64,000 nucleotides of DNA from Aureliella helgolandensis (GTDB taxonomy: Bacteria > Planctomycetota > Planctomycetia > Pirellulales > Pirellulaceae), in NCBI RefSeq assembly GCF_007752135.1, contig NZ_CP036298.1, forward strand, positions 6,386,859 to 6,450,858, in the 5' to 3' direction. Below are positions 1 to 64,000 of this stretch, piece after piece; the stretch's first letter is position 1, and every line of letters starts with the position of its first letter. A program made the translations under genes and the position numbers. The notes under the pieces are model-generated. The model worked only from the letters and a program-made list of their open reading frames with translations, ran no database searches and was not told where the DNA came from.

Positions 1-1
1 C

Positions 2-412
2 ACCGAATCAGAAACCTTTGCGGCATCCCCCTTCGCTTGCAATGTCGCACTAGAAACCCTCCGCCAACTTGCGAGCGGTCATTGGTTTAAGCAGGCTCAA
101 AAACTGGGTGCCGAGCTACGAGAAATGGTCGGACAAATCGTCAAGACCACGGGCATCCCATGCCGCATTGATGGACAGGGGGCAGTCTGCACGATCGAGT
201 TTGCATCCCAAGAGCGGCCGATCGAACTAGCGCAGCGGCGCACACTCGATGTCATGAAACGCTGCGTCGCACTGGGACTACTCGTCCACTATACCGGGCC
301 TCGTAAAACGCGTATTGTCCTACTCCCCCCCTTCACCATCCTACCTGAAGAGTTGGAAGCCACGCGGCGACGACTGCAGCAAGTGTTCACACAATCTGCA
401 AGCAGTGCCTAG
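2..412 (+). CDS. Class III PLP aminotransferase, C-terminal part (cut by window start)
   Basis: The frame is open from the first bases to the stop at 410-412, so the gene begins outside the window. The visible 136 residues start with TESETFAASPFACNVALETL, which matches the C-terminal block of class III (fold type I) PLP aminotransferases such as acetylornithine or glutamate-semialdehyde aminotransferase, where a Thr-Phe-x-x-x-Pro-x-Ala-Cys segment follows the PLP lysine. The end, with LLPPFTILPEELEATRRRL, is the usual small-domain finish of the family. The PLP lysine lies upstream and cannot be seen, so substrate and pathway are unknown. It converges on the next gene with a 64-bp gap. Family assignment is fairly sure; the specific enzyme is not. 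Confidence 0.7.
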   Translation, partial: TESETFAASPFACNVALETLRQLASGHWFKQAQKLGAELREMVGQIVKTTGIPCRIDGQGAVCTIEFASQERPIELAQRRTLDVMKRCVALGLLVHYTGPRKTRIVLLPPFTILPEELEATRRRLQQVFTQSASSA

Positions 413-476
413 GTTCGGCAGCGCCACAGACATTCAGCTTGCTCATCGCGACAGGGCAGGGGGGCAGCGAGCCGCC

Positions 477-1826
477 TCAGACTGCAGCGAACTGTTTTAG
501 AAACTCACTGCGATAGGCTGCTTCTTCCTTGGGAAACGCTCGGTCGAAAAACTCAATGCTCCCGGCCCCTTTTTGGAACCGCTGCTTCTCAAACACGGGC
601 ATATCGATTCCAGTGAGGGTTCGCACTCCTGACGACACGACCTCCCCCTTCAGACGATACAGCTTTTCATGCTGCCAGTCGGTCAATTCGATGAACGGAA
701 TTCCCTCAGCAACTTGAATCACCTTGGGTAGGGCATAGGGACTAAAGCCTTGGAAACCACACACATTCGCCGGAGCAAACGTTCGCACATGCCCTCGGCT
801 TTGTCCGCCGCTGAAAACTAGGGAATGCTTAATGGCCGAGACGCCCCATCCCTCTTGGTACAACATTTGATTATTCAATACGCTGCGTATCGTCAACTCG
901 GGGTTTTCTTCGATCGGGTAATCCTTCAGGTTTTCATCACCACCATCTCCATCAACCAGCCAAGTCCACTCGGGATACCGATTCCGAATCTCTTGGCACA
1001 GGGCGAGTCCCATGGTGGCAGCTTGAATATCTAAAGGCTTGTAATCTTCAACGACCCCTATCGCCTTCCGCCAATCCACGGCCGCTGCAGGCACTTCGAT
1101 CACTTCCAACAGCATCTCAAGCTGCAACGGCTTGAGAAAGGCCAGAGCTTGTTGCGCATCAGTACTAAGCTTTCCACTGCCATCGGTATCGACCGATAGG
1201 GTAAATGCTTTGAGGCGCGCGGGACTCTGTCCCCGCTGGAGGAGCAAGTGATATAGCACAAGCACGAGACTGCCACTATCGATGCCACCCGAGAATAGAA
1301 CCCCTATCGGTTGCTGTTCATCAATTGCATCTAGCCAACGGCTGCACTCTTCGGCGAGTGCTCCAATATATTGTTGGCCGATCGTTTCAATATTGGCCGG
1401 CAAGCACTCGCGTTGTGGATCAAAAAATCGCTTGAGCTGTGGATTGGGATCCGGACATCCAACCAATTCGAGTTCGAGAATGTGATGGGCTGGCACCATG
1501 CGTGTGTAGGAGGGATGGAACTGATTCGCGAGCCCCTCAGCTTTGAGAGCCGCGACAATCTGGTCGATTCGCTCTGCGATAATGAGGCAGGGCCCCGCGG
1601 CGCGTTTCGCCAGGAAGTACCGTAGAGGTCGTCCAATCGACCGCGCGAGCCGAACCTTCTTGCCCTCACGCGCAACGATACAAAACTGACCATCAATTTC
1701 GCCCACGCGCTCCGCGTCGCCTGACAGCACGCGAGCGTGAGCCTCTTCGTAGCTCATGTTCAGCAGGATATTGTGGCTGGGATCAACAAAATCAACCACG
1801 CGTTCGATCGTCTGAGGTGCGTTCAT
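477..1826 (-). CDS. Asparagine-synthase-like amidotransferase without N-terminal nucleophile cysteine
   Basis: 449 residues from an ATG. The PP-loop for ATP is clear: SGGIDS at residues 179-184. A second synthetase-type block DGDGGDEN is at 292-299. The first ~150 residues resemble a reduced class II glutaminase domain, but residue 2 is Asn, so the Cys2 nucleophile needed to hydrolyse glutamine is absent. At 449 residues it is also shorter than AsnB (about 550-650). It should activate a carboxylate with ATP and use free ammonia or another amine; which substrate is not visible. It is the last gene of a tight leftward run, 30 bp after a 98-residue unknown gene, itself 13 bp after ugd. That context suggests amidation or modification of a uronic acid or glycan precursor (inference). 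Lasso-peptide cyclases share this fold but no precursor is seen. Confidence 0.75.
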   Translation of the reverse strand: MNAPQTIERVVDFVDPSHNILLNMSYEEAHARVLSGDAERVGEIDGQFCIVAREGKKVRLARSIGRPLRYFLAKRAAGPCLIIAERIDQIVAALKAEGLANQFHPSYTRMVPAHHILELELVGCPDPNPQLKRFFDPQRECLPANIETIGQQYIGALAEECSRWLDAIDEQQPIGVLFSGGIDSGSLVLVLYHLLLQRGQSPARLKAFTLSVDTDGSGKLSTDAQQALAFLKPLQLEMLLEVIEVPAAAVDWRKAIGVVEDYKPLDIQAATMGLALCQEIRNRYPEWTWLVDGDGGDENLKDYPIEENPELTIRSVLNNQMLYQEGWGVSAIKHSLVFSGGQSRGHVRTFAPANVCGFQGFSPYALPKVIQVAEGIPFIELTDWQHEKLYRLKGEVVSSGVRTLTGIDMPVFEKQRFQKGAGSIEFFDRAFPKEEAAYRSEFLKQFAAV

Positions 1827-1856
1827 ACTGGTAGGATTCGGTCAATGAATAGCAGG

Positions 1857-2153
1857 TTACAAGTGCAAGGGAACCAAGAACTGTTGTTCGTGCGATTGCT
1901 TTTGCAGCATCGTCTCGCGCCAAGGAACCGCTTGTTGATTCTCCAGACACTTGCGAATCGCCTCTTTTGCAGATTGCACGCTCTTACTCAATGCATCGCG
2001 CATGGTCGGTCCGTCCATAGACTCCAGTTCTAAGTTTGCAATTCTAGCACGAAAGCCCCCCGTGTCGGCCACTGCTACAAAAATCGTCAGGTTGTACACG
2101 GGAACAGCCGGCCGAGCTCCGTCGGGGCTCTGCGGTAGTGAGTGCTTATTCAT
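1857..2153 (-). CDS. Small protein of unknown function, 98 aa, between ugd and the asparagine-synthase-like gene
   Basis: The frame opens at a TTG at 2156, but ATG directly follows at 2153 and is the better start. The 98-residue product has no signal peptide or membrane segment. The middle (about residues 18-65) reads as a beta strand pair, YNLTIFVAVADTGGFRARI, followed by a Thr-Met-Arg-Asp-Ala-Leu helix. This layout loosely recalls the HicB-type partial RNase H fold (strand, Gly-Gly-aromatic turn, strand, then a helix), but no HicA partner is next to it, so it is not called an antitoxin. Spacing of 13 bp to ugd and 30 bp to the downstream gene argues for cotranscription and a role in the same process. 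I do not recognise the family. Confidence 0.6.
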   Translation of the reverse strand: MNKHSLPQSPDGARPAVPVYNLTIFVAVADTGGFRARIANLELESMDGPTMRDALSKSVQSAKEAIRKCLENQQAVPWRETMLQKQSHEQQFLVPLHL

Positions 2154-2166
2154 CAAGAACCTGCCA

Positions 2167-3555
2167 TTATTTTTTGCCGATTGCGTGAACTTCGAATCCG
2201 ATTTGCGCTAGTTTGGAATGGTTTAGAATATTGCGACCATCGAAGACAAAAGCGGGCTGATGCATCCCCTGATAGACGCGATCGAAGTCGAGCGTTTTGA
2301 ACTCATCCCATTCGGTAAGGACCGCAATCGCATGCGCCTCTTCAGCCGCTTCGTAACTCGTCGTCGCCACGTGCACGTTTTTTTCGATGAGCTCCCGTTC
2401 CGAGTTCGATAAGCTATCTCCGTTCGTCCGCATAACGATCTCCAAATCCTCCAGAATCCTCGCCTTTGAGACGCGAGGGTCGTAGATGTGCAACTGTGCC
2501 CGTTCGCGAAGTAGATCTCGGCAGACATAGATGGCTGCCGACTCTCGGGTGTCATTCGTATCCTTCTTGAACGCCCAGCCCCAAATCGCAATCCGCTTGC
2601 TCGACACGGTATTGAACATTGTCTTGACGATAGATTCTGCAAATCGTCGTTTCTGATAGTCGTTCATAACTACCACTTGCTCCCAGTACTCAGCGACTTC
2701 CTGCAAGCCGAAATGAGAACACAAGTAGACGAGGTTCAAGATATCTTTTTGAAAACAACTGCCGCCAAACCCAACAGAAGCCTTTAGGAATTTCGGGCCA
2801 ATGCGAGAATCGGTACCGATTGCCTTGGCAACTTCGTCCACGTCTGCTCCAGTGGCTTCACACAACGCACTCATCGCGTTGATTGAGGAGACGCGTTGAG
2901 CCAGAAACGCGTTGGCGGTCAATTTTGAGAGTTCACTACTCCACAGATTGGTGGTAAGGATTCTCTCGCTAGGCACCCAGTTGCCGTAGATATCGGCTAG
3001 GGTTTGAATCGCCTCAGCAGACTCACCACCAATGAGCACTCGATCGGGATTGAGCAGATCATTTACGGCGGTGCCTTCCGCCAAAAACTCGGGATTGCTC
3101 AAGACATCAAAGGTAGCTTCTGTAGCCACCGAGCTAAGAATCCGCTTTACCGCTTCGGCAGTCCGCACAGGCAACGTCGACTTCTCAACCACAATCGTAT
3201 GCCCCTGGGCAACGCGACCAATTTGTCGAGCACATTTCTCGACGAATTCCAGGTTGGCAGCGCGTCCCGCTCCAATTCCATACGTTTTTGTGGGTGTGTT
3301 GACTGAGATAAAAACGATGTCTGCTTCTGCAATCGCAGTTTCCACGTCGGTTGAAAACGTCAGATTTCGACCACGGGCCTCTTGAACGACAGCATCTAGC
3401 CCCGGTTCGTAGATCGGCAGCTCACTCGAATTCCAAGCAGCTATCCGGTCTGCGTTGAGATCCACTACATGCACCGAAATCTCAGGGCATTTCATCGCGA
3501 TCATGGCCATCGTGGGGCCACCGACATAACCGGCACCGATACAGCAAATCTTCAT
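2167..3555 (-). CDS. ugd: UDP-glucose 6-dehydrogenase, animal/plant-like type
   Basis: 462 residues from ATG. It oxidises UDP-glucose to UDP-glucuronate with two NAD+. Seen: the N-terminal Rossmann motif GAGYVGGPT (residues 8-16), ISVNTPTK (83-90), the EKSTLPV segment (124-130), [11 protein letters not shown] (153-163) and the catalytic cysteine C267 in FGGSCFQKD. The central helix and C-terminal UDP-binding domain follow, including [17 protein letters not shown]-type sequence. The wording of these motifs ([23 protein letters not shown]) is that of the eukaryotic UGDH branch rather than the shorter E. coli Ugd, a branch also known in some bacteria. It lies in the leftward polysaccharide region after fcl and gmd, with 253 bp to gmd, so it may have its own promoter. 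It supplies UDP-glucuronate for an exopolysaccharide or for UDP-xylose type sugars. Confidence 0.95.
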
Positions 3556-3808
3556 TGGAGCAACAACACTTCAAGTATCAAAGGGGCAAAATTTTACGAC
3601 CATCAGACTTCACCCCACCAGTGTAGTCAACGCTCTCCAAAAATCAGTGCGGTGCTCTTAAGGGGGGCTTCAAAGACGAGTCCCGTGCGGAATCACAACG
3701 AAAAATCGGATTGCAAGACCTCGCCATAAGCTCGTTCCTCCGCCTGCACCGCGGACGATAAACTGTCTTCAGCATTATCGCGAACCTAAGTACACGTTGG
3801 TTTCCGCA

Positions 3809-4825
3809 CTAGGAAGCCTGAAATCCGGAATTGTGCAATTCCCGTTTAGCAAGGTTCAAGTCGTGTTCGACCATGATGCGTGCCAATTCTTGAAGATCAG
3901 TCTTAGGCGTCCAGCCCAATTTCTCTTTGGCTTTGCTTGCATCCCCCAACAATAAATCGACCTCTGCGGGTCGGAAATATCGCGGATCAATCTCCACATA
4001 CTCGTTCCAATCGAGGTCGAGCTGTCCAAAGACCAAATCAAGAAAATCTCGGATCGTATAGGTCGCTCCCGTCGCAATCACAAAATCTTCGGGCGCGTCC
4101 TGCTGCAACATGAGCCACATCGCTTCCACATAGTCCTTGGCGAAGCCCCAATCCCGCTTTGCATCGAGATTTCCAAGGTAGAGCTTTTTCTGGGCGCCGA
4201 GTTTGATGCGCGTCGCAGCTCGAGTGATTTTTCGAGTTACAAACGTTTCCCCCCGACGCGGTGATTCGTGATTGAACAAAATGCCGTTGCACGAATACAT
4301 GTTGTAACTTCGACGATAGTTGATCGTCTGGAAAAACGCATACACCTTGGCGCAGGCATAGGGAGACTGTGGATTGAACGGTGTTGTCTCCGTTTGCGGC
4401 GTCTCCAGCACTTTGCCGAACATTTCCGACGAAGAGGCCTGATAGACTCGAACTTGCTTGTGCTTGTTCAACAATCTGGCAGCTTCGAGCACGTTCAGCG
4501 CTCCCACACCGTCGCTCATCAGCGTGTATACGGGTTGATCAAAGGAAACTCGCACATGGCTTTGAGCACCCAGGTTGTAGATTTCATCGGGCTGGATCTC
4601 TTGCACCAAATTGGTCAGAGCTTGACCGTCCGTCAGGTCGCCATAGTGCAACAACAACTGTGGATTTTCGTGGGAGTCTTGGTAGAGATGGTCGATCCGC
4701 CCGGTGGAAAAGCTACTACTGCGGCGTACGAGACCGTGAACTTTATAGCCTTTCTCCAGCAATAGTTCCGCTAAGTACGATCCATCTTGACCGGTGATGC
4801 CAGTGATTAAAGCAGATTTGTTCAT
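3809..4825 (-). CDS. gmd: GDP-mannose 4,6-dehydratase
   Basis: 338 residues, the usual length. It converts GDP-D-mannose to GDP-4-keto-6-deoxymannose, the first step to GDP-L-fucose. Seen: the short-chain-type NADP(H) motif [12 protein letters not shown] at residues 9-20, the [15 protein letters not shown] segment, [12 protein letters not shown], the catalytic SSSEMFG loop, a Tyr-x-x-x-Lys (YACAK) and the [17 protein letters not shown] block typical of GMD. The next gene is fcl, 65 bp upstream, which does the second and third reactions, so the two form a GDP-fucose unit. Nothing is truncated. The YACAK wording differs from the more usual YAVAK/YAVSK but keeps the two catalytic residues. Confidence 0.97.
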
Positions 4826-4890
4826 GGAGCTAAAAACTTTGTCTGATTAAATTTTTTGAGAATTTCCAAGAGTACAGATAAGGGCTAGCG

Positions 4891-5841
4891 TTATACCGAA
4901 CGCAAGCTATTGGATTCAATACGTCGCAAAAAGTCGGCATAAGTCCGGCGGACACCGTCTTCGAGGTCGGTCGTCGGCGACCAACCGGTAGACTCCAACA
5001 AGCGGATGCTGGTCAGCTTCCGTGGCGTGCCATCGGGCTTGGAGGGGTCCGTCTCAATGGCGCCTTGAAACCCCACAACTTTGGCTACCAGTCTAGCTAG
5101 TTCTAAGATGCTCCGGTCCTTGCCTGAGCCAACATTCACCCAATCTGGTGGATTTTCGAGCGACAGGAGATGCACAATAGCGTCTGCCATGTCGTCCACA
5201 AAGAGGAATTCGCGGCGTGGTTCCCCCGTTCCCCAGATGGCTACACTCGGAACATCATTCTGTTTCGCGCTGTGAAACCGGAGAATTAGGGCCGGGAGCA
5301 CGTGGCTATGTTGAGGGTGATAATTGTCTCCCGGACCATACAGATTGGTGGGCATGGCCGAATGGAATAGAACCCCGTGTTGTCGGCGGTAGTATTCGCA
5401 CAACTTGAGTCCGCAGATTTTCGCCAAGGCATAGGCCTCGTTGGTTTGCTCGAGAGGACCGGTCAACAATTGGTCTTCGGTAATCGGCTGATTGGCCATC
5501 CGCGGGTAGATGCATGTGCTTCCCAGAAACAGGAAACGCTTGACGCCATGTCGAAAGGCTGAGGTAATTGTAGCCAACTGAGCATTGAGATTCTCCGTCA
5601 GAAATTCAACAGGATAGGTGTTGTTCGCATGAATACCGCCAACACGTGCCGCCGCAAATACCACCATTTCCGGCCGTTCCTGCCTGAAAAAATCGTCGAC
5701 TCGAACATGGTCCTCCAAGTCTAAATCAGCACGGTTGCGCGTGACCAACCGAATTCCAGGCTCAGCTTGGAGTCGCCGGCAAACTGCAGATCCCACCATC
5801 CCTCGATGGCCAGCCACATAGATTGAGGAGTATTTGAGCAT
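4891..5841 (-). CDS. fcl: GDP-L-fucose synthase (epimerase/reductase)
   Basis: 316 residues from the ATG at 5841. The open frame continues upstream to a TTG at 6018, but that would add 59 unconserved residues and overlap the previous gene, while [20 protein letters not shown] is the normal family N-terminus. The enzyme epimerises and reduces GDP-4-keto-6-deoxymannose to GDP-L-fucose with NADPH. Seen: GHRGMVGSA (residues 11-19), the Ser-Thr-Cys-Ile-Tyr-Pro block, YALAK with the catalytic Tyr and Lys, and [20 protein letters not shown], characteristic of fucose synthases. It follows the NusG-like gene with 173 bp between them and precedes gmd by 65 bp. Assignment is certain; only the start was open to doubt. 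Confidence 0.95.
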
Positions 5842-6014
5842 ACCTACACTTTTGACGAATTCAGGACCCGGCACACAACTAGTTTCTTCCCTTGAACGAA
5901 CTCCGCCGGAATGCTTTCGTCTGACAACAAACATCGGTCGGAGTCTGGAATTTGCAAGAATTGAATGCTTGCCACTCTGCTCTGGTCCACATCGTAGCGG
6001 ATCACTCCTGATGC

Positions 6015-6566
6015 TCAAATCGGATCGGCCTGAAAATCCTCGATCACCACCGAAACACCTTGTTCCATAAATCGCACGTTCACCTGCAAACGCACCTCCT
6101 TGTCACGACGCACTATAACACCTTCGTACCCCGCAAACGATCCGCTGCGAATGCGGACGCGCTGCCCCGGTTCCAGTCGACTTTCGGGCGATAGAGGGGA
6201 ATCGGTCGCAATCAAGCTTCTAATTTGCCGCAGATCGGTAACCAACTCCAGCGGTTGGGGCACCGGCATAACTCGGCTGACGCTGCCTGTGCTTACCGTC
6301 TTGTACCTCGTCAGCTCATCACCGCAAACAAATACATAGTTGCCGAACAAGGGCTCGTAACTTACTCGCTTTCGCCCATTGGGAGAGCGGTAGCGTCGTT
6401 CGATAATCGGAGCGTAGAAGGGCAGGTTCAGCTTGGTCAGTTGCCGCATCAACTTCTTTTCATGTCGCGATAACGTGTACATGGCCCACCAGGGCTGACA
6501 AGTCGCCACCTCACTATCAAGCAAGTTCTCTGGATAAATGTCGGCTTCACGATTTAGGATCGGCAT
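6015..6566 (-). CDS. NusG/RfaH-family transcription elongation factor of a polysaccharide operon
   Basis: 183 residues from ATG 6566 (the frame opens at a TTG at 6587; a GAG-containing site sits about 10 bases before the ATG). The N-terminal NGN domain starts at [18 protein letters not shown] and includes [10 protein letters not shown] and the LFGNYVFV strand; the C-terminal KOW region reads [19 protein letters not shown]. Such paralogues bind RNA polymerase and let it read through long polysaccharide operons. It is not the housekeeping NusG: there is no secE or ribosomal protein gene nearby, and it opens a sugar-nucleotide cluster (fcl, gmd, ugd), the usual place of RfaH/UpxY-type factors. 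An ops-type recruitment site was looked for upstream and not recognised. Target and mechanism are inferred from family and position. Confidence 0.85.
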
Positions 6567-7096
6567 AACATCACTCGTTGCACGCAAGCAAATTGAAACA
6601 GAAGTTGTGCAGCTGCCCTGCCACTTGCATGCTCCCTATGGCGTGCGGACAAGTGGCCAACTGGACTCAACGACGGAACGGCCAAACCTCCTCCTACGCT
6701 GTTCTTGCATTCCACTCGCTAGCGTCTAGTCGACGAGTTTGCTTGCATTGCGTAGGCCTGAAGTCACCCAGAGACCTTTACTACCAGATCTCTGCTTCGC
6801 TGGATAGACATTTCCTGGGCACCGCACCCGGTGGCGGGCGCGTGCTCTGGCGACGTATCCCCCAGAGCACTTCCTGGTTTGAAACGGCAGAGGTTGCACC
6901 AACATCCCGCCAGCACTCCCATCGCGACAGCGATCCATGGATGCCGGGTTGGTGCACAATATTGCCGCTGCGAAATTATTGCCGCTGCGAAATTCGCCGC
7001 CGACGCCTGTACTCAATCTCCCGCTGAGCCTACCGATGCCGCAGACTCCAGTGGTGAAGAACGCTTGTACCGCTTACCCAGCGTCAAGAGGCAGGC
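6567..7096. other. 530-bp leader region upstream of the NusG-like gene
   Basis: Between the leftward WecA-like gene and the NusG-like gene there is no convincing gene; a 96-codon leftward frame at 6726-7016 has no recognisable product. It holds a perfect 17-bp tandem duplication at 6961-6994 (see separate entry). Its place before an RfaH-type gene makes it a plausible site for the operon promoter and a long untranslated leader, but no clear -35/-10 pair was identified. Confidence 0.4.
6961..6994. repeat. Tandem duplication, 17 bp x 2
   Basis: ATTGCCGCTGCGAAATT occurs twice head to tail without mismatch, inside the long leader between the WecA-like and NusG-like genes. Perfect identity points to a recent slippage event or a double binding site. 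The core TTGCCGCTG also occurs in the ~115-bp intergenic repeats near 12.7 and 15.9 kb, but the surroundings do not match, so it is not called a copy of that family. Confidence 0.9.
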
Positions 7097-8635
7097 TTAG
7101 CCACGGAGCGTGGGCACGCCAGGAACCGCAAGCTGCGGTGATTCCAGCGATTCAGAATCGGTCGGACGAGATGCCTCAGGCAGTACGAGCGACGGCGAAA
7201 GTACAAGCTCAATCTGAGGAATGAGTTCTTCCACAAATTCGATCGTTTTGCCAATCACACCGATCGAATCTCCAGACTCCGTTGGCCCCGCCAGGTCGAT
7301 TCGGCCTGCAATCCTGCCGCTGAAGTGGAGCGGCAATGAAGCGGTCCAACGCTCCGCACGGTCAGGCATCTTGAGACGATGCCACGTTCCGTGAAACCCT
7401 TCCTCCAACCAGGGTACATTCAAATCCATGTGCACTTTGCATAGGCCCTCGGTGTCCGCGAACTCAACCAGCGACTGCCAAGTCGATTCCCATTGTCGCG
7501 TCCCTTGCAAGTGAACCGTTCGCTCCCTCCCAGAATCGATTCCCTCAACTGGCTGAAGCATGCTGCCCGCAAACTGCGATGCCTTGCGCATCATGAGCAC
7601 CACCTCTGCGTAACCAAACGCTTTGGTGGTTACCAACATGGCAAACACCACCAATACGCTCAGCGGTGCGATCCAGTCTCGCCCGAAAATTTGACCGGCA
7701 AGAGCCCCCGATGCGGTAATCAGCGAGAGGACAGCCACGATGACCAATAGGCTTCGATCCCCTAAGCCGCGATTCTTCAACGTATGGTGCATGTGCGCGC
7801 GATCGGTCGTGTAGATCGAACGACCTGTCAACTTACGCCGAATGATCGCCATGCATGAGTCGAGTAGCGGAAGGGACAAGATCGCTAGCGGCGCGAGGAA
7901 AGCAACCGTAGCAGGCCCCTTCAACGAACAACGGATGGCCAGCGCCCCCGTTACCATCCCCACCAAGAGGCTTCCCGAGTCACCAAGGAAAATCGACGCG
8001 GGCGGGAAGTTGAAGACCAAGAACCCAATCAATGCTCCACAGAAGGCAAAGGCAATCACCGATTCGGCGAAGTTGTGATTCACCGAGGCCAGGACCCCCA
8101 ACGCACCACAAATAACAGCTCCCAATGTTGAACATAAACCATCCGAGCCATCAATCAGATTGAGTGCATTGGTGGTCATCAGCAACCATAGAATACTCAG
8201 GGGAATTGCAAGCAACCCCAGTTCGATTTGATTACCAAATATCTGCAGGCTGCCGATCTTGAAGCCAGCTAACACGAGCATCGCAGCCAGCACGGTCTGC
8301 CCAAGCAGCTTTTGCCGACCTCTCAATGTCCAAATATCGTCGGCAAGTCCCAACAACCAAATGCCTACCATGGCCGACAACAGTGCCAAATAGGGGGTAA
8401 TATGGGTTATCTTCAACAACGATAGGTCAAAGCTGGTCGCTGCAATTCCACCGACGATCAAGACGGAGAACAGCACTGCAGTCCCCCCCGCACGAGCGAT
8501 AACTCGTCCATGTAGCTTGCGATGACCATCGGGATGATCGACAATCCCAAATCGGATTGCAAACTGTCGCACGAGAGGGGTTAACACCACTGATAGCAGA
8601 AAGCTAGCGATGAAAACCAAGGAAAGCTCAAGCAT
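7097..8635 (-). CDS. WecA/MraY-type polyprenyl-phosphate GlcNAc-1-phosphate transferase with C-terminal extension
   Basis: 512 residues from ATG 8635 (a TTG lies 27 bases upstream without a ribosome site). It transfers a sugar-1-phosphate from a UDP-sugar to a lipid carrier and so starts glycan assembly at the membrane. Seen: about ten hydrophobic segments in the first ~340 residues, the LGLADDIW Asp pair, NLIDGSDGLCSTLG, and FLGDSGSLLVG, all signature blocks of the family, plus a His-rich loop DRAHMHHTLKNRGL. The last ~160 residues (from about FAGSMLQPVEGIDSG) are soluble and not part of the core fold; many planctomycete homologues seem to carry such tails, function unknown. It lies upstream of the NusG-like/fcl/gmd/ugd run and fits as its initiating enzyme. 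The exact sugar is not determinable. Confidence 0.88.
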   Translation of the reverse strand: MLELSLVFIASFLLSVVLTPLVRQFAIRFGIVDHPDGHRKLHGRVIARAGGTAVLFSVLIVGGIAATSFDLSLLKITHITPYLALLSAMVGIWLLGLADDIWTLRGRQKLLGQTVLAAMLVLAGFKIGSLQIFGNQIELGLLAIPLSILWLLMTTNALNLIDGSDGLCSTLGAVICGALGVLASVNHNFAESVIAFAFCGALIGFLVFNFPPASIFLGDSGSLLVGMVTGALAIRCSLKGPATVAFLAPLAILSLPLLDSCMAIIRRKLTGRSIYTTDRAHMHHTLKNRGLGDRSLLVIVAVLSLITASGALAGQIFGRDWIAPLSVLVVFAMLVTTKAFGYAEVVLMMRKASQFAGSMLQPVEGIDSGRERTVHLQGTRQWESTWQSLVEFADTEGLCKVHMDLNVPWLEEGFHGTWHRLKMPDRAERWTASLPLHFSGRIAGRIDLAGPTESGDSIGVIGKTIEFVEELIPQIELVLSPSLVLPEASRPTDSESLESPQLAVPGVPTLRG

Positions 8636-9100
8636 TTGTTGACTCTGTAGATCGAAAGGCAAGTTGCTTTAGCAGATCGGGCAAATCTGCCTCTTCAGAA
8701 GCCCATACTGATTCGCTGATTATTCGGCGCCAACAAATTCCGGTTGAAAGACTTAGGCAGCCAGCATCGGGCGGTCATTATATGCCGACTGTAGGGTTTT
8801 GAACACCAATTGGGGCTCGAATGGTCCTTCCGATTATCGGGTATTTAAATTACCTAACCCCACTCTCCACGTCGCCCAATTTTCCAACGAGCCGCAGGAA
8901 GCCCCCCAACAAGAGCGGCATTCACCCCGCCTGCAGAACCCCGAGCAGTGGAAAAACCAGAGGCCCAACCGCACCTCCCATTCATCGCCCCCCCATTACG
9001 GATTCCGCCCTAGTCACACATGCGTCACCACTGCTCTACAGACGTCAATTGCATCCAGGAATCACTCCCCGGCCAGCGACTTCTCCCGCAGTTTTGCCCA
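8636..9100. other. 465-bp intergenic region, no gene recognised
   Basis: Lies between the 3' end of the GDPD gene and the 5' end of the WecA-like gene, both leftward. Rightward frames across 8799-9173 are proline/serine-rich translations of C-rich DNA and run into the GDPD gene on the other strand, so they are not called. It should hold the promoter of the WecA-like gene; no clear motif was identified. Confidence 0.4.
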
Positions 9101-10066
9101 TCACTCCAGCCCCAGCGACTCTCGAATGAAGGCGGGGCGATTGGTCGTAATACCCACCGCTCCTAGCTTCTGAAAATACTTGGCGTCTTCAGGGGCATCG
9201 ATCGTCCATACATGAAATTCCCGCATTCCCGCGCGTTTGAGCTGATCGATAAAAGCCGCATTCACGACATCCCGGTTCCCCTGGGTCCCTAGTCCATCCG
9301 CATGGCAGGCTTGCAGGGTCTTTGCAATCTGAGCTGCTGTTGGCGTAAATTCCCCCGTGTCAGCATCCGCTTTGTAGCCTGTTAACCAGTGGGTGCGGAC
9401 ATCGGGCAGCAGCTGCTTGGTCTTGGCTACGGTGTCGGTATTGAAGGCGATGACGAGTAAGCGTTCGTGGGGTATCGCCAAGGCGTCGATTTGCTGCTTC
9501 AAAACCGGGACAATTTCGGGGCCAACCTTCAACTCAATAATGAACCACTTGTCTGCAGGAATGCTCTTCCACACTTCCTGGAAGGTAGGGAGAGGTTCGC
9601 CAGCGAACTTTGCATTTTTCCAACTACCGTACTCCAGTGAACGGAGTTTCGCCAAAGTGCTGCCAGCCACGCTCAGCTTCTTCCCGCCAGTACGAAGCGT
9701 ATCCTTGTCGTGAATGCAAACAATCTCCTGGTCAGTCGTCAGGTAGAAATCCCCCTCCACACCGTCAGCGTGTTGCTTCCATGCCTCCTGAAATGCAGCT
9801 ATCGTGTTTTCCGGCGCATCGTAGGACGCCCCGCGATGCCCAACAATCATTTGCGCCAATCCCAGCGATGCACCGAAGTTGATGAAACCAATAGCAAGAG
9901 TCAGCGTCAATCCGATGCCACTGGTTGAAGCTCGAAAATTGCGCCACAATGACGCAAAGCTGTGTAGCACAGTAAAACCAACCGCTTGATTGAGAGTAGG
10001 CCAAATGCGGAGAATGTTTCTTAGCGTTCTTATAGGCGTTGTATTTTTTAGTTTGCTTGTAAGCAT
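9101..10066 (-). CDS. Glycerophosphodiester phosphodiesterase, exported
   Basis: 321 residues. It hydrolyses glycerophosphodiesters to glycerol-3-phosphate and an alcohol. Seen: the GDPD block VGHRGASYDAPENT (H77, R78), EGDFYLTTD with the metal-binding acidic residues, HDKDTLRTGG, the FIIELKVG strand, and a C-terminal FHVWTIDAPEDAKYF typical of the TIM barrel. A hydrophobic stretch at about 50-70 ending ASLGLAQ looks like a signal peptide, unusually far from the ATG, so the protein is probably exported. The ATG at 10066 has a GGAAACC site before it, but places the gene 62 bp into the divergent FMN gene. A GTG at 9970 would remove the overlap and put the signal peptide near the N-terminus, though without a ribosome site. 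Function is sure; the start is not. Confidence 0.9.
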   Translation of the reverse strand: MLTSKLKNTTPIRTLRNILRIWPTLNQAVGFTVLHSFASLWRNFRASTSGIGLTLTLAIGFINFGASLGLAQMIVGHRGASYDAPENTIAAFQEAWKQHADGVEGDFYLTTDQEIVCIHDKDTLRTGGKKLSVAGSTLAKLRSLEYGSWKNAKFAGEPLPTFQEVWKSIPADKWFIIELKVGPEIVPVLKQQIDALAIPHERLLVIAFNTDTVAKTKQLLPDVRTHWLTGYKADADTGEFTPTAAQIAKTLQACHADGLGTQGNRDVVNAAFIDQLKRAGMREFHVWTIDAPEDAKYFQKLGAVGITTNRPAFIRESLGLE

Positions 10067-11594
10067 TTGGTTTCCATTGATCTTGTGGAGTTGGGTCCTA
10101 ATAGGCCCGCTAGCGTTGCTGGGACTCTACGATTACTTCCAGACGAAGCATTCCATCCTACGCAATTTTCCGTTGCTGGGCCGCATGCGATACCTGATGG
10201 AGCTCGTTCGGCCAGAAATTTACCAATACTTCATTGAGAGCGATACCGAGGGAGTTCCCTTCGATCGCGACCAGCGTTCGCTAGTCTATCAAAGAGCCAA
10301 GCGGGCGCGCGACACGGTCCCGTTTGGGACCAAGGAAGATGTCTACGTGACCGGCTATGAATGGGTCAATCACTCGATGGCTCCACTCGCCCACCACCCT
10401 GATAACATGCGAGTGACGATTGGCCACAAGTCCTGCTCCCTGCCGTATTCATGCAGCCTGCTGAACATCTCAGCAATGAGCTTCGGTTCTCTTAGCAAGA
10501 ATGCAGTCTTGTCGCTCAGCGGCGGTGCCAAGCTCGGCAACTTCGCCCACAATACCGGTGAAGGGGGAATCAGCCCCTACCATCTCGCTGGCGGTGGAGA
10601 CCTGATTTGGCAAATCGGCACTGGTTACTTCGGCTGCCGATTGGACAACGGGCAGTTTTGCAAAGACCTGTTCAGGCAAAATGCCTCCTTAGCCAATGTT
10701 AAAATGATTGAGATCAAGCTCTCACAGGGTGCGAAACCCGGACACGGCGGGATCTTGCCAGCAGCCAAAGTCACCGCCGAAATATCGCAAATTCGCCACG
10801 TCCCGATGGGGCGTGACGTGATTTCCCCCCCAGGGCATTCCGCCTTTAGCACTCCGATTGAGTTGCTGGAGTTCGTAGCTCAATTGCGTGAGCTTAGCGG
10901 CGGAAAACCAGTCGGATTTAAGTTGTGCGTTGGCAAGCGGCGTGAATTTTTAGCTGTCTGCAAAGCTATGCAAAAAACCGGCATCACCCCTGACTACATT
11001 GCCGTCGATGGCGGTGAAGGGGGAACGGGAGCAGCACCGCTTGAGTTCTCCAATCACATCGGCGCGCCGTTGTTCGAAGGTCTAATCTTTGTCCATAATG
11101 CACTGCGGGGTTTCTCGCTGCGGGAGGACATTAAATTGATTGCCAGCGGTAAGGTCTCCAGTGGTTTTGGAATCCTAAAGCTCTTGGCTCTAGGCGCAGA
11201 TGCCTGTTATTCCGCGCGCAGCATGATGCTGGCCCTGGGGTGTATCCAAGCTCTGCAGTGCAACAGCAACCATTGCCCAGTAGGCGTGGCCACGCAAGAC
11301 AAACACTTGATGGCAGGCCTCGTTCCGTCCGACAAGCGAATTCGCGTCGCCAACTTTCACCACGAGACTCTCAAGAGCTTCTGCGAAATGCTGGGGGCCA
11401 TCGGCCTGGCTAGCCCAGTGGACCTGCGTCCCTGGCACGTAATGCACCGGGTCTCGCCCGTGATCACGAAACACTACGGCGAGCTATACGATTACTTGGA
11501 GGAGGGTGCCCTGCTGCGTGAGCCGCTACCAGAACATTACCGCCGTGCTGTCGAATCGGCCTCGGCGGAAACCTTCGGTCACGTTCCCGCCTAA
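10005..11594 (+). CDS. Membrane-anchored FMN-binding glutamate-synthase-family protein
   Basis: 529 residues from ATG 10005 (a TTG at 9990 is less likely; GAGAGTAGG lies just upstream of the ATG). Two hydrophobic helices at about residues 4-38 anchor it; the rest is the FMN/Fe-S synthase barrel of glutamate synthase. Seen: the AMSFGSLSKNAVLSLSGGAKL segment, NTGEGGISPYH, IKLSQGAKPGHGGILP, VDGGEGGTGAAPLEF for FMN phosphate, and LQCNSNHCPVGVATQD within a Cys-x5-Cys-x4-Cys cluster (first Cys in LGC). There is no glutaminase domain and none is encoded next to it, so it is not a complete glutamate synthase. This stand-alone family is common in bacteria; its electron donor and substrate are unknown. 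It is divergent from the GDPD gene. Confidence 0.9.
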   Translation: MRRMFLSVLIGVVFFSLLVSIWFPLILWSWVLIGPLALLGLYDYFQTKHSILRNFPLLGRMRYLMELVRPEIYQYFIESDTEGVPFDRDQRSLVYQRAKRARDTVPFGTKEDVYVTGYEWVNHSMAPLAHHPDNMRVTIGHKSCSLPYSCSLLNISAMSFGSLSKNAVLSLSGGAKLGNFAHNTGEGGISPYHLAGGGDLIWQIGTGYFGCRLDNGQFCKDLFRQNASLANVKMIEIKLSQGAKPGHGGILPAAKVTAEISQIRHVPMGRDVISPPGHSAFSTPIELLEFVAQLRELSGGKPVGFKLCVGKRREFLAVCKAMQKTGITPDYIAVDGGEGGTGAAPLEFSNHIGAPLFEGLIFVHNALRGFSLREDIKLIASGKVSSGFGILKLLALGADACYSARSMMLALGCIQALQCNSNHCPVGVATQDKHLMAGLVPSDKRIRVANFHHETLKSFCEMLGAIGLASPVDLRPWHVMHRVSPVITKHYGELYDYLEEGALLREPLPEHYRRAVESASAETFGHVPA

Positions 11595-11679
11595 ATCGAA
11601 TGGTTGCTCCCGAGGGCTCACCCACGGCATTCCTGCTGAACTCAACCTCCACGCTAACTCATTCCGCCCCAACAAGCAG

Positions 11680-11763
11680 CACTCGCTTCACTGCACTCGC
11701 TTCACTGCACTCGCTTCACTGCACTCGCTTCAATTCACTCGCTTCAATTCACTCGCTTCAATT
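11680..11763. repeat. 14-bp tandem repeat, six units
   Basis: Six head-to-tail units of CACTCGCTTCAMTK: three ending in ACTG, then three ending in AATT, followed by a partial unit. The array fills the gap between two convergent genes, and its last few bases encode the C-terminal residues and stop of the leftward PIG-L gene. Two sub-versions lying in blocks suggest two rounds of amplification. A second unrelated six-unit 14-bp array occurs at 53455. Confidence 0.95.
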
Positions 11764-12528
11764 CACTTCGATGCAATCCGTTAAGGCTGCCTGGAGTGGA
11801 TCAAATCCGGGCTCAGATAGCCCCAAGTGCAAATGGCGGCGCCAGCCTTCGGCATAGCGAAAACGCGAACTCATGCTGCCCACCTCGCGGTTCAAGTCCT
11901 CCATCGTCTGGAGGTAGGAACTCATCCGCTGTGTATCGTCGAGCCATTGTCCTTGGCTCTCATGGGCACCTAAGAGCTCGCGTTTTTTAGGCATCTGCGG
12001 CTCGATGTCGACCCAGTGTGTGGGCCGCACCGGGTCGCCCATAGGGGTTCGATTCCCATGCGGTTGGGCATGGTAAATCGCTACGTCATGGTCGCAGGTA
12101 GCGGTTGCTGGCGAGGCATGAAAGTTGGGCATTCCTCGGGTAAACGCGGCTCCCACCGCCAACCTAGCTGCATTCTGATGGTCCTCCATGTAGTCCACCA
12201 TCGCATGCGTCAGGATAATCTGCGGCTGGGCCGCGCGGACCACCGCTGCGACTTGGGGCAACAGAGAGGGACCATAGAAAACTTCCATGTCGTTGCAAAT
12301 CGGAGGATAGAATTTGGCCGGCAGAGCCGCCGCCGCCGCCTGTGCTTCTTTCAATCGGACTGCCGCACAGGCCGCTGGGGACAACGTCATGGAGCCACAG
12401 CAACCGTTCGCTACATTGAAATAATGCACCTCCCACCCCTGCTCAGCCAATCGCAAAAGTGTACCAGCCATGACGAACTCGATATCGTCCGGATGAGCCG
12501 CGATCGCTAGTACCGATTTGGAGGACAT
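11758..12528 (-). CDS. PIG-L (LmbE-like) family deacetylase
   Basis: 256 residues from ATG. The family removes N-acetyl groups from GlcNAc-type sugars or their conjugates using zinc. Seen: the N-terminal AHPDDIE motif (H12, D14, D15) and the distal histidine H117 in DYMEDHQNA, giving the His-Asp-Asp...His metal set, with PLEVHYFNVANG-type Rossmann strand pattern before. It resembles the Bacillus BshB-like and mycothiol-type deacetylases as much as glycan deacetylases; substrate not determined. The last three residues are written by a tandem repeat array. No cotranscribed partner is obvious: the next leftward gene ends 292 bp upstream. Confidence 0.88.
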   Translation of the reverse strand: MSSKSVLAIAAHPDDIEFVMAGTLLRLAEQGWEVHYFNVANGCCGSMTLSPAACAAVRLKEAQAAAAALPAKFYPPICNDMEVFYGPSLLPQVAAVVRAAQPQIILTHAMVDYMEDHQNAARLAVGAAFTRGMPNFHASPATATCDHDVAIYHAQPHGNRTPMGDPVRPTHWVDIEPQMPKKRELLGAHESQGQWLDDTQRMSSYLQTMEDLNREVGSMSSRFRYAEGWRRHLHLGLSEPGFDPLQAALTDCIEVN

Positions 12529-12650
12529 GACATCTTACCTCAAGTGATTTCGTACGGACTCAACAACCATCGATCGAAAGAGCGTTCACCAAGGTGCTTC
12601 CTCACATCGCCCATCGCCACTGCCGCTTGTGCACCCCATCCACCGCGCAA

Positions 12651-12765
12651 CGGCTTGTTAAAAACAGTACCCGCACGTGAACAGAGTTAGGTCGTTGCCG
12701 CTGTAGGAAAATTAGTGGCGCTACCATCGCGTTAGAACTAAAAACGCTACTGAATCAACAAGCCG
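12651..12765. repeat. Intergenic repeat family, copy A (~115 bp, inverted ends)
   Basis: Begins with CGGCTTGTTA and ends with TCAACAAGCCG, i.e. with inverted termini, and shares an interior GTTGCCGCTGTAGGAAAATTAG ... CGCGTTAGAA track with copies at about 15.85 and 17.42 kb. It sits in the space between the PIG-L and KDG-kinase-like genes. The three copies align along nearly their full length with about 60-70% identity by eye. It has no coding frame. A miniature mobile element or a conserved structured RNA/DNA element are both possible. Confidence 0.75.
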
Positions 12766-12779
12766 ATGAGCTGGCAACT

Positions 12780-12802
12780 CCCCAAGGCACAGAGCCTTGG
12801 GG
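12780..12802 (-). terminator. Hairpin after the KDG-kinase-like gene
   Basis: CCCCAAGGC, a 5-base loop ACAGA, then GCCTTGGGG: a perfect 9-bp stem. Outer flanks GAGCTG and CAGCTC extend it with bulges. It lies 18 bp after the stop of the leftward kinase gene, where a transcription end is expected. There is no run of T on the leftward strand, so it may act as an RNA-stabilising 3' end as much as an intrinsic terminator. Confidence 0.6.
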
Positions 12803-12820
12803 TTGCGTTCTCAGCTCGTT

Positions 12821-13900
12821 CTATCGTTGCACTCGCGCGGAACCACCGAGTGCCAAGGCCTCAACCTCAGGAAGCTTGGCCATGCTGACGTCGCCCGTAA
12901 AGGTTGTCAGTAGTGCACCATGTGCCCAGCCCAATCGCAGCGCTTGCTCTGGTTCTTTGCCGGCCAACATGCCGTAGAACAGGCCAGAGGCAAACCCATC
13001 TCCACCACCGATGCGGCAGATGACATCGAGCGACATGGTGGGACTAACGTACCTCTGTCCATCGTACCAAATCACCGCAGCCCAATCATGGCGATTGGTC
13101 GAACGCACTTCGCGAAGCGTGGTAGCGACCAGCTTAACCTTGGGAAACTTCTTGACGACCTTCTCAATCATGTTGAAGAATTGCTCGGGGTCCAGCTTTG
13201 ACTTACTTTCCACATCCTGCCCTTGAATTCCCAGGCCCTTCTGCAGATCCTCTTCATTGCCGACCAGCACATCACAGTTCTCAGCGATGCGGCAGCACAT
13301 TTCCTGCCCCTTCGCCTCATCACCAATCGTTTTCCAAAGCTTAGCTCGGTAGTTGAGATCAAAGGACGTGATAGTCCCGGCCGCTTGGGCAGCTTGCATG
13401 CCTTCCACGATCAACTCGGAAGTGGTCGGGGAGAGTGCAGCAAAAATCCCGCCGGAGTGAAACCATTTGACTCCATCGCTGAAGATTTTCTTCCAGTCAA
13501 AATCGCCCGGCTTGAGCATGGCTCCAGCTTCGTTGGCTCGATTGTAGAAAACCACGGGAGCTCGCACTCCGGCTCCCCGGTCGCTGTAGACCGTGGCGAT
13601 GTTAGGTCCACGCACTCCATCATGCTCAAACCACTTGTAAAACGGCTTGACTTTCGTTTCAGCCACCGCCCGTTGCACAATCTCGCCAACACCATAGTCG
13701 ACCATGGCAGTCGCCACGCCAGTGTTCAGGCCAAAGCAGTCCGATAGATTGGCAGCCACATTGTATTCGCCACCCGACACGTGAACATCGAACGCGCGTG
13801 CCTTGCGGAAAGGGATCGTGCCTGGATCTAGACGATGGACGAGGGCGCCGAGCGATAGAAAGTCGAGTGCCGCGTCTTTTTTGATATCAAGTTTAGCCAT
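12821..13900 (-). CDS. PfkB-family sugar kinase, probably 2-keto-3-deoxygluconate kinase
   Basis: 359 residues from ATG. It belongs to the ribokinase/PfkB superfamily. Seen: the N-terminal substrate-side VSGGEYNVAANLSDCFG, the central FHSGGIFAAL and FDLNYRAKLW (the Asp-x-Asn-x-Arg strand typical of KDG kinases), NEEDLQKGLG, and the C-terminal anion-hole motif as GGGDGFASG in place of GAGDAF. The replacement still keeps the catalytic Asp. It lies 49 bp downstream of a mannonate-oxidoreductase-like SDR on the same strand; together they would carry out the reduction of fructuronate and the phosphorylation of KDG in hexuronate breakdown. A hairpin follows the gene. The substrate is inferred from context and sequence flavour, not proved. 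Confidence 0.8.
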   Translation of the reverse strand: MAKLDIKKDAALDFLSLGALVHRLDPGTIPFRKARAFDVHVSGGEYNVAANLSDCFGLNTGVATAMVDYGVGEIVQRAVAETKVKPFYKWFEHDGVRGPNIATVYSDRGAGVRAPVVFYNRANEAGAMLKPGDFDWKKIFSDGVKWFHSGGIFAALSPTTSELIVEGMQAAQAAGTITSFDLNYRAKLWKTIGDEAKGQEMCCRIAENCDVLVGNEEDLQKGLGIQGQDVESKSKLDPEQFFNMIEKVVKKFPKVKLVATTLREVRSTNRHDWAAVIWYDGQRYVSPTMSLDVICRIGGGDGFASGLFYGMLAGKEPEQALRLGWAHGALLTTFTGDVSMAKLPEVEALALGGSARVQR

Positions 13901-13949
13901 GAGAGTCTCGTTAGAAATTTAAGAAGAAAAAAATGAGTTGGCAACAGGC

Positions 13950-14777
13950 TCAAATCGTGACGGAGGAGAACCCTCCATCCACGACAATATTCTGTCCAGT
14001 GACGAAGGAGGAGGCGGCTTGAGAGGCGAGCCAGCAAACGGCCCCTCCCAACTCTTCGGGTCTGCCAAATCGTCCCATCGGCGTGTGCCCGATGATCTGC
14101 CCACCGCGCTCGGAGAGAGAGCCGTCCTCTTGGTAGAGCAATGCTCGATTCTGCTCAGCGGGAAAAAAGCCAGGACTCAGTGCGTTGACGCGCACTCCGG
14201 TCGTAGCCCATTCGCGAGCCAAAAATTGGGTTAAATTGATGACCGCCGCCTTGGCTGCCGAGTACGCGACTACGCGAGACAGCGGGATCATGCCGGACAT
14301 CGAAGCGATATTGATGATGCTGCCGCGTCCGGAGGCCACCATCGATTGGCCAAAGACCTGGCATGGCAGCAAAACGCCACCCACCAGATTCAAGTCGAAG
14401 ACTTTCTGCCAGGCATCTTCCGGCAGATCGCAAAAATCACTGCCCGGTGGCAAGGTAGCTTGAGGATGATTTCCACCAGCCGCGTTCACTAGTATGCTCA
14501 CCTTCCCCAGCTTCGATTCAATCGCCTCCCGCGCCGCCTTCAGGGACCCGCGATCCATCGCATCGGCGGCTTGAAACAGGGCTTCTCCACCTTCTCCTCG
14601 GATGGCTTCAACACGAACCGCGCCACGTTCTGCACTCCGCCCCACAACCGCGACCTTCGCCCCACAGGCCGCCAGCGCGTCGGCCATGGCTCCTCCCAAA
14701 CCGCCCGTACCACCAATCACAACCGCTACATCTTCGGAAAGGGAAAAGAGATTCTTCGACATTGGGCTACTCGTCAT
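13950..14777 (-). CDS. Short-chain dehydrogenase, D-mannonate oxidoreductase/fructuronate reductase type
   Basis: 275 residues from ATG 14777 (a GTG directly precedes it). Classical SDR: the cofactor motif GGTGGLGGA (residues 22-30), NAAGGNHPQAT (98-108), and the catalytic S159, Y172 and K176 in IASMSGM...YSAAK, then the C-terminal GQNIVVDGG strand. The GGNHPQAT loop followed by an insertion with PPGSDFCDLPEDAW is typical of the SDR group annotated as D-mannonate oxidoreductase or gluconate 5-dehydrogenase. Cotranscribed with the KDG-kinase-like gene 49 bp downstream. It likely reduces fructuronate or a related 5-keto sugar acid with NAD(P)H in the cytoplasm. Confidence 0.82.
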   Translation of the reverse strand: MTSSPMSKNLFSLSEDVAVVIGGTGGLGGAMADALAACGAKVAVVGRSAERGAVRVEAIRGEGGEALFQAADAMDRGSLKAAREAIESKLGKVSILVNAAGGNHPQATLPPGSDFCDLPEDAWQKVFDLNLVGGVLLPCQVFGQSMVASGRGSIINIASMSGMIPLSRVVAYSAAKAAVINLTQFLAREWATTGVRVNALSPGFFPAEQNRALLYQEDGSLSERGGQIIGHTPMGRFGRPEELGGAVCWLASQAASSFVTGQNIVVDGGFSSVTI

Positions 14778-15324
14778 CACGGGAAAATCGGGGGAAGGGG
14801 GTACAGCATCTCCTGAAACGGGGCATAGTTCAAGGGTATGTTCCTGGGTAATGGACCAGCAATAACTCCATTTTCACTTCCCCTGTTTGGCAGCCAAGGG
14901 TTGACCTCCATACCATCTTGCCACATGAATCCCGCTAAAAGCCACTTAGCTCGTTTGCGCTGCGGGTTCCGCTCGCTCGGCGAAATGCCTCGAAAGTGGC
15001 CAACGCCCCCGACGCCACCATCAATATCCCCGTGGGAGGAAATCGGCCCGAAATACCAAGCTCGATATAGGGGAGCCTAGCTGGAGGAGAGTATAGATGT
15101 AGAAATCGGGAAGTGGACCTACGGGAATCCCTTAAGGCTTTGAGACGCCAGGACGATGGGTAGCTGAACGGCCCATGCCTAGCCTGGTTTCTTCACTTCT
15201 CCCCCTCAGCATCGAGGACCGCTTGCAGAGCATCCAGGAATGGTGAAGACTAGGGGACTACCAGTCTCTCGGCAGATAGGCTCTGTCCCCAACCACCCTT
15301 AAACTTTTGACACAAAGCGAACTC
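14778..15324. other. 547-bp divergent intergenic region
   Basis: Separates the leftward SDR gene from the rightward RidA gene, so it should hold both promoters. No gene is recognisable. A single GCTCTGTCCCC core at 15280-15290 matches the REP-like motif of the arrays at 24.5 and 26.6 kb and looks like a solo copy. Nothing else stands out. Confidence 0.4.
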
Positions 15325-15786
15325 ATGTCAGCAGAACAACGATTGGCTAAACTCGGACTTGAACTCCCACCCGCCCCTAAGCCAGTCGGCTTGTACAAGC
15401 CGGTCGTCATCGTAGGCAATTTGGCTTATCTGTCAGGCCACGGCCCTTTAAAAAGTGATGGCACCCTTATCACTGGCCGATTGGGAGCCGACATGGACCT
15501 GGAAGCAGGTACCGCAGCTGCCAGACAAACGGGATTGGCCATGCTGGCGACACTGAAGTCCGCCCTAGGGACCTTGGACCGCGTTACTCGCGTTGTAAAA
15601 CTCCTAGCGTTGGTAAGATGCACCGACGAATTCGAGCAACAACCGCAAGTCATCAACGGCTGCAGCCAGCTCTTTTCCGATGTTTTCGGCCCCGATCTGG
15701 GAATTGGAGCCCGCAGCGCTTTGGGTACCAACGCCTTGCCAACCAACATTGCCGTTGAAATCGAAGGTATCTTCGAAATCAGCTAG
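15325..15786 (+). CDS. RidA (YjgF/YER057c/UK114) family protein
   Basis: 153 residues from ATG 15325; an in-frame TTG 18 bases upstream is less likely. The family hydrolyses reactive enamine/imine intermediates such as 2-aminoacrylate, although this branch with a longer N-terminus and the start RLAKLGLELPPAPKPVGLY belongs to the wider, less characterised group. Seen: LYKPVVIVGNLAYLSGHGP, the LATLKSALGTLDRVTRVVKL helix and ALPTNIAVEIEGIFEIS at the end. In well-studied RidA proteins a conserved Arg binds the carboxylate in the last third; here this position seems taken by GARSALGTNALP with R at about 132. Stand-alone gene. Confidence 0.9.
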   Translation: MSAEQRLAKLGLELPPAPKPVGLYKPVVIVGNLAYLSGHGPLKSDGTLITGRLGADMDLEAGTAAARQTGLAMLATLKSALGTLDRVTRVVKLLALVRCTDEFEQQPQVINGCSQLFSDVFGPDLGIGARSALGTNALPTNIAVEIEGIFEIS

Positions 15787-15845
15787 GGCCGCTCGCCGGC
15801 TAGTAAAAACCGCAACCCGCCGCATGCATGACAGTTTCTTAACCG

Positions 15846-15965
15846 CGACCGTTTGCTGAAACGATAAACCGCCGCGTCAGCCAGGCCAGAGGTTGCCGCT
15901 ACAGGAAAACTAAGGGAACGCCCCCTCACGTTAAAAATAAACTCACTCTGTAAATCAACCGCAGG
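15846..15965. repeat. Intergenic repeat family, copy B (~120 bp)
   Basis: Shares GTTGCCGCTACAGGAAAACTAAGGG ... ACGTTAAAAATAA ... AAATCAACCGC with copies A and C in the same order and spacing, located between the convergent ridA and MazG-like genes. The terminal inverted match is weaker than in copy A, suggesting an older copy. Confidence 0.65.
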
Positions 15966-16057
15966 TGAGCAAGGAGACGTGATTGCCGCGAGAGCGCAAT
16001 TAGGGGGGCACTACCGATGTGTCAAAGCTGAAAATGCTTTTGAAAATCGACTGCCGC

Positions 16058-16417
16058 TCATGCCACTGGATATTTGAGCCGGTTCTTGACCATTTTGTCG
16101 CGAAGTGCCGTGGAAAGATCGATGTCCAAAATATTGGCCAAAGCCAGTGCATACGAGACGACATCCGCCAATTCCTCGGCAACTTCGGCGGCCGAATAAC
16201 CGCTGCGGTCGACCACTTCCTGGGTCGTAAGCCACTGAAAATGCTCCATCAACTCTCCCGCTTCGATGCTCAGTGCCATGCTGAGATTCTTAGCGTTATG
16301 GAACTGCCGCCAATCTCGCTGATCAACAAACTCCCGCACAATATTGCGCAGCTCTCCTACGGGGGTTGTAGCATCATCGGTCGATTCGTCCTGGGCATGC
16401 TGGCTGGAGTGATTCAT
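16058..16417 (-). CDS. MazG-like nucleotide pyrophosphohydrolase
   Basis: 119 residues from ATG. It belongs to the all-alpha NTP pyrophosphatase superfamily, close to the small dCTPase/RS21-C6 type (DCTPP1). Seen: WRQFHNAKNLSMALSIEAGELMEHFQW with the Glu-x-x-Glu metal site, and EELADVVSYALALANILDID with the second Glu-x3-Asp set, then DKMVKNRLKYPVA. It should cleave a (d)NTP to the monophosphate and pyrophosphate for nucleotide pool cleaning. The C-terminus stops earlier than in many relatives (usually KYPVEKxxGxxxKYxxL), which might remove a short tail but no catalytic residue. Stand-alone. Confidence 0.88.
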   Translation of the reverse strand: MNHSSQHAQDESTDDATTPVGELRNIVREFVDQRDWRQFHNAKNLSMALSIEAGELMEHFQWLTTQEVVDRSGYSAAEVAEELADVVSYALALANILDIDLSTALRDKMVKNRLKYPVA

Positions 16418-16607
16418 GGTGATCGATTCCTGGTTGAAGTGGGGCGACCTGAAACACGCGTTCCATGGGTCGTCAATTCCAATTGCGGTTGCTACGCTTA
16501 TAGGTCGCGAATGAGCGGGCGCGAGCCACGATTAATTTCAGCTCCTGGCCTCCTCAATCCTCATTAGAATCCGTTTCCCAAGTGAGATAAATAGAGAGTC
16601 AAATAAG

Positions 16608-17201
16608 ATGAGCGTTTTGGTCACCAAACCAGCCCCCGAGTTCACTGCACAAGCGGTAATGGAAGATGGCTCGTTCAAGGAATTGAGCCTGAGTGATTAC
16701 AAGGGCAAGTACGTTTTGCTCTTTTTCTACCCTCTCGATTTCACCTTTGTCTGCCCCACCGAAATCATTGCATTTTCGGATCGAGCGAGTGAGTTCGCGG
16801 ACCTTGGAGTTCAAATTATTGGCGTCAGTGTCGATAGTCATTTCTCCCATCTAGCATGGCGCAACGCCTCACGAGATCAAGGTGGTATCGGCCAGATCCA
16901 ATACCCGTTGGTTGCAGATTTGAGCAAACAGATCGCTCGCGACTACGACGTTTTGACCGATGAGACGGTCGCCCTACGCGGCCTGTTCCTGATCGACCCG
17001 CAAGGAATCGTACGCCATCAAGTCGTGAATGACCTGCCGCTGGGCCGCAGCGTGGACGAAGCTCTGCGAATGGTGCAAGCCTTGCAATTTTTCGAGAAGA
17101 ACGGCGAAGTGTGCCCCGCCAACTGGAAGGAAGGTTCGCGAACCATCAAGCCGACCGTCAACGATAGCAAGTCCTTTTTCTCTGCCGAGTACTCGTCGTA
17201 G
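16608..17201 (+). CDS. Typical 2-Cys peroxiredoxin (AhpC/Prx1 group)
   Basis: 197 residues from ATG. It reduces peroxides with thiols. Seen: peroxidatic C49 in DFTFVCPTE, resolving C169 in GEVCPANW, the supporting Arg in [10 protein letters not shown], and a GGIG loop at 92-95, the motif associated with sensitivity to over-oxidation. The C-terminal tail ([11 protein letters not shown]) has no clear YF motif. The length is normal for the family. No AhpF-like or thioredoxin gene is adjacent. A strong hairpin follows at 17283. Confidence 0.97.
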
Positions 17202-17282
17202 GGCGCGCTGGAATCCACCCAGCATCAGCGGAAGATTGCTGGAAAAGCACACGGAAGTGCACTTTAGATTTTTGAGCGTTTG

Positions 17283-17327
17283 GGCGGTCTCGGTTTGCAA
17301 TCACTCCACTGCGAACCGAAGACCGCC
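17283..17327 (+). terminator. Long hairpin downstream of the peroxiredoxin gene
   Basis: GGCGGTCT at 17283-17290 pairs with AGACCGCC at 17320-17327, and the next CGGTT pairs with AACCG with one bulged base; outer GAGC/GCTC add to it. It lies 82 bp after the stop codon. There is no T-run after it, but a TTTAGATTTTT tract precedes it. Probably marks the end of the peroxiredoxin transcript. Confidence 0.5.
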
Positions 17328-17420
17328 GCTCGATACCCTAGTACAACGCAGGCAAGCCTAGTGTTGCGCAATCAACAGGCTGCAAAGTCTCTTGCTTCGT
17401 CGTTGCCCCCCAGCCCCTAC

Positions 17421-17534
17421 GGGCAGCTGAAATAGTACCCCGCTCCGTGAGCAGGGAAAGGTGGTTACCGCTGCCGAGCAATTAGGGATACGACCTCCGC
17501 GTTGAAATTCAAGTTGCTATTCCATCAACAGCCC
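17421..17534. repeat. Intergenic repeat family, copy C (~114 bp, inverted ends)
   Basis: Starts GGGCAGCTGA and ends TCAACAGCCC (8 of 10 positions inverted-complementary) and carries GTACCC ... CGTGAGCAGGGAAAGGTGG, GTTACCGCTG, AATTAGGG and CCGCGTTGAAATT in the same order as copy A. It lies between the convergent peroxiredoxin and PBP4-type genes, 48 bp from the latter's stop. Confidence 0.75.
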
Positions 17535-17581
17535 GCCTGCCTGGCCGTACCAACAGTCAACAACAGGGGCGTTTCCACCGG

Positions 17582-19198
17582 CTAATGATCTCGCCACAGA
17601 ATAGCCGTTATAGTTGACTGGTCTTGAGAAACCTTCAACAGCTCTTGAACATCGTTGCTCAGCTGTACATTGTTGACCGTCAGGCTGTACATCAACCTGC
17701 GTCCATGCTGGGTGTCGATGAAGCCCGCCAAAGACTGCCCTTTCAACAGAATGCCATCCTTGCTGCCGATAGCAAATGTCCCCGTTTTTGCATAGGCATT
17801 TCCCTTGGCACCGGCCAGTGTCGGATCGGATTCAAAATCGGTAAAAAACGCGAGCGGACCGTCGCCCCCTAGCACCGGCAGGGAATCCAGAAATTGCGGA
17901 AAAAAGCTACTCTCTGCGTTGTACTTCAGCATTTGCAAAACGGCGGTGTTCGTGGCAGTTGTCGGGCCACCGCCACTTCCATCAACGAAGTGAAATTCAC
18001 TCTCGGGAATGCCAATCTTGCCGACTAAATGCTCGCGTTCGAGTGCCAACGCGTCCTCTAAATTGTCACAGCCTTGGGTGAGTCCCCACAGCATCAGGCT
18101 CGTATCCGACCCGATGTTGTAGCTCACCTTGAGGACGAACTTTGCATACTCGGCGAAGGGTAACGACTCCAGTTCGGCTTGCAATGTCTCGGCCGTGTAC
18201 GTGTCCCGTGGAGGTAGAAGATCAGAGCGATTGCTCCCAACTGCTTGCGCGTTGACAATTTTTACGCCAGCCCGCTGTAACGCCTCGATAAATACAGTCC
18301 GAGCGTAGTTGGCCGGTTCTGTGATGCGAAACGTTCGCACCCATGGCCAGGATTCCGTAATTGGAGGCACAAAATCCGCAGGCAAACGCCCCGCCACCGC
18401 TCCCGAACTCCCTCCCGCTCCCAAACCATCTGCAAGGTTAGGCGCTAACTCCACCCGTTCTCCCTCTCCCGGCAAAGCGGTTGTCAGTTCAGAGGTGACC
18501 GTAAACGCCTGCGACAGTGGCCTGTGCTCAACCTCGGCCAGTTTGCCCGGTCTCGTTGGCCGAATGACCAAATCAATAAGATCATCATTGACGAAAATCG
18601 GGCTAACCATGAATTCCTCTCGGAATTCAAAGGGCTGGAACAATCGATCATCAATGACGACCTCTCCGTTCACCGCCTTGATTCCAGAGCCTGCGACCTG
18701 GGCAGCCAGTGAGTCAAAACCCCACAGTGGATTGGGGCTGGTTAAGATAGCGTTTCCAAGCGTGTTGGCCTCATTGTGGTCCAGATTCGTGATGGCCATG
18801 GTTCCATCAGGGCTTCTCCGGCCCCCCATGGTGAAGTCTCCCTTCGCAACTAGGATGAGATCTCCCTCAAGCACTCCGTCGTCACGGACAATCCCTCGGC
18901 GATGCACGGGAGTACGGAACCTAAATTCTGGCCCGAGGGCCTCTAGCGTTTCACCAATCGTGAACACTTTCCTCACGGAACCAATAAACAGGCTGTCCTC
19001 TGAGTTTTGATCGTAGAGAACTTCACCGCTATCCAAATCAACCACTCTAAGAGCCCAGACGGACTCGCGATATAATTCCCTATCAAAAATTGCCTGGATG
19101 TCGGCGGGAACTGCTCGCCTGTCTTTACTCTCATGGTTGCAGCCTACCAGGAGCATGAAGCTCCACATGGCACACAGCAGTGGTCCAATCGTTCTCAT
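17582..19198 (-). CDS. dacB: D-alanyl-D-alanine carboxypeptidase/endopeptidase, PBP4 type, lipoprotein
   Basis: 538 residues from ATG 19198, preceded by AAGAG; the frame opens at a GTG at 19231. A signal sequence ends in the lipobox LLVGC with Cys20, so it is a predicted lipoprotein. Penicillin-binding motifs are all visible: SVRK (S74, K77), SYN (359-361) and KTG (471-473), with the long insertion between the first two that marks the S13 (PBP4/DacB) family. It trims or cuts peptidoglycan cross-links in the periplasm. Its presence supports peptidoglycan in this organism, relevant to planctomycete cell-wall biology. Divergent to the channel gene pair. Confidence 0.92.
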   Translation of the reverse strand: MRTIGPLLCAMWSFMLLVGCNHESKDRRAVPADIQAIFDRELYRESVWALRVVDLDSGEVLYDQNSEDSLFIGSVRKVFTIGETLEALGPEFRFRTPVHRRGIVRDDGVLEGDLILVAKGDFTMGGRRSPDGTMAITNLDHNEANTLGNAILTSPNPLWGFDSLAAQVAGSGIKAVNGEVVIDDRLFQPFEFREEFMVSPIFVNDDLIDLVIRPTRPGKLAEVEHRPLSQAFTVTSELTTALPGEGERVELAPNLADGLGAGGSSGAVAGRLPADFVPPITESWPWVRTFRITEPANYARTVFIEALQRAGVKIVNAQAVGSNRSDLLPPRDTYTAETLQAELESLPFAEYAKFVLKVSYNIGSDTSLMLWGLTQGCDNLEDALALEREHLVGKIGIPESEFHFVDGSGGGPTTATNTAVLQMLKYNAESSFFPQFLDSLPVLGGDGPLAFFTDFESDPTLAGAKGNAYAKTGTFAIGSKDGILLKGQSLAGFIDTQHGRRLMYSLTVNNVQLSNDVQELLKVSQDQSTITAILWRDH

Positions 19199-19675
19199 TT
19201 CGATAACTCTTTTCAATAAATTCAAATTCACGCGGCGGGCAAGATGCCGCTACTGGCATATCGGCTTCCGTCGCACACTCAGCTCAGTTGTTGCCTCCTG
19301 CCTACACTCTGGTTGTACGCGATCAGCGTTGCTGACTTTCTTGAATGTACAAAATGAGTAGAGCGAGCACACGATCGAATCTTAGGAGCCCCACATACGG
19401 TCTCTCCTCTTCCACGACGCTCTGGAAGTGGTGCAAGAGGCTTGACCTTCGCCCATCGGCCGAACCCCCAATCGAGCCGACTGGGGCGAAGTATGCATTT
19501 CGGTTACACTCAAGATCTAACAGATCGCTTCATCCAGTCGCGAGAGGAGGCCCTCGGCGTTAAGTTTTGCAGCAGACACGGGACTTCAGCCAAGAATACG
19601 GTTCCTTCTGCCCCAAGGGTTCGCTGGGACGGAAACTCCACGGCCGATCAGGCCGAATGATATAGGACCGTTGAC
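19199..19675. other. 477-bp divergent intergenic region
   Basis: Separates dacB (leftward) from the channel pair (rightward) and must hold both promoters. Short frames have no recognisable product. No repeat or structured element was noticed. Confidence 0.4.
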
Positions 19676-20794
19676 ATGATCGATGTATTGCGATTTTACT
19701 GGCCCGCGTTAGTGTTCCTCTTGCTCTCCGGTAGCAGTGCACTGCACAGTCTCGCTCAGGAACCGTCTGCTACAATCAACACGGAAATCACGGAAGACTC
19801 CTCGAGAGTCGTCTTGAAAGTGGGCACAAAGCACAGCCCACCTTTCGCTATTAAGAATCCGGACGGTTCATGGACGGGAATCAGTATTGAACTATGGAAA
19901 CACCTAACCGATGAACTGAATCTTGAGTTTCAATTTGAGGAACTGCCGCTCGACGAGATACTCGACAAACTTGAGACCTGCGATTTAGACGCAGCGGTTG
20001 CTGCAATTAGTGTGACCTCAGAACGTCACGAGCGAGTCGGCTTTTGCCATCCTCACTTCTCCACCGGTCTGGGCATCGCGATCAGCTCCAGAGAACGCAC
20101 GGGGCCGGGTACGATTCTGCGACGAGTCGTGTCTAGCGGACTGGTGAAGTTGATGCTGACGATGGTGGGCATCGTCATCGTCTGCGGTTTTCTCTTCTGG
20201 ATTTTTGAACGCAACCGCAATACGACGATGTTTGGTGGCAAGCGGCGACAAGGAATCGGCATGGGAGTTTGGTGGTCGACAACTCTCTTGCTCGGAAACA
20301 AGGGAGTCGTCCCAGCGAGTTCGATGGGGAGATTGCTTGCAGCATTGGCGATGTTTTCCAGCATCATTGTGGTGTCGACTCTCACGGGCGTAATTACTTC
20401 GGTATTAACCGTGCAACAACTCGACACCGGAATCGCACGGGTGGCCGACTTGCATCACGTGCGGGTTGCGACGATCAATGACAGCACGAGTGCAGATTAT
20501 TTGCGTCAACGCCATATTTTCTTTCGAGCCTACCAAACACCTGAAGCAGCGATCCAGGCGGTCGACGATAACCAAGCTGACGCAGTTGTGTATGACGCGG
20601 CGCTGCTGAAGTATCTAGCGAGCGAGCAATTCATCAACCGAATCGATATCGTTCCAGTTTTGTTTAATGTGCAAGAGTATGCGATCGCACTATGTCCTGG
20701 CAGCAACCTGCGCAGACCGCTCAACGAAGAACTATTGCGTTACCGGGAAAGCGATGCCTGGGACGAACTCGTCTATCGCTACCTAGGAGAATAG
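19676..20794 (+). CDS. GluR0-like ligand-gated channel subunit with non-canonical pore loop
   Basis: 372 residues from ATG. Signal peptide about 1-28; first ligand-binding half (S1) about 46-140 with VGTKHSPPFAI and GISIELW; TM1 about 155-176; re-entrant pore loop 197-213; TM2 about 219-244; second binding half (S2) 250-372 with STSADYLR and DAVVYDAALL. This SBP-bact_3 / two-TM / SBP order is that of prokaryotic ionotropic glutamate receptors (GluR0). The pore loop has WWSTT but then LLLGNKG where K+ channels carry TVGYGD, and is about two residues shorter, so K+ selectivity is unlikely for a homomer. The following gene encodes a sister subunit with an intact filter, one base after this stop, suggesting a heteromer. 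Ligand unknown; amino acids are likely by family. Confidence 0.85.
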   Translation: MIDVLRFYWPALVFLLLSGSSALHSLAQEPSATINTEITEDSSRVVLKVGTKHSPPFAIKNPDGSWTGISIELWKHLTDELNLEFQFEELPLDEILDKLETCDLDAAVAAISVTSERHERVGFCHPHFSTGLGIAISSRERTGPGTILRRVVSSGLVKLMLTMVGIVIVCGFLFWIFERNRNTTMFGGKRRQGIGMGVWWSTTLLLGNKGVVPASSMGRLLAALAMFSSIIVVSTLTGVITSVLTVQQLDTGIARVADLHHVRVATINDSTSADYLRQRHIFFRAYQTPEAAIQAVDDNQADAVVYDAALLKYLASEQFINRIDIVPVLFNVQEYAIALCPGSNLRRPLNEELLRYRESDAWDELVYRYLGE

Positions 20795-20795
20795 A

Positions 20796-21956
20796 GTGAC
20801 ACCATTTCCATGGATTCGAACTGCGGTGTTGTTGCTGACCGCGCTCGCAGCATCTTCATCACGCGGTCAAGCTCAGGGTTCGCCGGGCACCGAGCACGTC
20901 ACGGAACCTGCAGCACTACTAGACATCCCCACCACTTTAGTCGTGGCGACACGCCAAGTCCCACCATTTGCGATGCTCAATGAGGACAACCAATGGGAGG
21001 GAATCAGCATTGATCTACTGCGTGAAGTCAAGGCGGAACTAGAGAGTGCATCGGGCCATGAAATCACCCTCGAATTCAAGTCGATGTCGCTAGCTAAAAT
21101 GCTAGATGCTGTCGAGAACGAAGAGGTTGACATTGTCGCCGCTGCACTAACGATGAACTACGAACGCGAGAAACGAATGGACTTCACTCACTCGTTCCAC
21201 GCTTCAGGTCTTGGAATCGCGGTGGGAGCCAAGCAGCGGCAATCGGGTTGGTCGGGGATCCTGGACGCGTTGCTCTCTAGGACATTCCTGCGAATTGTCG
21301 CCGGTCTAGTGCTGGCAATGCTGGTGAGTGCGGTTGGGATCTACCTGTTCGAGCGGCGGCACAACCGGGAACAGTTTGATAAAGGATGGATTAAGGGCAT
21401 CGCCGCCGGCATGTGGTGGGCGGCGGTCACTCTTACCACTGTAGGCTACGGTGATAAAGTACCACGCACTCTCGGAGGCCGGCTAATCGGTCTCCTATGG
21501 ATGTTCGCGGGACTCTTTATCATCGCGGGCTTCACTGCCGCCGTGACTTCCGCACTCACCTTAACCCAATTGCGTTTCAGAATTAGCGGACCTTCCGATC
21601 TCTCGCGCGCGAAAGTAGCAACCGTAGAGGGGTCCACATCAGCCGACTACTTGCGTGCCCGTCACATTATGTTTTCTCAATACGCTGATGTCGAAACGGC
21701 CATCGCCAGCCTTGTCGAAAACAAGTGCGATGCTGTCGTTTACGACGCTCCAATTCTGAAGTACCAGATCTACCAACACTACTCGGGAGAAGCAATTGTG
21801 CTCCCCTCGACCTTCGAACAGCAGAAGTATGCATTTGCATTGCCTAGTAATAGCTTATTGCGGGAACCCTTCAATCAAGTGCTATTGCGAAAGACTTCGA
21901 GTCCCAGTTGGAACGAAGTGCTCGCCACGTACTTTGGCGAGAGTCAGCAACACTAG
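20796..21956 (+). CDS. GluR0-like ligand-gated K+ channel subunit with canonical TVGYGD filter
   Basis: 386 residues from a GTG; AGGAGA lies eight bases upstream, partly inside the end of the previous gene, so the two are translationally coupled. Signal peptide about 1-27; S1 about 46-145 (VVATRQVPPFAM, GISIDLL); TM1 about 163-185; pore with WWAAVTLTTVGYGD, the filter at residues 215-220; TM2 about 226-254; S2 from 262 with STSADYLR and DAVVYDAPIL. All parts of a prokaryotic glutamate-receptor K+ channel are there. A bound amino acid or other small ligand in the periplasm would open a K+ pathway. It is clearly homologous to the gene before it, a local duplication with divergence of the pore. 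Confidence 0.9.
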   Translation: MTPFPWIRTAVLLLTALAASSSRGQAQGSPGTEHVTEPAALLDIPTTLVVATRQVPPFAMLNEDNQWEGISIDLLREVKAELESASGHEITLEFKSMSLAKMLDAVENEEVDIVAAALTMNYEREKRMDFTHSFHASGLGIAVGAKQRQSGWSGILDALLSRTFLRIVAGLVLAMLVSAVGIYLFERRHNREQFDKGWIKGIAAGMWWAAVTLTTVGYGDKVPRTLGGRLIGLLWMFAGLFIIAGFTAAVTSALTLTQLRFRISGPSDLSRAKVATVEGSTSADYLRARHIMFSQYADVETAIASLVENKCDAVVYDAPILKYQIYQHYSGEAIVLPSTFEQQKYAFALPSNSLLREPFNQVLLRKTSSPSWNEVLATYFGESQQH

Positions 21957-22234
21957 GTCGCTCTATCGCGTTCAAGGGATCTTCGAACTCAACGACGGAT
22001 TACAGCAGTTCCTCGTTCGGTAAACCAGGCAACGTCGTGGCTGCTTTTCAAGCAATTTATGAATTGCGATTTTGGCGCTGAAGTATGAAGACAAGTGAAT
22101 TCGATAGACAAGCCATAATTGACGGGTTATAGCCTTCGCGGTACCCAGCCGATGCGTCTCAGTCGGCCGGCCCGTGCGCGAGGGACGAATCAGCTCCCTC
22201 AAACCAGGAAGACTTTGGAATCGACGGACGAAGC

Positions 22235-23188
22235 TCAATTGAGTTTCCAGGCGTCGAGCCATGTCGTTTCAGTGCGTTTCATTCGATAGTCTTCGCGCAG
22301 CCGTTGGTCCATATCTTTCAAATGCCCGGCGCCGTAGAAAATCCCAATCTTCTTTTTGCCTGCTTTGATTTCACGATCAAGAATTTGAAACGCTTTGGCG
22401 TTGCGTTCGGTGATCAAGGTACTCTTGCCGTCTTCGCCCGAGAGCGCCGCCATTTGCCAGTCCATCTGCTCCATTTGCTCAGCGAAAGCTCGCCGAGCTC
22501 TCAGAGTGTCCCCCGACACCATAGCGGCCAACAGTTCCATATCGTTACTCTTGCCCGAGGACTGCATCGCGATACTGGCTCCCATGGAGCGCAGAAGCAT
22601 TTTCAACACCCCTTCCTTACGAGAGTTCATGGAATCAAAAAACTCTTTGGGACTCATGTCCGCATGTACAAAATTTTTAGCCTGGTAGTCCACTTCATCG
22701 AGCTGGAAGGTCATGTCCAGGGCATCTTTCATACCAACCTGAATCGTACTGACCGGGCTGGCACCTCTTTCTTCGGGCAAGGGAACACCCGCATCGGGAT
22801 CGGAAACCATCTCGTAGAGTAGTGCATCGAAGGTCGAGAACAGTTGATTGAGCTTCTGGTAGTACTCTGGATCGGCAATGTGCACCGCCCCGATCAGGGT
22901 CACTGTTACACCGTCGGTATCTCCAGGCTTGGCATACGTGGCCACGGCCGTCTGCAGTGCCAGTGGGCGCTCTCCCTCTTTGGAAACCCGCGCGAACTCG
23001 ATAGGGTCCGAGTTCTCCTCTTTCTTCGGAGTTACCGCCGTGGGGGACACAGGCGGGGGCGTCTCGATTGCCGTGTTGGGCTCTGCGACGGCGACCTGCG
23101 CGTGCGCGGGGCCGCAACAGCAGGCGAGCAGGAGAGCAACGACTGAAAAGGTCAGTGGCCGTTTGGCAATTCGGTAGAACCTTGCCAT
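22235..23188 (-). CDS. TraB/GumN-like secreted protein
   Basis: 317 residues from ATG 23188 with AAGGA upstream; the frame opens earlier at a TTG. A signal peptide covers about residues 1-30 (ends CCCGPAHA). Seen: VTLIGAVHIADPEYYQKL followed by YEMVSDP, and near the C-terminus IFYGAGHLKDMDQRL, the two Gly-x-x-His and Gly-Ala-Gly-His-Leu blocks that define the TraB/Tiki/GumN (EreA-like) fold of metal-dependent proteases. Other members cleave secreted peptides, but the bacterial role is unproved. A Pro/Thr-rich linker follows the signal. Stand-alone, leftward, divergent from the esterase gene. Confidence 0.8.
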   Translation of the reverse strand: MARFYRIAKRPLTFSVVALLLACCCGPAHAQVAVAEPNTAIETPPPVSPTAVTPKKEENSDPIEFARVSKEGERPLALQTAVATYAKPGDTDGVTVTLIGAVHIADPEYYQKLNQLFSTFDALLYEMVSDPDAGVPLPEERGASPVSTIQVGMKDALDMTFQLDEVDYQAKNFVHADMSPKEFFDSMNSRKEGVLKMLLRSMGASIAMQSSGKSNDMELLAAMVSGDTLRARRAFAEQMEQMDWQMAALSGEDGKSTLITERNAKAFQILDREIKAGKKKIGIFYGAGHLKDMDQRLREDYRMKRTETTWLDAWKLN

Positions 23189-23580
23189 GCTTCGTATCCT
23201 TTGTGAAACTTCTGACAGGCGTGAGTACAAGCTACAAAGTACTCTGTCGCTATTGGCGTCTTTTAGTATTGCTTGATGCGGGGCTACGCGCAGCCTCGAA
23301 TCACGATTTCGGCGAATAAAGCAACTATCTCGCCCGAAATCCAGCCATTAATGCTCGTTAACGCGTGCAAGCCAACTTGGCGTAGCTTGCACCAGCGGTA
23401 TTCTAGTGCCCGCAGCCCGGTTCAAGTATCGGGCGAAAGCCAGAAGGAACCTTTCCCGATTCCCAGTTGAGCGGCGGAGACCACCCCCCCATCCTGACTA
23501 GTCCCCCACATCTCCACTCCTCGGAGTCGGGTACGGGTCTGGCCGTGATCTGCCGCTCGCCTCAATAAGGAGCAAATTTA
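23189..23580. other. 392-bp divergent intergenic region
   Basis: Lies between the leftward TraB/GumN-like gene and the rightward esterase gene. No gene, repeat or strong hairpin was seen. AAGGAG at 23567-23572 is the ribosome site of the esterase GTG start. Confidence 0.4.
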
Positions 23581-24342
23581 GTGAACCCACTGCAATATCG
23601 AGCCGTCCGAGAAAAGGTTGCAGAACTAGACTGCATCTTGGTTCGCCCCGAAAACTCCGCTGGTGAGCCGGTACCGCCGCGAGGGCTAGCGGTATTCTGC
23701 CATGGATTTGGCGCCGGAGGGGATGATTTGGTTGGGTTAGCAAGCGAGTTGCTCCAGATTGCAGCCCCCACTTCAGGCCTAGCTTTACTTTTCCCGTCGG
23801 CTCCGATCTCGTTAGAAGAGCAGGGGATGCCCGGCGCACGAGCTTGGTGGCTCCTTAGCCTTCAACGCTTGTTGAGTGCTATGGAAGAAGGCAGGTACGA
23901 GCAAATACGAGAAGAGGTACCGGAAGGGATTGAAGCATCGCGAGACATGCTGAGCGCCACGATCGCAACGTTGCTAGATCGCTATGCGATCGACGAGTCT
24001 CGGTTACTTTTGGGCGGTTTTTCGCAGGGAGCCATGTTGGCCGTTGAGACCGCCTGCTACGGACTAAAACGTCCTCCCGCACAGCTGTGCCTCTATTCAG
24101 GTGCATTAATCTGTGAAAAACAATGGAAGGCCCGAGCATCCCAGCTTGCTCGGACTCTTATCTTACAAAGTCACGGAAAACTCGACACGATCCTTCCTTT
24201 CCAGACCGGCTTATGGCTCCGCGAGATGCTCGAAGCCGCAGGCAGCACCGTCGACTTCATTGAGTTCAACGGACCACACACTATCCCTCAATCGGCCATC
24301 GAAAAGACGGCGCACATGCTTGCGCAATTGATCAATGATTAA
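23581..24342 (+). CDS. Alpha/beta hydrolase, phospholipase/carboxylesterase family
   Basis: 253 residues from GTG with AAGGAG at 23567 just upstream. The fold is that of the small carboxylesterases (AB_hydrolase_2). Seen: oxyanion-side CHGFGAGGDDL (40-50), nucleophile S148 in GGFSQGAM, the acid in HGKLDTILPF and the histidine in FNGPHTIPQ. It would hydrolyse a short-chain ester or lysophospholipid-like substrate in the cytoplasm, as no signal peptide is seen. An Ala-Trp-Trp block (GARAWWLL) with an inserted helix resembles the group often annotated as phospholipase. Stand-alone; 239 bp upstream of this gene's start codon the DNA is empty. Confidence 0.9.
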   Translation: MNPLQYRAVREKVAELDCILVRPENSAGEPVPPRGLAVFCHGFGAGGDDLVGLASELLQIAAPTSGLALLFPSAPISLEEQGMPGARAWWLLSLQRLLSAMEEGRYEQIREEVPEGIEASRDMLSATIATLLDRYAIDESRLLLGGFSQGAMLAVETACYGLKRPPAQLCLYSGALICEKQWKARASQLARTLILQSHGKLDTILPFQTGLWLREMLEAAGSTVDFIEFNGPHTIPQSAIEKTAHMLAQLIND

Positions 24343-24882
24343 CGCATTCAAGTTGACTTCCCTCCCTCCATCCTTCCTCGCCTGTTAGCCCTATCCACAA
24401 CACCTCTCACGGAAAGTCATCCCACCAGCGCCCGCGCCCCATTCCTCCTCAGGGACAGTGCACACTCCGCCCACTTGCTGCGGCGGGGACAGAGCAATTT
24501 CCGCCCTCTCAGCGGGGACAGAGCACTTTCTCAGCGTTAGGCTGGGGACAGTGCTTGCTTGGTGGTTGCGTCGGCAGGGACAGTTTCCGCAGGAGACAGT
24601 CCACACTTCTTATTCCGGAGACCACAGCTCGCAGACAGGGCACTGGAAAAGACAGACTATTGTCCAATCGCCACAGGCGATGTGCTCTGCGGAATTGCAA
24701 TTTCCTCCTTTCTCGTCCGCCGCACTCGTCCCACGGTCCGAGAAAAGATTGCGTTCCACCTGCAAACGGTCAGATCGAACGAATCGCATAGCTCTCAAGC
24801 CGACTCTAGGGCTCTACGATAGAACTAGACCAGGGAATGTGGACTAGCCGAGCTGCCATTTCGCGTCGGAAAAGCCAATTGG
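24343..24882. other. 540-bp intergenic region holding the left REP-like array
   Basis: No gene is supported; rightward frames at 24458-24847 are translations of the repeats and mutually overlap. It contains the left motif array (see 24451-24602). Confidence 0.5.
24451..24602 (+). repeat. REP-like array, left side of the RAYT gene
   Basis: Five copies of RGGGACAGWGCA-type sequence begin at 24451, 24485, 24514, 24544 and 24576, with a weaker sixth (GGAGACAGTCC) at about 24591, spaced about 30 bp. All read GGGGACAG on the + strand. The same motif occurs in opposite orientation on the other side of the transposase gene at 26538-26660. RAYT proteins are known to be associated with REP sequences and are thought to move them. 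Confidence 0.8.
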
Positions 24883-26028
24883 CTAAATTGTCAGAAGCTC
24901 GCGAGTAGCGGCGGGTAGGTAGAATCGGCTGCGCCGCAGACGACTCCGGAATGCGTCGACGTGCTGAGGCTGACCAGCCACCAAACTGAAGAGAATGCCA
25001 AAACTTTTACTCAGCTCGCACCAAGCTGTTGGCTCCATTCCTAGACGCTGAAGCACTGAGGGTGCCGTTGCAGGCGTTGCTCCCCGTTTTCCTTTTACTA
25101 TTTGCCGTGCTGTCCAATCGAGTAGCTCGACGTATTCGCTTGATGTCATCGACGTGAAGCCTTTATCACTACAGCGGTCGCGGCTCCGACTAGGCATCGC
25201 ACCTAGCGAGTCTCTCAATTCGTCTATTTCAACTGGAGCTAGGCAGCGATCGGAACGTGACGGTTCGGTCTCCGAAGGGGTCTTGGGGGACCGACCTTTA
25301 CCTTCCGGCGACTCCCGCGTAGCCACCAAACTAGTGCTAGGGGTTGTCGACGAAATCTTCCCAATCGGTGACTTGGCCTCCTGTGACAGTGATCGGATGC
25401 GTCGTTGTGCCGAGGTAAAATCACTTTCTTCAATAGTTTCAGCCAATGCGGCTCGAATGGGGTTCAAGTCGACGTAGACTGCAGCAGCCAAAATGGCCTG
25501 TTCATCGATCAGTCGCACTCCTCGAAAACGGCTTTGCCAAAAATGGCCTTCCACCCCGTCCTCGCGATTGGCCCGTTGCGCGATGCGCTGACACAGCAAA
25601 CGCATCCACCAGGAAATATCGCTCAGCCGCCGACGAATTTCGTTGAGTCGTTCAGGATTGAGACGGATTGAATTCAATTCGCACTCCGAGGGCTCTGCGG
25701 CATGGCCAGACTTATCCTTCCGCACAGGGCAAAGCATCAACCACCGCCTAGCTACTTCTGCGTCCGTCCATGTCTCAACGACGTCAGGTCGCGACCTCAA
25801 AACCATGTGCATATGATTGCAAAGCAAGCTAAATGCGATTAGATCGATCCCAAAACTAGCAGCTGATCGAACAAGCTCGGCCTCGATCCAGCGTTTGCGA
25901 TGGTCAAAGTTCTTGCCACTGACAGGATCCTCTCCCATCAGAAAGCACCTCCGTACCACACGATTCATGACATGTACTACTGCGATCTCGTCAGCGGCAA
26001 ACACTTCGCTTCGTTTTGTCCGAGCCAT
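24883..26028 (-). CDS. REP-associated tyrosine transposase (RAYT, Y1 HUH superfamily)
   Basis: 381 residues from ATG 26028 (an upstream TTG extends the frame). Seen: the HUH metal site as H72-Met-H74 in SLLCNHMHMVLR, the VNRVVRRCFL start typical of IS200/RAYT proteins, GHFWQSRFRGVRL, and the Tyr-containing YVDLNPIRAAL with Y185 as the presumed nucleophile. A 130-residue C-terminal tail (after about 200) is Ser/Thr/Pro-rich then basic, and is unusual for short RAYTs. There is one copy, no terminal repeats of its own, and arrays of a REP-like motif on both sides in opposite orientation. This matches a REP-RAYT unit (REPtron). It may be domesticated; activity cannot be judged. Confidence 0.88.
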   Translation of the reverse strand: MARTKRSEVFAADEIAVVHVMNRVVRRCFLMGEDPVSGKNFDHRKRWIEAELVRSAASFGIDLIAFSLLCNHMHMVLRSRPDVVETWTDAEVARRWLMLCPVRKDKSGHAAEPSECELNSIRLNPERLNEIRRRLSDISWWMRLLCQRIAQRANREDGVEGHFWQSRFRGVRLIDEQAILAAAVYVDLNPIRAALAETIEESDFTSAQRRIRSLSQEAKSPIGKISSTTPSTSLVATRESPEGKGRSPKTPSETEPSRSDRCLAPVEIDELRDSLGAMPSRSRDRCSDKGFTSMTSSEYVELLDWTARQIVKGKRGATPATAPSVLQRLGMEPTAWCELSKSFGILFSLVAGQPQHVDAFRSRLRRSRFYLPAATRELLTI

Positions 26029-26985
26029 CGTGGGGCCTCCACGCAAACCTGAAAACTAGTCGCTTCCAGTGGAGGACGTCGCTGCGGAACAAAACTTACA
26101 AACTATTCACGAATTTTTCTGATTCCCTCTCAACAACCGAATGCTCCACCACCCACATGCACTGCTCCCTAGAGCTCATGCAGGAATCGCAGAATGAGTC
26201 CAGGCCCGATTGCCACGATGAAGCCATCGCCACGGGCCACGCATGCGATTCAACATCCCTTCTCGCCTGACTCCCTATTGTATTGTTCCAGCGACGCTTG
26301 GCGTCCTGTCTGATTCCTAGTTAGGAGAAGTGAGTAACCGTGGTCGATCTTCGGTTGACAGAATTTTCGCGAGACAGGACAGCATTGGCGAATGCTCAAG
26401 CTGAGTCCCTTGGGTGCCGATTTTAGGCAGGCCTACTAACGGCGAGAATTCAGGCTAGTGAAGAATGAAAGAGCACGGTTCTGCTCTGCCTACAGTCGCA
26501 TGGCTTCAATCCGCCATGCTTGGTGCGTTTGAGCACATGCTCTGTCCCCTGGGAGCTACCCACGGACGTGCAGTGTCCCCACGGACGACGCAGGGCCGCT
26601 GTGCACTGTCCCCACGGACGGTGCACTGTCCCCGCGGACGCCCACCGTCCCCGCGGCCGCCGGGGAGGGAGATGGCCGGATGGGCTGTGTCCCTGGGAGG
26701 GAGGGGCGTGCTTGCTTGGAGCAATCGAGGGGAATTATTTGCTGGGCAAGGAAGAGGATGGGAAGAGGATGGGACGTTGAGGCAAGGCAAAGGTACGGAG
26801 AGGTGAGGAGGCCGCAATGACCGATGCAACTAGATGCGAGGGGTAGCCCCCGCATCGCCGAGGTATCGCGAATAGGCCGGATCTCCCTTTTCGAATTCAC
26901 AACCTTTGAAGTTTTGCTGAATGGCATACCATCAAAGGCTGCAAATTTCACGGCAAGACGTCTGATCACAGCCTACGGCTAACCG
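26029..26985. other. 957-bp region upstream of the RAYT gene holding the right REP-like array
   Basis: No gene is supported. The G/C-rich part contains the inverted array at 26538-26660. Frames at 26465-26969 on both strands are repeat translations rich in Pro/Arg/Gly and are rejected. It is the longest gene-free stretch in the window. Confidence 0.5.
26538..26660 (-). repeat. REP-like array, right side of the RAYT gene (inverted)
   Basis: Copies of TGCWCTGTCCCC start at 26538, 26569, 26602 and 26622, with weaker copies near 26644 and 26688, all the reverse complement of the left array motif. Several are followed by ACGGAC or GCGGACG, giving CCCCRCGGAC extended units of about 20-33 bp. Together with the left array this encloses the RAYT gene between inverted motif clusters. 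Confidence 0.8.
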
Positions 26986-29265
26986 CTATTTGGGGCGCAG
27001 AGGATTCGGAAATCCGGACCGATCTGCCGTCCTCTGGCCACGCAATTCGCTCACTTCGCCATTATCAAGCTCTAGCCTCTTCTCCTCACTCTTCTCATCT
27101 TCGGCCTCAGATTGCTTTCCAGACTGAGCCGCCAACTCCGTGACCGCGGAGGTTGGAGACAACGAAACCGGGTCCGCCGCCGGAGGAAGAGCTGCGGGCA
27201 ACACGTCTACCGCTTGAAGTCCATCGTCCAACTTTGCTGTCAGTTCCTGCGATTCCTTCCTCAACAGAACAATGGGTTCGTCGTCAGCCGCTGGAATCGC
27301 CTGCAATGCGGCGATAGCCGGATTGCGATCCGAGGGACTCGACTCAGGTTCAGCGTGAGTTACGACGTGGGATCCATCCGATTCCTGCAAGCCGTAGATC
27401 GACACGGCACCAGACTTCATGAATCGCTGAGTGGTCGCCAATTCCGTGAGGGGCATGAGCATCATTTCACCGCTCCGATGATTGGCCACAATGCGATTGG
27501 CACGCTCGCCCACGACGATCACCTTCCCGTCAGAGTGCTCCTCCAGGAAGCGAGCGACACGGTGCCATGTCTCAGGCTGCAACTCATTCCCATTGACTTC
27601 GACAATCTCGTGTCCGAGGTAGTGCACCCAACTGGGCTCCATTCCCCCGATACTCAGCCAGTGTTCAGTGGGCTGGTCCGCGTTCACTTCGGCCAACATC
27701 CGCAGATCGGTGCGATAGGTATCAATCGATTTGGCACCGTAGCCGAATAAAATAACTTGAAACGCAGCAGCTCCCATCAGCCAAGCGGCTGGCACGCGAT
27801 TGGTTTGCTGTTTGTATTCCCACAGCAAACCGAGTATTCCCACACTCGCCAACACGGCGCCACAGACGCTGGCCCGCGCCAGTAATGGCATCGATTCGTG
27901 GGAGCTGAGCACTAGGATGACACCAAAAATGCCAACCCCCAACACGATCGTTAGCGAGTAGGCAAGCAATCGGAGCGAGCGACTCGGGAGTGCCCAACCA
28001 CTTTCAAACTGCCGCCAATACCCGCCAATGACCAAAGCCGCTCCGGCGTAGCAGGGCGTTATATAGCTTGGGAGCTTCGTGCTCGCGATCGAAAACGCGA
28101 CGATGTACACCGACACCCAGGCAGCGGAGAGGATAATCATCTGGCGAGGCACCACCCCTTCGCGACTTGCCTTGCGGCACCACAGCAGAATCGGAATGAA
28201 CCACAACGACCAAGGAAATGTGCCGACGAGGAATGCCAAGGGGTAGAACAGGAGGAACCCATTGTGCCCCTCCATGGAACTCACGGCCCGTCCCACGTTA
28301 TGCTCCAGAAAGAAGCCCTGCAGGAAAGCCCCGTTCGTTTCGACTCCCACGGCATAGTACCAAGGAGCGGCTACGAGTAGCATGATCAGAAAGCCAGGTA
28401 TCGCCTTGAGAGCCCAAATGGCTTGCAAGCACTTCCAGGGTCGAAAGGCGTGCCAGGCCTCCGATACGGAATGAATCAAGAAATGGACCCAATTGGGGCG
28501 ATTCAGTGACATGACATCTAAGCCCGACACCTCGCGATCGCGGACTTCGCAACGTCGGCAGGCCAACCACCAAGCATGGACGACGGCCATTGGCAAAATG
28601 AAGCCTACGGGGCCCTTGGCCAGCACCGCGAGCCCCAGCATGGCGTAACCGGCGATGGCGGGCAACCAACGGGTGGGGACAACACGTCCGCTGGAGTAGG
28701 GAGCCGAGGGAGCCAAACTACCGATGACTAAGAATGCGATCCCAAGAGTGCTAAATGCAATGAGACAACTATCCGGTGTAGCCGCTCTTCCCGCCATGAC
28801 GAAGAAGAGGCAAGTCGCCAGAGCACCAGCTGCCCAGAACCCTTCCTGGCTAATGCCAGTGGAGCGGCCAGAGAGCCGACTGCCTAACACGGCAATTGTG
28901 AACACCGTCAATAGCGCGCAGAGTGCTGAAGGAAATCGCGCGGTAAATTCCGATTCACCGAGTGACAGGTAACTGAGCATTTGCCCCCAATAGAGGAGAA
29001 CTGGCTTGTGCGTCCTAAGCTCGCCGTTGAAAGTCGGTACAATCCAATCCCCACGCTCAAGCATCTCATGGCTGGCTCTAGAATTGCGAGGTTCGTCGCG
29101 ATCCCAAAGTCGCGCGCCTCCCAATTCTACAAAAAAGACGCTGCATACGACCAAGGCCAGCAGACTCATACGTCGAAACGACACATGCGACATAGCGAAA
29201 TGCCCGAAAGAGTGAGTGAAAGCCCAACGCATGTCTGAAATCGGCGCCATTGCAATTGCTGGCAT
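26986..29265 (-). CDS. Membrane glycosyltransferase, GT39/GT83 (ArnT/PMT-like) type
   Basis: 759 residues from ATG; a start at Met25 (MSHVSF) is also possible. It has about a dozen hydrophobic helices to residue ~500. The first extracellular loop holds WDRDEPRN (55-61) and the SHEMLERGDWIVP segment, the conserved acidic Asp-Glu block and following helix of ArnT/PMT-type enzymes that take sugar from a polyprenyl-phosphate donor. The last ~250 residues form a soluble domain ending in a charged, low-complexity tail, longer than ArnT (about 550). It probably transfers a sugar to lipid A, protein or another envelope acceptor on the outer face of the membrane. It is divergent from the M50 peptidase gene with 105 bp between. 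Confidence 0.85.
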   Translation of the reverse strand: MPAIAMAPISDMRWAFTHSFGHFAMSHVSFRRMSLLALVVCSVFFVELGGARLWDRDEPRNSRASHEMLERGDWIVPTFNGELRTHKPVLLYWGQMLSYLSLGESEFTARFPSALCALLTVFTIAVLGSRLSGRSTGISQEGFWAAGALATCLFFVMAGRAATPDSCLIAFSTLGIAFLVIGSLAPSAPYSSGRVVPTRWLPAIAGYAMLGLAVLAKGPVGFILPMAVVHAWWLACRRCEVRDREVSGLDVMSLNRPNWVHFLIHSVSEAWHAFRPWKCLQAIWALKAIPGFLIMLLVAAPWYYAVGVETNGAFLQGFFLEHNVGRAVSSMEGHNGFLLFYPLAFLVGTFPWSLWFIPILLWCRKASREGVVPRQMIILSAAWVSVYIVAFSIASTKLPSYITPCYAGAALVIGGYWRQFESGWALPSRSLRLLAYSLTIVLGVGIFGVILVLSSHESMPLLARASVCGAVLASVGILGLLWEYKQQTNRVPAAWLMGAAAFQVILFGYGAKSIDTYRTDLRMLAEVNADQPTEHWLSIGGMEPSWVHYLGHEIVEVNGNELQPETWHRVARFLEEHSDGKVIVVGERANRIVANHRSGEMMLMPLTELATTQRFMKSGAVSIYGLQESDGSHVVTHAEPESSPSDRNPAIAALQAIPAADDEPIVLLRKESQELTAKLDDGLQAVDVLPAALPPAADPVSLSPTSAVTELAAQSGKQSEAEDEKSEEKRLELDNGEVSELRGQRTADRSGFPNPLRPK

Positions 29266-29370
29266 CCGCGAGATCGCGACAATGGTTTTTGCGGGCTCAG
29301 TAGTGAACGAGATACGGATAAGCCCGAACGTTATTAAAATTCAGTACTTCCCAGCAAGAGGAATCCACGC

Positions 29371-30375
29371 GTGAGCAATGCCGGCCAACCCCGTTTTTCT
29401 GGCGAAGGCTTCTTGCTGGCATGCCAAGAAATGCAGCCTGAAGCACAAGTGGCTAGGCAGCCCACGCCTCCTACCTCTCCCCGCCGAATGCGCCGCATCG
29501 CACTCTGGCTGGCCATTGCCACCGTTTTTTCCACCTTTTGGGCCGGTGTCGGCGCTTGGGTTCCCACCGCACCTATTATGCATGCATTGGATTCCGGGTC
29601 CCTCATGCCCATTCGCCAAGCTCTGCTGGCCAATTGGTGGGAAGGCTTGCAATTCTCTCTGGGCCTAATGGCAATTCTGGTCGCCCACGAATTGGGGCAT
29701 TACGTGTTAACGCTCGTCTACCGCGTCCCCAGCACTCCACCGCTGTTTATCCCATTCCCATTTCTATCTCCCATTGGAACGATGGGGGCGGTGATCATGA
29801 TGCAGAGCGGGACGGCCGACCGCAAGCAAATCTTTGACATAGGATTGGCCGGCCCCCTGGCGGGCCTAGTCGTAGCATTACCCGTTTTGATTCTAGGCAT
29901 CGTCTGGGCAGATCCTGTACCGCTGGCACCTGATGAAGCACTGGTCATGGGGCAACCGCTGCTCATCCAATGGCTTGCAGGCTGGCTCATGCCGGATAAA
30001 GCCTCGGAGTTCGTGAGCATGGCCAACACTCAGGCCAGCCCCCTGCTGATGGCCGGCTGGGTTGGTCTGCTAGTCACAGGGCTGAATATGATGCCTCTCG
30101 GCCAATTGGACGGTGGCCATGTGGCCTTCGGACTGCTGGGTCCCAAATCGTACTGGGTGGCCATCGCCGCCTTTTCTGCAGCGCTCGGATACATGCTGTA
30201 TTCTCAAATCATGATTTTCTCCTTAATGCTCGTCCTCGTGCTTCTGATGGGACTTCGCCACCCCCCCAGCAGCGATGACACGCGAGCTCTGGGGATCCCG
30301 AGGCAGATCATTGGTTGGCTGTCGCTCGTATTACCCTTGCTCTGCATTCCTGCCAATCCGCTGTCGCCGATCTAG
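29371..30375 (+). CDS. M50 site-2 protease-like membrane metallopeptidase
   Basis: 334 residues from GTG with AAGAGGA upstream. Seen: the zinc motif HELGH (106-110) in a membrane helix, and the third ligand in NMMPLGQLDGGH (LDGGH 246-250). About eight hydrophobic segments are visible. There is no PDZ domain, unlike RseP, and the IPFPFLSPIGTMGA loop after HELGH is typical of the plant EGY/cyanobacterial-type group. It would cleave membrane-embedded substrates such as anti-sigma factors. No anti-sigma or sigma gene is near, so the substrate is unknown. HflX follows 396 bp later on the same strand. Confidence 0.9.
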   Translation: MSNAGQPRFSGEGFLLACQEMQPEAQVARQPTPPTSPRRMRRIALWLAIATVFSTFWAGVGAWVPTAPIMHALDSGSLMPIRQALLANWWEGLQFSLGLMAILVAHELGHYVLTLVYRVPSTPPLFIPFPFLSPIGTMGAVIMMQSGTADRKQIFDIGLAGPLAGLVVALPVLILGIVWADPVPLAPDEALVMGQPLLIQWLAGWLMPDKASEFVSMANTQASPLLMAGWVGLLVTGLNMMPLGQLDGGHVAFGLLGPKSYWVAIAAFSAALGYMLYSQIMIFSLMLVLVLLMGLRHPPSSDDTRALGIPRQIIGWLSLVLPLLCIPANPLSPI

Positions 30376-30771
30376 AGAGTACGGCAAATGCTGCTCCTCT
30401 ATACCCGCTACTGCCTAAGGACAGTTTTCTGCCGCAAGCCGGGCATTCCACGCCAAAGTTGGAACGCCAATCGAGGATTTAGGCTAAATCGTTGAACCTT
30501 GGCCAATGTTACCCCCTCTCTGCTTGTGGCTCGAATCATTCCGTATCGTGGTTGGCGAGTCGCTTAAAATCGCAAGCCATTTGGCTCACTCAAGGAGTAG
30601 TGAAGGGCCCACACCGAATCAGGCTAGCCAGCAAAAATTTTCAGCAAACCCGAAAACGGTGGAGCAGACCACTCGCTCAATCAAGACCAACATCGATCGA
30701 CAAGCTATAATTGGACAGAGTCGAGATCACTTAGCGCCGAGTTGTAAACAGAACGGAGACCACCCCCTACA
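30376..30771. other. 396-bp intergenic region upstream of hflX
   Basis: No gene is seen; overlapping short frames are not convincing. It should carry the hflX promoter. A GGAG lies 13-16 bases before the hflX GTG. Confidence 0.4.
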
Positions 30772-32190
30772 GTGCAAGAACATCAAAGATCGCAGAGTGT
30801 ATCGCGGGAGCGCTGCGTACTTGCCCGCCTGATTAGCCCTAGTGATGCTTTCACCGAGAACCCCTTGGATGAAATCACAGGCTTAGCGGAATCTGCTGGT
30901 ACGGCAGTACTTGGCGGAGTTGTCCAGCGGCGTGAGACGCCAGCCCCCAAGACTTTTCTGGGCAAAGGCAAAGTGAGCGAACTGCGTCAGATGGTCGAGC
31001 TGCATTCAGCCGATGTCGTCATCTTCGACAATAATCTATCGCCCAGCCAAACGCGCAACTTGGAGAAGGAAACGGGCACGAAGGTTATCGATCGCACCGA
31101 GTTGATCCTTGACATCTTTGCCTCCAATGCGCGGACCCGAGAGGCTCGACTGGCCGTGGAACTCGCGCAACTCGAATACTCCCTCCCGCGGCTTAAGAGG
31201 TTGTGGACCCACCTTTCACGACAGACGATGGGCGTGGGTATGCGGGGCCCGGGAGAAAAGCAGTTGGAAGTGGACCGCCGCTTGGTCGAAAAGCGAATTC
31301 ACGAACTGAAGCAGGACCTTTCCAAAGTCGAGAAACGCAAGGAACGCGAGGTTGCGGGGCGTCGCGATTTCCTCACGGTGTCTCTTGTCGGATACACCAA
31401 TGCCGGCAAGAGCACGCTCATGAACGTCTTGACTGAAGCGGACGTGGAAGCGGTTGACAAATTGTTTGCCACCCTCGACACCCGGACCCGTCGGTGGACC
31501 TTACCAAGTTGGGGGCCAGTTCTGCTCAGCGATACCGTCGGTTTCATTCGCGATCTTCCGCATAATTTGGTGGCGAGTTTCCGAGCGACACTCGAGGAAG
31601 CGCGCGAAGCGGATCTGCTATTGCACGTGGCAGATGCTAGCAATCCTGCAGTCTTCGACCAAATCTCAGCCGTATATGGCGTGTTGCATGAGTTGGGTAT
31701 CGATGAGAAACAAACCTTGCTGGTCATCAACAAAATCGATGTCCCCGGTGCGGCCGAACGCATGCAAGCGGTTCAAAATCGCTACCCCCATTCGGTAGGC
31801 ATTAGTGCCAAGAGCCAACTGGGGCTGGATAGTTTTGCCAAAAAAGTTAGTCAAGCGTTGAGCGAAGGTTTTGTCACGCTCAGCATTCGACTCGATGTGG
31901 CTGACGGAAAGACCATGGCGTGGCTGGCTAAGGCGGGTGAAGTCGTCAGCAAGCAGTTCCATGACGATCACGTCGAAATCCACGCTCGCATGCCAGTGCG
32001 GCATGCGGGAAAACTGGCGCGGGAAGGACACCAATTCGAAGTCCTACGCGGGCGATTGCCCGATCCCAAACCCGAGGTAGAAACCTGGGAAGAACGACTG
32101 CCAACAACAGGCAGCATTTTGCCGACGACTGAATCCAGCGAATTGGAGAATCCGGTGCAATCCTGCTCGAACACGCGCACCGAGGAGTAA
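30772..32190 (+). CDS. hflX: Ribosome-associated GTPase HflX
   Basis: 472 residues from GTG, with GGAG upstream at slightly long spacing. HflX splits stalled ribosomes into subunits. Seen: the N-terminal HflX domain with LGGVVQRRETPAPKTFLGKGK and IFDNNLSPSQTRNLEK, the glycine-rich linker MGVGMRGPGEKQLEVDRR, then the GTPase G1 GYTNAGKST (about residues 207-215), G3 DTVGFIRDLP, and G4 NKID. Length is normal for the family (about 370-480), the extra being the C-terminal 60 residues after LRGRLPDP. No hfq or miaA gene is near, unlike the E. coli operon. Confidence 0.96.
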   Translation: MQEHQRSQSVSRERCVLARLISPSDAFTENPLDEITGLAESAGTAVLGGVVQRRETPAPKTFLGKGKVSELRQMVELHSADVVIFDNNLSPSQTRNLEKETGTKVIDRTELILDIFASNARTREARLAVELAQLEYSLPRLKRLWTHLSRQTMGVGMRGPGEKQLEVDRRLVEKRIHELKQDLSKVEKRKEREVAGRRDFLTVSLVGYTNAGKSTLMNVLTEADVEAVDKLFATLDTRTRRWTLPSWGPVLLSDTVGFIRDLPHNLVASFRATLEEAREADLLLHVADASNPAVFDQISAVYGVLHELGIDEKQTLLVINKIDVPGAAERMQAVQNRYPHSVGISAKSQLGLDSFAKKVSQALSEGFVTLSIRLDVADGKTMAWLAKAGEVVSKQFHDDHVEIHARMPVRHAGKLAREGHQFEVLRGRLPDPKPEVETWEERLPTTGSILPTTESSELENPVQSCSNTRTEE

Positions 32191-32652
32191 GGGGCCGCGT
32201 CAGCTATGGAAATGTTTGCGTTTCTGCAGCAGGCGGTCGTCTAAGCCTCCGGATTTAGACGGCTTGTTGACCGAAGGGCGTCTCCAGTCCTTACGCGGAG
32301 GAAACTCCCCGAATCGTCCCACTGCGGCGTTCTCCCTTGTCCCCGCAGCAAGTTACAATAGCAACCAGCCGTCACGCCGCAGGTAACTCTTGCAACAATC
32401 CATAGGGCTACCGTTCCAGCACTTGGGCAACGCTCCGCATGTATTGCAGCAACCGCTTACGGATCCCAAGTGGCTTGCTGGCTGAACGGACGGTGTGCTT
32501 CCTCAACAGGAATCGTCCTCACGGCCCCTGTCTTCCGCTTACAATCAGAAAACCTACGCTGAGAGATAGCAGGCCGTTGGGTCTGCAAGCGAGCCATTCC
32601 TCAATTCCACTGGTCAGCCGATAACACGCGGCAAAGTGGGCTGTGACAGAGC
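32191..32652. other. 462-bp region between hflX and the insertion sequence
   Basis: No gene is recognised. A 6-bp hairpin, GTCTAA/TTAGAC around 32249-32270, might end the hflX transcript. Nothing resembles a split gene interrupted by the insertion. Confidence 0.4.
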
Positions 32653-32679
32653 CCTAGTCCTTAAACAAGCGTACTCCAC
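32653..32679 (+). repeat. Left terminal inverted repeat of the IS1380 element
   Basis: CCTAGTCCTTAAACAAGCG; pairs with the right end at 34479-34505 with 5-7 mismatches. Confidence 0.8.
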
Positions 32680-32787
32680 TTGCTTGGCGGAGCATTTGCG
32701 CATAAAAAAACTCGAAATATCCTGCAGTTTGTTGGTCTTTTTTCACCAGCCCAACAAGCCGCTCGCTAACCACGATGGAGATTTCGA

Positions 32788-34311
32788 GTGAAGACGATTA
32801 AAGCAGATTTGATTCGAAAACGCAAACGACGTATCAAGAACAGGTTACAGAATTCGGCTGCTCACGATCGCGGACACCCCATGCTCAAAGGGGACAAGAT
32901 TGCGTATGAGCTGGCACAAAAAGCAGGCGGGACCGCCTACGGGGGCGTCGCCGCCATCCATCGATTCGCAAAGAAGATCGGACTGCCGAAACGGATCGAC
33001 GATGCCTTGCACTTGTTCAAAATCCATCGCCCCTATCATGAATCCGATCATGTTTTGAATTTGGCTTATAACGCGCTCTGCGGAGGAACTTGCTTGGAGG
33101 ACATTGAACTGCGCCGCAACGATGAGTCATTTCTCGATTCGATCGGAGCCGAAAGGATCCCCGATCCAACCACCGCAGGAGACTTCTGTCGCCGATTCGA
33201 TCCCTATCATATTAATCGTTTGCAAGATGCCTTCGATCAAGTTCGCTTGGATATCTGGCAACAACAAGACAATGCGTTCTTCGATCAAGCGACCATCGAG
33301 ATGGATGGCACGATCGTCGAAACAACCGGTCAGTGCAAAGAGGGAATGGACATCAGCTACAAAGGCATCTGGGGTTACCATCCGTTGGTGATAACGTTGG
33401 CCGAAACGGGCGAAGCTTTACGCCTGGTCAACCGTAGCGGCAATCGTCCCAGCCAAGAAGGCGCAGCCGAGCAAGCCGACACGGCGATCTCGCTTTGTCG
33501 CCAGGCAGGCTTTCGCCGAATCGTTCTGCGAGGCGACACCGCGTTCACTCAAACGATTCATCTGGACCGCTGGCACCGGGCAGGCGTGAAGTTCACCTTT
33601 GGCATGAAGGCCTACCCGGGACTCGTCGATATCGCGGAAAACGTGCAAATTGACGCTTGGAAGCAGTTGCCTCGCTCGCCCAAATACGCCCCGAATACAC
33701 CTGACCGAGACCGTCCTGAGAACGTGAAAGAACAGATTGTCCAGCTGCGTGGCTACCCCAACAAGCGTCTGACTTCAGAGTGGGTCACCGAGGTTCCTTA
33801 CAGCCCCACCGATTGCAAAGAGACCTACCGCTTAGTGATCCTTTGCAAAGAACTAGAAGTCACCAAGCAGGGTCGATTGTTCGACGACTGTCTGTACTTC
33901 TTCTACCTGACCAACGAAGCGGGCGATGTGCTCAGCACCAATGACGTTGTGTATGCCAGCAACGATCGCTGTGACCAAGAGAACATCTTGGCTCAGTTAA
34001 ATCAGTGCCGGGCGCTCCACGCGCCGGTGGACAACCTGGAATCGAATTGGGCTTACATGGTGATGACGGCCCTGTCGTGGAACTTGAAAGCGTGGATCGG
34101 ATTGAGCGTTCCGATAAACGGACGCTGGCGTGAGCAACACAAGCAAGAAGGTCGGGCTGTGATCCGCATGGAGTTCAAACAATTCGTAGAACAGTTCGTG
34201 CGACTTCCGGCACAGATCGTTCGCAGTGGACGGCAGTTGGTGGTCCGTCTGTTGTCATGGAGCGAATCTCTGCATGTGTTCAATCGCTGGGTTCGCTTCG
34301 CGCTTGAGTGA
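32788..34311 (+). CDS. IS1380-family DDE transposase
   Basis: 507 residues from GTG; GGAG lies seven bases upstream. DDE residues are assigned as D173 in TIEMDGTIVETTG, D250 in IVLRGDTAFTQ and E398 in DRCDQENILAQL, the pattern and spacing of IS1380/IS4-type transposases. The N-terminus is basic (RKRKRRIKNRLQN) and fits end binding. The frame is intact over the usual length, so the protein could be active. It is the only gene in the element. The C-terminal QLVVRLLSWSESLHVFNRWV is typical of the family. Confidence 0.95.
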   Translation: MKTIKADLIRKRKRRIKNRLQNSAAHDRGHPMLKGDKIAYELAQKAGGTAYGGVAAIHRFAKKIGLPKRIDDALHLFKIHRPYHESDHVLNLAYNALCGGTCLEDIELRRNDESFLDSIGAERIPDPTTAGDFCRRFDPYHINRLQDAFDQVRLDIWQQQDNAFFDQATIEMDGTIVETTGQCKEGMDISYKGIWGYHPLVITLAETGEALRLVNRSGNRPSQEGAAEQADTAISLCRQAGFRRIVLRGDTAFTQTIHLDRWHRAGVKFTFGMKAYPGLVDIAENVQIDAWKQLPRSPKYAPNTPDRDRPENVKEQIVQLRGYPNKRLTSEWVTEVPYSPTDCKETYRLVILCKELEVTKQGRLFDDCLYFFYLTNEAGDVLSTNDVVYASNDRCDQENILAQLNQCRALHAPVDNLESNWAYMVMTALSWNLKAWIGLSVPINGRWREQHKQEGRAVIRMEFKQFVEQFVRLPAQIVRSGRQLVVRLLSWSESLHVFNRWVRFALE

Positions 34312-34478
34312 GTGCCGAAATCACGAAGCTGAGGTATGTAAGCCTCAGTACCGCCGCCAGCCTCAAACCGCCCGCAGGGCACCTGACCGACCGATGCCTG
34401 AAATTCACGACCGAAAAATCCCCCGCTGGTCCCGCCAGCAGATCGCCGCTGCGCCTCCACCAACTGCCCAAAACACAT

Positions 34479-34505
34479 CCGGCATATACTTATTTAAGGC
34501 CTAGT
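34479..34505 (-). repeat. Right terminal inverted repeat of the IS1380 element
   Basis: Read on the leftward strand it gives ACTAGGCCTTAAATAAGTAT; matches the left end at 20 of 27 positions when both are extended two bases outward. Confidence 0.8.
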
Positions 34506-34656
34506 GCTTCGTTGATGCATGAATTAAGTTAGCGTGCCCCGCAGGAGACACGCGCCACTGGCGCTGCCCTCGGCAAAGGGCCTTCGTCAACGGCACTGCA
34601 CATGTCCGCCGAAGTCACCATACGACACAGAACTCCCACTAACATTGAAGCGCAGC

Positions 34657-36606
34657 ATGGCCGCCAACGCTAACGCCCCGTCGACGGCAACGTCATCTTC
34701 CCCAGCTGTCAGCGAGAACGCTGTTCCCCCCATGCCCGCTAGGCAAGAATACGAAACTAGCTTGCAGCAGGCCCGAACGGCGATTGCTCAGTTGCAAGCC
34801 CAGCAGTCGCAGATGGTATGGATCCGCACCGTGATCTTTATGATTGGACTCCTCTTTTTCATCCTCGGCTGGATGGATGAGGGACTGCGTCTGGTGCTCT
34901 TTAGCCTGGCGGCACTCACTGCGATTGCATTCCTGATCGCCATTGTTCGCCATGAACATCTGCGACTCAAACGGATCGAGCACGACTCCGATGCTGCTCT
35001 GTTTACGCATCTTCTAGCGAGATTGGATCGCAACTGGGGGGCGGTGCCGTCGCATCAGTTGCTCTCGGAATTTTCGGATATTGCGTTTGCGGATGATTTA
35101 GACGTAGCGGGGCCGGCGAGCCTACTATCGCTGCTGTCGCTCGCCGGCACCAAGCCCGGACGCCGCACTCTGCAAGCCTGGGTGGTTGCCCCCACGACTT
35201 GGCCGGAGGTCAAGGCGCGACAACACGCGGTGCAGCACCTGAGAGACTCGCGTCCACTGCGATTGTCCATCCTAAGAACGGTGCAAGCGAGTAGCGACGG
35301 AACAGAAGATGTTTATGGGCTGCCTCAGTGGGCAGCAACCCCTAGCTGGCTTCAGCAACATTCCCTTGCTTACGGACTTAGTTTTCTAGGACCAAGTATG
35401 GTGGTGTTGGGAATCCTGGTCGCCATCTGCGGGGCCATGGTCGACCAACCAACTCTACTGACCGTAGGAGGTGGGTTGCTCGGCGCAGGCTTCTTAACCA
35501 ATCTGCTGGTTACGGTGTTTTGGGGTAGTTGGATCCATGGAATTTTCCAGCAGATTACCGGCCAACACCAAGCAGTCTATCGCTTCTCCGAGGTCTTCAG
35601 CTCCTTTGCCACCCTGCCTCCCGACGGAGGGTTGCTCGATCATATTCGACAGGTGGCCGTCGAGAACTCTAACTGCGCCCAACGCGGCTTCGCTAAACTC
35701 ACCTGGCTTGTCCGGCTGGCCAATTTGCAACGCGATCCCATTCTCTACTTTGTCTATCTGGCATTGCAGCTCTTTGCCATGTGGGATTTTCGCATCCTTG
35801 GAATGCTTGAAAAGTGGAAGACGGAGTTCGGCGACGAAGTCCATGTTTGGTTCGAGGCCTTAGGAACCTGTGAGGCGTTGGTCAGTGGTGCAACTCTAGC
35901 TGATGAGTACCGCGAGTGGACCTACCCCGCCCCACCCGCCGACAGTCAAAACCTGCTGCTTGCAGAATCCTTAGGACACCCGCTTCTGCAGGACGCCGCA
36001 CGCGTGCCGAACGATCTGGCACTCACGCGCTCGCACCCATTGCTATTGGTGACGGGGTCAAACATGGCGGGCAAAAGCACGTTCATGCGGTCGGTCGGCG
36101 TCAATCTCCTCTTGGCTCGCACCGGCAGTCCAGTCTGCGCGAATCGATTAGAGACACCACTCTACAGTTTGGCGTCCAGCATTCGAGTTCGAGACAGTCT
36201 TAAGGATGGCGTTTCGTTCTTCATGGCCGAACTGCAGCGGCTCAAGGAAGTGGTTGACGAAGCGGAACAACACTCCCACTCCGATGGTCCACCAATACTG
36301 TTCTTATTGGATGAAGTCCTGCAGGGCACGAATTCCCGCGAGCGTCAAATTGCGGTAGCTTCGGTGGTGGAAAAGCTGATCGGTTTCGGCGCTACCGGAT
36401 TCCTCTCGACTCACGACCTCGATCTGGCGTCAGCACCCGAAGTGCGTCAGGTTAGCCAAATTGTTCATTTCCGCGAATACTTTGAGAACCGCAATGGCAA
36501 GGAAGTCATGCGATTTGACTACAAGATGAAGCCAGGGCCAACCCCTACCACTAACGCCCTGAAGCTATTGAGCCTAGTTGGCTTGGCACCGTCAGATTCC
36601 GCTTGA
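34657..36606 (+). CDS. MutS-like ATPase with membrane segments, lacking mismatch-recognition domain
   Basis: 649 residues from ATG 34657 (the frame opens at a GTG at 34534 with an unconserved Pro/Arg-rich lead). The C-terminal third is a MutS ABC ATPase: Walker A TGSNMAGKST at about 465-475, Walker B LFLLDEVLQGTNSRER at about 547-560, and the LSTHDLDLAS histidine loop. A MutS core/lever-like region precedes it. The mismatch-binding domain I (with its Phe-x-Glu) is absent, so it should not recognise mismatches. Instead there are hydrophobic helices at about 54-72 and 77-97, and another pair at about 238-290, so it seems membrane-attached. Related proteins occur in Bacteroidetes and planctomycetes with no assigned function. 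Monocistronic; convergent with the next gene. Confidence 0.85.
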   Translation: MAANANAPSTATSSSPAVSENAVPPMPARQEYETSLQQARTAIAQLQAQQSQMVWIRTVIFMIGLLFFILGWMDEGLRLVLFSLAALTAIAFLIAIVRHEHLRLKRIEHDSDAALFTHLLARLDRNWGAVPSHQLLSEFSDIAFADDLDVAGPASLLSLLSLAGTKPGRRTLQAWVVAPTTWPEVKARQHAVQHLRDSRPLRLSILRTVQASSDGTEDVYGLPQWAATPSWLQQHSLAYGLSFLGPSMVVLGILVAICGAMVDQPTLLTVGGGLLGAGFLTNLLVTVFWGSWIHGIFQQITGQHQAVYRFSEVFSSFATLPPDGGLLDHIRQVAVENSNCAQRGFAKLTWLVRLANLQRDPILYFVYLALQLFAMWDFRILGMLEKWKTEFGDEVHVWFEALGTCEALVSGATLADEYREWTYPAPPADSQNLLLAESLGHPLLQDAARVPNDLALTRSHPLLLVTGSNMAGKSTFMRSVGVNLLLARTGSPVCANRLETPLYSLASSIRVRDSLKDGVSFFMAELQRLKEVVDEAEQHSHSDGPPILFLLDEVLQGTNSRERQIAVASVVEKLIGFGATGFLSTHDLDLASAPEVRQVSQIVHFREYFENRNGKEVMRFDYKMKPGPTPTTNALKLLSLVGLAPSDSA

Positions 36607-36657
36607 GCCAATTCCAGGAGCCAATTCCTGGGACGCTCGGGCGATCCGCCAAGTCCG

Positions 36658-37653
36658 TCACCCCGAATGCGCACTGAGCATTCGTTGGAGGTCTTGGTCG
36701 GACGTCCACAATTGAGAGAGATCCAATTCACTCAAACGAGCCGCACCGCACCGCTGCATCGACTGACTGACGCTCAACAACTGCCTTCCTAGCATCTGCT
36801 CCAAGTCGTGCAGAGGGGCGACTTCTGCTTGGTTCGCCACCGCGATACCACTCAACATGCCACTTCCCATCGCCACGTTGCCGCGAGATTTCGTCGGCTT
36901 GGGCAACAGTGTTTCGATCAACGGGTCGATGGCAACACAGGATGCCCCGAGTGCGATTAGCTTGGCGACCGCATCCATACTGCGTAGTGGTAGATCGACA
37001 AAAATCGGCAAGCCATCCAGTCGATTCTCCTTGCACGCTCGCCTGGCTAGTAGCAAACCTTGAAGATGCAATCTGGTGAAAACGCCAGCCCCGGCTTCGA
37101 GAGTCAGAAAATCGACTCCGGCATCCAAGGCGGCTTGGACATCATCGCGCTGCGCCTCCAGCGGTAGACCAACGCCGATGGGGACCTCACCTCCACTCGC
37201 GCACCGGACGGCGCTGACAAAAGAAGCGAGTCGGTTGCGACCAACTTCGGAAGACCACCCCCACCGGCCAGTAGCCCGCTCGCGCATTATCAGTTCGAAG
37301 GCATCTGCAGTATGTATTTCCGTCGGATCGAGAGGTTCGTTGATGAACTGCTGGGCAAACCGCAGGGGGATGGAGGCGGTGGGCAGCGACTCCAGCTCCG
37401 CAACGGGACTGTAGACGGGCAGTCGCTGCTTGCACAGCAAGCTACAAAAGGAACGCCAGTGTGGCCCCAATTGCCGCGAGCTTGTATTTCGAACGATCAA
37501 TGGACTCGGAAGCAACAGGCTACGTTTCCCAGCCTGGCATTTCAAGTCGATCGCCATACTTTGGGCATTCCCGTTGGGAACGGGAGCAAGCGGCGTTAAA
37601 GCACCTTGCAGGATATAGATTGAATCCAAAATCGATGTTGCGGTACTGACCAT
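36658..37653 (-). CDS. Decayed glutamate-synthase (FMN-barrel) paralogue, GlxD/MgsC-like
   Basis: 331 residues from ATG 37653 (TTG upstream rejected). The second half follows the FMN-domain of glutamate synthase and of GlxD/MgsC strand for strand: GGEVPIGVGLPL...DAGVDFLTLEAGAG, then LLLARRACKENRLDGLPIFVD, AKLIALGASCVAIDP and, at the C-terminus, LEQMLGRQLLSVSQSMQRCGAARLSELDL, which matches the helical tail after the Fe-S site. But the FMN-phosphate Gly-Gly-x-Gly-Gly-Thr-Gly is reduced to LEAGAGVFTR and the Cys-x5-Cys-x4-Cys cluster is missing, so FMN/Fe-S chemistry is unlikely. It is 5 bp after a GXGXG protein gene, the usual partner domain, in a kinase/glycosyltransferase operon. The homology is my reading by eye and should be tested. 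Confidence 0.6.
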   Translation of the reverse strand: MVSTATSILDSIYILQGALTPLAPVPNGNAQSMAIDLKCQAGKRSLLLPSPLIVRNTSSRQLGPHWRSFCSLLCKQRLPVYSPVAELESLPTASIPLRFAQQFINEPLDPTEIHTADAFELIMRERATGRWGWSSEVGRNRLASFVSAVRCASGGEVPIGVGLPLEAQRDDVQAALDAGVDFLTLEAGAGVFTRLHLQGLLLARRACKENRLDGLPIFVDLPLRSMDAVAKLIALGASCVAIDPLIETLLPKPTKSRGNVAMGSGMLSGIAVANQAEVAPLHDLEQMLGRQLLSVSQSMQRCGAARLSELDLSQLWTSDQDLQRMLSAHSG

Positions 37654-37658
37654 TTGCT

Positions 37659-38321
37659 TCAAACTCCCTTGGCGCGGAAGGCTTTAAAATCTTTACCATC
37701 GCTTTTGATGCCAGCCCGAGCCAACAACAAGCTCAACCGCAAGGCATCCGCATCCTTCAAACGCACGCCACGCACACACTCCGCGATGGATTTCACTTCA
37801 CCACGAACGTAGATCACACCGCCTTGCATCCCTAGGCCCAATTCATCGCCAGCACCGTTGCCCAAGACCAGAGTTCCGCTTTGCATCGCAACTCCCGCTC
37901 GATTTCCAACCGTACTACGCACGAATACATCAGCACCGCGCAACCCTAGTCCACAGCTGCCACCAGCTTTTCCGAGGACGAAAATAAACCCTCCCGCTGC
38001 GTACGCTCCCAAGGACTCCCCAGCGGCGCCTTGAACGGAAATCGCTCCCGACAGCATCGAATGCCCACAGCAATCGCCAACATTTCCACTAATCTTGTAA
38101 CTTGCTTCAGCGGAGAGCAGGCCGACAAAATCTCCCACAGTCCCTTCAATTTCCAAATTCAAGGGAAGTGTTGTTCCTGCGCCGACTGCGTTCAACTTGC
38201 GCTGTGGATCAGCTTGTAAAACGACATTCTGCTCGGCAACACATACACGCAGCCGCGCGGCCAAATCCTCGGACGTCATATTTTGCAATGAAATTTCATT
38301 GGAGAATTCACTACTGCTCAC
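37659..38321 (-). CDS. GXGXG-domain protein (glutamate synthase C-terminal / GlxC-MgsB-like)
   Basis: 220 residues from a GTG at 38321, with GATAGGTAG upstream; a TTG two codons earlier and an ATG at 38279 are alternatives. The body is a right-handed beta-helix of about 20-residue turns with repeated Gly-x-x-Gly: EGTVGDFVG, SGNVGDCCG, QGAAGESLG, LGKAGGSCG, RSTVGNRAG, LGNGAGDELG. This is the GXGXG domain of glutamate synthase alpha, GlxC/MgsB and FwdC/FmdC. The ending VRGEVKSIAE fits the GlxC/MgsB type. In those enzymes it bridges a glutaminase and an FMN subunit. Here the neighbour downstream is a decayed FMN subunit and no glutaminase gene is in the window. Six bp separate it from the glycosyltransferase gene upstream. 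Confidence 0.8.
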   Translation of the reverse strand: MSSSEFSNEISLQNMTSEDLAARLRVCVAEQNVVLQADPQRKLNAVGAGTTLPLNLEIEGTVGDFVGLLSAEASYKISGNVGDCCGHSMLSGAISVQGAAGESLGAYAAGGFIFVLGKAGGSCGLGLRGADVFVRSTVGNRAGVAMQSGTLVLGNGAGDELGLGMQGGVIYVRGEVKSIAECVRGVRLKDADALRLSLLLARAGIKSDGKDFKAFRAKGV

Positions 38322-38327
38322 AACCAA

Positions 38328-39527
38328 CTACCTATCTCTTTGAAAAATCTCACCAAACAATTCTCGCATTGTCTCTAACCAGGTCGGCAGGGCATGGTAC
38401 TGCTCAACATACTGCTCCGCCAATTTGGCGCGTTGCGTACCAGATGCAGGATCTTCCAGGCAATCGATCATGCCATCTGCCAAAGTTCGCGGATTGGCAA
38501 CCGGGACGCACACCCCTCGAGTATTCTGTCCCAACAACTCCCGCATCGAACCGCCCGCATCTGTCGAAAGAATTGGAGTTCCCAAAACCATGGCCTCCAA
38601 GGCCACGTTGGCCAGTCCCTCATACTCACTCGGAATACAGAGTAAGTCGGCGGACCGCAGTTGAGGATAAGGATTCTCCAAGTAGCCGCTAAAAAAGACG
38701 GAGGATTCCAGGTGTAGTTGCCGAGCGAGTGCTTCGAGCTTGGGGCGATCGGGTCCATCGCCCACCAGTTGAAGCTCGATGTTGTAGCCCTGCTCACGGA
38801 CCAGTGAAACCGCTCGGAGCGCCTCCTGCTGTCCCTTTTCAGCAGACAAGCGGCCCACGACGAGTACTCGGAAAGGGGTTGCAGTCGAATGAATCTTGGG
38901 AGCCGGAAGCAAGCCCGGTTCGCTGGCTGCGGCAGGGGGCCCAGGACTCGCCTGTTGACTTGAGAGTCTAATCCCCTCAATATCCACGGGGCTCGGGATG
39001 ACGCGGATTGCCTCGCGGTCGAGCCGATAGTATTCAGCGGCATCGATAGCTACGGTATTGCTAACCGCAACGGCAACGGCCCTTGGGTCGGCATAGGCCC
39101 GGCGCAATAGTCGACGCTTGAGCCAATGAAAATGCTCGGGACTGCTGGCGAAATCGCGGCTAGGAGGACTCACAATCACCGAGACGCGTGGCACTCCAGC
39201 GCTTCGACAAGCGGGGGCCGTCACAAGAGTCATATGAAAAGTACGATCGTAGACCAGGTCAATTTGAGCGTCCGCCAGCGTCTGCTTCAAATGCGCAACT
39301 TGGCGACGGTGGATTCCACCCGGCCAGAATCGCGTCTTCTCCGAAATGTCTTCCCAGAAACTGGTGACAGGAATCCGCGTTGGAATACGATCTAGATACA
39401 CCCCACGCCGATAATGCAAGTAGAGATGCGATTCGAATTGCGGTGGTTCAAGTTGGGTTAACAGTTGCCATAGCTGTCTTTCACTGCCGCCACCATCGAG
39501 CGAACCACTACATCCCAATACACGCAT
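38328..39527 (-). CDS. Glycosyltransferase, family GT4
   Basis: 399 residues from ATG 39527; the frame continues upstream into the kinase gene's 3' end, so the longer start is rejected. MRVLGCSGSLDGGGSERQL is the normal N-terminus, with the Gly-Gly-x-Glu-Arg donor/acceptor loop. The C-terminal Rossmann domain shows VGRLSAEKGQQEALRA, LVGDGPDRPKLEALA and the ex7e motif in PSEYEGLANVALEAMVLG. It would transfer a sugar from a nucleotide donor with retention. It is 13 bp after a Ser/Thr kinase gene and 6 bp before a GXGXG gene, not in a polysaccharide cluster, so its acceptor is unclear; glycosylation of a small metabolite or protein is possible. Confidence 0.9.
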   Translation of the reverse strand: MRVLGCSGSLDGGGSERQLWQLLTQLEPPQFESHLYLHYRRGVYLDRIPTRIPVTSFWEDISEKTRFWPGGIHRRQVAHLKQTLADAQIDLVYDRTFHMTLVTAPACRSAGVPRVSVIVSPPSRDFASSPEHFHWLKRRLLRRAYADPRAVAVAVSNTVAIDAAEYYRLDREAIRVIPSPVDIEGIRLSSQQASPGPPAAASEPGLLPAPKIHSTATPFRVLVVGRLSAEKGQQEALRAVSLVREQGYNIELQLVGDGPDRPKLEALARQLHLESSVFFSGYLENPYPQLRSADLLCIPSEYEGLANVALEAMVLGTPILSTDAGGSMRELLGQNTRGVCVPVANPRTLADGMIDCLEDPASGTQRAKLAEQYVEQYHALPTWLETMRELFGEIFQRDR

Positions 39528-39540
39528 GCTTACCCGGTCC

Positions 39541-41505
39541 CTACTCCGATTCCAACTTGGCACGCAATCGCTTGAGTTGTTGCCCGGCCCATGGTTTATC
39601 GCCATAGAGGAGCTCGAGATCTTGGAAATAGGTTTGCAGTCGTTCGGGAGAGAGTGATTTCTCTGCCGATTGAATCAGATTGGCAAGCTGTGTGGCTGCC
39701 TGCGGTAATTCAGCCCCCCCGACGGGCAATTGGACACGAGCGGCGTACTCCGCCAATTCGACCAATCGCGCCTCATGCGCCGGTAGGTTGGCAACTTGCC
39801 CGAAGATCGACAAAAAGGCAGCTAGCTTCTCCTGCCCGACTTCGAAGCTTTCCATCCTGGCGGTCATGCATTCGAGGAACCCTTGTTCGGCGGCCGACAA
39901 TTCCTCGGCTCCCCCATTGCGTGAGGCGCGTCGTCTGAGGACTCGGGTCAAGCGCACGAGTTCCGATTCGTCGATCAGCGCCTGCACTTCGGAACTACGT
40001 TCATCGCCAGCAAAACGGCTTACAAACTCTTCCATTTCGGTGCGCATTTCGATGAGCTGGGCATCATCACCAGATTCAGCTGCAACGAGGATTTGTCCAT
40101 AGAGTTCGTCTGCGGATCTCGGTTGCAACATCCACACCAGGAATCCAAGGCTTCCGAACAGCAACACGATCATCCCGCCAATCGATCCCCACTGTAGCCA
40201 ATCGGCCCTCGAATCTTCGACCTCCTCCTCGATGCCAAATTTGAAATCGCGCGGCTGCGCCTCTTCAACGGGAGTGTAGTGGGTTGGCCCGCCGCTGGCG
40301 GGCGGTTCCTCGAGCAGCTCTTGCGATTCGAACTCGCCAGTAAACTCACTCTCCTGTACCGAATTTTTGGCGTCGCCTAGCGAGGTTGGAGGTGACTTGG
40401 CAATCGACGGAACGGAGAAATCCGCGGGAGCCAGCATGGTTTGTTGCTCATGAGTCTCCAAGGGGATTTCGCTAGACGGCGATAGAACCTCTGCACCGGA
40501 CGCGGCATCCTCCCCTCCCACGGCTGTGACGCGCAAATCGCGATCGTCCATATCCGAGAGATCTAAGGATGTTAAGTGAGTCCCGATAGCAGTCTTCCCT
40601 CCTGCGGGATCCGGCTCAGTCGGGCTGGCTAGACTCGCTTGGGTGGAGTCTTTCAGGCCCCCTGAGGAACGCATTTTTTTCAATCCCTGCTGAAGTGCTT
40701 TGAGGCGGTTGCCCAGCACTAACGCGTTGGGGGGCCGTTTCGAAGGCGACTTCTCAAGCAATTCATGGATTAACTCGACTAGTTCTGGAGGGACTCCAGC
40801 GACACGTTCTGCCAGGTTGGGAGGTGGGTTGTAACGCACCGCATAGAGGACTTCAGGCACACTCTTTCCACCAAAGGGAGCCCGACCACACAGCAGCGCA
40901 TAAAGCACGCCACCCAAACTGTAGAGGTCACTACGAACGGTTACGATCTTGCCTTCGGCCTGTTCAGGAGGCATGTAATCGGCGGTGCCAATTACCGATC
41001 CGACCGCAGTCATCTCGGAAAGCCCGAAGAGTTTGGAGATTCCGAAATCGGCAAGCTTCACGTGCCCACTTTTAGTAAGCAACAGATTCGCAGGCTTCAA
41101 ATCCCGATGGATGATGCCCCAATCGTGCGCATGCTTCAAGGCCGCAGAAGTCTCGATTCCGATTTGCAGCACCTGCTCCCAGGGTAGCTGTCCACTCTGT
41201 CGCAAGTGATCGTGCAGAGAGACTCCGTCCACATACTCCATCGTATAGAACAACATTCCACGCTCTTCGCCAGCGCCTGCGAAACGCACAATATTGGGAT
41301 GGCTTAGACTATGGAGCGTCGTGATCTCGGCGTGGAAACGACGGCGAAAGCGTGCCGAATTTGCAACAGCAGCAGCGATCACTTTGATCGCCATCACCTT
41401 GCCACTCCGGTTGTGGACCCCCTTATAGACAGTCCCCATCCCTCCCCGCCCTAAAATGCGCTCAACATGATAGGGACCAAGGTACTCAAATTCGGGCTGA
41501 TTCAT
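39541..41505 (-). CDS. Transmembrane Ser/Thr protein kinase (Hanks type)
   Basis: 654 residues from ATG. Kinase domain about 11-275 with GRGGMGTVYKG (P-loop 19-29), K41, HRDLKPAN (133-140), DFG (153-155) and PPEQ in the activation/P+1 region: an active PknB-type kinase. A charged Ser/Glu-rich linker (280-435) follows, one membrane helix at 438-460, and an extracytoplasmic C-terminal part of about 190 residues with mostly helical sequence. No PASTA repeats. It is the first gene of a tight leftward unit of four (13, 6 and 5 bp gaps) and may regulate the products of that unit. The hairpin upstream at 41590 separates it from eno. Confidence 0.95.
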   Translation of the reverse strand: MNQPEFEYLGPYHVERILGRGGMGTVYKGVHNRSGKVMAIKVIAAAVANSARFRRRFHAEITTLHSLSHPNIVRFAGAGEERGMLFYTMEYVDGVSLHDHLRQSGQLPWEQVLQIGIETSAALKHAHDWGIIHRDLKPANLLLTKSGHVKLADFGISKLFGLSEMTAVGSVIGTADYMPPEQAEGKIVTVRSDLYSLGGVLYALLCGRAPFGGKSVPEVLYAVRYNPPPNLAERVAGVPPELVELIHELLEKSPSKRPPNALVLGNRLKALQQGLKKMRSSGGLKDSTQASLASPTEPDPAGGKTAIGTHLTSLDLSDMDDRDLRVTAVGGEDAASGAEVLSPSSEIPLETHEQQTMLAPADFSVPSIAKSPPTSLGDAKNSVQESEFTGEFESQELLEEPPASGGPTHYTPVEEAQPRDFKFGIEEEVEDSRADWLQWGSIGGMIVLLFGSLGFLVWMLQPRSADELYGQILVAAESGDDAQLIEMRTEMEEFVSRFAGDERSSEVQALIDESELVRLTRVLRRRASRNGGAEELSAAEQGFLECMTARMESFEVGQEKLAAFLSIFGQVANLPAHEARLVELAEYAARVQLPVGGAELPQAATQLANLIQSAEKSLSPERLQTYFQDLELLYGDKPWAGQQLKRLRAKLESE

Positions 41506-41589
41506 TGAACTTAGGGTCCCACGCGCAGAAAATCGATGCGAATTCCAACCGTGCGTTAGGAGGAGGAGGGCACGGCTGGAAATTGAAAC

Positions 41590-41626
41590 AGTGCAGGTTT
41601 AATTCAGTTTAAACTAAACCTGCACT
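41590..41626 (-). terminator. Perfect 12-bp hairpin after eno
   Basis: AGTGCAGGTTTA (41590-41601) and TAAACCTGCACT (41615-41626) pair perfectly; the 13-base loop contains the palindrome GTTTAAAC. It lies 68 bp after the eno stop and 85 bp before the kinase start, both leftward genes. There is no T-tract, but the stem is strong and should end or insulate the eno transcript. Confidence 0.75.
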
Positions 41627-41693
41627 TCTCGCATTGAATCGCGGTAAGCCAAATGGCCCGAGAGAATCCGGCAAGCGGAAATTCAGCGACGCC

Positions 41694-43085
<1,392 letters not shown>

Positions 43086-43200
43086 TTACCGCGATCTTCA
43101 TCGAGCCGCTTACGACCCACCCTAGAGAGGGAGTGCGAACCGAAAGTTACTCTGGAACGTAATCCACGATGCAATTTCTCGTTGGAAGGGACGAATGCTG

Positions 43201-43237
43201 AGGTAGGCCAGCCGAGAGTTCTAGCCGTCGCCTACCT
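43201..43237 (+). promoter_or_regulatory. Possible leader hairpin upstream of ribE
   Basis: AGGTAGGC (43201-43208) and GCCTACCT (43230-43237) pair perfectly around a 21-base loop, followed by TTAAAAATTA. It lies 92 bp upstream of ribE. It could be a transcript end from the left, an attenuator or a binding site; it does not match the FMN riboswitch. Confidence 0.35.
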
Positions 43238-43260
43238 TAAAAATTACCCCGCTCACGTAT

Positions 43261-43298
43261 AGTATGAGTAACCACAGTTAGTATGAGTAACCACAGTT
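43261..43298. repeat. 19-bp tandem duplication upstream of ribE
   Basis: AGTATGAGTAACCACAGTT occurs twice head to tail with no mismatch, 31 bp before the ribE start. Such a position is typical of a recent duplication or a pair of protein-binding sites in a promoter. Confidence 0.9.
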
Positions 43299-43328
43299 TC
43301 CAATTGTTTTCTGTTTGAGCGGGCGTCT

Positions 43329-43940
43329 ATGTTTTCCGGTTTGATCGAAGCGAAACCCACCGTATTGCGAATCGTCCCAGAAACAGGCGGAATTCGCTTA
43401 GTGTTGCAGCGCCCCGAGAGTTTCGAAGATCTCAGCATGGGGGCTAGCATTGCGGTCCAAGGTTGTTGTCTAACCATTGTTGCTTTTTCGAGCACGGAGA
43501 TGGAGTTCCAAGCCGGAGAAGAAACGCTCTCCAAGACAACTCTGCGCCACTTTCAGCCTGGAGATGAAGTAAACTGTGAACGGGCGTTGGCGTTGGGAGA
43601 CCGACTGGGGGGGCACTTGGTGACAGGCCATGTGGATGGCACGGGGAAACTTCGCAGCCGTAGCGACGAAGCCGAGTGGTCCGACATGGTCTTTGAATCC
43701 CCCCCCGAACTCTTGAGACAGATGGCTTCGAAGGCCTCCATCACTGTCGATGGGGTGAGTTTAACTCTTGTTGACGTCACCGCAGAGACATTTTCAGTTG
43801 CCCTCATCCCTCACACCCTTCAAGAAACCAGCTTGGGCAGCTTGGCTTGTGGCAGTAGGGTCAATCTAGAAACGGATTTGCTGGCCAAGTATGTTCAGCG
43901 ACAACTTCAATTCACTATGCAGGGCAATTCGCTCAATTAA
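43329..43940 (+). CDS. ribE: Riboflavin synthase, alpha chain
   Basis: 203 residues from ATG. It dismutates two 6,7-dimethyl-8-ribityllumazine molecules to riboflavin. The two tandem beta-barrel halves are visible: MFSGLIEA ... GASIAVQGCCLTIV ... LGDRLGGHLVTGHVDGTG, and repeated in the second half as ITVDGVSLTLVDV ... IPHTLQETSLG ... VNLETDLLAKYV. Length is normal. It is followed after 3 bp by rsmA and then by a Ser/Thr kinase gene, so the three form an operon. No other rib gene is nearby. Confidence 0.97.
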   Translation: MFSGLIEAKPTVLRIVPETGGIRLVLQRPESFEDLSMGASIAVQGCCLTIVAFSSTEMEFQAGEETLSKTTLRHFQPGDEVNCERALALGDRLGGHLVTGHVDGTGKLRSRSDEAEWSDMVFESPPELLRQMASKASITVDGVSLTLVDVTAETFSVALIPHTLQETSLGSLACGSRVNLETDLLAKYVQRQLQFTMQGNSLN

Positions 43941-43943
43941 ACA

Positions 43944-44873
43944 ATGTCGGAACGTCAAACACTTAGCTACCTACAGCAGCGCTTCGCGTCGTCTCGGATT
44001 CAACCGCAGACACGTTTTGGCCAAAATTTCTTGATCGATCTCAACTTGGTTAACCTCATCGCCTCGACGGCTGAGCTGGGGCCACGAGATGTGGTCCTGG
44101 AAGTTGGCACCGGCATGGGCTCGCTAACGACCATCATGGCAGCCGAGGCGGGGCATGTTGTCACGGTGGAAATCGACCACTACCTAGCCCCCCTAGCTCG
44201 TGAGGAGTTTGAAACGCTGGATAACGTGACCCTCTTGGAACAAGACGCGTTGAAGAGCAAGAACAAGTTGCACCCTCAAGTGATCGAGACGCTACGGGAA
44301 AAGGTTGCACAAATTCCCGGTGGCCGCATTAAACTGGTAGCCAATCTACCGTACAACGTCGCCACACCGATCATTTCCAATTTGCTCGACATGGACCCGT
44401 GGCCGGTGCGGATGGTAACGACCATCCAGCGAGAATTGGCAGAGCGGATCGTAGCGCGTCCGCGAACAAAGGATTACAGCGCCTTGACCGTCTGGATCCA
44501 GGCGCAGTGTCAAGCAGAGATTGTGCGGATCATGCCGCCCAGCGTATTTTGGCCACCGCCGAAGGTCGAATCTGCCATCCTGGATATCCGGCCCCAAAAA
44601 GTCATGCGGAAGCGGATCGTCGACCCCGCTCATTTCCATAGCTTGGTGCGTGGCATTTTCATCCACCGACGCAAATTTCTACGATCGGCACTATTCAGTG
44701 CCGTCAAAGATGTGCTCACCAAGCCGGAGGTCGATCAAGTACTAGCGCAGATGGAACTCGATGCGAACACTCGTGCCGAACAGCTGACGCCGCAACAATT
44801 GCTCGATCTAACCGATCTCGTGCGGCTCATGGCTGCCGAGAAAGCATCGACGCCAACCGTCGAGGATCGGTAG
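43944..44873 (+). CDS. rsmA: 16S rRNA (adenine1518/1519-N6)-dimethyltransferase
   Basis: 309 residues from ATG, 3 bp after ribE. Also called KsgA. It dimethylates two adenines near the 3' end of 16S rRNA using SAM. Seen: TRFGQNFLIDLNLVNLIA at the N-terminus, SAM-binding EVGTGMGSLT, the acidic EIDHYLAPLA, and the catalytic NLPYN, followed by the C-terminal helical domain with the ALTVWIQAQC and PPSVFWPPPKVESAIL blocks. Complete, slightly longer than E. coli (273). The next gene starts 4 bp later. Confidence 0.97.
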   Translation: MSERQTLSYLQQRFASSRIQPQTRFGQNFLIDLNLVNLIASTAELGPRDVVLEVGTGMGSLTTIMAAEAGHVVTVEIDHYLAPLAREEFETLDNVTLLEQDALKSKNKLHPQVIETLREKVAQIPGGRIKLVANLPYNVATPIISNLLDMDPWPVRMVTTIQRELAERIVARPRTKDYSALTVWIQAQCQAEIVRIMPPSVFWPPPKVESAILDIRPQKVMRKRIVDPAHFHSLVRGIFIHRRKFLRSALFSAVKDVLTKPEVDQVLAQMELDANTRAEQLTPQQLLDLTDLVRLMAAEKASTPTVEDR

Positions 44874-44877
44874 CCCA

Positions 44878-46593
44878 ATGAGTAGTGATCTTCCGTCCAA
44901 AAACCTGAATGCCATAGGTCCCTCCCTAGGGGATTCCATCGGTGCGTACCGCATTGAACGGAAACTGGGAAGTGGCGGCATGGCAGAGGTCTTTTACGGA
45001 GTGCACGCAGAACTCAATCGGCCGGCCGCGATTAAGGTTTTAAGGGCATCGCTGGCCGCCGACGAAGTTCATCTACAGCGTTTCATGCTCGAGGCACGTG
45101 CCGCTGCCGCCTTGATCCATCCCAACATCGTCCAGGTCTACGATGTCGGCAAGGACGGGCAATACCGCTATATTGCCCAGGAATACATTCCCGGAAGCAA
45201 TTTGCGACAGTACATTTCAAGCCCAGACGCTGCTTCGGGCAGCAAGCCTCTGCCGGTACAGACCTTGATCCGCGAAACGGTCGAGCTCGGTTTGGATGGA
45301 ACCGGTGTCTCAACGGCCGCTCCGCGTGCGGTGGACTCACCGAATCCCGAAGTGCCCAGTTCTCCGCTTTCGGCCGTCACCGATCGGCAGCTCCCCATTA
45401 CCGAAACGCTGAGCATCCTTCTGCAGGTTTTGGCCGCGCTCAGCAAGTCGGCTGCCAGCGGGATTGTGCATCGTGACATCAAGCCTGAAAACATCATGCT
45501 GACGATCGACGGCGAAGTGAAAGTTGCCGATTTTGGACTCGCGCGAGTTCTGCTGGGCGACGATCCGCAGCTAACCCGAGCGGGCACCACACTCGGTACT
45601 CCCATGTACATGAGCCCTGAACAAATTCAGGAGGGAGTCGTCGACGTGCGGAGCGATTTGTATTCGCTGGGGGTGACTCTGTACCATATGCTTTGCGGTC
45701 GTCCACCGTTCCTCGGTGAGACTCCACTGGCGCTGGCCATGCAACACGTCCAAGCTCCCTTGCCCGACATTCGTCAATGGCGCACCGAGCTTCCCGAATC
45801 CCTCGTGACACTCGTCGAACGACTATTAGCCAAGTCGCCGCAAGACCGCTTCAGCAGTCCCATGGAGACGCTCGAGTTCCTGCGTCAACATCGCAACGGG
45901 GACTTGGCGGTTTACTGGCCAGAACAAACAGTGCCATTGCCTGGCGCCGCGGTGCGTTCGGGGACCGGGCCCATGCAAGCGACCATGCAACTCGAAGCTC
46001 GGCTGCGCAAGAAGCGCAGGAGCCTCGCCGGGCTCGTGGGCATGACATTATTGGGCCTTGTCGCAGTCACGGGCTCCTTTGGCGTAGGCGCGGCTCTCGC
46101 TTATAAGCAAACCAACCTGTTTGACACCACTGCGGACGATAACCTGCCAGAAATCGATCCCAAGGGAAGTCCCGCAGAGCAGTACAACGCTGCGCTATTA
46201 AGCCCTGATAAGAACGCAGCCCTGTTTTTGGCGGTAGGACGCTACTTTCCCCCCAGCGAGAATGACATTAATCTCTATTGGGGAAGTCTCGCTTCCTTGC
46301 AATTGGCGCGCATCTATAGCCAAGCGCCGAACACCCGCCCCCAAGCCATCGAATTGCTCCGGGACATCACCGAGGAACCCAAAAATGTGGATGTCATACG
46401 CGCGCTGGCTTGGCTAGAGCTGGCTGAAATCGAACTGGGCCAAGACAAGTCGAAAGAAGCACAGCAAGCGATCCAAGAAGCGCGACGCATCGAACAGGGA
46501 GGCGGAGTTGGACGCCGACGAATGCGGGAGCTTCTCAGCGGCTGCATCCAAGTCATGTCACCGGAGCTGCAAGCGCTATGGACGCCGCAGTAA
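44878..46593 (+). CDS. Transmembrane Ser/Thr protein kinase with kinase-domain insertion
   Basis: 571 residues from ATG, 4 bp after rsmA. Kinase motifs: GSGGMAEVFYG (31-41), K53, HRDIKPEN (198-205), DFG (218-220), SPEQ. Between the hinge and the HRD helix there is an extra stretch of about 58 residues (115-172), Ser/Pro-rich, not found in the typical PknB. A single membrane helix lies at about 384-408 and a short C-terminal domain (411-571) with TPR-like alpha pairs (SLASLQLARIY ... ALAWLELAEIELG). It probably reports on envelope or periplasmic conditions. Its linkage with riboflavin synthase and RsmA is unusual. Active by motifs. Confidence 0.95.
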   Translation: MSSDLPSKNLNAIGPSLGDSIGAYRIERKLGSGGMAEVFYGVHAELNRPAAIKVLRASLAADEVHLQRFMLEARAAAALIHPNIVQVYDVGKDGQYRYIAQEYIPGSNLRQYISSPDAASGSKPLPVQTLIRETVELGLDGTGVSTAAPRAVDSPNPEVPSSPLSAVTDRQLPITETLSILLQVLAALSKSAASGIVHRDIKPENIMLTIDGEVKVADFGLARVLLGDDPQLTRAGTTLGTPMYMSPEQIQEGVVDVRSDLYSLGVTLYHMLCGRPPFLGETPLALAMQHVQAPLPDIRQWRTELPESLVTLVERLLAKSPQDRFSSPMETLEFLRQHRNGDLAVYWPEQTVPLPGAAVRSGTGPMQATMQLEARLRKKRRSLAGLVGMTLLGLVAVTGSFGVGAALAYKQTNLFDTTADDNLPEIDPKGSPAEQYNAALLSPDKNAALFLAVGRYFPPSENDINLYWGSLASLQLARIYSQAPNTRPQAIELLRDITEEPKNVDVIRALAWLELAEIELGQDKSKEAQQAIQEARRIEQGGGVGRRRMRELLSGCIQVMSPELQALWTPQ

Positions 46594-46847
46594 TTCGAGG
46601 CGGCTTGGTAGGGATACTTTTTCTTTAGCACTGCGGATTCAGCAGGGCGGATTCAGCACGGCTTGGGTTCTCGGAGCATGCTTGGCAATCGAACGAGCGT
46701 TTCCACCGCCATGGCGTCAAGCTCTTCGTCTAATGTTGGCCGTGTTGAATGATGGCGGCTCGCCTGTAGACACGCGTCGCGCGATTTACGGCGTTTCCCC
46801 GTCCCCACTACAATTCGTCAATCAACACAGGGTTGTGCTTGCTCGAC

Positions 46848-47933
46848 CTACGAAACCACCACGCCTCTCGCGTACGAGCCCAACAACTCCAAACGGAGTG
46901 TCTGCTGCTTGAGCTTCTCTAGCACTTGCGCAATAGCCGGGGTGTCGCGGTGTCCCTCGAGCTCCACGAAAAACAAATATTCGTTGGGGCAATTGGGGAG
47001 CGGAAAGGACTCGATCCACGTCAGATTCACCTCGGCCATCTGAAACGTGACCATGGCGTCAGCCAGCGCTCCGGGGCGATGCTCCAACTGAAACATCAGC
47101 GAGGTTTTGTCGCGACCGGTGGGAGGGCTGGGGCGATTCCCGATGATGGCAAAGCGAGTCACATTGTCTTTTTGGTCTTCGACGTTTGCCTCGATGACTC
47201 GCAGCCCGTGGTGCACTCCCGCTTCGCGACTGGCAATGGCAGCCACTCCCGGTTCGGTTGCGGCGGTTGCAGCGGCGGTCGCCGTACTGGAAACTTCCAC
47301 CAGTCGCGCCTCGGGAAGATGCTCTGCCAGCCAGCGTCGGCATTGCGACAGAGCCTGCGGCTTGCTGTGCACCTCATGGATCTCCGTCCTGGCACAGCGT
47401 CCGAGCAAGAAGTGGTGAATCGGCAGCAAGACCTCGCCACAAATTTCCACCGGCATCTTGGCAAACATGCCCAGCGTATCAACCACGCGTCCGTCGGTGC
47501 TATTTTCGATCGGAACGACCCCCAGTCCGGCATGCCCTCCGGCCACCTCCGCGAAGGCGCCGGAAATGGTCGCTACCGGCACAAAGTCAGCTCCCAAGCC
47601 GAAGAACTTGACTGCGGCGAGGTAGCTGTAGCTGTAAATCGGCCCCAGGAAGGCAATCTGTTGGCATGGACGAGTCCCATGCACGCACAGATTGTCGCCA
47701 TGCATCAACCATTCCATCAGGCGCTTCGGGGAAACGTGGCTAACAGGCCCAACCTCTTCGGCCAATTCCCGCAAGCTTTCGATTTGCGGCAACACGACTC
47801 CCGGATTGTCTAACTGCCGTTGGCGACAGATCTCCATCCGCTCGGTGAGCAATTGGAGCAAACGTTGATCGAGCTCCAAGAGAGCGTCGTCCGCAGTGCC
47901 ATGGGGATGAGGACGATCAGAAGAAGTGTTCAT
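46848..47933 (-). CDS. pheA: Prephenate dehydratase with degenerate chorismate-mutase-like lead and altered ACT domain
   Basis: 361 residues from ATG 47933; a TTG or longer start would add 59 unconserved residues. It makes phenylpyruvate from prephenate. A short AroQ-like helix (LDQRLLQLLTERMEICRQR, 21-39) is followed by a region that lacks the usual Lys (GKxK) of chorismate mutase, so mutase activity is doubtful. The dehydratase domain runs about 92-268: AFLGPIYSYS, IENSTDGRV (142-150), and the catalytic TRF at 259-261. The ACT domain (276-355) reads HRPGALADA and IESFPLPN: the Phe-binding ESRP motif is ESFP here, so feedback control may differ. Leftward, divergent from dnaK. Confidence 0.92.
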   Translation of the reverse strand: MNTSSDRPHPHGTADDALLELDQRLLQLLTERMEICRQRQLDNPGVVLPQIESLRELAEEVGPVSHVSPKRLMEWLMHGDNLCVHGTRPCQQIAFLGPIYSYSYLAAVKFFGLGADFVPVATISGAFAEVAGGHAGLGVVPIENSTDGRVVDTLGMFAKMPVEICGEVLLPIHHFLLGRCARTEIHEVHSKPQALSQCRRWLAEHLPEARLVEVSSTATAAATAATEPGVAAIASREAGVHHGLRVIEANVEDQKDNVTRFAIIGNRPSPPTGRDKTSLMFQLEHRPGALADAMVTFQMAEVNLTWIESFPLPNCPNEYLFFVELEGHRDTPAIAQVLEKLKQQTLRLELLGSYARGVVVS

Positions 47934-48461
47934 AGCGCGAGTGTGGAGCGGGGCAGGGGGGAGATAACGGATACACGACTCGAACCAGCGGAGAGGACTC
48001 CGAGGATCAGGCAGTGACAACAGGACAAAAGTGCGGAGATAAGTATAGTCGCCTAGCTGGTACTGGCTGAGCCCTGGGCACCTAGATTTTCGCCGGCAGG
48101 CCCCATGCAAGTCGGCGAGCTGTCAATTTGGCACTTAGCGACGTGTGCGGATAGGTCACTATCCTGCCTCAATTCCCTCAGCAAGACGCCAGCTTGTCGG
48201 CGCGCGGACTCCGCTGCGGACATTTTAGGATTGGACCGATTGGCTCCCAGAAAGATCGAGCCTAGGAGGTCAATCGCAAAACTTTGCAGCACAACAATCG
48301 CATTTTGGCACAGCGATTGCAGTTGCTAGACATTGACTCAATCGTAGCAAAATCGGCACAGCGGCCGAACGGCAGTAATACGCACACAAATGATAAGACC
48401 GCTGAGCACTCTTGCTGGTGGTTGCTCTATCGAATTTAGGAATTTGGAAGGAGAACGCAAA
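47934..48461. other. 528-bp divergent region between pheA and dnaK
   Basis: Must hold both promoters. Near dnaK, GAGCA/TGCTC arms at about 48404-48428 only roughly resemble a CIRCE (HrcA) site and are not called. AAGGAG at 48448-48453 is the dnaK ribosome site. No gene, repeat or riboswitch was recognised. Confidence 0.4.
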
Positions 48462-50396
48462 GTGGCTCAAGGCGAAAAAATTATCGGTATCGACCTCGGC
48501 ACAACCAACTCGGTGGTTGCCGTCATGGAAGGCTCCGAAGTCAAGGTAATCCCCAATGCTGAAGGGAACCGCCTGACACCGAGCGTCGTTGCCTACACAG
48601 ACAAGGATGACGTCATCGTCGGTGAACCGGCACGGCGTCAAGCGGTAACGAACCCCAAGCGTACGGTCTACTCGGCTAAGCGTTTCATGGGACGACGGCA
48701 TGCGGAGGTACACTCCGAAGAAAAGATCGTTCCCTACGAAATCGTCGGTGGCGAGAGCGAATATGTCAAAATTGGCATTGGCGACAAGCAACTCACCCCG
48801 CAAGAGATCTCAGCGACAATCCTGCGAAAGCTCAAGGAAGCCGCTGAAGCCTACTTGGGACACCGCGTTAGCAAAGCGGTCGTGACCGTACCGGCGTATT
48901 TTAATGACGCTCAGCGTCAAGCGACTAAGGATGCCGGACAAATTGCTGGTCTGGAAGTAGCCCGGATCATCAATGAACCAACTGCGGCCGCATTGGCCTA
49001 CGGCCTCGACAAAGAGCGTGACCACAAGATCATCGTCTTTGACTTGGGTGGAGGAACCTTCGACGTTTCCATCTTGGAAGTCGCTGCAACTGGAGATGGA
49101 GATCAGCAAAGCAAAGTCTTTGAAGTGATTTCGACCAGTGGAGACACGCACCTTGGCGGAGACGATTTCGACGAGGCGTTGGTGACCTACGTAGCGGGCG
49201 AGTTCAAGCGGGACCACGGCATCGACCTGCGTAGCGAACCGATGTCGCTGCAACGTCTCCAAGAAGCTTGCGAAAAGGCCAAGAAGGAACTCAGTTCTGT
49301 TCCCGAAACCGATCTCAACCTTCCGTTTATCACCGCGGACGCAAGCGGCCCTAAGCACTTGCAGATGAAGATCACGCGCGCTAAGTTCGAAGAGCTCATC
49401 GACGCTCTCATCCTACGTTGCAAGAAGCCTGTCCTACAGGCGCTCGAAGACGCCAAGATGAAGCCTGGCGATATCGATGAAATCGTACTGGTGGGCGGTT
49501 CCACTCGCGTCCCCAAGGTGCGGGAAATCGTCAAAGAGATTTTTGGCAAAGAACCTCACCAAGGGGTCAACCCCGACGAAGTCGTAGCGATTGGTGCTGC
49601 CATCCAAGGCTCCGTCTTGGCGGGCGATCGCAAGGACGTATTGCTGCTCGACGTCACCCCACTAACCCTGGGCATCGAAACAGAGGGAGGCGTCATGACC
49701 CCGCTCATCGAGCGCAACACGACGATTCCAGCAGAACGCAAAAATACGTTCTCCACTGCCGCTGATAATCAAACGGCCGTAACGGTACGGGTCTCCCAAG
49801 GCGAACGAAAGATGGCGGCACAAAACCGCTTGCTGGGCGAATTCAACCTTGAGGGCATCCCACCGGCTCCCCGCGGAGTTCCTCAGATCGAAGTCAAATT
49901 CGACATCGATCAAAACGGTATTTTGAGCGTCTCGGCTCGGGATTTGGGGTCGGGTAAAGAAGCCTCTGTCCGCATCGAACAATCTTCAGGCCTGAGTAAG
50001 GAGGAGATTGAAAACATGCAACGTGATGCCGAGGTAAATGCTGAAGAGGATCGTCGCCTATTCGAACTGGCCGAGTCTCGCAATAAGGCACAGCATTTGG
50101 TGTATCAGCTTGAAAAGCAGATTAAGGAAAATGAGGACAAACTGACCGATGGCGACCGAGAGCCTATGAATGCCGCGATCGAAAAGGTCAACAAGGCAGT
50201 CGCTGGCGAAGATGCCGAGGCAATCAAGTCCGCCACCAGCGAACTCGAACAGGCCGCCCAAGCGTTCAGCAAGACTCTCTACGAAAAAGCTGGAGCCGCA
50301 GCAGCAACCGGTGGAGCACCAGAAGCTGGAGGAGAGAACCAGTCCTCTGGAGACGACGATGCAATCGATGCAGAATTCGAAGTTAAAAAGGATTAG
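48462..50396 (+). CDS. dnaK: Molecular chaperone DnaK (Hsp70)
   Basis: 644 residues from a GTG at 48462, with AAGGAG eight bases upstream; this beats the ATG at 48390, which adds 24 unconserved residues and no ribosome site. Seen: ATPase domain [11 protein letters not shown] (8-18), [25 protein letters not shown], linker [13 protein letters not shown], substrate domain, and the C-terminal lid with an Asp/Glu-rich tail. Complete and of standard length. Neither grpE nor dnaJ follows; instead a strong terminator, then clpB on the same strand. Together they form a heat-shock disaggregation neighbourhood with separate transcripts. Confidence 0.99.
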
Positions 50397-50434
50397 GTTT
50401 TAAAACGATCCTCTTAATTCACTTAAAATCTCCC

Positions 50435-50463
50435 ATGGGGTGCCTTCTTGGCACCCCATTTTC
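50435..50463 (+). terminator. Intrinsic terminator after dnaK
   Basis: ATGGGGTGCC, loop TTCTT, GGCACCCCAT: a perfect 10-bp stem followed by TTTTCATT. It lies 39 bp after the dnaK stop and 63 bp before clpB, so clpB has its own promoter or depends on read-through. Confidence 0.9.
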
Positions 50464-50525
50464 ATTAGTAGTTAGTGCAACACTTAATCGCCATTTTGGC
50501 ACCCACCGTTTGAAAGGAAATCGCC

Positions 50526-53180
50526 ATGAGTTTTCGCTTCGACAAATTGACAGTCAAGAGCCAAGAAGCCATTGCAGCAGCTCAGGCGCAGGCGACCGAA
50601 CTGGGCAATCCAGATTTGGACAGCCTCCATGTCCTTGAAACGCTACTTCGAGACCAAGAGGGCATCGTCGTCCCCATCCTGAAGAAATTGGGGGTCAATG
50701 TCGAACAACTACATTCACTAGTGAATCAAGAAGTGGGGCGTTTGCCAAAGGTCAGCGGCGGGCGTGAGCCGCAATTGGCCGAGGGACTTCGCAAGACCCT
50801 AGATGCGGCTGCCAAATCAGCTCAAACGCTCAAGGATGAGTACGTCAGCACCGAACACCTCTTGCTTGGTTTGGTAACAACTCCCGGCAAAGCCAAGGAC
50901 ATGTTGCAACTGCTGGGTGTCGGCGAAGCGGACGTTCAGAAGGCATTGCAAGCGCTCCGTGGAAGTAGCCATGTGACCGATCAGAATCCCGAAGGCAAAT
51001 TCAATGCGCTTGAGAAGTACGGTATCGATCTGATCCAACAAGCGATGGAAAACAAGATCGATCCCGTCATTGGCCGCGACGAGGAGATCCGTCGCGTCAT
51101 TCAAGTTCTATCGCGACGCACCAAGAACAATCCCGTTCTGATTGGCGAGCCCGGTGTGGGCAAGACCGCAATTGTCGAGGGACTGGCACTCCGCATCGTA
51201 CAGGGAGACGTGCCTCAAAGCCTGAAGAACAAGTCAATCGTGGCTCTGGACCTGGGTGCCCTTGTGGCCGGAACTAAGTTTCGTGGTGAGTTCGAAGAGC
51301 GGCTTAAAGCGGTGATTCGCGAGGTTAAGGATGCCGATGGCTCCGTGATCTTGTTCATCGACGAATTGCATACCGTGATCGGTGCCGGCGCAGCCGAGGG
51401 AGGGAGCGACGCGGCCAATCTGCTCAAGCCCGAGCTGGCTCGCGGCGGCCTGCGATGCATTGGCGCCACGACCCTGGACGAATACCGCAAGTACATCGAA
51501 AAGGACGCCGCGCTCGAACGGCGTTTCCAACCGGTATACGTGGGCGAGCCGACGGTAGAAAGCACCGTACAAATCCTGCGAGGCCTGAAGTCCAGGTATG
51601 AATCGCACCACGGGATTAAGATTCGGGATTCAGCCTTGGTCGCTGCCGCCAATCTTTCCAACCGCTACATCACCGATCGATTCCTGCCCGACAAGGCTAT
51701 CGACTTGATCGACGAAGCCGCCAGCCGGCTAGCGATGGAGCGCGAAAGTGTGCCCGCAGAAATCGATGCCGTTCAGAGACGCCTGCGCCAGCTTGAATTG
51801 GCTCAACGGCAACTCGTCGAAGAATCCGATGAAGGCACCGAGCGGCAGCTCGAACAAATTGAAAGTGAGATGGAGCAACTCCAACACACGTTAGCCAACT
51901 TGCGCGAGCAATGGGATGCAGAGAAGCTCGGTCTCAATGACGTGCAATCGATCCGCAAGCAACTCGACCAAGTTGAACTCGAATTTCAGCAGCTTGAAAC
52001 CACCATTCGTGAAAACCAATCTGCCGGTGGACAGGTTCCAGAGAACGATTACCAGCGTCTCTTTGAGCTCGACAAACAGCGTCAGAGTCTATCCAAGCAA
52101 ATTGAGCGCGATGAACAGGATTCGGAAAAGCGACGGGATGACATTCAGCCATCCGACAAGCCCAAGTTGCTGCGAACCGAAGTGACTGCGGATGAAATTG
52201 CGGCAGTGGTGAGCAATTGGACCGGGGTGCCCGTGACACGCATGTTGGAAACCGAACGCGCCAAACTCCTGGTCATGGAAGATCGACTTCACCAGCGTCT
52301 CATCGGTCAGGATGCCGCAGTTGCAGCGGTGTCCAATGCGGTCCGCCGCAGTCGTAGCGGACTGCAAGATGCCGATCGTCCCATCGGTTCGTTCCTATTC
52401 TTAGGGCCTACCGGCGTCGGCAAAACCGAACTGTGCAAAGCCCTCGCAGAAATCATGTTTGATGATGAACAGGCGATGGTGCGCATCGACATGAGCGAAT
52501 TCATGGAACGCCATTCGGTCAGCCGCTTGATTGGCGCGCCTCCCGGCTACGTCGGCTATGAAGACGGTGGCAAGCTGACCGAGGCGGTGCGTCGTCGCCC
52601 CTACTGCGTCATTCTCCTCGATGAAATGGAGAAAGCCCATCCCGACGTGTTCAACATCTTGCTTCAGGTGCTCGATGATGGACGCCTCACCGACGGGCAG
52701 GGCCGTACGGTAAATTTCTCGAACTGCGTTATTGTCATGACGAGCAACATCGGCAGCCAAATCATTCAAAAATTGACTGCCGAAAATGCCAGTGAAGACG
52801 AGCTGGCCGAAGCCATGCAAGATGCACTACGCTCACGCTTCCTGCCAGAGTTCCTGAACCGGATCGATGACACAATCATCTTCCATCCTTTGGGTGCAGG
52901 TCAAATTCACCGTATCGTAGAGCTTCAATTAGACGACTTGCGCAAGCAATTGGCTGACCGCGAGATCGAACTCGAAGTGACTCCAGCGGCCATCGCGCAT
53001 ATCGCCGAAGTGGGCTACGATCCGGCCTACGGAGCGCGTCCCCTGAAGCGCGTCATCCAACGAGAGGTGCAAAACCCGCTGGCGACCGAGCTTCTCAAAG
53101 GCACTGTCGCTGAAACGGGGCGAGTGCGCATTGACTGCGTGGATGGCCAATTGGGATTTGAAATCGAATCCACCGACTAA
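50526..53180 (+). CDS. clpB: Disaggregase ClpB (AAA+ ATPase)
   Basis: 884 residues from ATG with AAAGGAAA upstream. It works with DnaK to pull proteins out of aggregates. Domains: Clp-N repeats about 1-145; first AAA+ module with Walker A GEPGVGKT at about 206-213 and Walker [11 protein letters not shown]; the coiled-coil middle domain about 405-545, Glu/Gln-rich; second AAA+ module with GPTGVGKTE at about 627-635 and [13 protein letters not shown]-terminal D2-small domain. This is the full-length ClpB layout, not ClpA/ClpC, as judged by the long middle domain. Two hairpins follow the stop. Confidence 0.98.
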
Positions 53181-53246
53181 ATCGGTGGTCTGGTATAGCA
53201 TGTCCCACGGGACGCAAACAAGGGTAGCCACCCGTTGTGCGTCCCG
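53170..53246 (+). terminator. Paired hairpins after clpB
   Basis: The first, CCACCGA/TCGGTGG (53170-53188), spans the clpB stop codon with a 5-base loop. The second starts CGGGACGC (53208-53215), ends GCGTCCCG (53239-53246), and is extended inside by ACAA/TTGT and GGGT/ACCC. No T-run follows either. Together they probably stop or protect the clpB transcript. Confidence 0.6.
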
Positions 53247-53746
53247 CTCTGGGGCAATCCCCAAGCAGGCGTCTGCCATCCCTCGACGCGTTCCTCGGGC
53301 TTTACCGGGGAACGTGGTCTATTGGGGGCTACTGGGGGATCCACCTCTTCGCAACAAGTCCCCGCTCCTAGAACACTCGGCCTGGAAGCCTCCGGCTTAC
53401 CACAGCTTTGCCACGGAGAACTGAGCGATAGCCCGATAGCGACACGCCACCAGCCGTCTTCATCTTCCCGTCTTCATCTTCCCGTCTTCATCTTCCCGTC
53501 TTCATCTTCCCGTCTTCATCTTCCCGTCTTCATCTTCCCGTCTCAAGCTTTCTGCGAAAGCGTTTGCCCGAATATGCAGCAGCAATGTGGAGGCAGGGAA
53601 ACATATCTGGACGTAGCGAGGGAAGCTATAGAGCTGAGAGGGCAACGAACGTTGGGGTGCGTGCAAGCGAAGAGCTGCCGAACACCACTGGCCCATCAGT
53701 GCCACACGAGGCCAGTGGAAACAAACGAACGCGGCCAGACTCGCGC
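53181..53746. other. 566-bp convergent intergenic region
   Basis: Between clpB (rightward) and the DUF481-like gene (leftward). It holds the clpB hairpin and a 14-bp x 6 array. Frames through it (for example 53235-53750 rightward) are repeat translations and are rejected. Confidence 0.5.
53455..53538. repeat. 14-bp tandem repeat, six perfect units
   Basis: CGTCTTCATCTTCC repeated six times without mismatch, then a diverged part-unit. On the other strand it is a purine tract GGAAGATGAAGACG. It lies between the clpB and DUF481-like genes, which converge. Same unit length and copy number as the 11680 array but unrelated sequence; perfect identity makes it likely variable between strains. Confidence 0.97.
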
Positions 53747-54676
53747 CTAGAACTTGTAGAGCAGCAGGGCAGAATAGTTGACGTCATTCGGCTTGGCACC
53801 ATTGGGAGTGCTGTCATAGCGATCGACGGCGCCTAGTTTGAACGACAGGTTGCCGTCTTCGTCTAACAGGTACTCCCAAGCCAAATCGGAGACGAGTCGA
53901 AAGTTGCTGAAATTCTCCCACTCTGGGAAATAGTCGACTTTGAGGATGACTTTATTGCGTTGGGTGAGCTGGTGCTCGTAGTCGCCACCAAACAGAGCTT
54001 CTGGCACCCAGCTATTGTCTGGACCACCAAATTCTCGCGAAGCACCTGCACCGAATCGACTCGCCAGGGTCAGGTCCTCCGTTTGGATGAAGTTATAGCC
54101 CAGACCCGAGCTGATGTTGTAGCGGAGGTCAAAGGACTTAAATTCATCGTACTCCAGGCCGTTTTTCACGAAGTAGGTCCACTTGCTGTTGCCCAAATAT
54201 CGTTCAAAGTCGACATACATCAATGCATTGTTTTGAGTCTCGGTGCCGCTCGCATTCGTCCGATTGTGCGAAATTCGAAAGTCAAAGTTGGTAAAATCTG
54301 TCTTGCGTTTGAGTCGCGCACCTGTCTGAAAACTCATCGATTCCGCATTGCCCGCGGAACCATTGATCCCGACTTCAGCACTATTCTTCCATCCATCCAT
54401 GGGCCACCAGGTCCAGGGGACGTACCATGCAACTTGTCTCTCTGGAGCGAATCCGGACGAATCTTGCTCAAACACACTAGGCGTCCCGACGACTGACGGC
54501 CCAGCAGGACTCAAGGGTGGAGGGGGAGCCAGCAAACCGGGCGCTTCGGGAACACTGGGAAAGACCAATTCTCCTGGCTGGGAAGTGTAACGATTTTCCT
54601 GCGCGAGCAAATCGGAGGGCATCGCCAGCAGCAGCATGAGCCAGAGTGCAGCGTATGGGAAGATAAATCGTCTCAT
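53747..54676 (-). CDS. DUF481-like outer membrane beta-barrel protein
   Basis: 309 residues from ATG 54676; the frame begins at a GTG 13 codons earlier. The signal peptide is clear (about 1-26, ending SDLLAQ). A Pro-rich linker (PPPPLSPAGP) precedes WKNSAEVGINGSAGNAES, the usual start of the DUF481 (YdiY-like salt-induced outer membrane) barrel, with alternating strands such as TDFTNFDFRISHN and the C-terminal aromatic strand ending LLLYKF. The C-terminal Phe is typical of outer membrane proteins. It begins 79 bp after rsmH, in the place where ftsL/ftsI would follow in a normal dcw cluster. Confidence 0.85.
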   Translation of the reverse strand: MRRFIFPYAALWLMLLLAMPSDLLAQENRYTSQPGELVFPSVPEAPGLLAPPPPLSPAGPSVVGTPSVFEQDSSGFAPERQVAWYVPWTWWPMDGWKNSAEVGINGSAGNAESMSFQTGARLKRKTDFTNFDFRISHNRTNASGTETQNNALMYVDFERYLGNSKWTYFVKNGLEYDEFKSFDLRYNISSGLGYNFIQTEDLTLASRFGAGASREFGGPDNSWVPEALFGGDYEHQLTQRNKVILKVDYFPEWENFSNFRLVSDLAWEYLLDEDGNLSFKLGAVDRYDSTPNGAKPNDVNYSALLLYKF

Positions 54677-54754
54677 GCGAAGAAACCTAGGGTGAATCAA
54701 GGACAAAGCGTTCACTTCTAGGAAAATCGATCAGAATTCGCAAGTCCGATGTTT

Positions 54755-55708
54755 TTACTTGTTACGAACCACTAATCCATAATTGTATGGATCGGCTTCC
54801 ACGACGGGAGTAATTCGCCGCGCCACTCGCAGTTTCGCACTTCGCGCACGTGGATTCACGTTAACTTCGTTTTCTGCTGCCTGGACGGGTCGGCGTGTGA
54901 CGACTTCCAAACGAGGGTCTTCGCGAAACGCGTACTTGACCAAGCGATCTTCCAAGGAGTGAAAGCTGATGATCAACAGGTGCCCGCCCAACTCCAAACA
55001 CTCGGGTAAGCGCTCTAAGGCGCGCTCCAAGATGCCCAATTCGTCATTGACCACGATTCGCAAGGCTTGAAAAGTACGGGTTGCCGGATCGACTCTTCCG
55101 TGACGTCGCCCACCGCGTGGAGAGGGGCGACTGCGCGGAACGCTGCTGTAGATGATGTCACGCAACGCATCTGCAGTTCGAATGGTTTCCTCACGTCGAC
55201 GGTCTACGATACGTCGCGCAATCCGGCGACTGTAACGCTCTTCACCATACTGGTAAATAGTGTCTGCCAAGGTGGTTTCGTCCACTCGAGCCAGCCACTC
55301 CCACGCAGGCTCTCCACTGGTCGGATCAAATCGCATGTCCAACTCGCCTTCGGTCTGAAAGCTGAAGCCGCGATCTCGATCTGCCAATTGATCGCTGCTC
55401 AGGCCCAGATCCAACAGAATGCCATGCACTTTGGCTCCGCCGAGCTCATTGAGCACTTCGGGCAGGTCATCGTAGGAGGCATGCCGCGCGACAACGTTAT
55501 CCCCCAGCGTTCCGGCGAGCGCTTCGATGACTGCTGGATCACGATCCACGGCCAGAACCTGCCCGGTTTCCCCTACCCGCTGGGCAAGCAATCGACAATG
55601 CCCCCCGCCCCCTGCGGTGCCATCCGCCCAACGTTGCCCTGGAAGTGGATTTCCCAATTCAAGGATCTCCTTGGGCAAGACAGGTATGTGCACGGTAGCA
55701 TTGGACAT
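54755..55708 (-). CDS. rsmH: 16S rRNA (cytosine1402-N4)-methyltransferase
   Basis: 317 residues from ATG. Also called MraW. It methylates C1402 of 16S rRNA. Seen: HIPVLPKEIL at the N-terminus, SAM-binding ADGTAGGGGH, LAVDRDP, the DLGLSSDQL block, GFSFQTEGELDMRFDP, the internal helical insertion, and ISFHSLEDRLVKYAFR. Complete. It follows mraZ on the same strand but with an unusually long 466-bp gap, and is followed by a DUF481-like gene rather than by ftsL or ftsI. Confidence 0.98.
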   Translation of the reverse strand: MSNATVHIPVLPKEILELGNPLPGQRWADGTAGGGGHCRLLAQRVGETGQVLAVDRDPAVIEALAGTLGDNVVARHASYDDLPEVLNELGGAKVHGILLDLGLSSDQLADRDRGFSFQTEGELDMRFDPTSGEPAWEWLARVDETTLADTIYQYGEERYSRRIARRIVDRRREETIRTADALRDIIYSSVPRSRPSPRGGRRHGRVDPATRTFQALRIVVNDELGILERALERLPECLELGGHLLIISFHSLEDRLVKYAFREDPRLEVVTRRPVQAAENEVNVNPRARSAKLRVARRITPVVEADPYNYGLVVRNK

Positions 55709-56174
55709 AGGATTTGAGTGCAGGTCAGAAGTAGATAGAAGCGGGGGAAGCTCCTCATTATCCTGCGATCACTCGACGAGCCAACTAGGGGTTCCCAGAT
55801 TCGGGCATCCAGGGCTCGGAACCTTGCCGTAAGCCCCCCCTAACCCTTGGGCTGCCCCTCAGAGACGGCATCGACTGCCGCAGACGAGATGCTGTATCAG
55901 GTCGCGGAAACATCCATGTCTCCGCATATGACCCTCAACAGTGCACTGGACATGTCGTAGAAATGTCCAGCGCCCCACAACTTCTCCCGTTCCGTGGGAG
56001 AAAATGGTGAAACCCACGAGACCTTTTGAATTCGCCCCGTTTGTGGCTACTCAGCTAGTGGCCGCAAGCTGAATCAGGGTCTCACCATGTTGGTTCGCGA
56101 TCTTCTCCAGCCCCAGGTCCAACGCCGTTTCCCCAGGGGTACAACCTTAACGTCAAAAACTATTTGTGAACGCA
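55709..56174. other. 466-bp gap between mraZ and rsmH
   Basis: In most bacteria mraZ and rsmH are nearly adjacent. Here the space contains no recognisable gene; frames of up to about 100 codons have no known product. A GTGCACTGGACATGTC-type stretch near 55940 was noted but has no clear role. It may carry a separate rsmH promoter. Confidence 0.4.
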
Positions 56175-56639
56175 CTAAGCCTGCGGCGAAACCGGATTCG
56201 CCACCTGAAACACATGCTCTGCCAATTCATCGTAAGACGGCTGAGTACTGCTCAGGAAGGCATCCCATTGATTCGCATCCCACAGTTCAATCCGATCACG
56301 CACTCCCACCACAACGACCTCCGCAGTCAAATCAGACAACTTGGCCAACTCTGGAGGAATACGCAACCTTCCTTGTTTATCAATTTCAGCGGGCTGAGCT
56401 TGGGCATAAAACAAGCGACTGAAGGCGCGAGTCTCTTTGGCGACCGGACTCAACTTACTCAAGGTGTTGCCAATTTGCTCAATCACCTCGGCAGTGTAGA
56501 TCACCAAAGACCGGTCGGTGCCCGGTGCGATGAATAATCCTTTTTTATCCGGAAACCCCAACGCATCTCGCAGTTGTTTGGGAATAGCTAGCCGCAGCTT
56601 GTCGTCCAACGATCTGCGGTAACTCCCCGTCAACAACAT
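56175..56639 (-). CDS. mraZ: Transcriptional regulator MraZ
   Basis: 154 residues from ATG 56639, the family start MLLTGSYRRSLDDKLRLAIP; the GTG at 56693 is rejected. Two SpoVT/AbrB-like swapped-hairpin repeats are seen: SLDDKLRLAIPKQLRD and EIDKQGRLRIPPELAK, each with the Asp-x-Lys/Gln-Gly-Arg core that binds DNA (the first has Leu for Gly). It represses its own dcw operon in other bacteria. A row of four TGGGN-type repeats with 10-bp spacing lies 84 bp upstream, matching the MraZ binding site. It is one of only two dcw genes here. Confidence 0.96.
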   Translation of the reverse strand: MLLTGSYRRSLDDKLRLAIPKQLRDALGFPDKKGLFIAPGTDRSLVIYTAEVIEQIGNTLSKLSPVAKETRAFSRLFYAQAQPAEIDKQGRLRIPPELAKLSDLTAEVVVVGVRDRIELWDANQWDAFLSSTQPSYDELAEHVFQVANPVSPQA

Positions 56640-56703
56640 AATTTGCGTAGGCTCTACGTTTAAGTAGCTTTGAAGTGCGGGAGGATTCCCCACACCGTTT
56701 CAC

Positions 56704-56709
56704 TGTCAA
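56704..56709 (-). promoter_or_regulatory. TTGACA -35-like hexamer of the mraZ promoter
   Basis: Reading leftward, TTGACA lies 13 bp after the last TGGGG of the MraZ operator and 64 bp before the mraZ ATG. It is a perfect -35 hexamer, but at 17 bp spacing the -10 region (ATCCTC) is poor, so the promoter call is tentative. Confidence 0.35.
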
Positions 56710-56722
56710 ACTCCTCCTGAGT

Positions 56723-56757
56723 CCCCACTCTCCTCCATTGCGTCCCACTGAGCCCCA
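56723..56757 (-). promoter_or_regulatory. MraZ operator (MraZ box), four TGGGN repeats at 10-bp period
   Basis: On the leftward strand the repeats are TGGGG, TGGGA, TGGAG and TGGGG, each followed by a 5-bp spacer (complement on the + strand: CCCCA 56723-56727, CTCCA 56733-56737, TCCCA 56743-56747, CCCCA 56753-56757). MraZ of E. coli and Mycoplasma is known to bind TGGGN repeats separated by 5 bp. The row lies just upstream of the -35-like TTGACA and mraZ. It indicates autoregulation of the mraZ transcript. Confidence 0.85.
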
Positions 56758-57108
56758 AGGATATCGATCTATGGGTCCAAGTCAAGCTGGAGAGGCTCGG
56801 ATTTAGGTAGCTTTTGAACGTAGGTCTAATAGCAGTGCGGACTTCCGACTTCCAACATTATTTCACTAGGCCGACGCTCGCACCCCCTGCACGAACTGGG
56901 TGCATTCTACAAGCCAGAAGAGCCAGCCCTGCGCGGTGGAACGTGGTGAAGTTGGGGGTTTTTCTTACTTGACCCCAAGCTCGCTAAAGCTGTAATGTCC
57001 GCGTTATCTCGCGATGCGCATGGAAAGCGTTGCTTGAGCCGGGACGTGAAAACTCCGGGTCAAGTTTTGCCGGGACGCAAGTTCAAACTGGGATGCAGGG
57101 AATTTCGG

Positions 57109-58917
57109 ATGCTCGAAAAACAAGAATTGCCTCATGTGGGTCAACCAGCGACTTGCAATCGTAGGGCTGCACTGCGTTTACTGCTTCTCGGCCTACCGTT
57201 GAGCGCAGGCTGTTTTTCGCCTTGGTTTGCCCATAAAGAACCGGTATCCGATTCACAGCTACAACGCGATCGCATCAAGGAGTCGCTGACCAATGCGACA
57301 CGCCCGCACCTCGTGCGGGAGATCGGTTTTGAACGCGATTTGACGGGTGCCCCATTGCAGAACGTCGGACTCGTCACCTCCCTGTTGGGGACCGGTGGAA
57401 AGGTCAAAGCCAGCGCACCTCGCGAGAAGATGCTGGATTTCATGCGTCGCAACGATACCGAGAACCCCAATACGCTCTTGGACGATCCCAATACCGCCAT
57501 GGTGGTCGCATCAGTGGTGGCTCCCCCGGCGGCCCGCAAGGGGGAAGTCTTGGATGTGATCGTTCAAAGCTCGACACACGCCGAAGCAAGCTCGCTAGAA
57601 CGCGGCTGGTTGCTCGACACACCTCTCCTGGAGATGAAGAGGCTGGGCGGGCAAGTTCGCGAGAGCTTCAAGCACGCGAGCGCATCAGGCCAGATCATCA
57701 CGGTGGCGGAAATCACGGGCAGTACCGAGCCAGCGGATCAAACGCGGGGCACGATCATCGGTGGAGCCCGCATGCTGAAGGGGCGCGAGCTGGGAATTGG
57801 CATCGAACCGGAGTTTGCAGATGCTATCACCATGGCGGCCATCCTGCCGGCGATTCAAACCCGTTTTACGATCTTCAACGGCCGCAAGCAGACTGGCATC
57901 GCTACGCCCACGGAGGACAGCCACATTAGTTTGGAATTGCCCAAACGCTACGAATTAGACGCCTACCACTTCATCAACGTGGTGTTAAGCGTCGGCTTCA
58001 ATGAGTCCCCCGAAGAGCGCGCCGCGCGGATCCAGACACTCCGTCGCCAGATGATCGAACCCACCACGGTCCGTCAAGCAGCCTGGCAGCTCGAGGCCAT
58101 CGGCGAAGAGGCCAAGGAGATTTTGGCCGAAACCGTTGCCCACCCCAATCCCGAAATTCGCTTCTACTCGGCGCATGCCTTGGCCTACTTGGACGATCGC
58201 CGCGCTATCGCTCCGCTGTCGCAACTCTGCCTGGAGCAACCTGCCTTTCGCGCCATGAGTCTAACCGGCTTGACCGTCATCGACCATTTCGATGCCGAGG
58301 AAGCCTTGCGCCAGCTACTGCACGTGGCCGATGCGGAAACTCGGTATGGCGCGGTGCGTGCGTTGCGTTATCGAGACGCACGCGATCCCCAAGTTACCGC
58401 GCAAGCGATCGAACAAACGGGGCAGATACTGGACATCCCATCGGAAGGCCCACCGCTGGTCGCAGTCAGCTTGTCGCGCGTGCCCGAGATTGCCTTCTTC
58501 GGGGCCCCCCCTCAGCTCACCTTGCCTGAGTTCGAGTACGTGAACCCACGAATGATGATTCGTCGCGAACCCACGGGCGGGTTTTCAGTCAATCATTTCG
58601 AGCCGGGCAAGGCTGATCGCAGTACCAAAGTGTCTGCCGATCTCCGTAGCTTGCTGATCGGTATTGCCGAGGTGGGAGGAACCTACGGCGATTGGGTCAG
58701 CATCATTCGAAAGTGCCGAGACAGCGGCTACATGGCGGAACCGGTGGCCATGAATCCCATCGCCGATGCGGGCCGCTCGTACAATCGCGTCACGAGCGCT
58801 ACGCTCGAACCTGGTGAAAAGCTGTATGACGACACGTTCATCTACACGCCACCGTCTACCGAAGAGGACCGCCAATCATCCAAGGACAAGACTTGGTACA
58901 ACCCGTTTTCTTGGTAA
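57109..58917 (+). CDS. Lipoprotein with FlgI-like region and HEAT-type repeats
   Basis: 602 residues from ATG 57109, with GGGA just upstream; the longer frame from 56995 adds 38 unconserved residues. The N-terminus has CNRRAALRLLLLGLPLSAGC: a twin-Arg-like pair followed by a lipobox with Cys35, so a lipoprotein. About residues 75-285 follow the flagellar P-ring protein FlgI: LVTSLLGTGGKVKAS, a NPNTLLDDPNTAMVVASVVAPPAARKG block, TLLGGTPLL-type strand and later GIGIEPEFADAI. About 300-420 are HEAT-like helical pairs (IRFYSAHALAYLDDRRAIAPL). The rest is unassigned. No flagellar genes are near; such proteins appear to be a planctomycete family of unknown function, perhaps a ring around an envelope complex. 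Confidence 0.72.
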   Translation: MLEKQELPHVGQPATCNRRAALRLLLLGLPLSAGCFSPWFAHKEPVSDSQLQRDRIKESLTNATRPHLVREIGFERDLTGAPLQNVGLVTSLLGTGGKVKASAPREKMLDFMRRNDTENPNTLLDDPNTAMVVASVVAPPAARKGEVLDVIVQSSTHAEASSLERGWLLDTPLLEMKRLGGQVRESFKHASASGQIITVAEITGSTEPADQTRGTIIGGARMLKGRELGIGIEPEFADAITMAAILPAIQTRFTIFNGRKQTGIATPTEDSHISLELPKRYELDAYHFINVVLSVGFNESPEERAARIQTLRRQMIEPTTVRQAAWQLEAIGEEAKEILAETVAHPNPEIRFYSAHALAYLDDRRAIAPLSQLCLEQPAFRAMSLTGLTVIDHFDAEEALRQLLHVADAETRYGAVRALRYRDARDPQVTAQAIEQTGQILDIPSEGPPLVAVSLSRVPEIAFFGAPPQLTLPEFEYVNPRMMIRREPTGGFSVNHFEPGKADRSTKVSADLRSLLIGIAEVGGTYGDWVSIIRKCRDSGYMAEPVAMNPIADAGRSYNRVTSATLEPGEKLYDDTFIYTPPSTEEDRQSSKDKTWYNPFSW

Positions 58918-58977
58918 TGCTCCTCAGCCGCCTCCTGACAACGTCATCTCGATTTCTCGCGATGCTTCGGAAATTGC

Positions 58978-61900
58978 ATGCTCAGCGCACTAGAACTAGC
59001 CGGCTTCAAGAGTTTTGCTGATAAAACTCGCTTCGATTTTCCCGAAGGGATCACGGTCATCGTGGGCCCCAACGGATCGGGGAAGTCGAATGTAGTCGAT
59101 GCGATTAAATGGGTCCTTGGCGCCCAGAGTGCCAAGGCTCTCCGTGGCAAGGACATGATCGATGTCATTTTCAAGGGCTCGAGCTCCAGCGGTCGCAAGC
59201 CCTCAAACAGCGCCGAAGCCACCCTAGTCTTCGACAACTCCAAGCATCAGCTTCCAATGGATACCGAAGAGGTGCAAGTCACCCGTCGCGTGTACCGAAG
59301 CGGTGAAGGGGAATATCTGATCAACGGTCAACCGTGCCGCTTGAAGGATATCAAGGACCTGTTTCGTGGAACCGGTGTGGGCGTGGATGCCTACAGCTTG
59401 ATCGAGCAGGGAAAAGTCGATCGAATGCTGCAGGCCTCGCCACGCGATCGCCGTGTCATTTTTGAAGAAGCTGCAGGCATCAGCCGCTTCAACGCAAAGA
59501 AAGCGGAAGCGGCCCGCCGACTCGTCCGCGTCGACCAAAATATGGTTCGACTCAAGGACATCGTGGACGAGGTCCACACGCGCCTCCGCTCGTTGCAAAA
59601 TCAGGCCACGAAGGCTCAGCGATATCGTGAGATGACATCGCGATTGAATGAAATCCGCTTGCAACTCGGCTGGACCGAATACAGCAACCTGCGAGAAAAA
59701 TTTGAATCCGCCTCCGCCAAGACGGAGCAGTTGGTCCTCGAAATCGAAGCCTACCAAAACGATCTTGAAGCAGCCCGCGACGGAGCCCAGCAGGCTGAAA
59801 TGGAGCTGCATGCCGTCGCCCAGCGTTGCCAAGAGGTTGAGGGGCGGCTGCAAAGCACTCTGCAGCGAATTGCAGTCAGTCAGAACCAGCAACAAACGCT
59901 GCATCAACGGATCGAGGAAAATGTTGAGGAACAGAGTCGGCAAGCTTCCAAGCTGACGGTTCTGCGCTCGCGTGCCACAGCCTTGCAAAGCGAATTGCAA
60001 GTCTTGAGCGTCGAAGCCCAAACCGCTCAGAGTCAGTTCGAGCAAGCCAAGTCCCGCGCGCAAGCTGCGGAGGCGCATGCCACACATCTCCGACAAGAAC
60101 TCGCCGCACGCACTGAGCGGCAAGATGCCCTGCGCGTCCAGCACGTTAATCTTTTGCGTGAAGTCTCAGATAAGACTGCCGAAGCGGCTCAACACAAGAA
60201 TCTGCTGGGAGAGCTCTCGCAAGCGATCTCTGCCACCGAATTGCAAATCGCGGAAAATCAGGCAGCCGAACAGGCTGCTAGAAAAACGGCGGAACATGCT
60301 GCCTATCGCTTGAAGACCATCCATGAGCAGAATTCGAGTGCCTCAGAGGAACTGGCCGCCGCCCAGGCCGACTTGAAAGAAAACGAACTGCGTCTCTCAA
60401 GCCTGCAGGAACAAGCAGCTGTCTTGCAGGGACGCCTGGAAGGCGCGAGTGAACGACTCTCCATCCTAGAACAACTCCAACAGCATCTGGAAGGGGTCGA
60501 CGCGGGCGCTCGCCACGTCTTAGATCTCGTCACGAAATCCGACGATCCGGCCTTCCAAACCGTACGTGGGCTGGTGGCTGATCTGATTGAAGTCGATGTC
60601 AATCTGGCTCCGCTAATAGACACCGGGCTAGGCAATTCGGCCAACTCACTCGTCCTCACTGACGGCCAACTCTTTCAAACAATACGCGATGGCAACCTCC
60701 AAGTTCCGGGACGGCTAAGTCTGATGCGACTCGATCGCCTTCCGTCTCGGCGGTACGGTGAAAAAATCCAGCTTGATGGTGTGCAGGGAGTGTTGGGACG
60801 AGCGGATCGGCTGGTCAAATGCAAACGCGATGTGCTGCCGCTCATACGCTATCTACTCGGCACGACCTGGCTGGTCGAAAACCTAGATGTGGCTCTGAGT
60901 TTGGGGCACTTTCGTGGTGCAGGCTTGCGTTTCGTAACCGCCTCTTGCGAATTGATCGAATCCGATGGCACTCTCACCATCGGGGCGTTGCAATCCACCA
61001 CCGGCCTTGTCTCGCGACGCAGCGAGATTCAGAACGCCAAGGATGAAATTGTCGAGTGTCGCGCTCAATACCAACAGGCACAGGGGGAGATCGAGCGGGC
61101 TCACGGACGCATCCTCAAGCTGGCCCCCACCGTCAAGGCCATGGAAACCAAGGCTCGGGACCTCTCGCAGGAGTTTGCCAGACAGCAGGCAAGTGCCCAG
61201 AATGCAGTTGGCAAGCTGGATGACCTAGAGTCGCTCGCCAGCAAACTATCGCGGACGCTAACCGAATTTCAGGCCAAGCGTGCCGCAGTGGAACCGACCA
61301 TCAATGAACTCTTACAGAATGTCGACACGGCTCAGCAGCAGATCCAGGAGATCGAACAGGAGCTGGCCGGACATCAGGATGCGGTACGCCTGCACGGTGA
61401 GGCTTTGGCCACGGCGACCGAAGAGCTCACAACCGCCAGAATCGAACTTGCTCGGTCAGAACAGAAGTTCGCATCCTCCAACTCAGTCTTCGAACAGACA
61501 GCTCGCAACCAGCGTGAACGGGCACAAGCCGTCCAGGAAGCGGTATCGGAGCTTGCCCGCTTGCGGCAGAAACAACTCGATTCCGAACTGAGCATCCTGG
61601 AACTCACCAGCCAATTGGCGCATGACTATTTACGCAGTGAAACGGAGGACAGTGAGCTGGACGGGCTAGCTACCGAGGCTGCCAGCCAACGAAGTCGACG
61701 TTCTGCGGCCGCCAAGAAACTCGACAACGTCACCCGCACGATCGACAAGCTATCCACTCAGCTGCAGACCAGTCGTACTGACGCCGAGCGTTGCTCGGAG
61801 TCGAGCGAACAGCTTCTCAAACGCTATGAAGAAGACTATCAAATCGATTTTGAGACGCTGAGTTCAGCAGAACTCATCGAAGACAAATCAGAGCACCAAG

Positions 61901-62595
61901 CAATGGATACGGAAGCCAGCAGGCTTCGACAAGACATTTCATCGGTGGGTGAAATCAACATGGCAGCCTTAGCCGAACTCGATGAACTGCAGAGTCGTTA
62001 CGACTATCTGCATGGTCAATATCAAGATTTGACGGCCGCCAAAGAATCCTTGCAGCGTATCATCCAGAAGATCAACACCGATTCGCGGAAGATGTTCATG
62101 GAAACGCTTGAGATCATCCGAGTGAACTTTCAAAAACTGTATCGCAAATCCTTCGGTGGGGGAAATGCAGATATTGTGCTGGAAGCCGGCGAGGATGTGC
62201 TCGAGTGCGGCATCGACATCATCGCCACACCTCCTGGGAAGACGGCTCTTTCCAACTCGCTACTGAGTGGCGGTGAGAAGGCGCTTACTGCGGTGGCCTT
62301 GCTACTGGCGATTTTCCAGTATCGGCCCAGTCCATTCTGCGTGCTTGACGAAGTTGACGCCCCCTTTGACGAAGCCAACATTGGCCGCTTTGTAAGCGTT
62401 CTTACCGAGTTTCTGGATTGGACCAAGTTCATCATCGTAACCCACTCCAAGAAGACCATGACCGCCTCGACCACTCTCTACGGCGTTACCATGCAAGAAT
62501 CGGGTGTGAGCAAACAGGTCGCAGTTCGCTTTGAAGACGTGAACGAAAAAGGAGAAATCATCAAGGACAAGCAGGGGAACCGCCGCGCTGCCTAG
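58978..62595 (+). CDS. smc: Chromosome segregation protein SMC
   Basis: 1205 residues from ATG. ABC-type ATPase halves lie at the two ends: Walker A GPNGSGKS (30-37) at the start, signature LLSGGEKALTAVALLLA at about 1093 and Walker B FCVLDEVDAPFDE at about 1119. Two long coiled-coil arms (about 170-500 and 680-1020) flank the hinge (about 517-675). This is the full condensin SMC layout; it loads on and compacts the chromosome with ScpA/ScpB, whose genes are not in this window. 60 bp separate it from the lipoprotein gene upstream, so they may be cotranscribed. Confidence 0.98.
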   Translation: MLSALELAGFKSFADKTRFDFPEGITVIVGPNGSGKSNVVDAIKWVLGAQSAKALRGKDMIDVIFKGSSSSGRKPSNSAEATLVFDNSKHQLPMDTEEVQVTRRVYRSGEGEYLINGQPCRLKDIKDLFRGTGVGVDAYSLIEQGKVDRMLQASPRDRRVIFEEAAGISRFNAKKAEAARRLVRVDQNMVRLKDIVDEVHTRLRSLQNQATKAQRYREMTSRLNEIRLQLGWTEYSNLREKFESASAKTEQLVLEIEAYQNDLEAARDGAQQAEMELHAVAQRCQEVEGRLQSTLQRIAVSQNQQQTLHQRIEENVEEQSRQASKLTVLRSRATALQSELQVLSVEAQTAQSQFEQAKSRAQAAEAHATHLRQELAARTERQDALRVQHVNLLREVSDKTAEAAQHKNLLGELSQAISATELQIAENQAAEQAARKTAEHAAYRLKTIHEQNSSASEELAAAQADLKENELRLSSLQEQAAVLQGRLEGASERLSILEQLQQHLEGVDAGARHVLDLVTKSDDPAFQTVRGLVADLIEVDVNLAPLIDTGLGNSANSLVLTDGQLFQTIRDGNLQVPGRLSLMRLDRLPSRRYGEKIQLDGVQGVLGRADRLVKCKRDVLPLIRYLLGTTWLVENLDVALSLGHFRGAGLRFVTASCELIESDGTLTIGALQSTTGLVSRRSEIQNAKDEIVECRAQYQQAQGEIERAHGRILKLAPTVKAMETKARDLSQEFARQQASAQNAVGKLDDLESLASKLSRTLTEFQAKRAAVEPTINELLQNVDTAQQQIQEIEQELAGHQDAVRLHGEALATATEELTTARIELARSEQKFASSNSVFEQTARNQRERAQAVQEAVSELARLRQKQLDSELSILELTSQLAHDYLRSETEDSELDGLATEAASQRSRRSAAAKKLDNVTRTIDKLSTQLQTSRTDAERCSESSEQLLKRYEEDYQIDFETLSSAELIEDKSEHQAMDTEASRLRQDISSVGEINMAALAELDELQSRYDYLHGQYQDLTAAKESLQRIIQKINTDSRKMFMETLEIIRVNFQKLYRKSFGGGNADIVLEAGEDVLECGIDIIATPPGKTALSNSLLSGGEKALTAVALLLAIFQYRPSPFCVLDEVDAPFDEANIGRFVSVLTEFLDWTKFIIVTHSKKTMTASTTLYGVTMQESGVSKQVAVRFEDVNEKGEIIKDKQGNRRAA

Positions 62596-62800
62596 CGGTC
62601 TTCAACATGCCGCTGCCGACATGCTCTCTCACAGGGCTCCCACGTGCATCCATCGACGAAGGTCTCTTTGCGGAGTGCATTTCCCGCCTGCGACGACAAG
62701 GCAATTGGGAGTCGCCCCTCATGGTAGAACGAAAACCACTCTCAAATTGACGAGTCGCGGCGCAGTGGGTTGAGATTCAAACGCACTGCTAGCGGCCAGA

Positions 62801-63232
62801 TTACAATTCTCGCCGAAGCCGCGCATGTTCAATTTTATCCAACGGGTAGAGCTTCCCGACACCCGAGCCTGGACAAATACGGCAGGTCTCGTTCCATGCT
62901 CTCTTGCTCTTCAGATTGGAATCCCAGAATGGCCACGTCTGGCACTGGATGGGACGCACCTCATAGACCAAGCAACCGCGTGTCTCGGGATCTAAAAAGA
63001 TACAATCGCCATCGGGATACTCCACGAGACTCTCGCGTCCCTCGATCGAACGGACGAACTGATGCCGAAATTGACTCTCCTCCATCTCGAGTCTGTCCGC
63101 CATCGCTTTGACCTCGCGATTGTCGACCCACACGGCACCGGGTGCGCCGGAGCAGCAACCTCCGCATTGCGTACACTCAAAACTCAATCCATCCTTGTAC
63201 CACGGATCTTTTGCCGCCACGATTCTACTCAC
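62801..63232 (-). CDS. YkgJ-type zinc/iron cysteine-cluster protein
   Basis: 143 residues from GTG, overlapping the end of the upstream aminotransferase gene by 8 bp, so translation is coupled. Cysteines are set as FECTQCGGCC (Cys-x2-Cys-x2-Cys-Cys), GDCIFLDPETRGC, and RPIQCQTWPF, followed by ETCRICPG. This is the YkgJ/Fe-S-oxidoreductase-like (CxxCxxxCC) family, predicted to bind a metal or Fe-S cluster. Its exact job is unknown. Coupling to a cysteine-desulfurase-like gene suggests a link to sulfur transfer or Fe-S cluster handling (inference). Confidence 0.85.
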   Translation of the reverse strand: MSRIVAAKDPWYKDGLSFECTQCGGCCSGAPGAVWVDNREVKAMADRLEMEESQFRHQFVRSIEGRESLVEYPDGDCIFLDPETRGCLVYEVRPIQCQTWPFWDSNLKSKRAWNETCRICPGSGVGKLYPLDKIEHARLRREL

Positions 63233-64000
63233 CTTTTAAAATTCCTCGAAACGCGCGAAGCGCAACTGTAACTTCTTCCACGGTCGTGCTAGCGCCTGTG
63301 CTCAGCCGAAGCGTGCCCGAATTCGATGCAGCGTGCTGCTCTGCATGCACAAGTCCCTTGTGCACTAGTGCCGCACAATGCCACCCCGCGCGGACTTCGA
63401 TTCCAAACGCATCATCCAGTACACTCGCCAAATCATGAACATCCCAGCCATCCACGGACAGACTCACCACGGGGATATAGCTGGCTGCAGGCGTGCCCAA
63501 ACTCGCCGCCGCCACAGACCTGCCCAGCAAATGGACCTGCGGAAATTCCTGAAGGCCTTGCAGCAGCAGTTGATGCACGGCTTGCCATTGGTGAACTGCG
63601 GCGGGGGACTCGACGAAGTGTTCGGCAGCGACCGCCATCGACACGATCCCAGGCAGGTTCAGATTACCTACTTCTACCGCATTCGGCCAGTATTGCCCAC
63701 CGCTCAGCGATTCGCTGGCTCGGCCTGTCCCCCCGAAAAGCAGCGGGCGGAACCCCGCCTGCAAGTCATGTCCAACATACAAAAATCCCGTTCCGTGCAA
63801 CGCTCGCAGTCCCTTGTGCCCGGCGGCAGCCAACACATCAATGTTCATGGAGCGAACATCGATCGGCAGGTATCCCAAGGTTTGGGAGGCGTCGACCATG
63901 AACAAGGCTGCTGCGTCTTGCGCAACTTGACTCCAGGCCTCCAAATCCTGGACTGCGCCAGTTACATTCGAGGCATGCCCCAGGGCCACCAACCGGGTCT
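63225..64000 (-). CDS. Class V aminotransferase, cysteine-desulfurase-like (cut by window end)
   Basis: The frame is open through base 64000, so the N-terminal part lies outside. Visible: ALGHASNVTGAVQDLEA, FMVDASQTLGYLPID, and the PLP lysine in AAGHKGLRALHGTG. Late in the sequence are RPLLFGGTGRASESL and a Cys in GIEVRAGWHCAALVHKGL, in the place where cysteine desulfurases carry the catalytic cysteine. Thus it is a NifS/SufS/Csd-type or related class V enzyme. The downstream gene overlaps by 8 bp and encodes a cysteine-cluster protein. Other class V uses (selenocysteine lyase, isopenicillin epimerase-like) are possible. Confidence 0.88.
   Translation of the reverse strand, partial: TRLVALGHASNVTGAVQDLEAWSQVAQDAAALFMVDASQTLGYLPIDVRSMNIDVLAAAGHKGLRALHGTGFLYVGHDLQAGFRPLLFGGTGRASESLSGGQYWPNAVEVGNLNLPGIVSMAVAAEHFVESPAAVHQWQAVHQLLLQGLQEFPQVHLLGRSVAAASLGTPAASYIPVVSLSVDGWDVHDLASVLDDAFGIEVRAGWHCAALVHKGLVHAEQHAASNSGTLRLSTGASTTVEEVTVALRAFRGILKGE

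Follow-up and report, generated by a model that had tools for sequence, protein, structure and literature searches.

A GXGXG protein and a glutamate synthase-type barrel without FMN motifs are retained together in Pirellulaceae and may form a repurposed scaffold

Glutamate synthase and its GlxBCD and MgsABC relatives are textbook cases in which a glutaminase, a channel, and a flavin barrel work as one. In the 64,000-nucleotide stretch of Aureliella helgolandensis DNA analyzed here (the window), a GXGXG protein and a glutamate synthase-like barrel are encoded behind a membrane kinase and a glycosyltransferase, and Pfam and NCBIfam find no glutaminase gene in the unit, as a sequence-only reading of this DNA had noted. 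What do two such subunits do in this setting? The features concerned are as follows.

39541..41505, minus strand: transmembrane Ser/Thr protein kinase, 654 aa, the first gene of the unit (Pfam Pkinase)
38328..39527, minus strand: GT4 glycosyltransferase, 399 aa from the ATG at 39527 (Glycos_transf_1)
38322..38327, minus strand: six-base GT4/GXGXG junction, the site of a gene for a MurJ-like flippase of about 500 aa in most relatives
37659..38321, minus strand: GXGXG β-helix protein of the MgsB/GlxC/FwdC superfamily, 220 aa from the GTG at 38321 (PF01493)
36658..37653, minus strand: glutamate synthase-type barrel without the FMN and Cys motifs, 331 aa from the ATG at 37653 (hhalign)
41590..41626, minus strand: 17-pair hairpin between the enolase and kinase genes (pattern scan)

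The earlier description of four leftward genes separated by 13, 6, and 5 bases agrees with the verified coordinates and reading frames, given starts at 41505 (ATG), 39527 (ATG), 38321 (GTG), and 37653 (ATG); choosing earlier in-frame starts makes the genes abut or overlap. Pfam and hhalign together support all four of the gene identities that it had assigned. The kinase matches Pfam Pkinase at E 1.1e-55, contains HRDLKPAN and DFG motifs, and has one hydrophobic segment at residue 442; orthologues with 40-58% identity occupy the same place in seven other contigs of the genus, in one of which the gene is truncated where the contig begins. The glycosyltransferase matches Glycos_transf_1 at E 6.3e-34, and orthologues 39-51% identical to it are found in the operons of eight relatives (seven of the same genus and L025). 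The hairpin upstream of the kinase perhaps marks the end of the enolase transcript; terminator-like sites overall are not commoner than in shuffled sequence (5 versus a mean of 6.1). A promoter scan returned one site, on the opposite strand, versus a shuffle mean of 2.3. No RNA element exceeded the Rfam cut-offs in 30000-46000, repeats in 32000-43200 were limited to short pairs, and no tRNA was found in the window. PADLOC models matched none of GT4, GXGXG, and barrel proteins at E up to 1e-3. The kinase matched 35 of them, best PD-T4-6 at E 9e-83; such models match many ordinary Ser/Thr kinases, and a defense system is not supported, the only matches being those of a kinase to kinase models.

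The GXGXG protein scores slightly above the PF01493 cut-off (34.1 bits against 32.5, E 2.6e-8). Its family aligns with MgsB-type proteins at an hhalign probability of 100% (E 6e-45), and the window protein retains 16 of the 20 glycines conserved in 12 MgsB types; its best single-sequence PDB match is 9sw6_K (E 9.3e-8, or 4e-27 with a profile). FwdC/FhcC, subunit C of formylmethanofuran dehydrogenase, is also a GXGXG repeat protein, but the window protein reaches only 66.3 bits against NCBIfam TIGR03122 (FwdC), well below the cut-off of 130.65. In a tree in which five further loci were placed in the FwdC-like group without inspection of their neighbors, the GXGXG proteins of the pair lie nearer MgsB types than FwdC types, with the FwdC-like group outside both. 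An FwdC-type C1 function is not favored, given the tree and the TIGR03122 score. Among the window neighbors scanned there are no Fwd or Fhc genes, the GXGXG gene being flanked by those for GT4 and the barrel. The same genome encodes a second GXGXG protein, at 596 kb, which falls in the FwdC-like group.

The barrel by itself matches no Pfam or NCBIfam family at E up to 1, PF01645 included. Its ancestry emerged from profile-profile alignment of the 36658-37653 product, a comparison proposed with the sequence-only reading: 14 pair-type barrels align with 10 FMN-type barrels over 341 columns at a probability of 99.6% (E 1e-24), and the window barrel with two near relatives alone gives 96.0% over 137 columns (E 3.8e-9), whereas enolase, also a TIM barrel, gives 0.1%. 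The strands and helical tail can be traced, as had been suggested. Removal of frames identical to or contained within others left 99 of 150 barrel frames and 85 of 131 GXGXG frames, and the trees and motif counts rest on these. Barrel groups were set by E-value and adjusted by hand to 62 pair types, the window included, and 37 FMN types: L163, L164, and L166 joined the pair group since their barrels adjoin a pair-type GXGXG gene, and L125 was moved to the FMN group on length and motifs. A 100% branch separates all pair barrels from the 37 FMN types. From these alignments the barrel is clearly homologous to the FMN subunit of glutamate and N-methylglutamate synthases. A profile search also reaches IMPDH1 (E 8.5e-6) and lactate oxidase (1.1e-4), in keeping with a barrel superfamily that includes IMP dehydrogenase and the 2-hydroxyacid oxidases that depend on FMN; only about 90 positions (178-264) are covered by the best IMPDH match, and an IMPDH-type enzyme was rejected because this is a partial superfamily match.

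The suggestion that the FMN loop and Cys cluster are lost holds throughout the pair group. The Lys conserved in all 37 FMN types is present in none of the 62 pair barrels, and the three-Cys pattern of the iron-sulfur centre in none, versus 36 of 37 FMN types; the D-G-x-x-G-x-T positions are retained in 0, 3, 1, and 0 of the 62, and those of GxGG in 1, 0, and 0. Partial survivals are one Gly of GG(I)R (31 of 62), an Asp (42), and the CPxG Gly (29). Of 56 positions that FMN types conserve, the window barrel has kept 14, and its Lys, DGxxGxT, GxGG, and QxAKxGxGG motifs are gone except for single letters. Judged from motifs, such losses would not amount to proof against flavin binding. The pair barrels have a signature of their own: Asp at window position 243 in 58 of 62, where all 37 FMN types have Ala, Gly, or Ser; Trp at 131 in 57; and a Pro in 59, replaced by Ser in the window. 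With Pro51, Arg150, Asp181, and Gly236, which are conserved in FMN types too, these complete the list of residues conserved in more than 90% of the 62. The pair-specific residues map to, or adjoin, stretches matched in the alignment to the FMN loops of FMN types, which lie on the catalytic face.

Other family members carry mgsABC-gmaS-like operons (GATase, GXGXG, and Glu_synthase by Pfam in L126, Gln-synt in L127, the rest by BLAST), and these provide an intact comparison for the pair. Like MgsABC/GmaS, GlxBCD, and GltB, the window unit has homologous GXGXG and barrel components in the order GXGXG then barrel. Unlike them, it has no glutaminase or GmaS gene, its barrel is shortened to 331 aa and has lost the FMN, substrate-loop, and Cys motifs, and the pair stands beside other genes. 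One report (PMC6237917) lists best hits of 300, 225, and 442 aa for Methylobacterium MgsA, B, and C. BLAST with one GATase seed (E up to 1e-20) found no glutaminase beside the mapped pairs.

The pair is nevertheless kept. Among 241 Pirellulaceae genomes, 107 have both genes, 1 the barrel only, 2 the GXGXG only, and 131 neither, with cut-offs set after the scores were seen, genomes that are not independent, and five short or broken GXGXG matches (G237, G300, G348, G358, and G398) counted as pair-type; limited candidates were scored per genome, so second copies of the pair may be missed. In 23 of the 107, the two genes are unlinked yet both retained (8 have them a measured distance apart on a single contig, 15 on different contigs of drafts). 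Linkage was read by eye from gene positions, and the ORF maps omit any ORF overlapping a longer one by more than 30%, which hides the GXGXG ORF in loci such as L115 and L157. In the loci examined, the frames are open and of pair length. In 16 close comparisons, partly overlapping (10 are among five loci) and all from genera other than the window's, the barrel gives dN/dS values of 0.061-0.162 and GXGXG values of 0.050-0.142. Wherever it is measurable, selection on both genes is purifying, and GXGXG and barrel together constitute a module in their own right. The word "decayed" in the sequence-only reading thus holds for the cofactor site but not for the protein: relatives show purifying selection on it, and it is kept across the family.

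Taken together, these results leave the "repurposed scaffold" reading well supported, and the pair probably has a new, undescribed job. We consider it likely, on sequence comparisons, that the last two genes of the unit specify the subunits of a Pirellulaceae "pseudo-glutamate synthase" that is free of cofactors and serves as a scaffold, with a re-lined pocket, for binding or regulation. The alignment and co-retention suggest that GXGXG and barrel would still form the ancestral GXGXG-barrel complex. Its barrel mouth appears, from the alignment and family knowledge of the loops, to be re-lined by an Asp replacing the Gly, Ala, or Ser of FMN types and by a new Trp; such a mouth may accept a different ligand or a protein, and the role of the complex would be that of a scaffold, binding or regulatory but not redox-active. 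More tentatively, and with the odds somewhat against so broad a version, an ammonia-channelling redox enzyme might have become a cofactor-free two-subunit receptor or scaffold, its quaternary core kept and its mouth re-lined with Asp and Trp, that is plugged into purine salvage, arginine synthesis, topoisomerase, and kinase-glycosyltransferase-flippase operons and works on, or signals to, different machinery there. Of the family genomes searched, slightly less than half (107 of 241) retain GXGXG and barrel after the erasure of most known catalytic and cofactor motifs. The pair would offer a natural, testable example of how an enzyme of several subunits becomes a pseudoenzyme, and its function can be sought in about 110 genomes, with a residue signature and in several operon contexts.

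A rather unlikely alternative is that the barrel is again an enzyme, with a new non-flavin chemistry, in which Asp243, Trp131, Arg150, and Asp181 make up an active site at the mouth and GXGXG is a structural partner. The placement of the pair-specific residues, the strong purifying selection, and the metabolic nature of several neighboring genes are what such an enzyme would predict. Seven residues conserved above 90% in 62 proteins are few for an enzyme, however, and Pro51, Arg150, Asp181, and Gly236 are likely structural because FMN types conserve them too.

The gene neighborhoods bear on a different proposal, namely that the four genes are one dedicated envelope system in which the kinase signals to the scaffold and the scaffold steers GT4, along with the MurJ-like flippase in operons that have one. 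Relatives carry the four genes together, as the sequence-only reading had anticipated: all eight contigs of the genus that span the place, the window included, have the same order (the kinase of L022 is cut by the contig start, and five contigs too short to span it were left out), despite only 31-58% identity of the unit's proteins to those of the window, and because of this shared order the gene set is more than chance. Genus g19 also has GT4-MurJ-GXGXG-barrel, without the kinase. Tabulating neighbors of GXGXG genes in Pirellulaceae, a comparison proposed at the outset for Planctomycetes, gave settings that differ by clade, with purine nucleoside phosphorylases, argB-argF, topA, kinase-GT4, or other genes; in mapped loci elsewhere in the family, the gene directly before GXGXG is PNP in 18, argF in 3, and topA in 3. 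Moreover, 94 of the 107 genomes with both genes lie outside the window's genus, and within it two drafts, G237 (97% complete) and G299 (73%), have the pair without a GT4 match at E up to 1e-40, whereas in G303 GT4 is present and the pair was not found; G140, with neither, fits either view. We regard a dedicated envelope system as decidedly improbable, and the kinase-GT4 setting is specific to the window's genus. Of the earlier phrase "repurposed scaffold under kinase and sugar-transfer control," the first part is well supported and the control is not, given the other neighbors elsewhere, the pairs that are split, and the two drafts without GT4. On the scaffold reading, the pair would now be a stable member of a membrane kinase and glycosyltransferase operon in this genus, with a MurJ-like flippase in most relatives, and it may serve the cell envelope there, a guess from gene order. 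Other clades, with other neighbors, speak against the envelope as its general role, and since these neighbors share no theme, no ligand or pathway is indicated.

It is very improbable that GXGXG works instead with a true FMN barrel encoded elsewhere and that the pseudo-barrel regulates that enzyme: the genome does encode GltB and a 534-aa Glu_synthase protein (window 9990-11594), and GXGXG retains most of its glycines, but of the 110 genomes with at least one of GXGXG and the pseudo-barrel, 107 have both. That the two genes are functionless, decaying remnants of an mgsBC operon is hardly credible, for although the FMN, Cys, and glutaminase parts are lost, a pseudogene is contradicted by the dN/dS values in relatives, the open frames of pair length, and the retention of each gene with its partner after their separation.

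A MurJ-like gene lies between GT4 and GXGXG in five of the eight spanning operons and is absent in the window, L022, and L107, so it was rejected as a required part. The window's genome has no strong MurJ match, and no MurJ remnant was found at the GT4/GXGXG junction; of 80 family genomes, just 17 have a Pfam MurJ match at E up to 1e-10. A GT4 tree, itself weakly supported, implies three changes to account for the three loci without MurJ. The window operon thus lacks a gene found in five of the seven other spanning operons of its genus, a feature invisible from the window alone.

The window occupies positions 6386859-6450858 of a single-contig genome of 8.44 Mb. The coordinates that the sequence-only reading had assigned to the four genes of the operon were reconfirmed, all on the minus strand; they are listed with the adjoining enolase gene.

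41694-43013, enolase gene, upstream of the kinase gene
39541-41505, minus strand, Ser/Thr kinase gene
38328-39527, minus strand, GT4 gene
37659-38321, minus strand, GXGXG gene
36658-37653, minus strand, barrel gene

A 17-pair hairpin sits between the enolase and kinase genes, and a MutS-like gene lies downstream of the barrel gene in the opposite orientation.

Neither Pfam nor NCBIfam gave the window barrel a match at E up to 1, and its best match in a single-sequence PDB search was IMP dehydrogenase (IMPDH; E 0.056). A profile of 14 members of the barrel family matched IMPDH (8.5e-6) and lactate oxidase (1.1e-4) in the PDB, and matched 10 FMN-type barrels of related genomes with 99.6% probability (E 1e-24, 341 columns). 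L126, the one scanned of these 10 FMN-type barrels, gave a Pfam Glu_synthase match with E 5e-94, and the profile of all 10 matches solved glutamate synthases, the best at 4.8e-54. The window protein with its two nearest named relatives only gave 96.0% (E 3.8e-9) over just 137 columns, and enolase, included as a TIM-barrel control, gave 0.1%. The match in the larger alignments spans the first strand through the helical tail, which bears out the earlier proposal of a glutamate-synthase barrel with traceable strands and tail.

The reference set was the 56 positions at which at least 90% of 37 MgsC/glutamate-synthase-like barrels (FMN types) agree. The FMN types retain a mean of 54.5 of these, 62 barrels of the window's type (pair barrels, the window's included) a mean of 11.9, and the window barrel 14. 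M, S, G and S of the first loop are retained in 1, 7, 1 and 9 of the 62, the GxGG positions in 1, 0 and 0, and the FMN-type Lys and the Cys of column 434 in none. The suspected loss of the FMN phosphate loop and the Cys cluster holds across the pair barrels: the DGxxGxT positions survive in 0, 3, 1 and 0 of them, and the three-Cys pattern is found in 0/62 versus 36/37 FMN types. Partial survival is seen for one GG(I)R Gly (31 of 62), the Asp after it (42) and the CPxG Gly (29). Pro51, Arg150, Asp181, Lys231, Gly236 and Ala237 (window numbering) are mostly retained and are presumed to be structural. New in the pair barrels are Asp243 (58/62; Ala, Gly or Ser in all 37 FMN types), Trp131 (57/62) and a pair-specific Pro (59/62), which is Ser134 in the window barrel itself. 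Twelve MgsB types, the GXGXG partners of FMN-type barrels, share 20 conserved glycines, of which the window's GXGXG protein retains 16. Two FMN-type proteins may be mentioned here. A 534-aa Glu_synthase protein encoded 25 kb away (window 9990-11594, plus strand) retains its FMN and Cys motifs on visual inspection, and in an MgsC-type barrel of a GATase-GXGXG-barrel-GS operon (L130 5899-7227, plus strand) Asp replaces the cluster cysteines while other FMN-type motifs remain, so that its iron-sulfur centre seems to be lost.

Among 241 genomes of the family, a profile search found barrels in 135 (E up to 1e-6, FMN types counted in) and GXGXG proteins in 120 (E up to 1e-25). Under thresholds chosen post hoc, a pair-type barrel was assigned to 108 genomes, a pair-type GXGXG protein to 109, both to 107 and neither to 131. 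A weak barrel match adjoins the GXGXG gene in the two GXGXG-only genomes (G125 and G339), and the single barrel-only genome (G459) is 83% complete. The eleven remaining GXGXG genomes have a weaker match, MgsB-type or unclear; no such match occurs additionally in any of the 109. The two genes are side by side in 84 of the 107 genomes and apart in 23. Fifty of 392 genomes sampled from the phylum have a barrel match at E up to 1e-5, and the tree places the 28 out-of-family matches fetched (L075-L102) among the FMN types; no pair-type barrel was seen outside the family, judged for these 28 by tree and for the others by length and aligned range only. In the barrel tree the 62 pair barrels are separated from the FMN types by a branch that has full support, though it is long and the program warns of such branches. 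Pair GXGXG proteins are placed next to the MgsB types, with FwdC-like types outside and one pair row (L007) apart from the rest. Sixteen comparisons of close relatives gave dN/dS values of 0.061-0.162 for the barrel (dS 0.17-1.92) and 0.050-0.142 for GXGXG, all from outside the window's genus because its members are too divergent for the measure. We conclude that the pair is a module of its own, and that it is alive and under selection, as measured in other genera.

Glutamate synthases transfer glutamine ammonia to 2-oxoglutarate, with FMN on the barrel domain and a 3Fe-4S cluster (PMC8097209, in part, and general knowledge), and in mgsABC-gmaS each of these parts has a gene to itself (PMC6237917, in part); operons of the latter layout are present in other family members. 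Unlike both systems, the pair has no ammonia source, flavin motifs or cluster ligands, and glutamate-synthase chemistry is therefore impossible by the known mechanism. What selection retains is a GXGXG-barrel core with a probably altered mouth, most likely as a cofactor-free complex that binds something and regulates or scaffolds. The open-licence literature yielded no paper on GXGXG proteins in Planctomycetes, glutamate synthase in Pirellulaceae, glutamate synthase as a TIM-barrel pseudoenzyme or GlxB-GlxC-GlxD, and a broader search there, GXGXG with glutamate synthase included, gave no title on this subject among the matches listed.

Neighbours were mapped at 78 loci, FMN types and controls included, and labelled through BLAST matches to Pfam-named seeds. 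The gene directly before GXGXG is a purine nucleoside phosphorylase gene at 18 loci, argF at 3 and topA at 3; other pair neighbours are a metallophosphoesterase, an SHD1-domain protein, a cytochrome and unlabelled genes. Since the operon partners have no pathway in common, an envelope role is not claimed outside the window's genus. Tandem purine nucleoside phosphorylase genes precede the pair in several genera (L026, L033, L035, L110, L111, L139, L168, L170 and others), and at loci from which the barrel gene has relocated (L154, L158, L160, L165 and L171) one such gene is still next to GXGXG.

The pair is present in 13 of the 15 genomes of the window's genus. That the four genes occur together in related genomes is upheld there, with kinase and GT4 genes before the pair in 8/8 spanning contigs, the window included; five further contigs end before the whole region is covered. 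Genome G140 lacks both the pair and GT4, and G303, an 80% complete draft, has GT4 and no pair that could be found. In G237 and G299, which have the pair, a search at E up to 1e-40 gave no match to GT4; this weighs against an invariant four-gene unit, although completeness is just 73% in G299. In another genus of the family (g19), GT4, MurJ-like, GXGXG and barrel genes follow an E1-E2 ATPase gene, with no kinase gene.

A MurJ-like gene lies between GT4 and GXGXG in 5/8 of the spanning same-genus contigs.

L020 6828-8369, MurJ-like gene
L023 9263-10804, MurJ-like gene
L024 9585-11243, MurJ-like gene
L106 7945-9450, MurJ-like gene
L108 3597-5177, MurJ-like gene
Window 38322-38327, GT4/GXGXG junction without the MurJ-like gene

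The L020 protein matches Pfam MurJ at E 2.1e-45 and falls under the NCBIfam MurJ cut-off; in L103 and L105, two of the truncated contigs, the gene also precedes GXGXG. It is absent from the operon in the window, G304 (L107) and G208 (L022), and elsewhere in these three genomes only weak flippase matches were found, with no strong MurJ match anywhere in the window's genome. Such a loss is not alarming in this phylum, as murJ is deletable in Planctopirus limnophila (PMC10632474, in part). The L022 gap at the relatives' MurJ site (2380-2812) contains no MurJ remnant; a short element occurs there three times, twice as near-identical direct copies and once inverted.

A DDE transposase gene (window 32788-34311, plus strand) separates an HflX-like GTPase gene from the MutS-like gene. 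L020 and L024 lack it and have these two genes close together, so the window's genome has probably gained it by insertion. Past enolase, the window carries riboflavin synthase, KsgA-like and second Ser/Thr kinase genes (43329-46593, plus strand), relatives of which lie on the operon's other side in L107 (G304).
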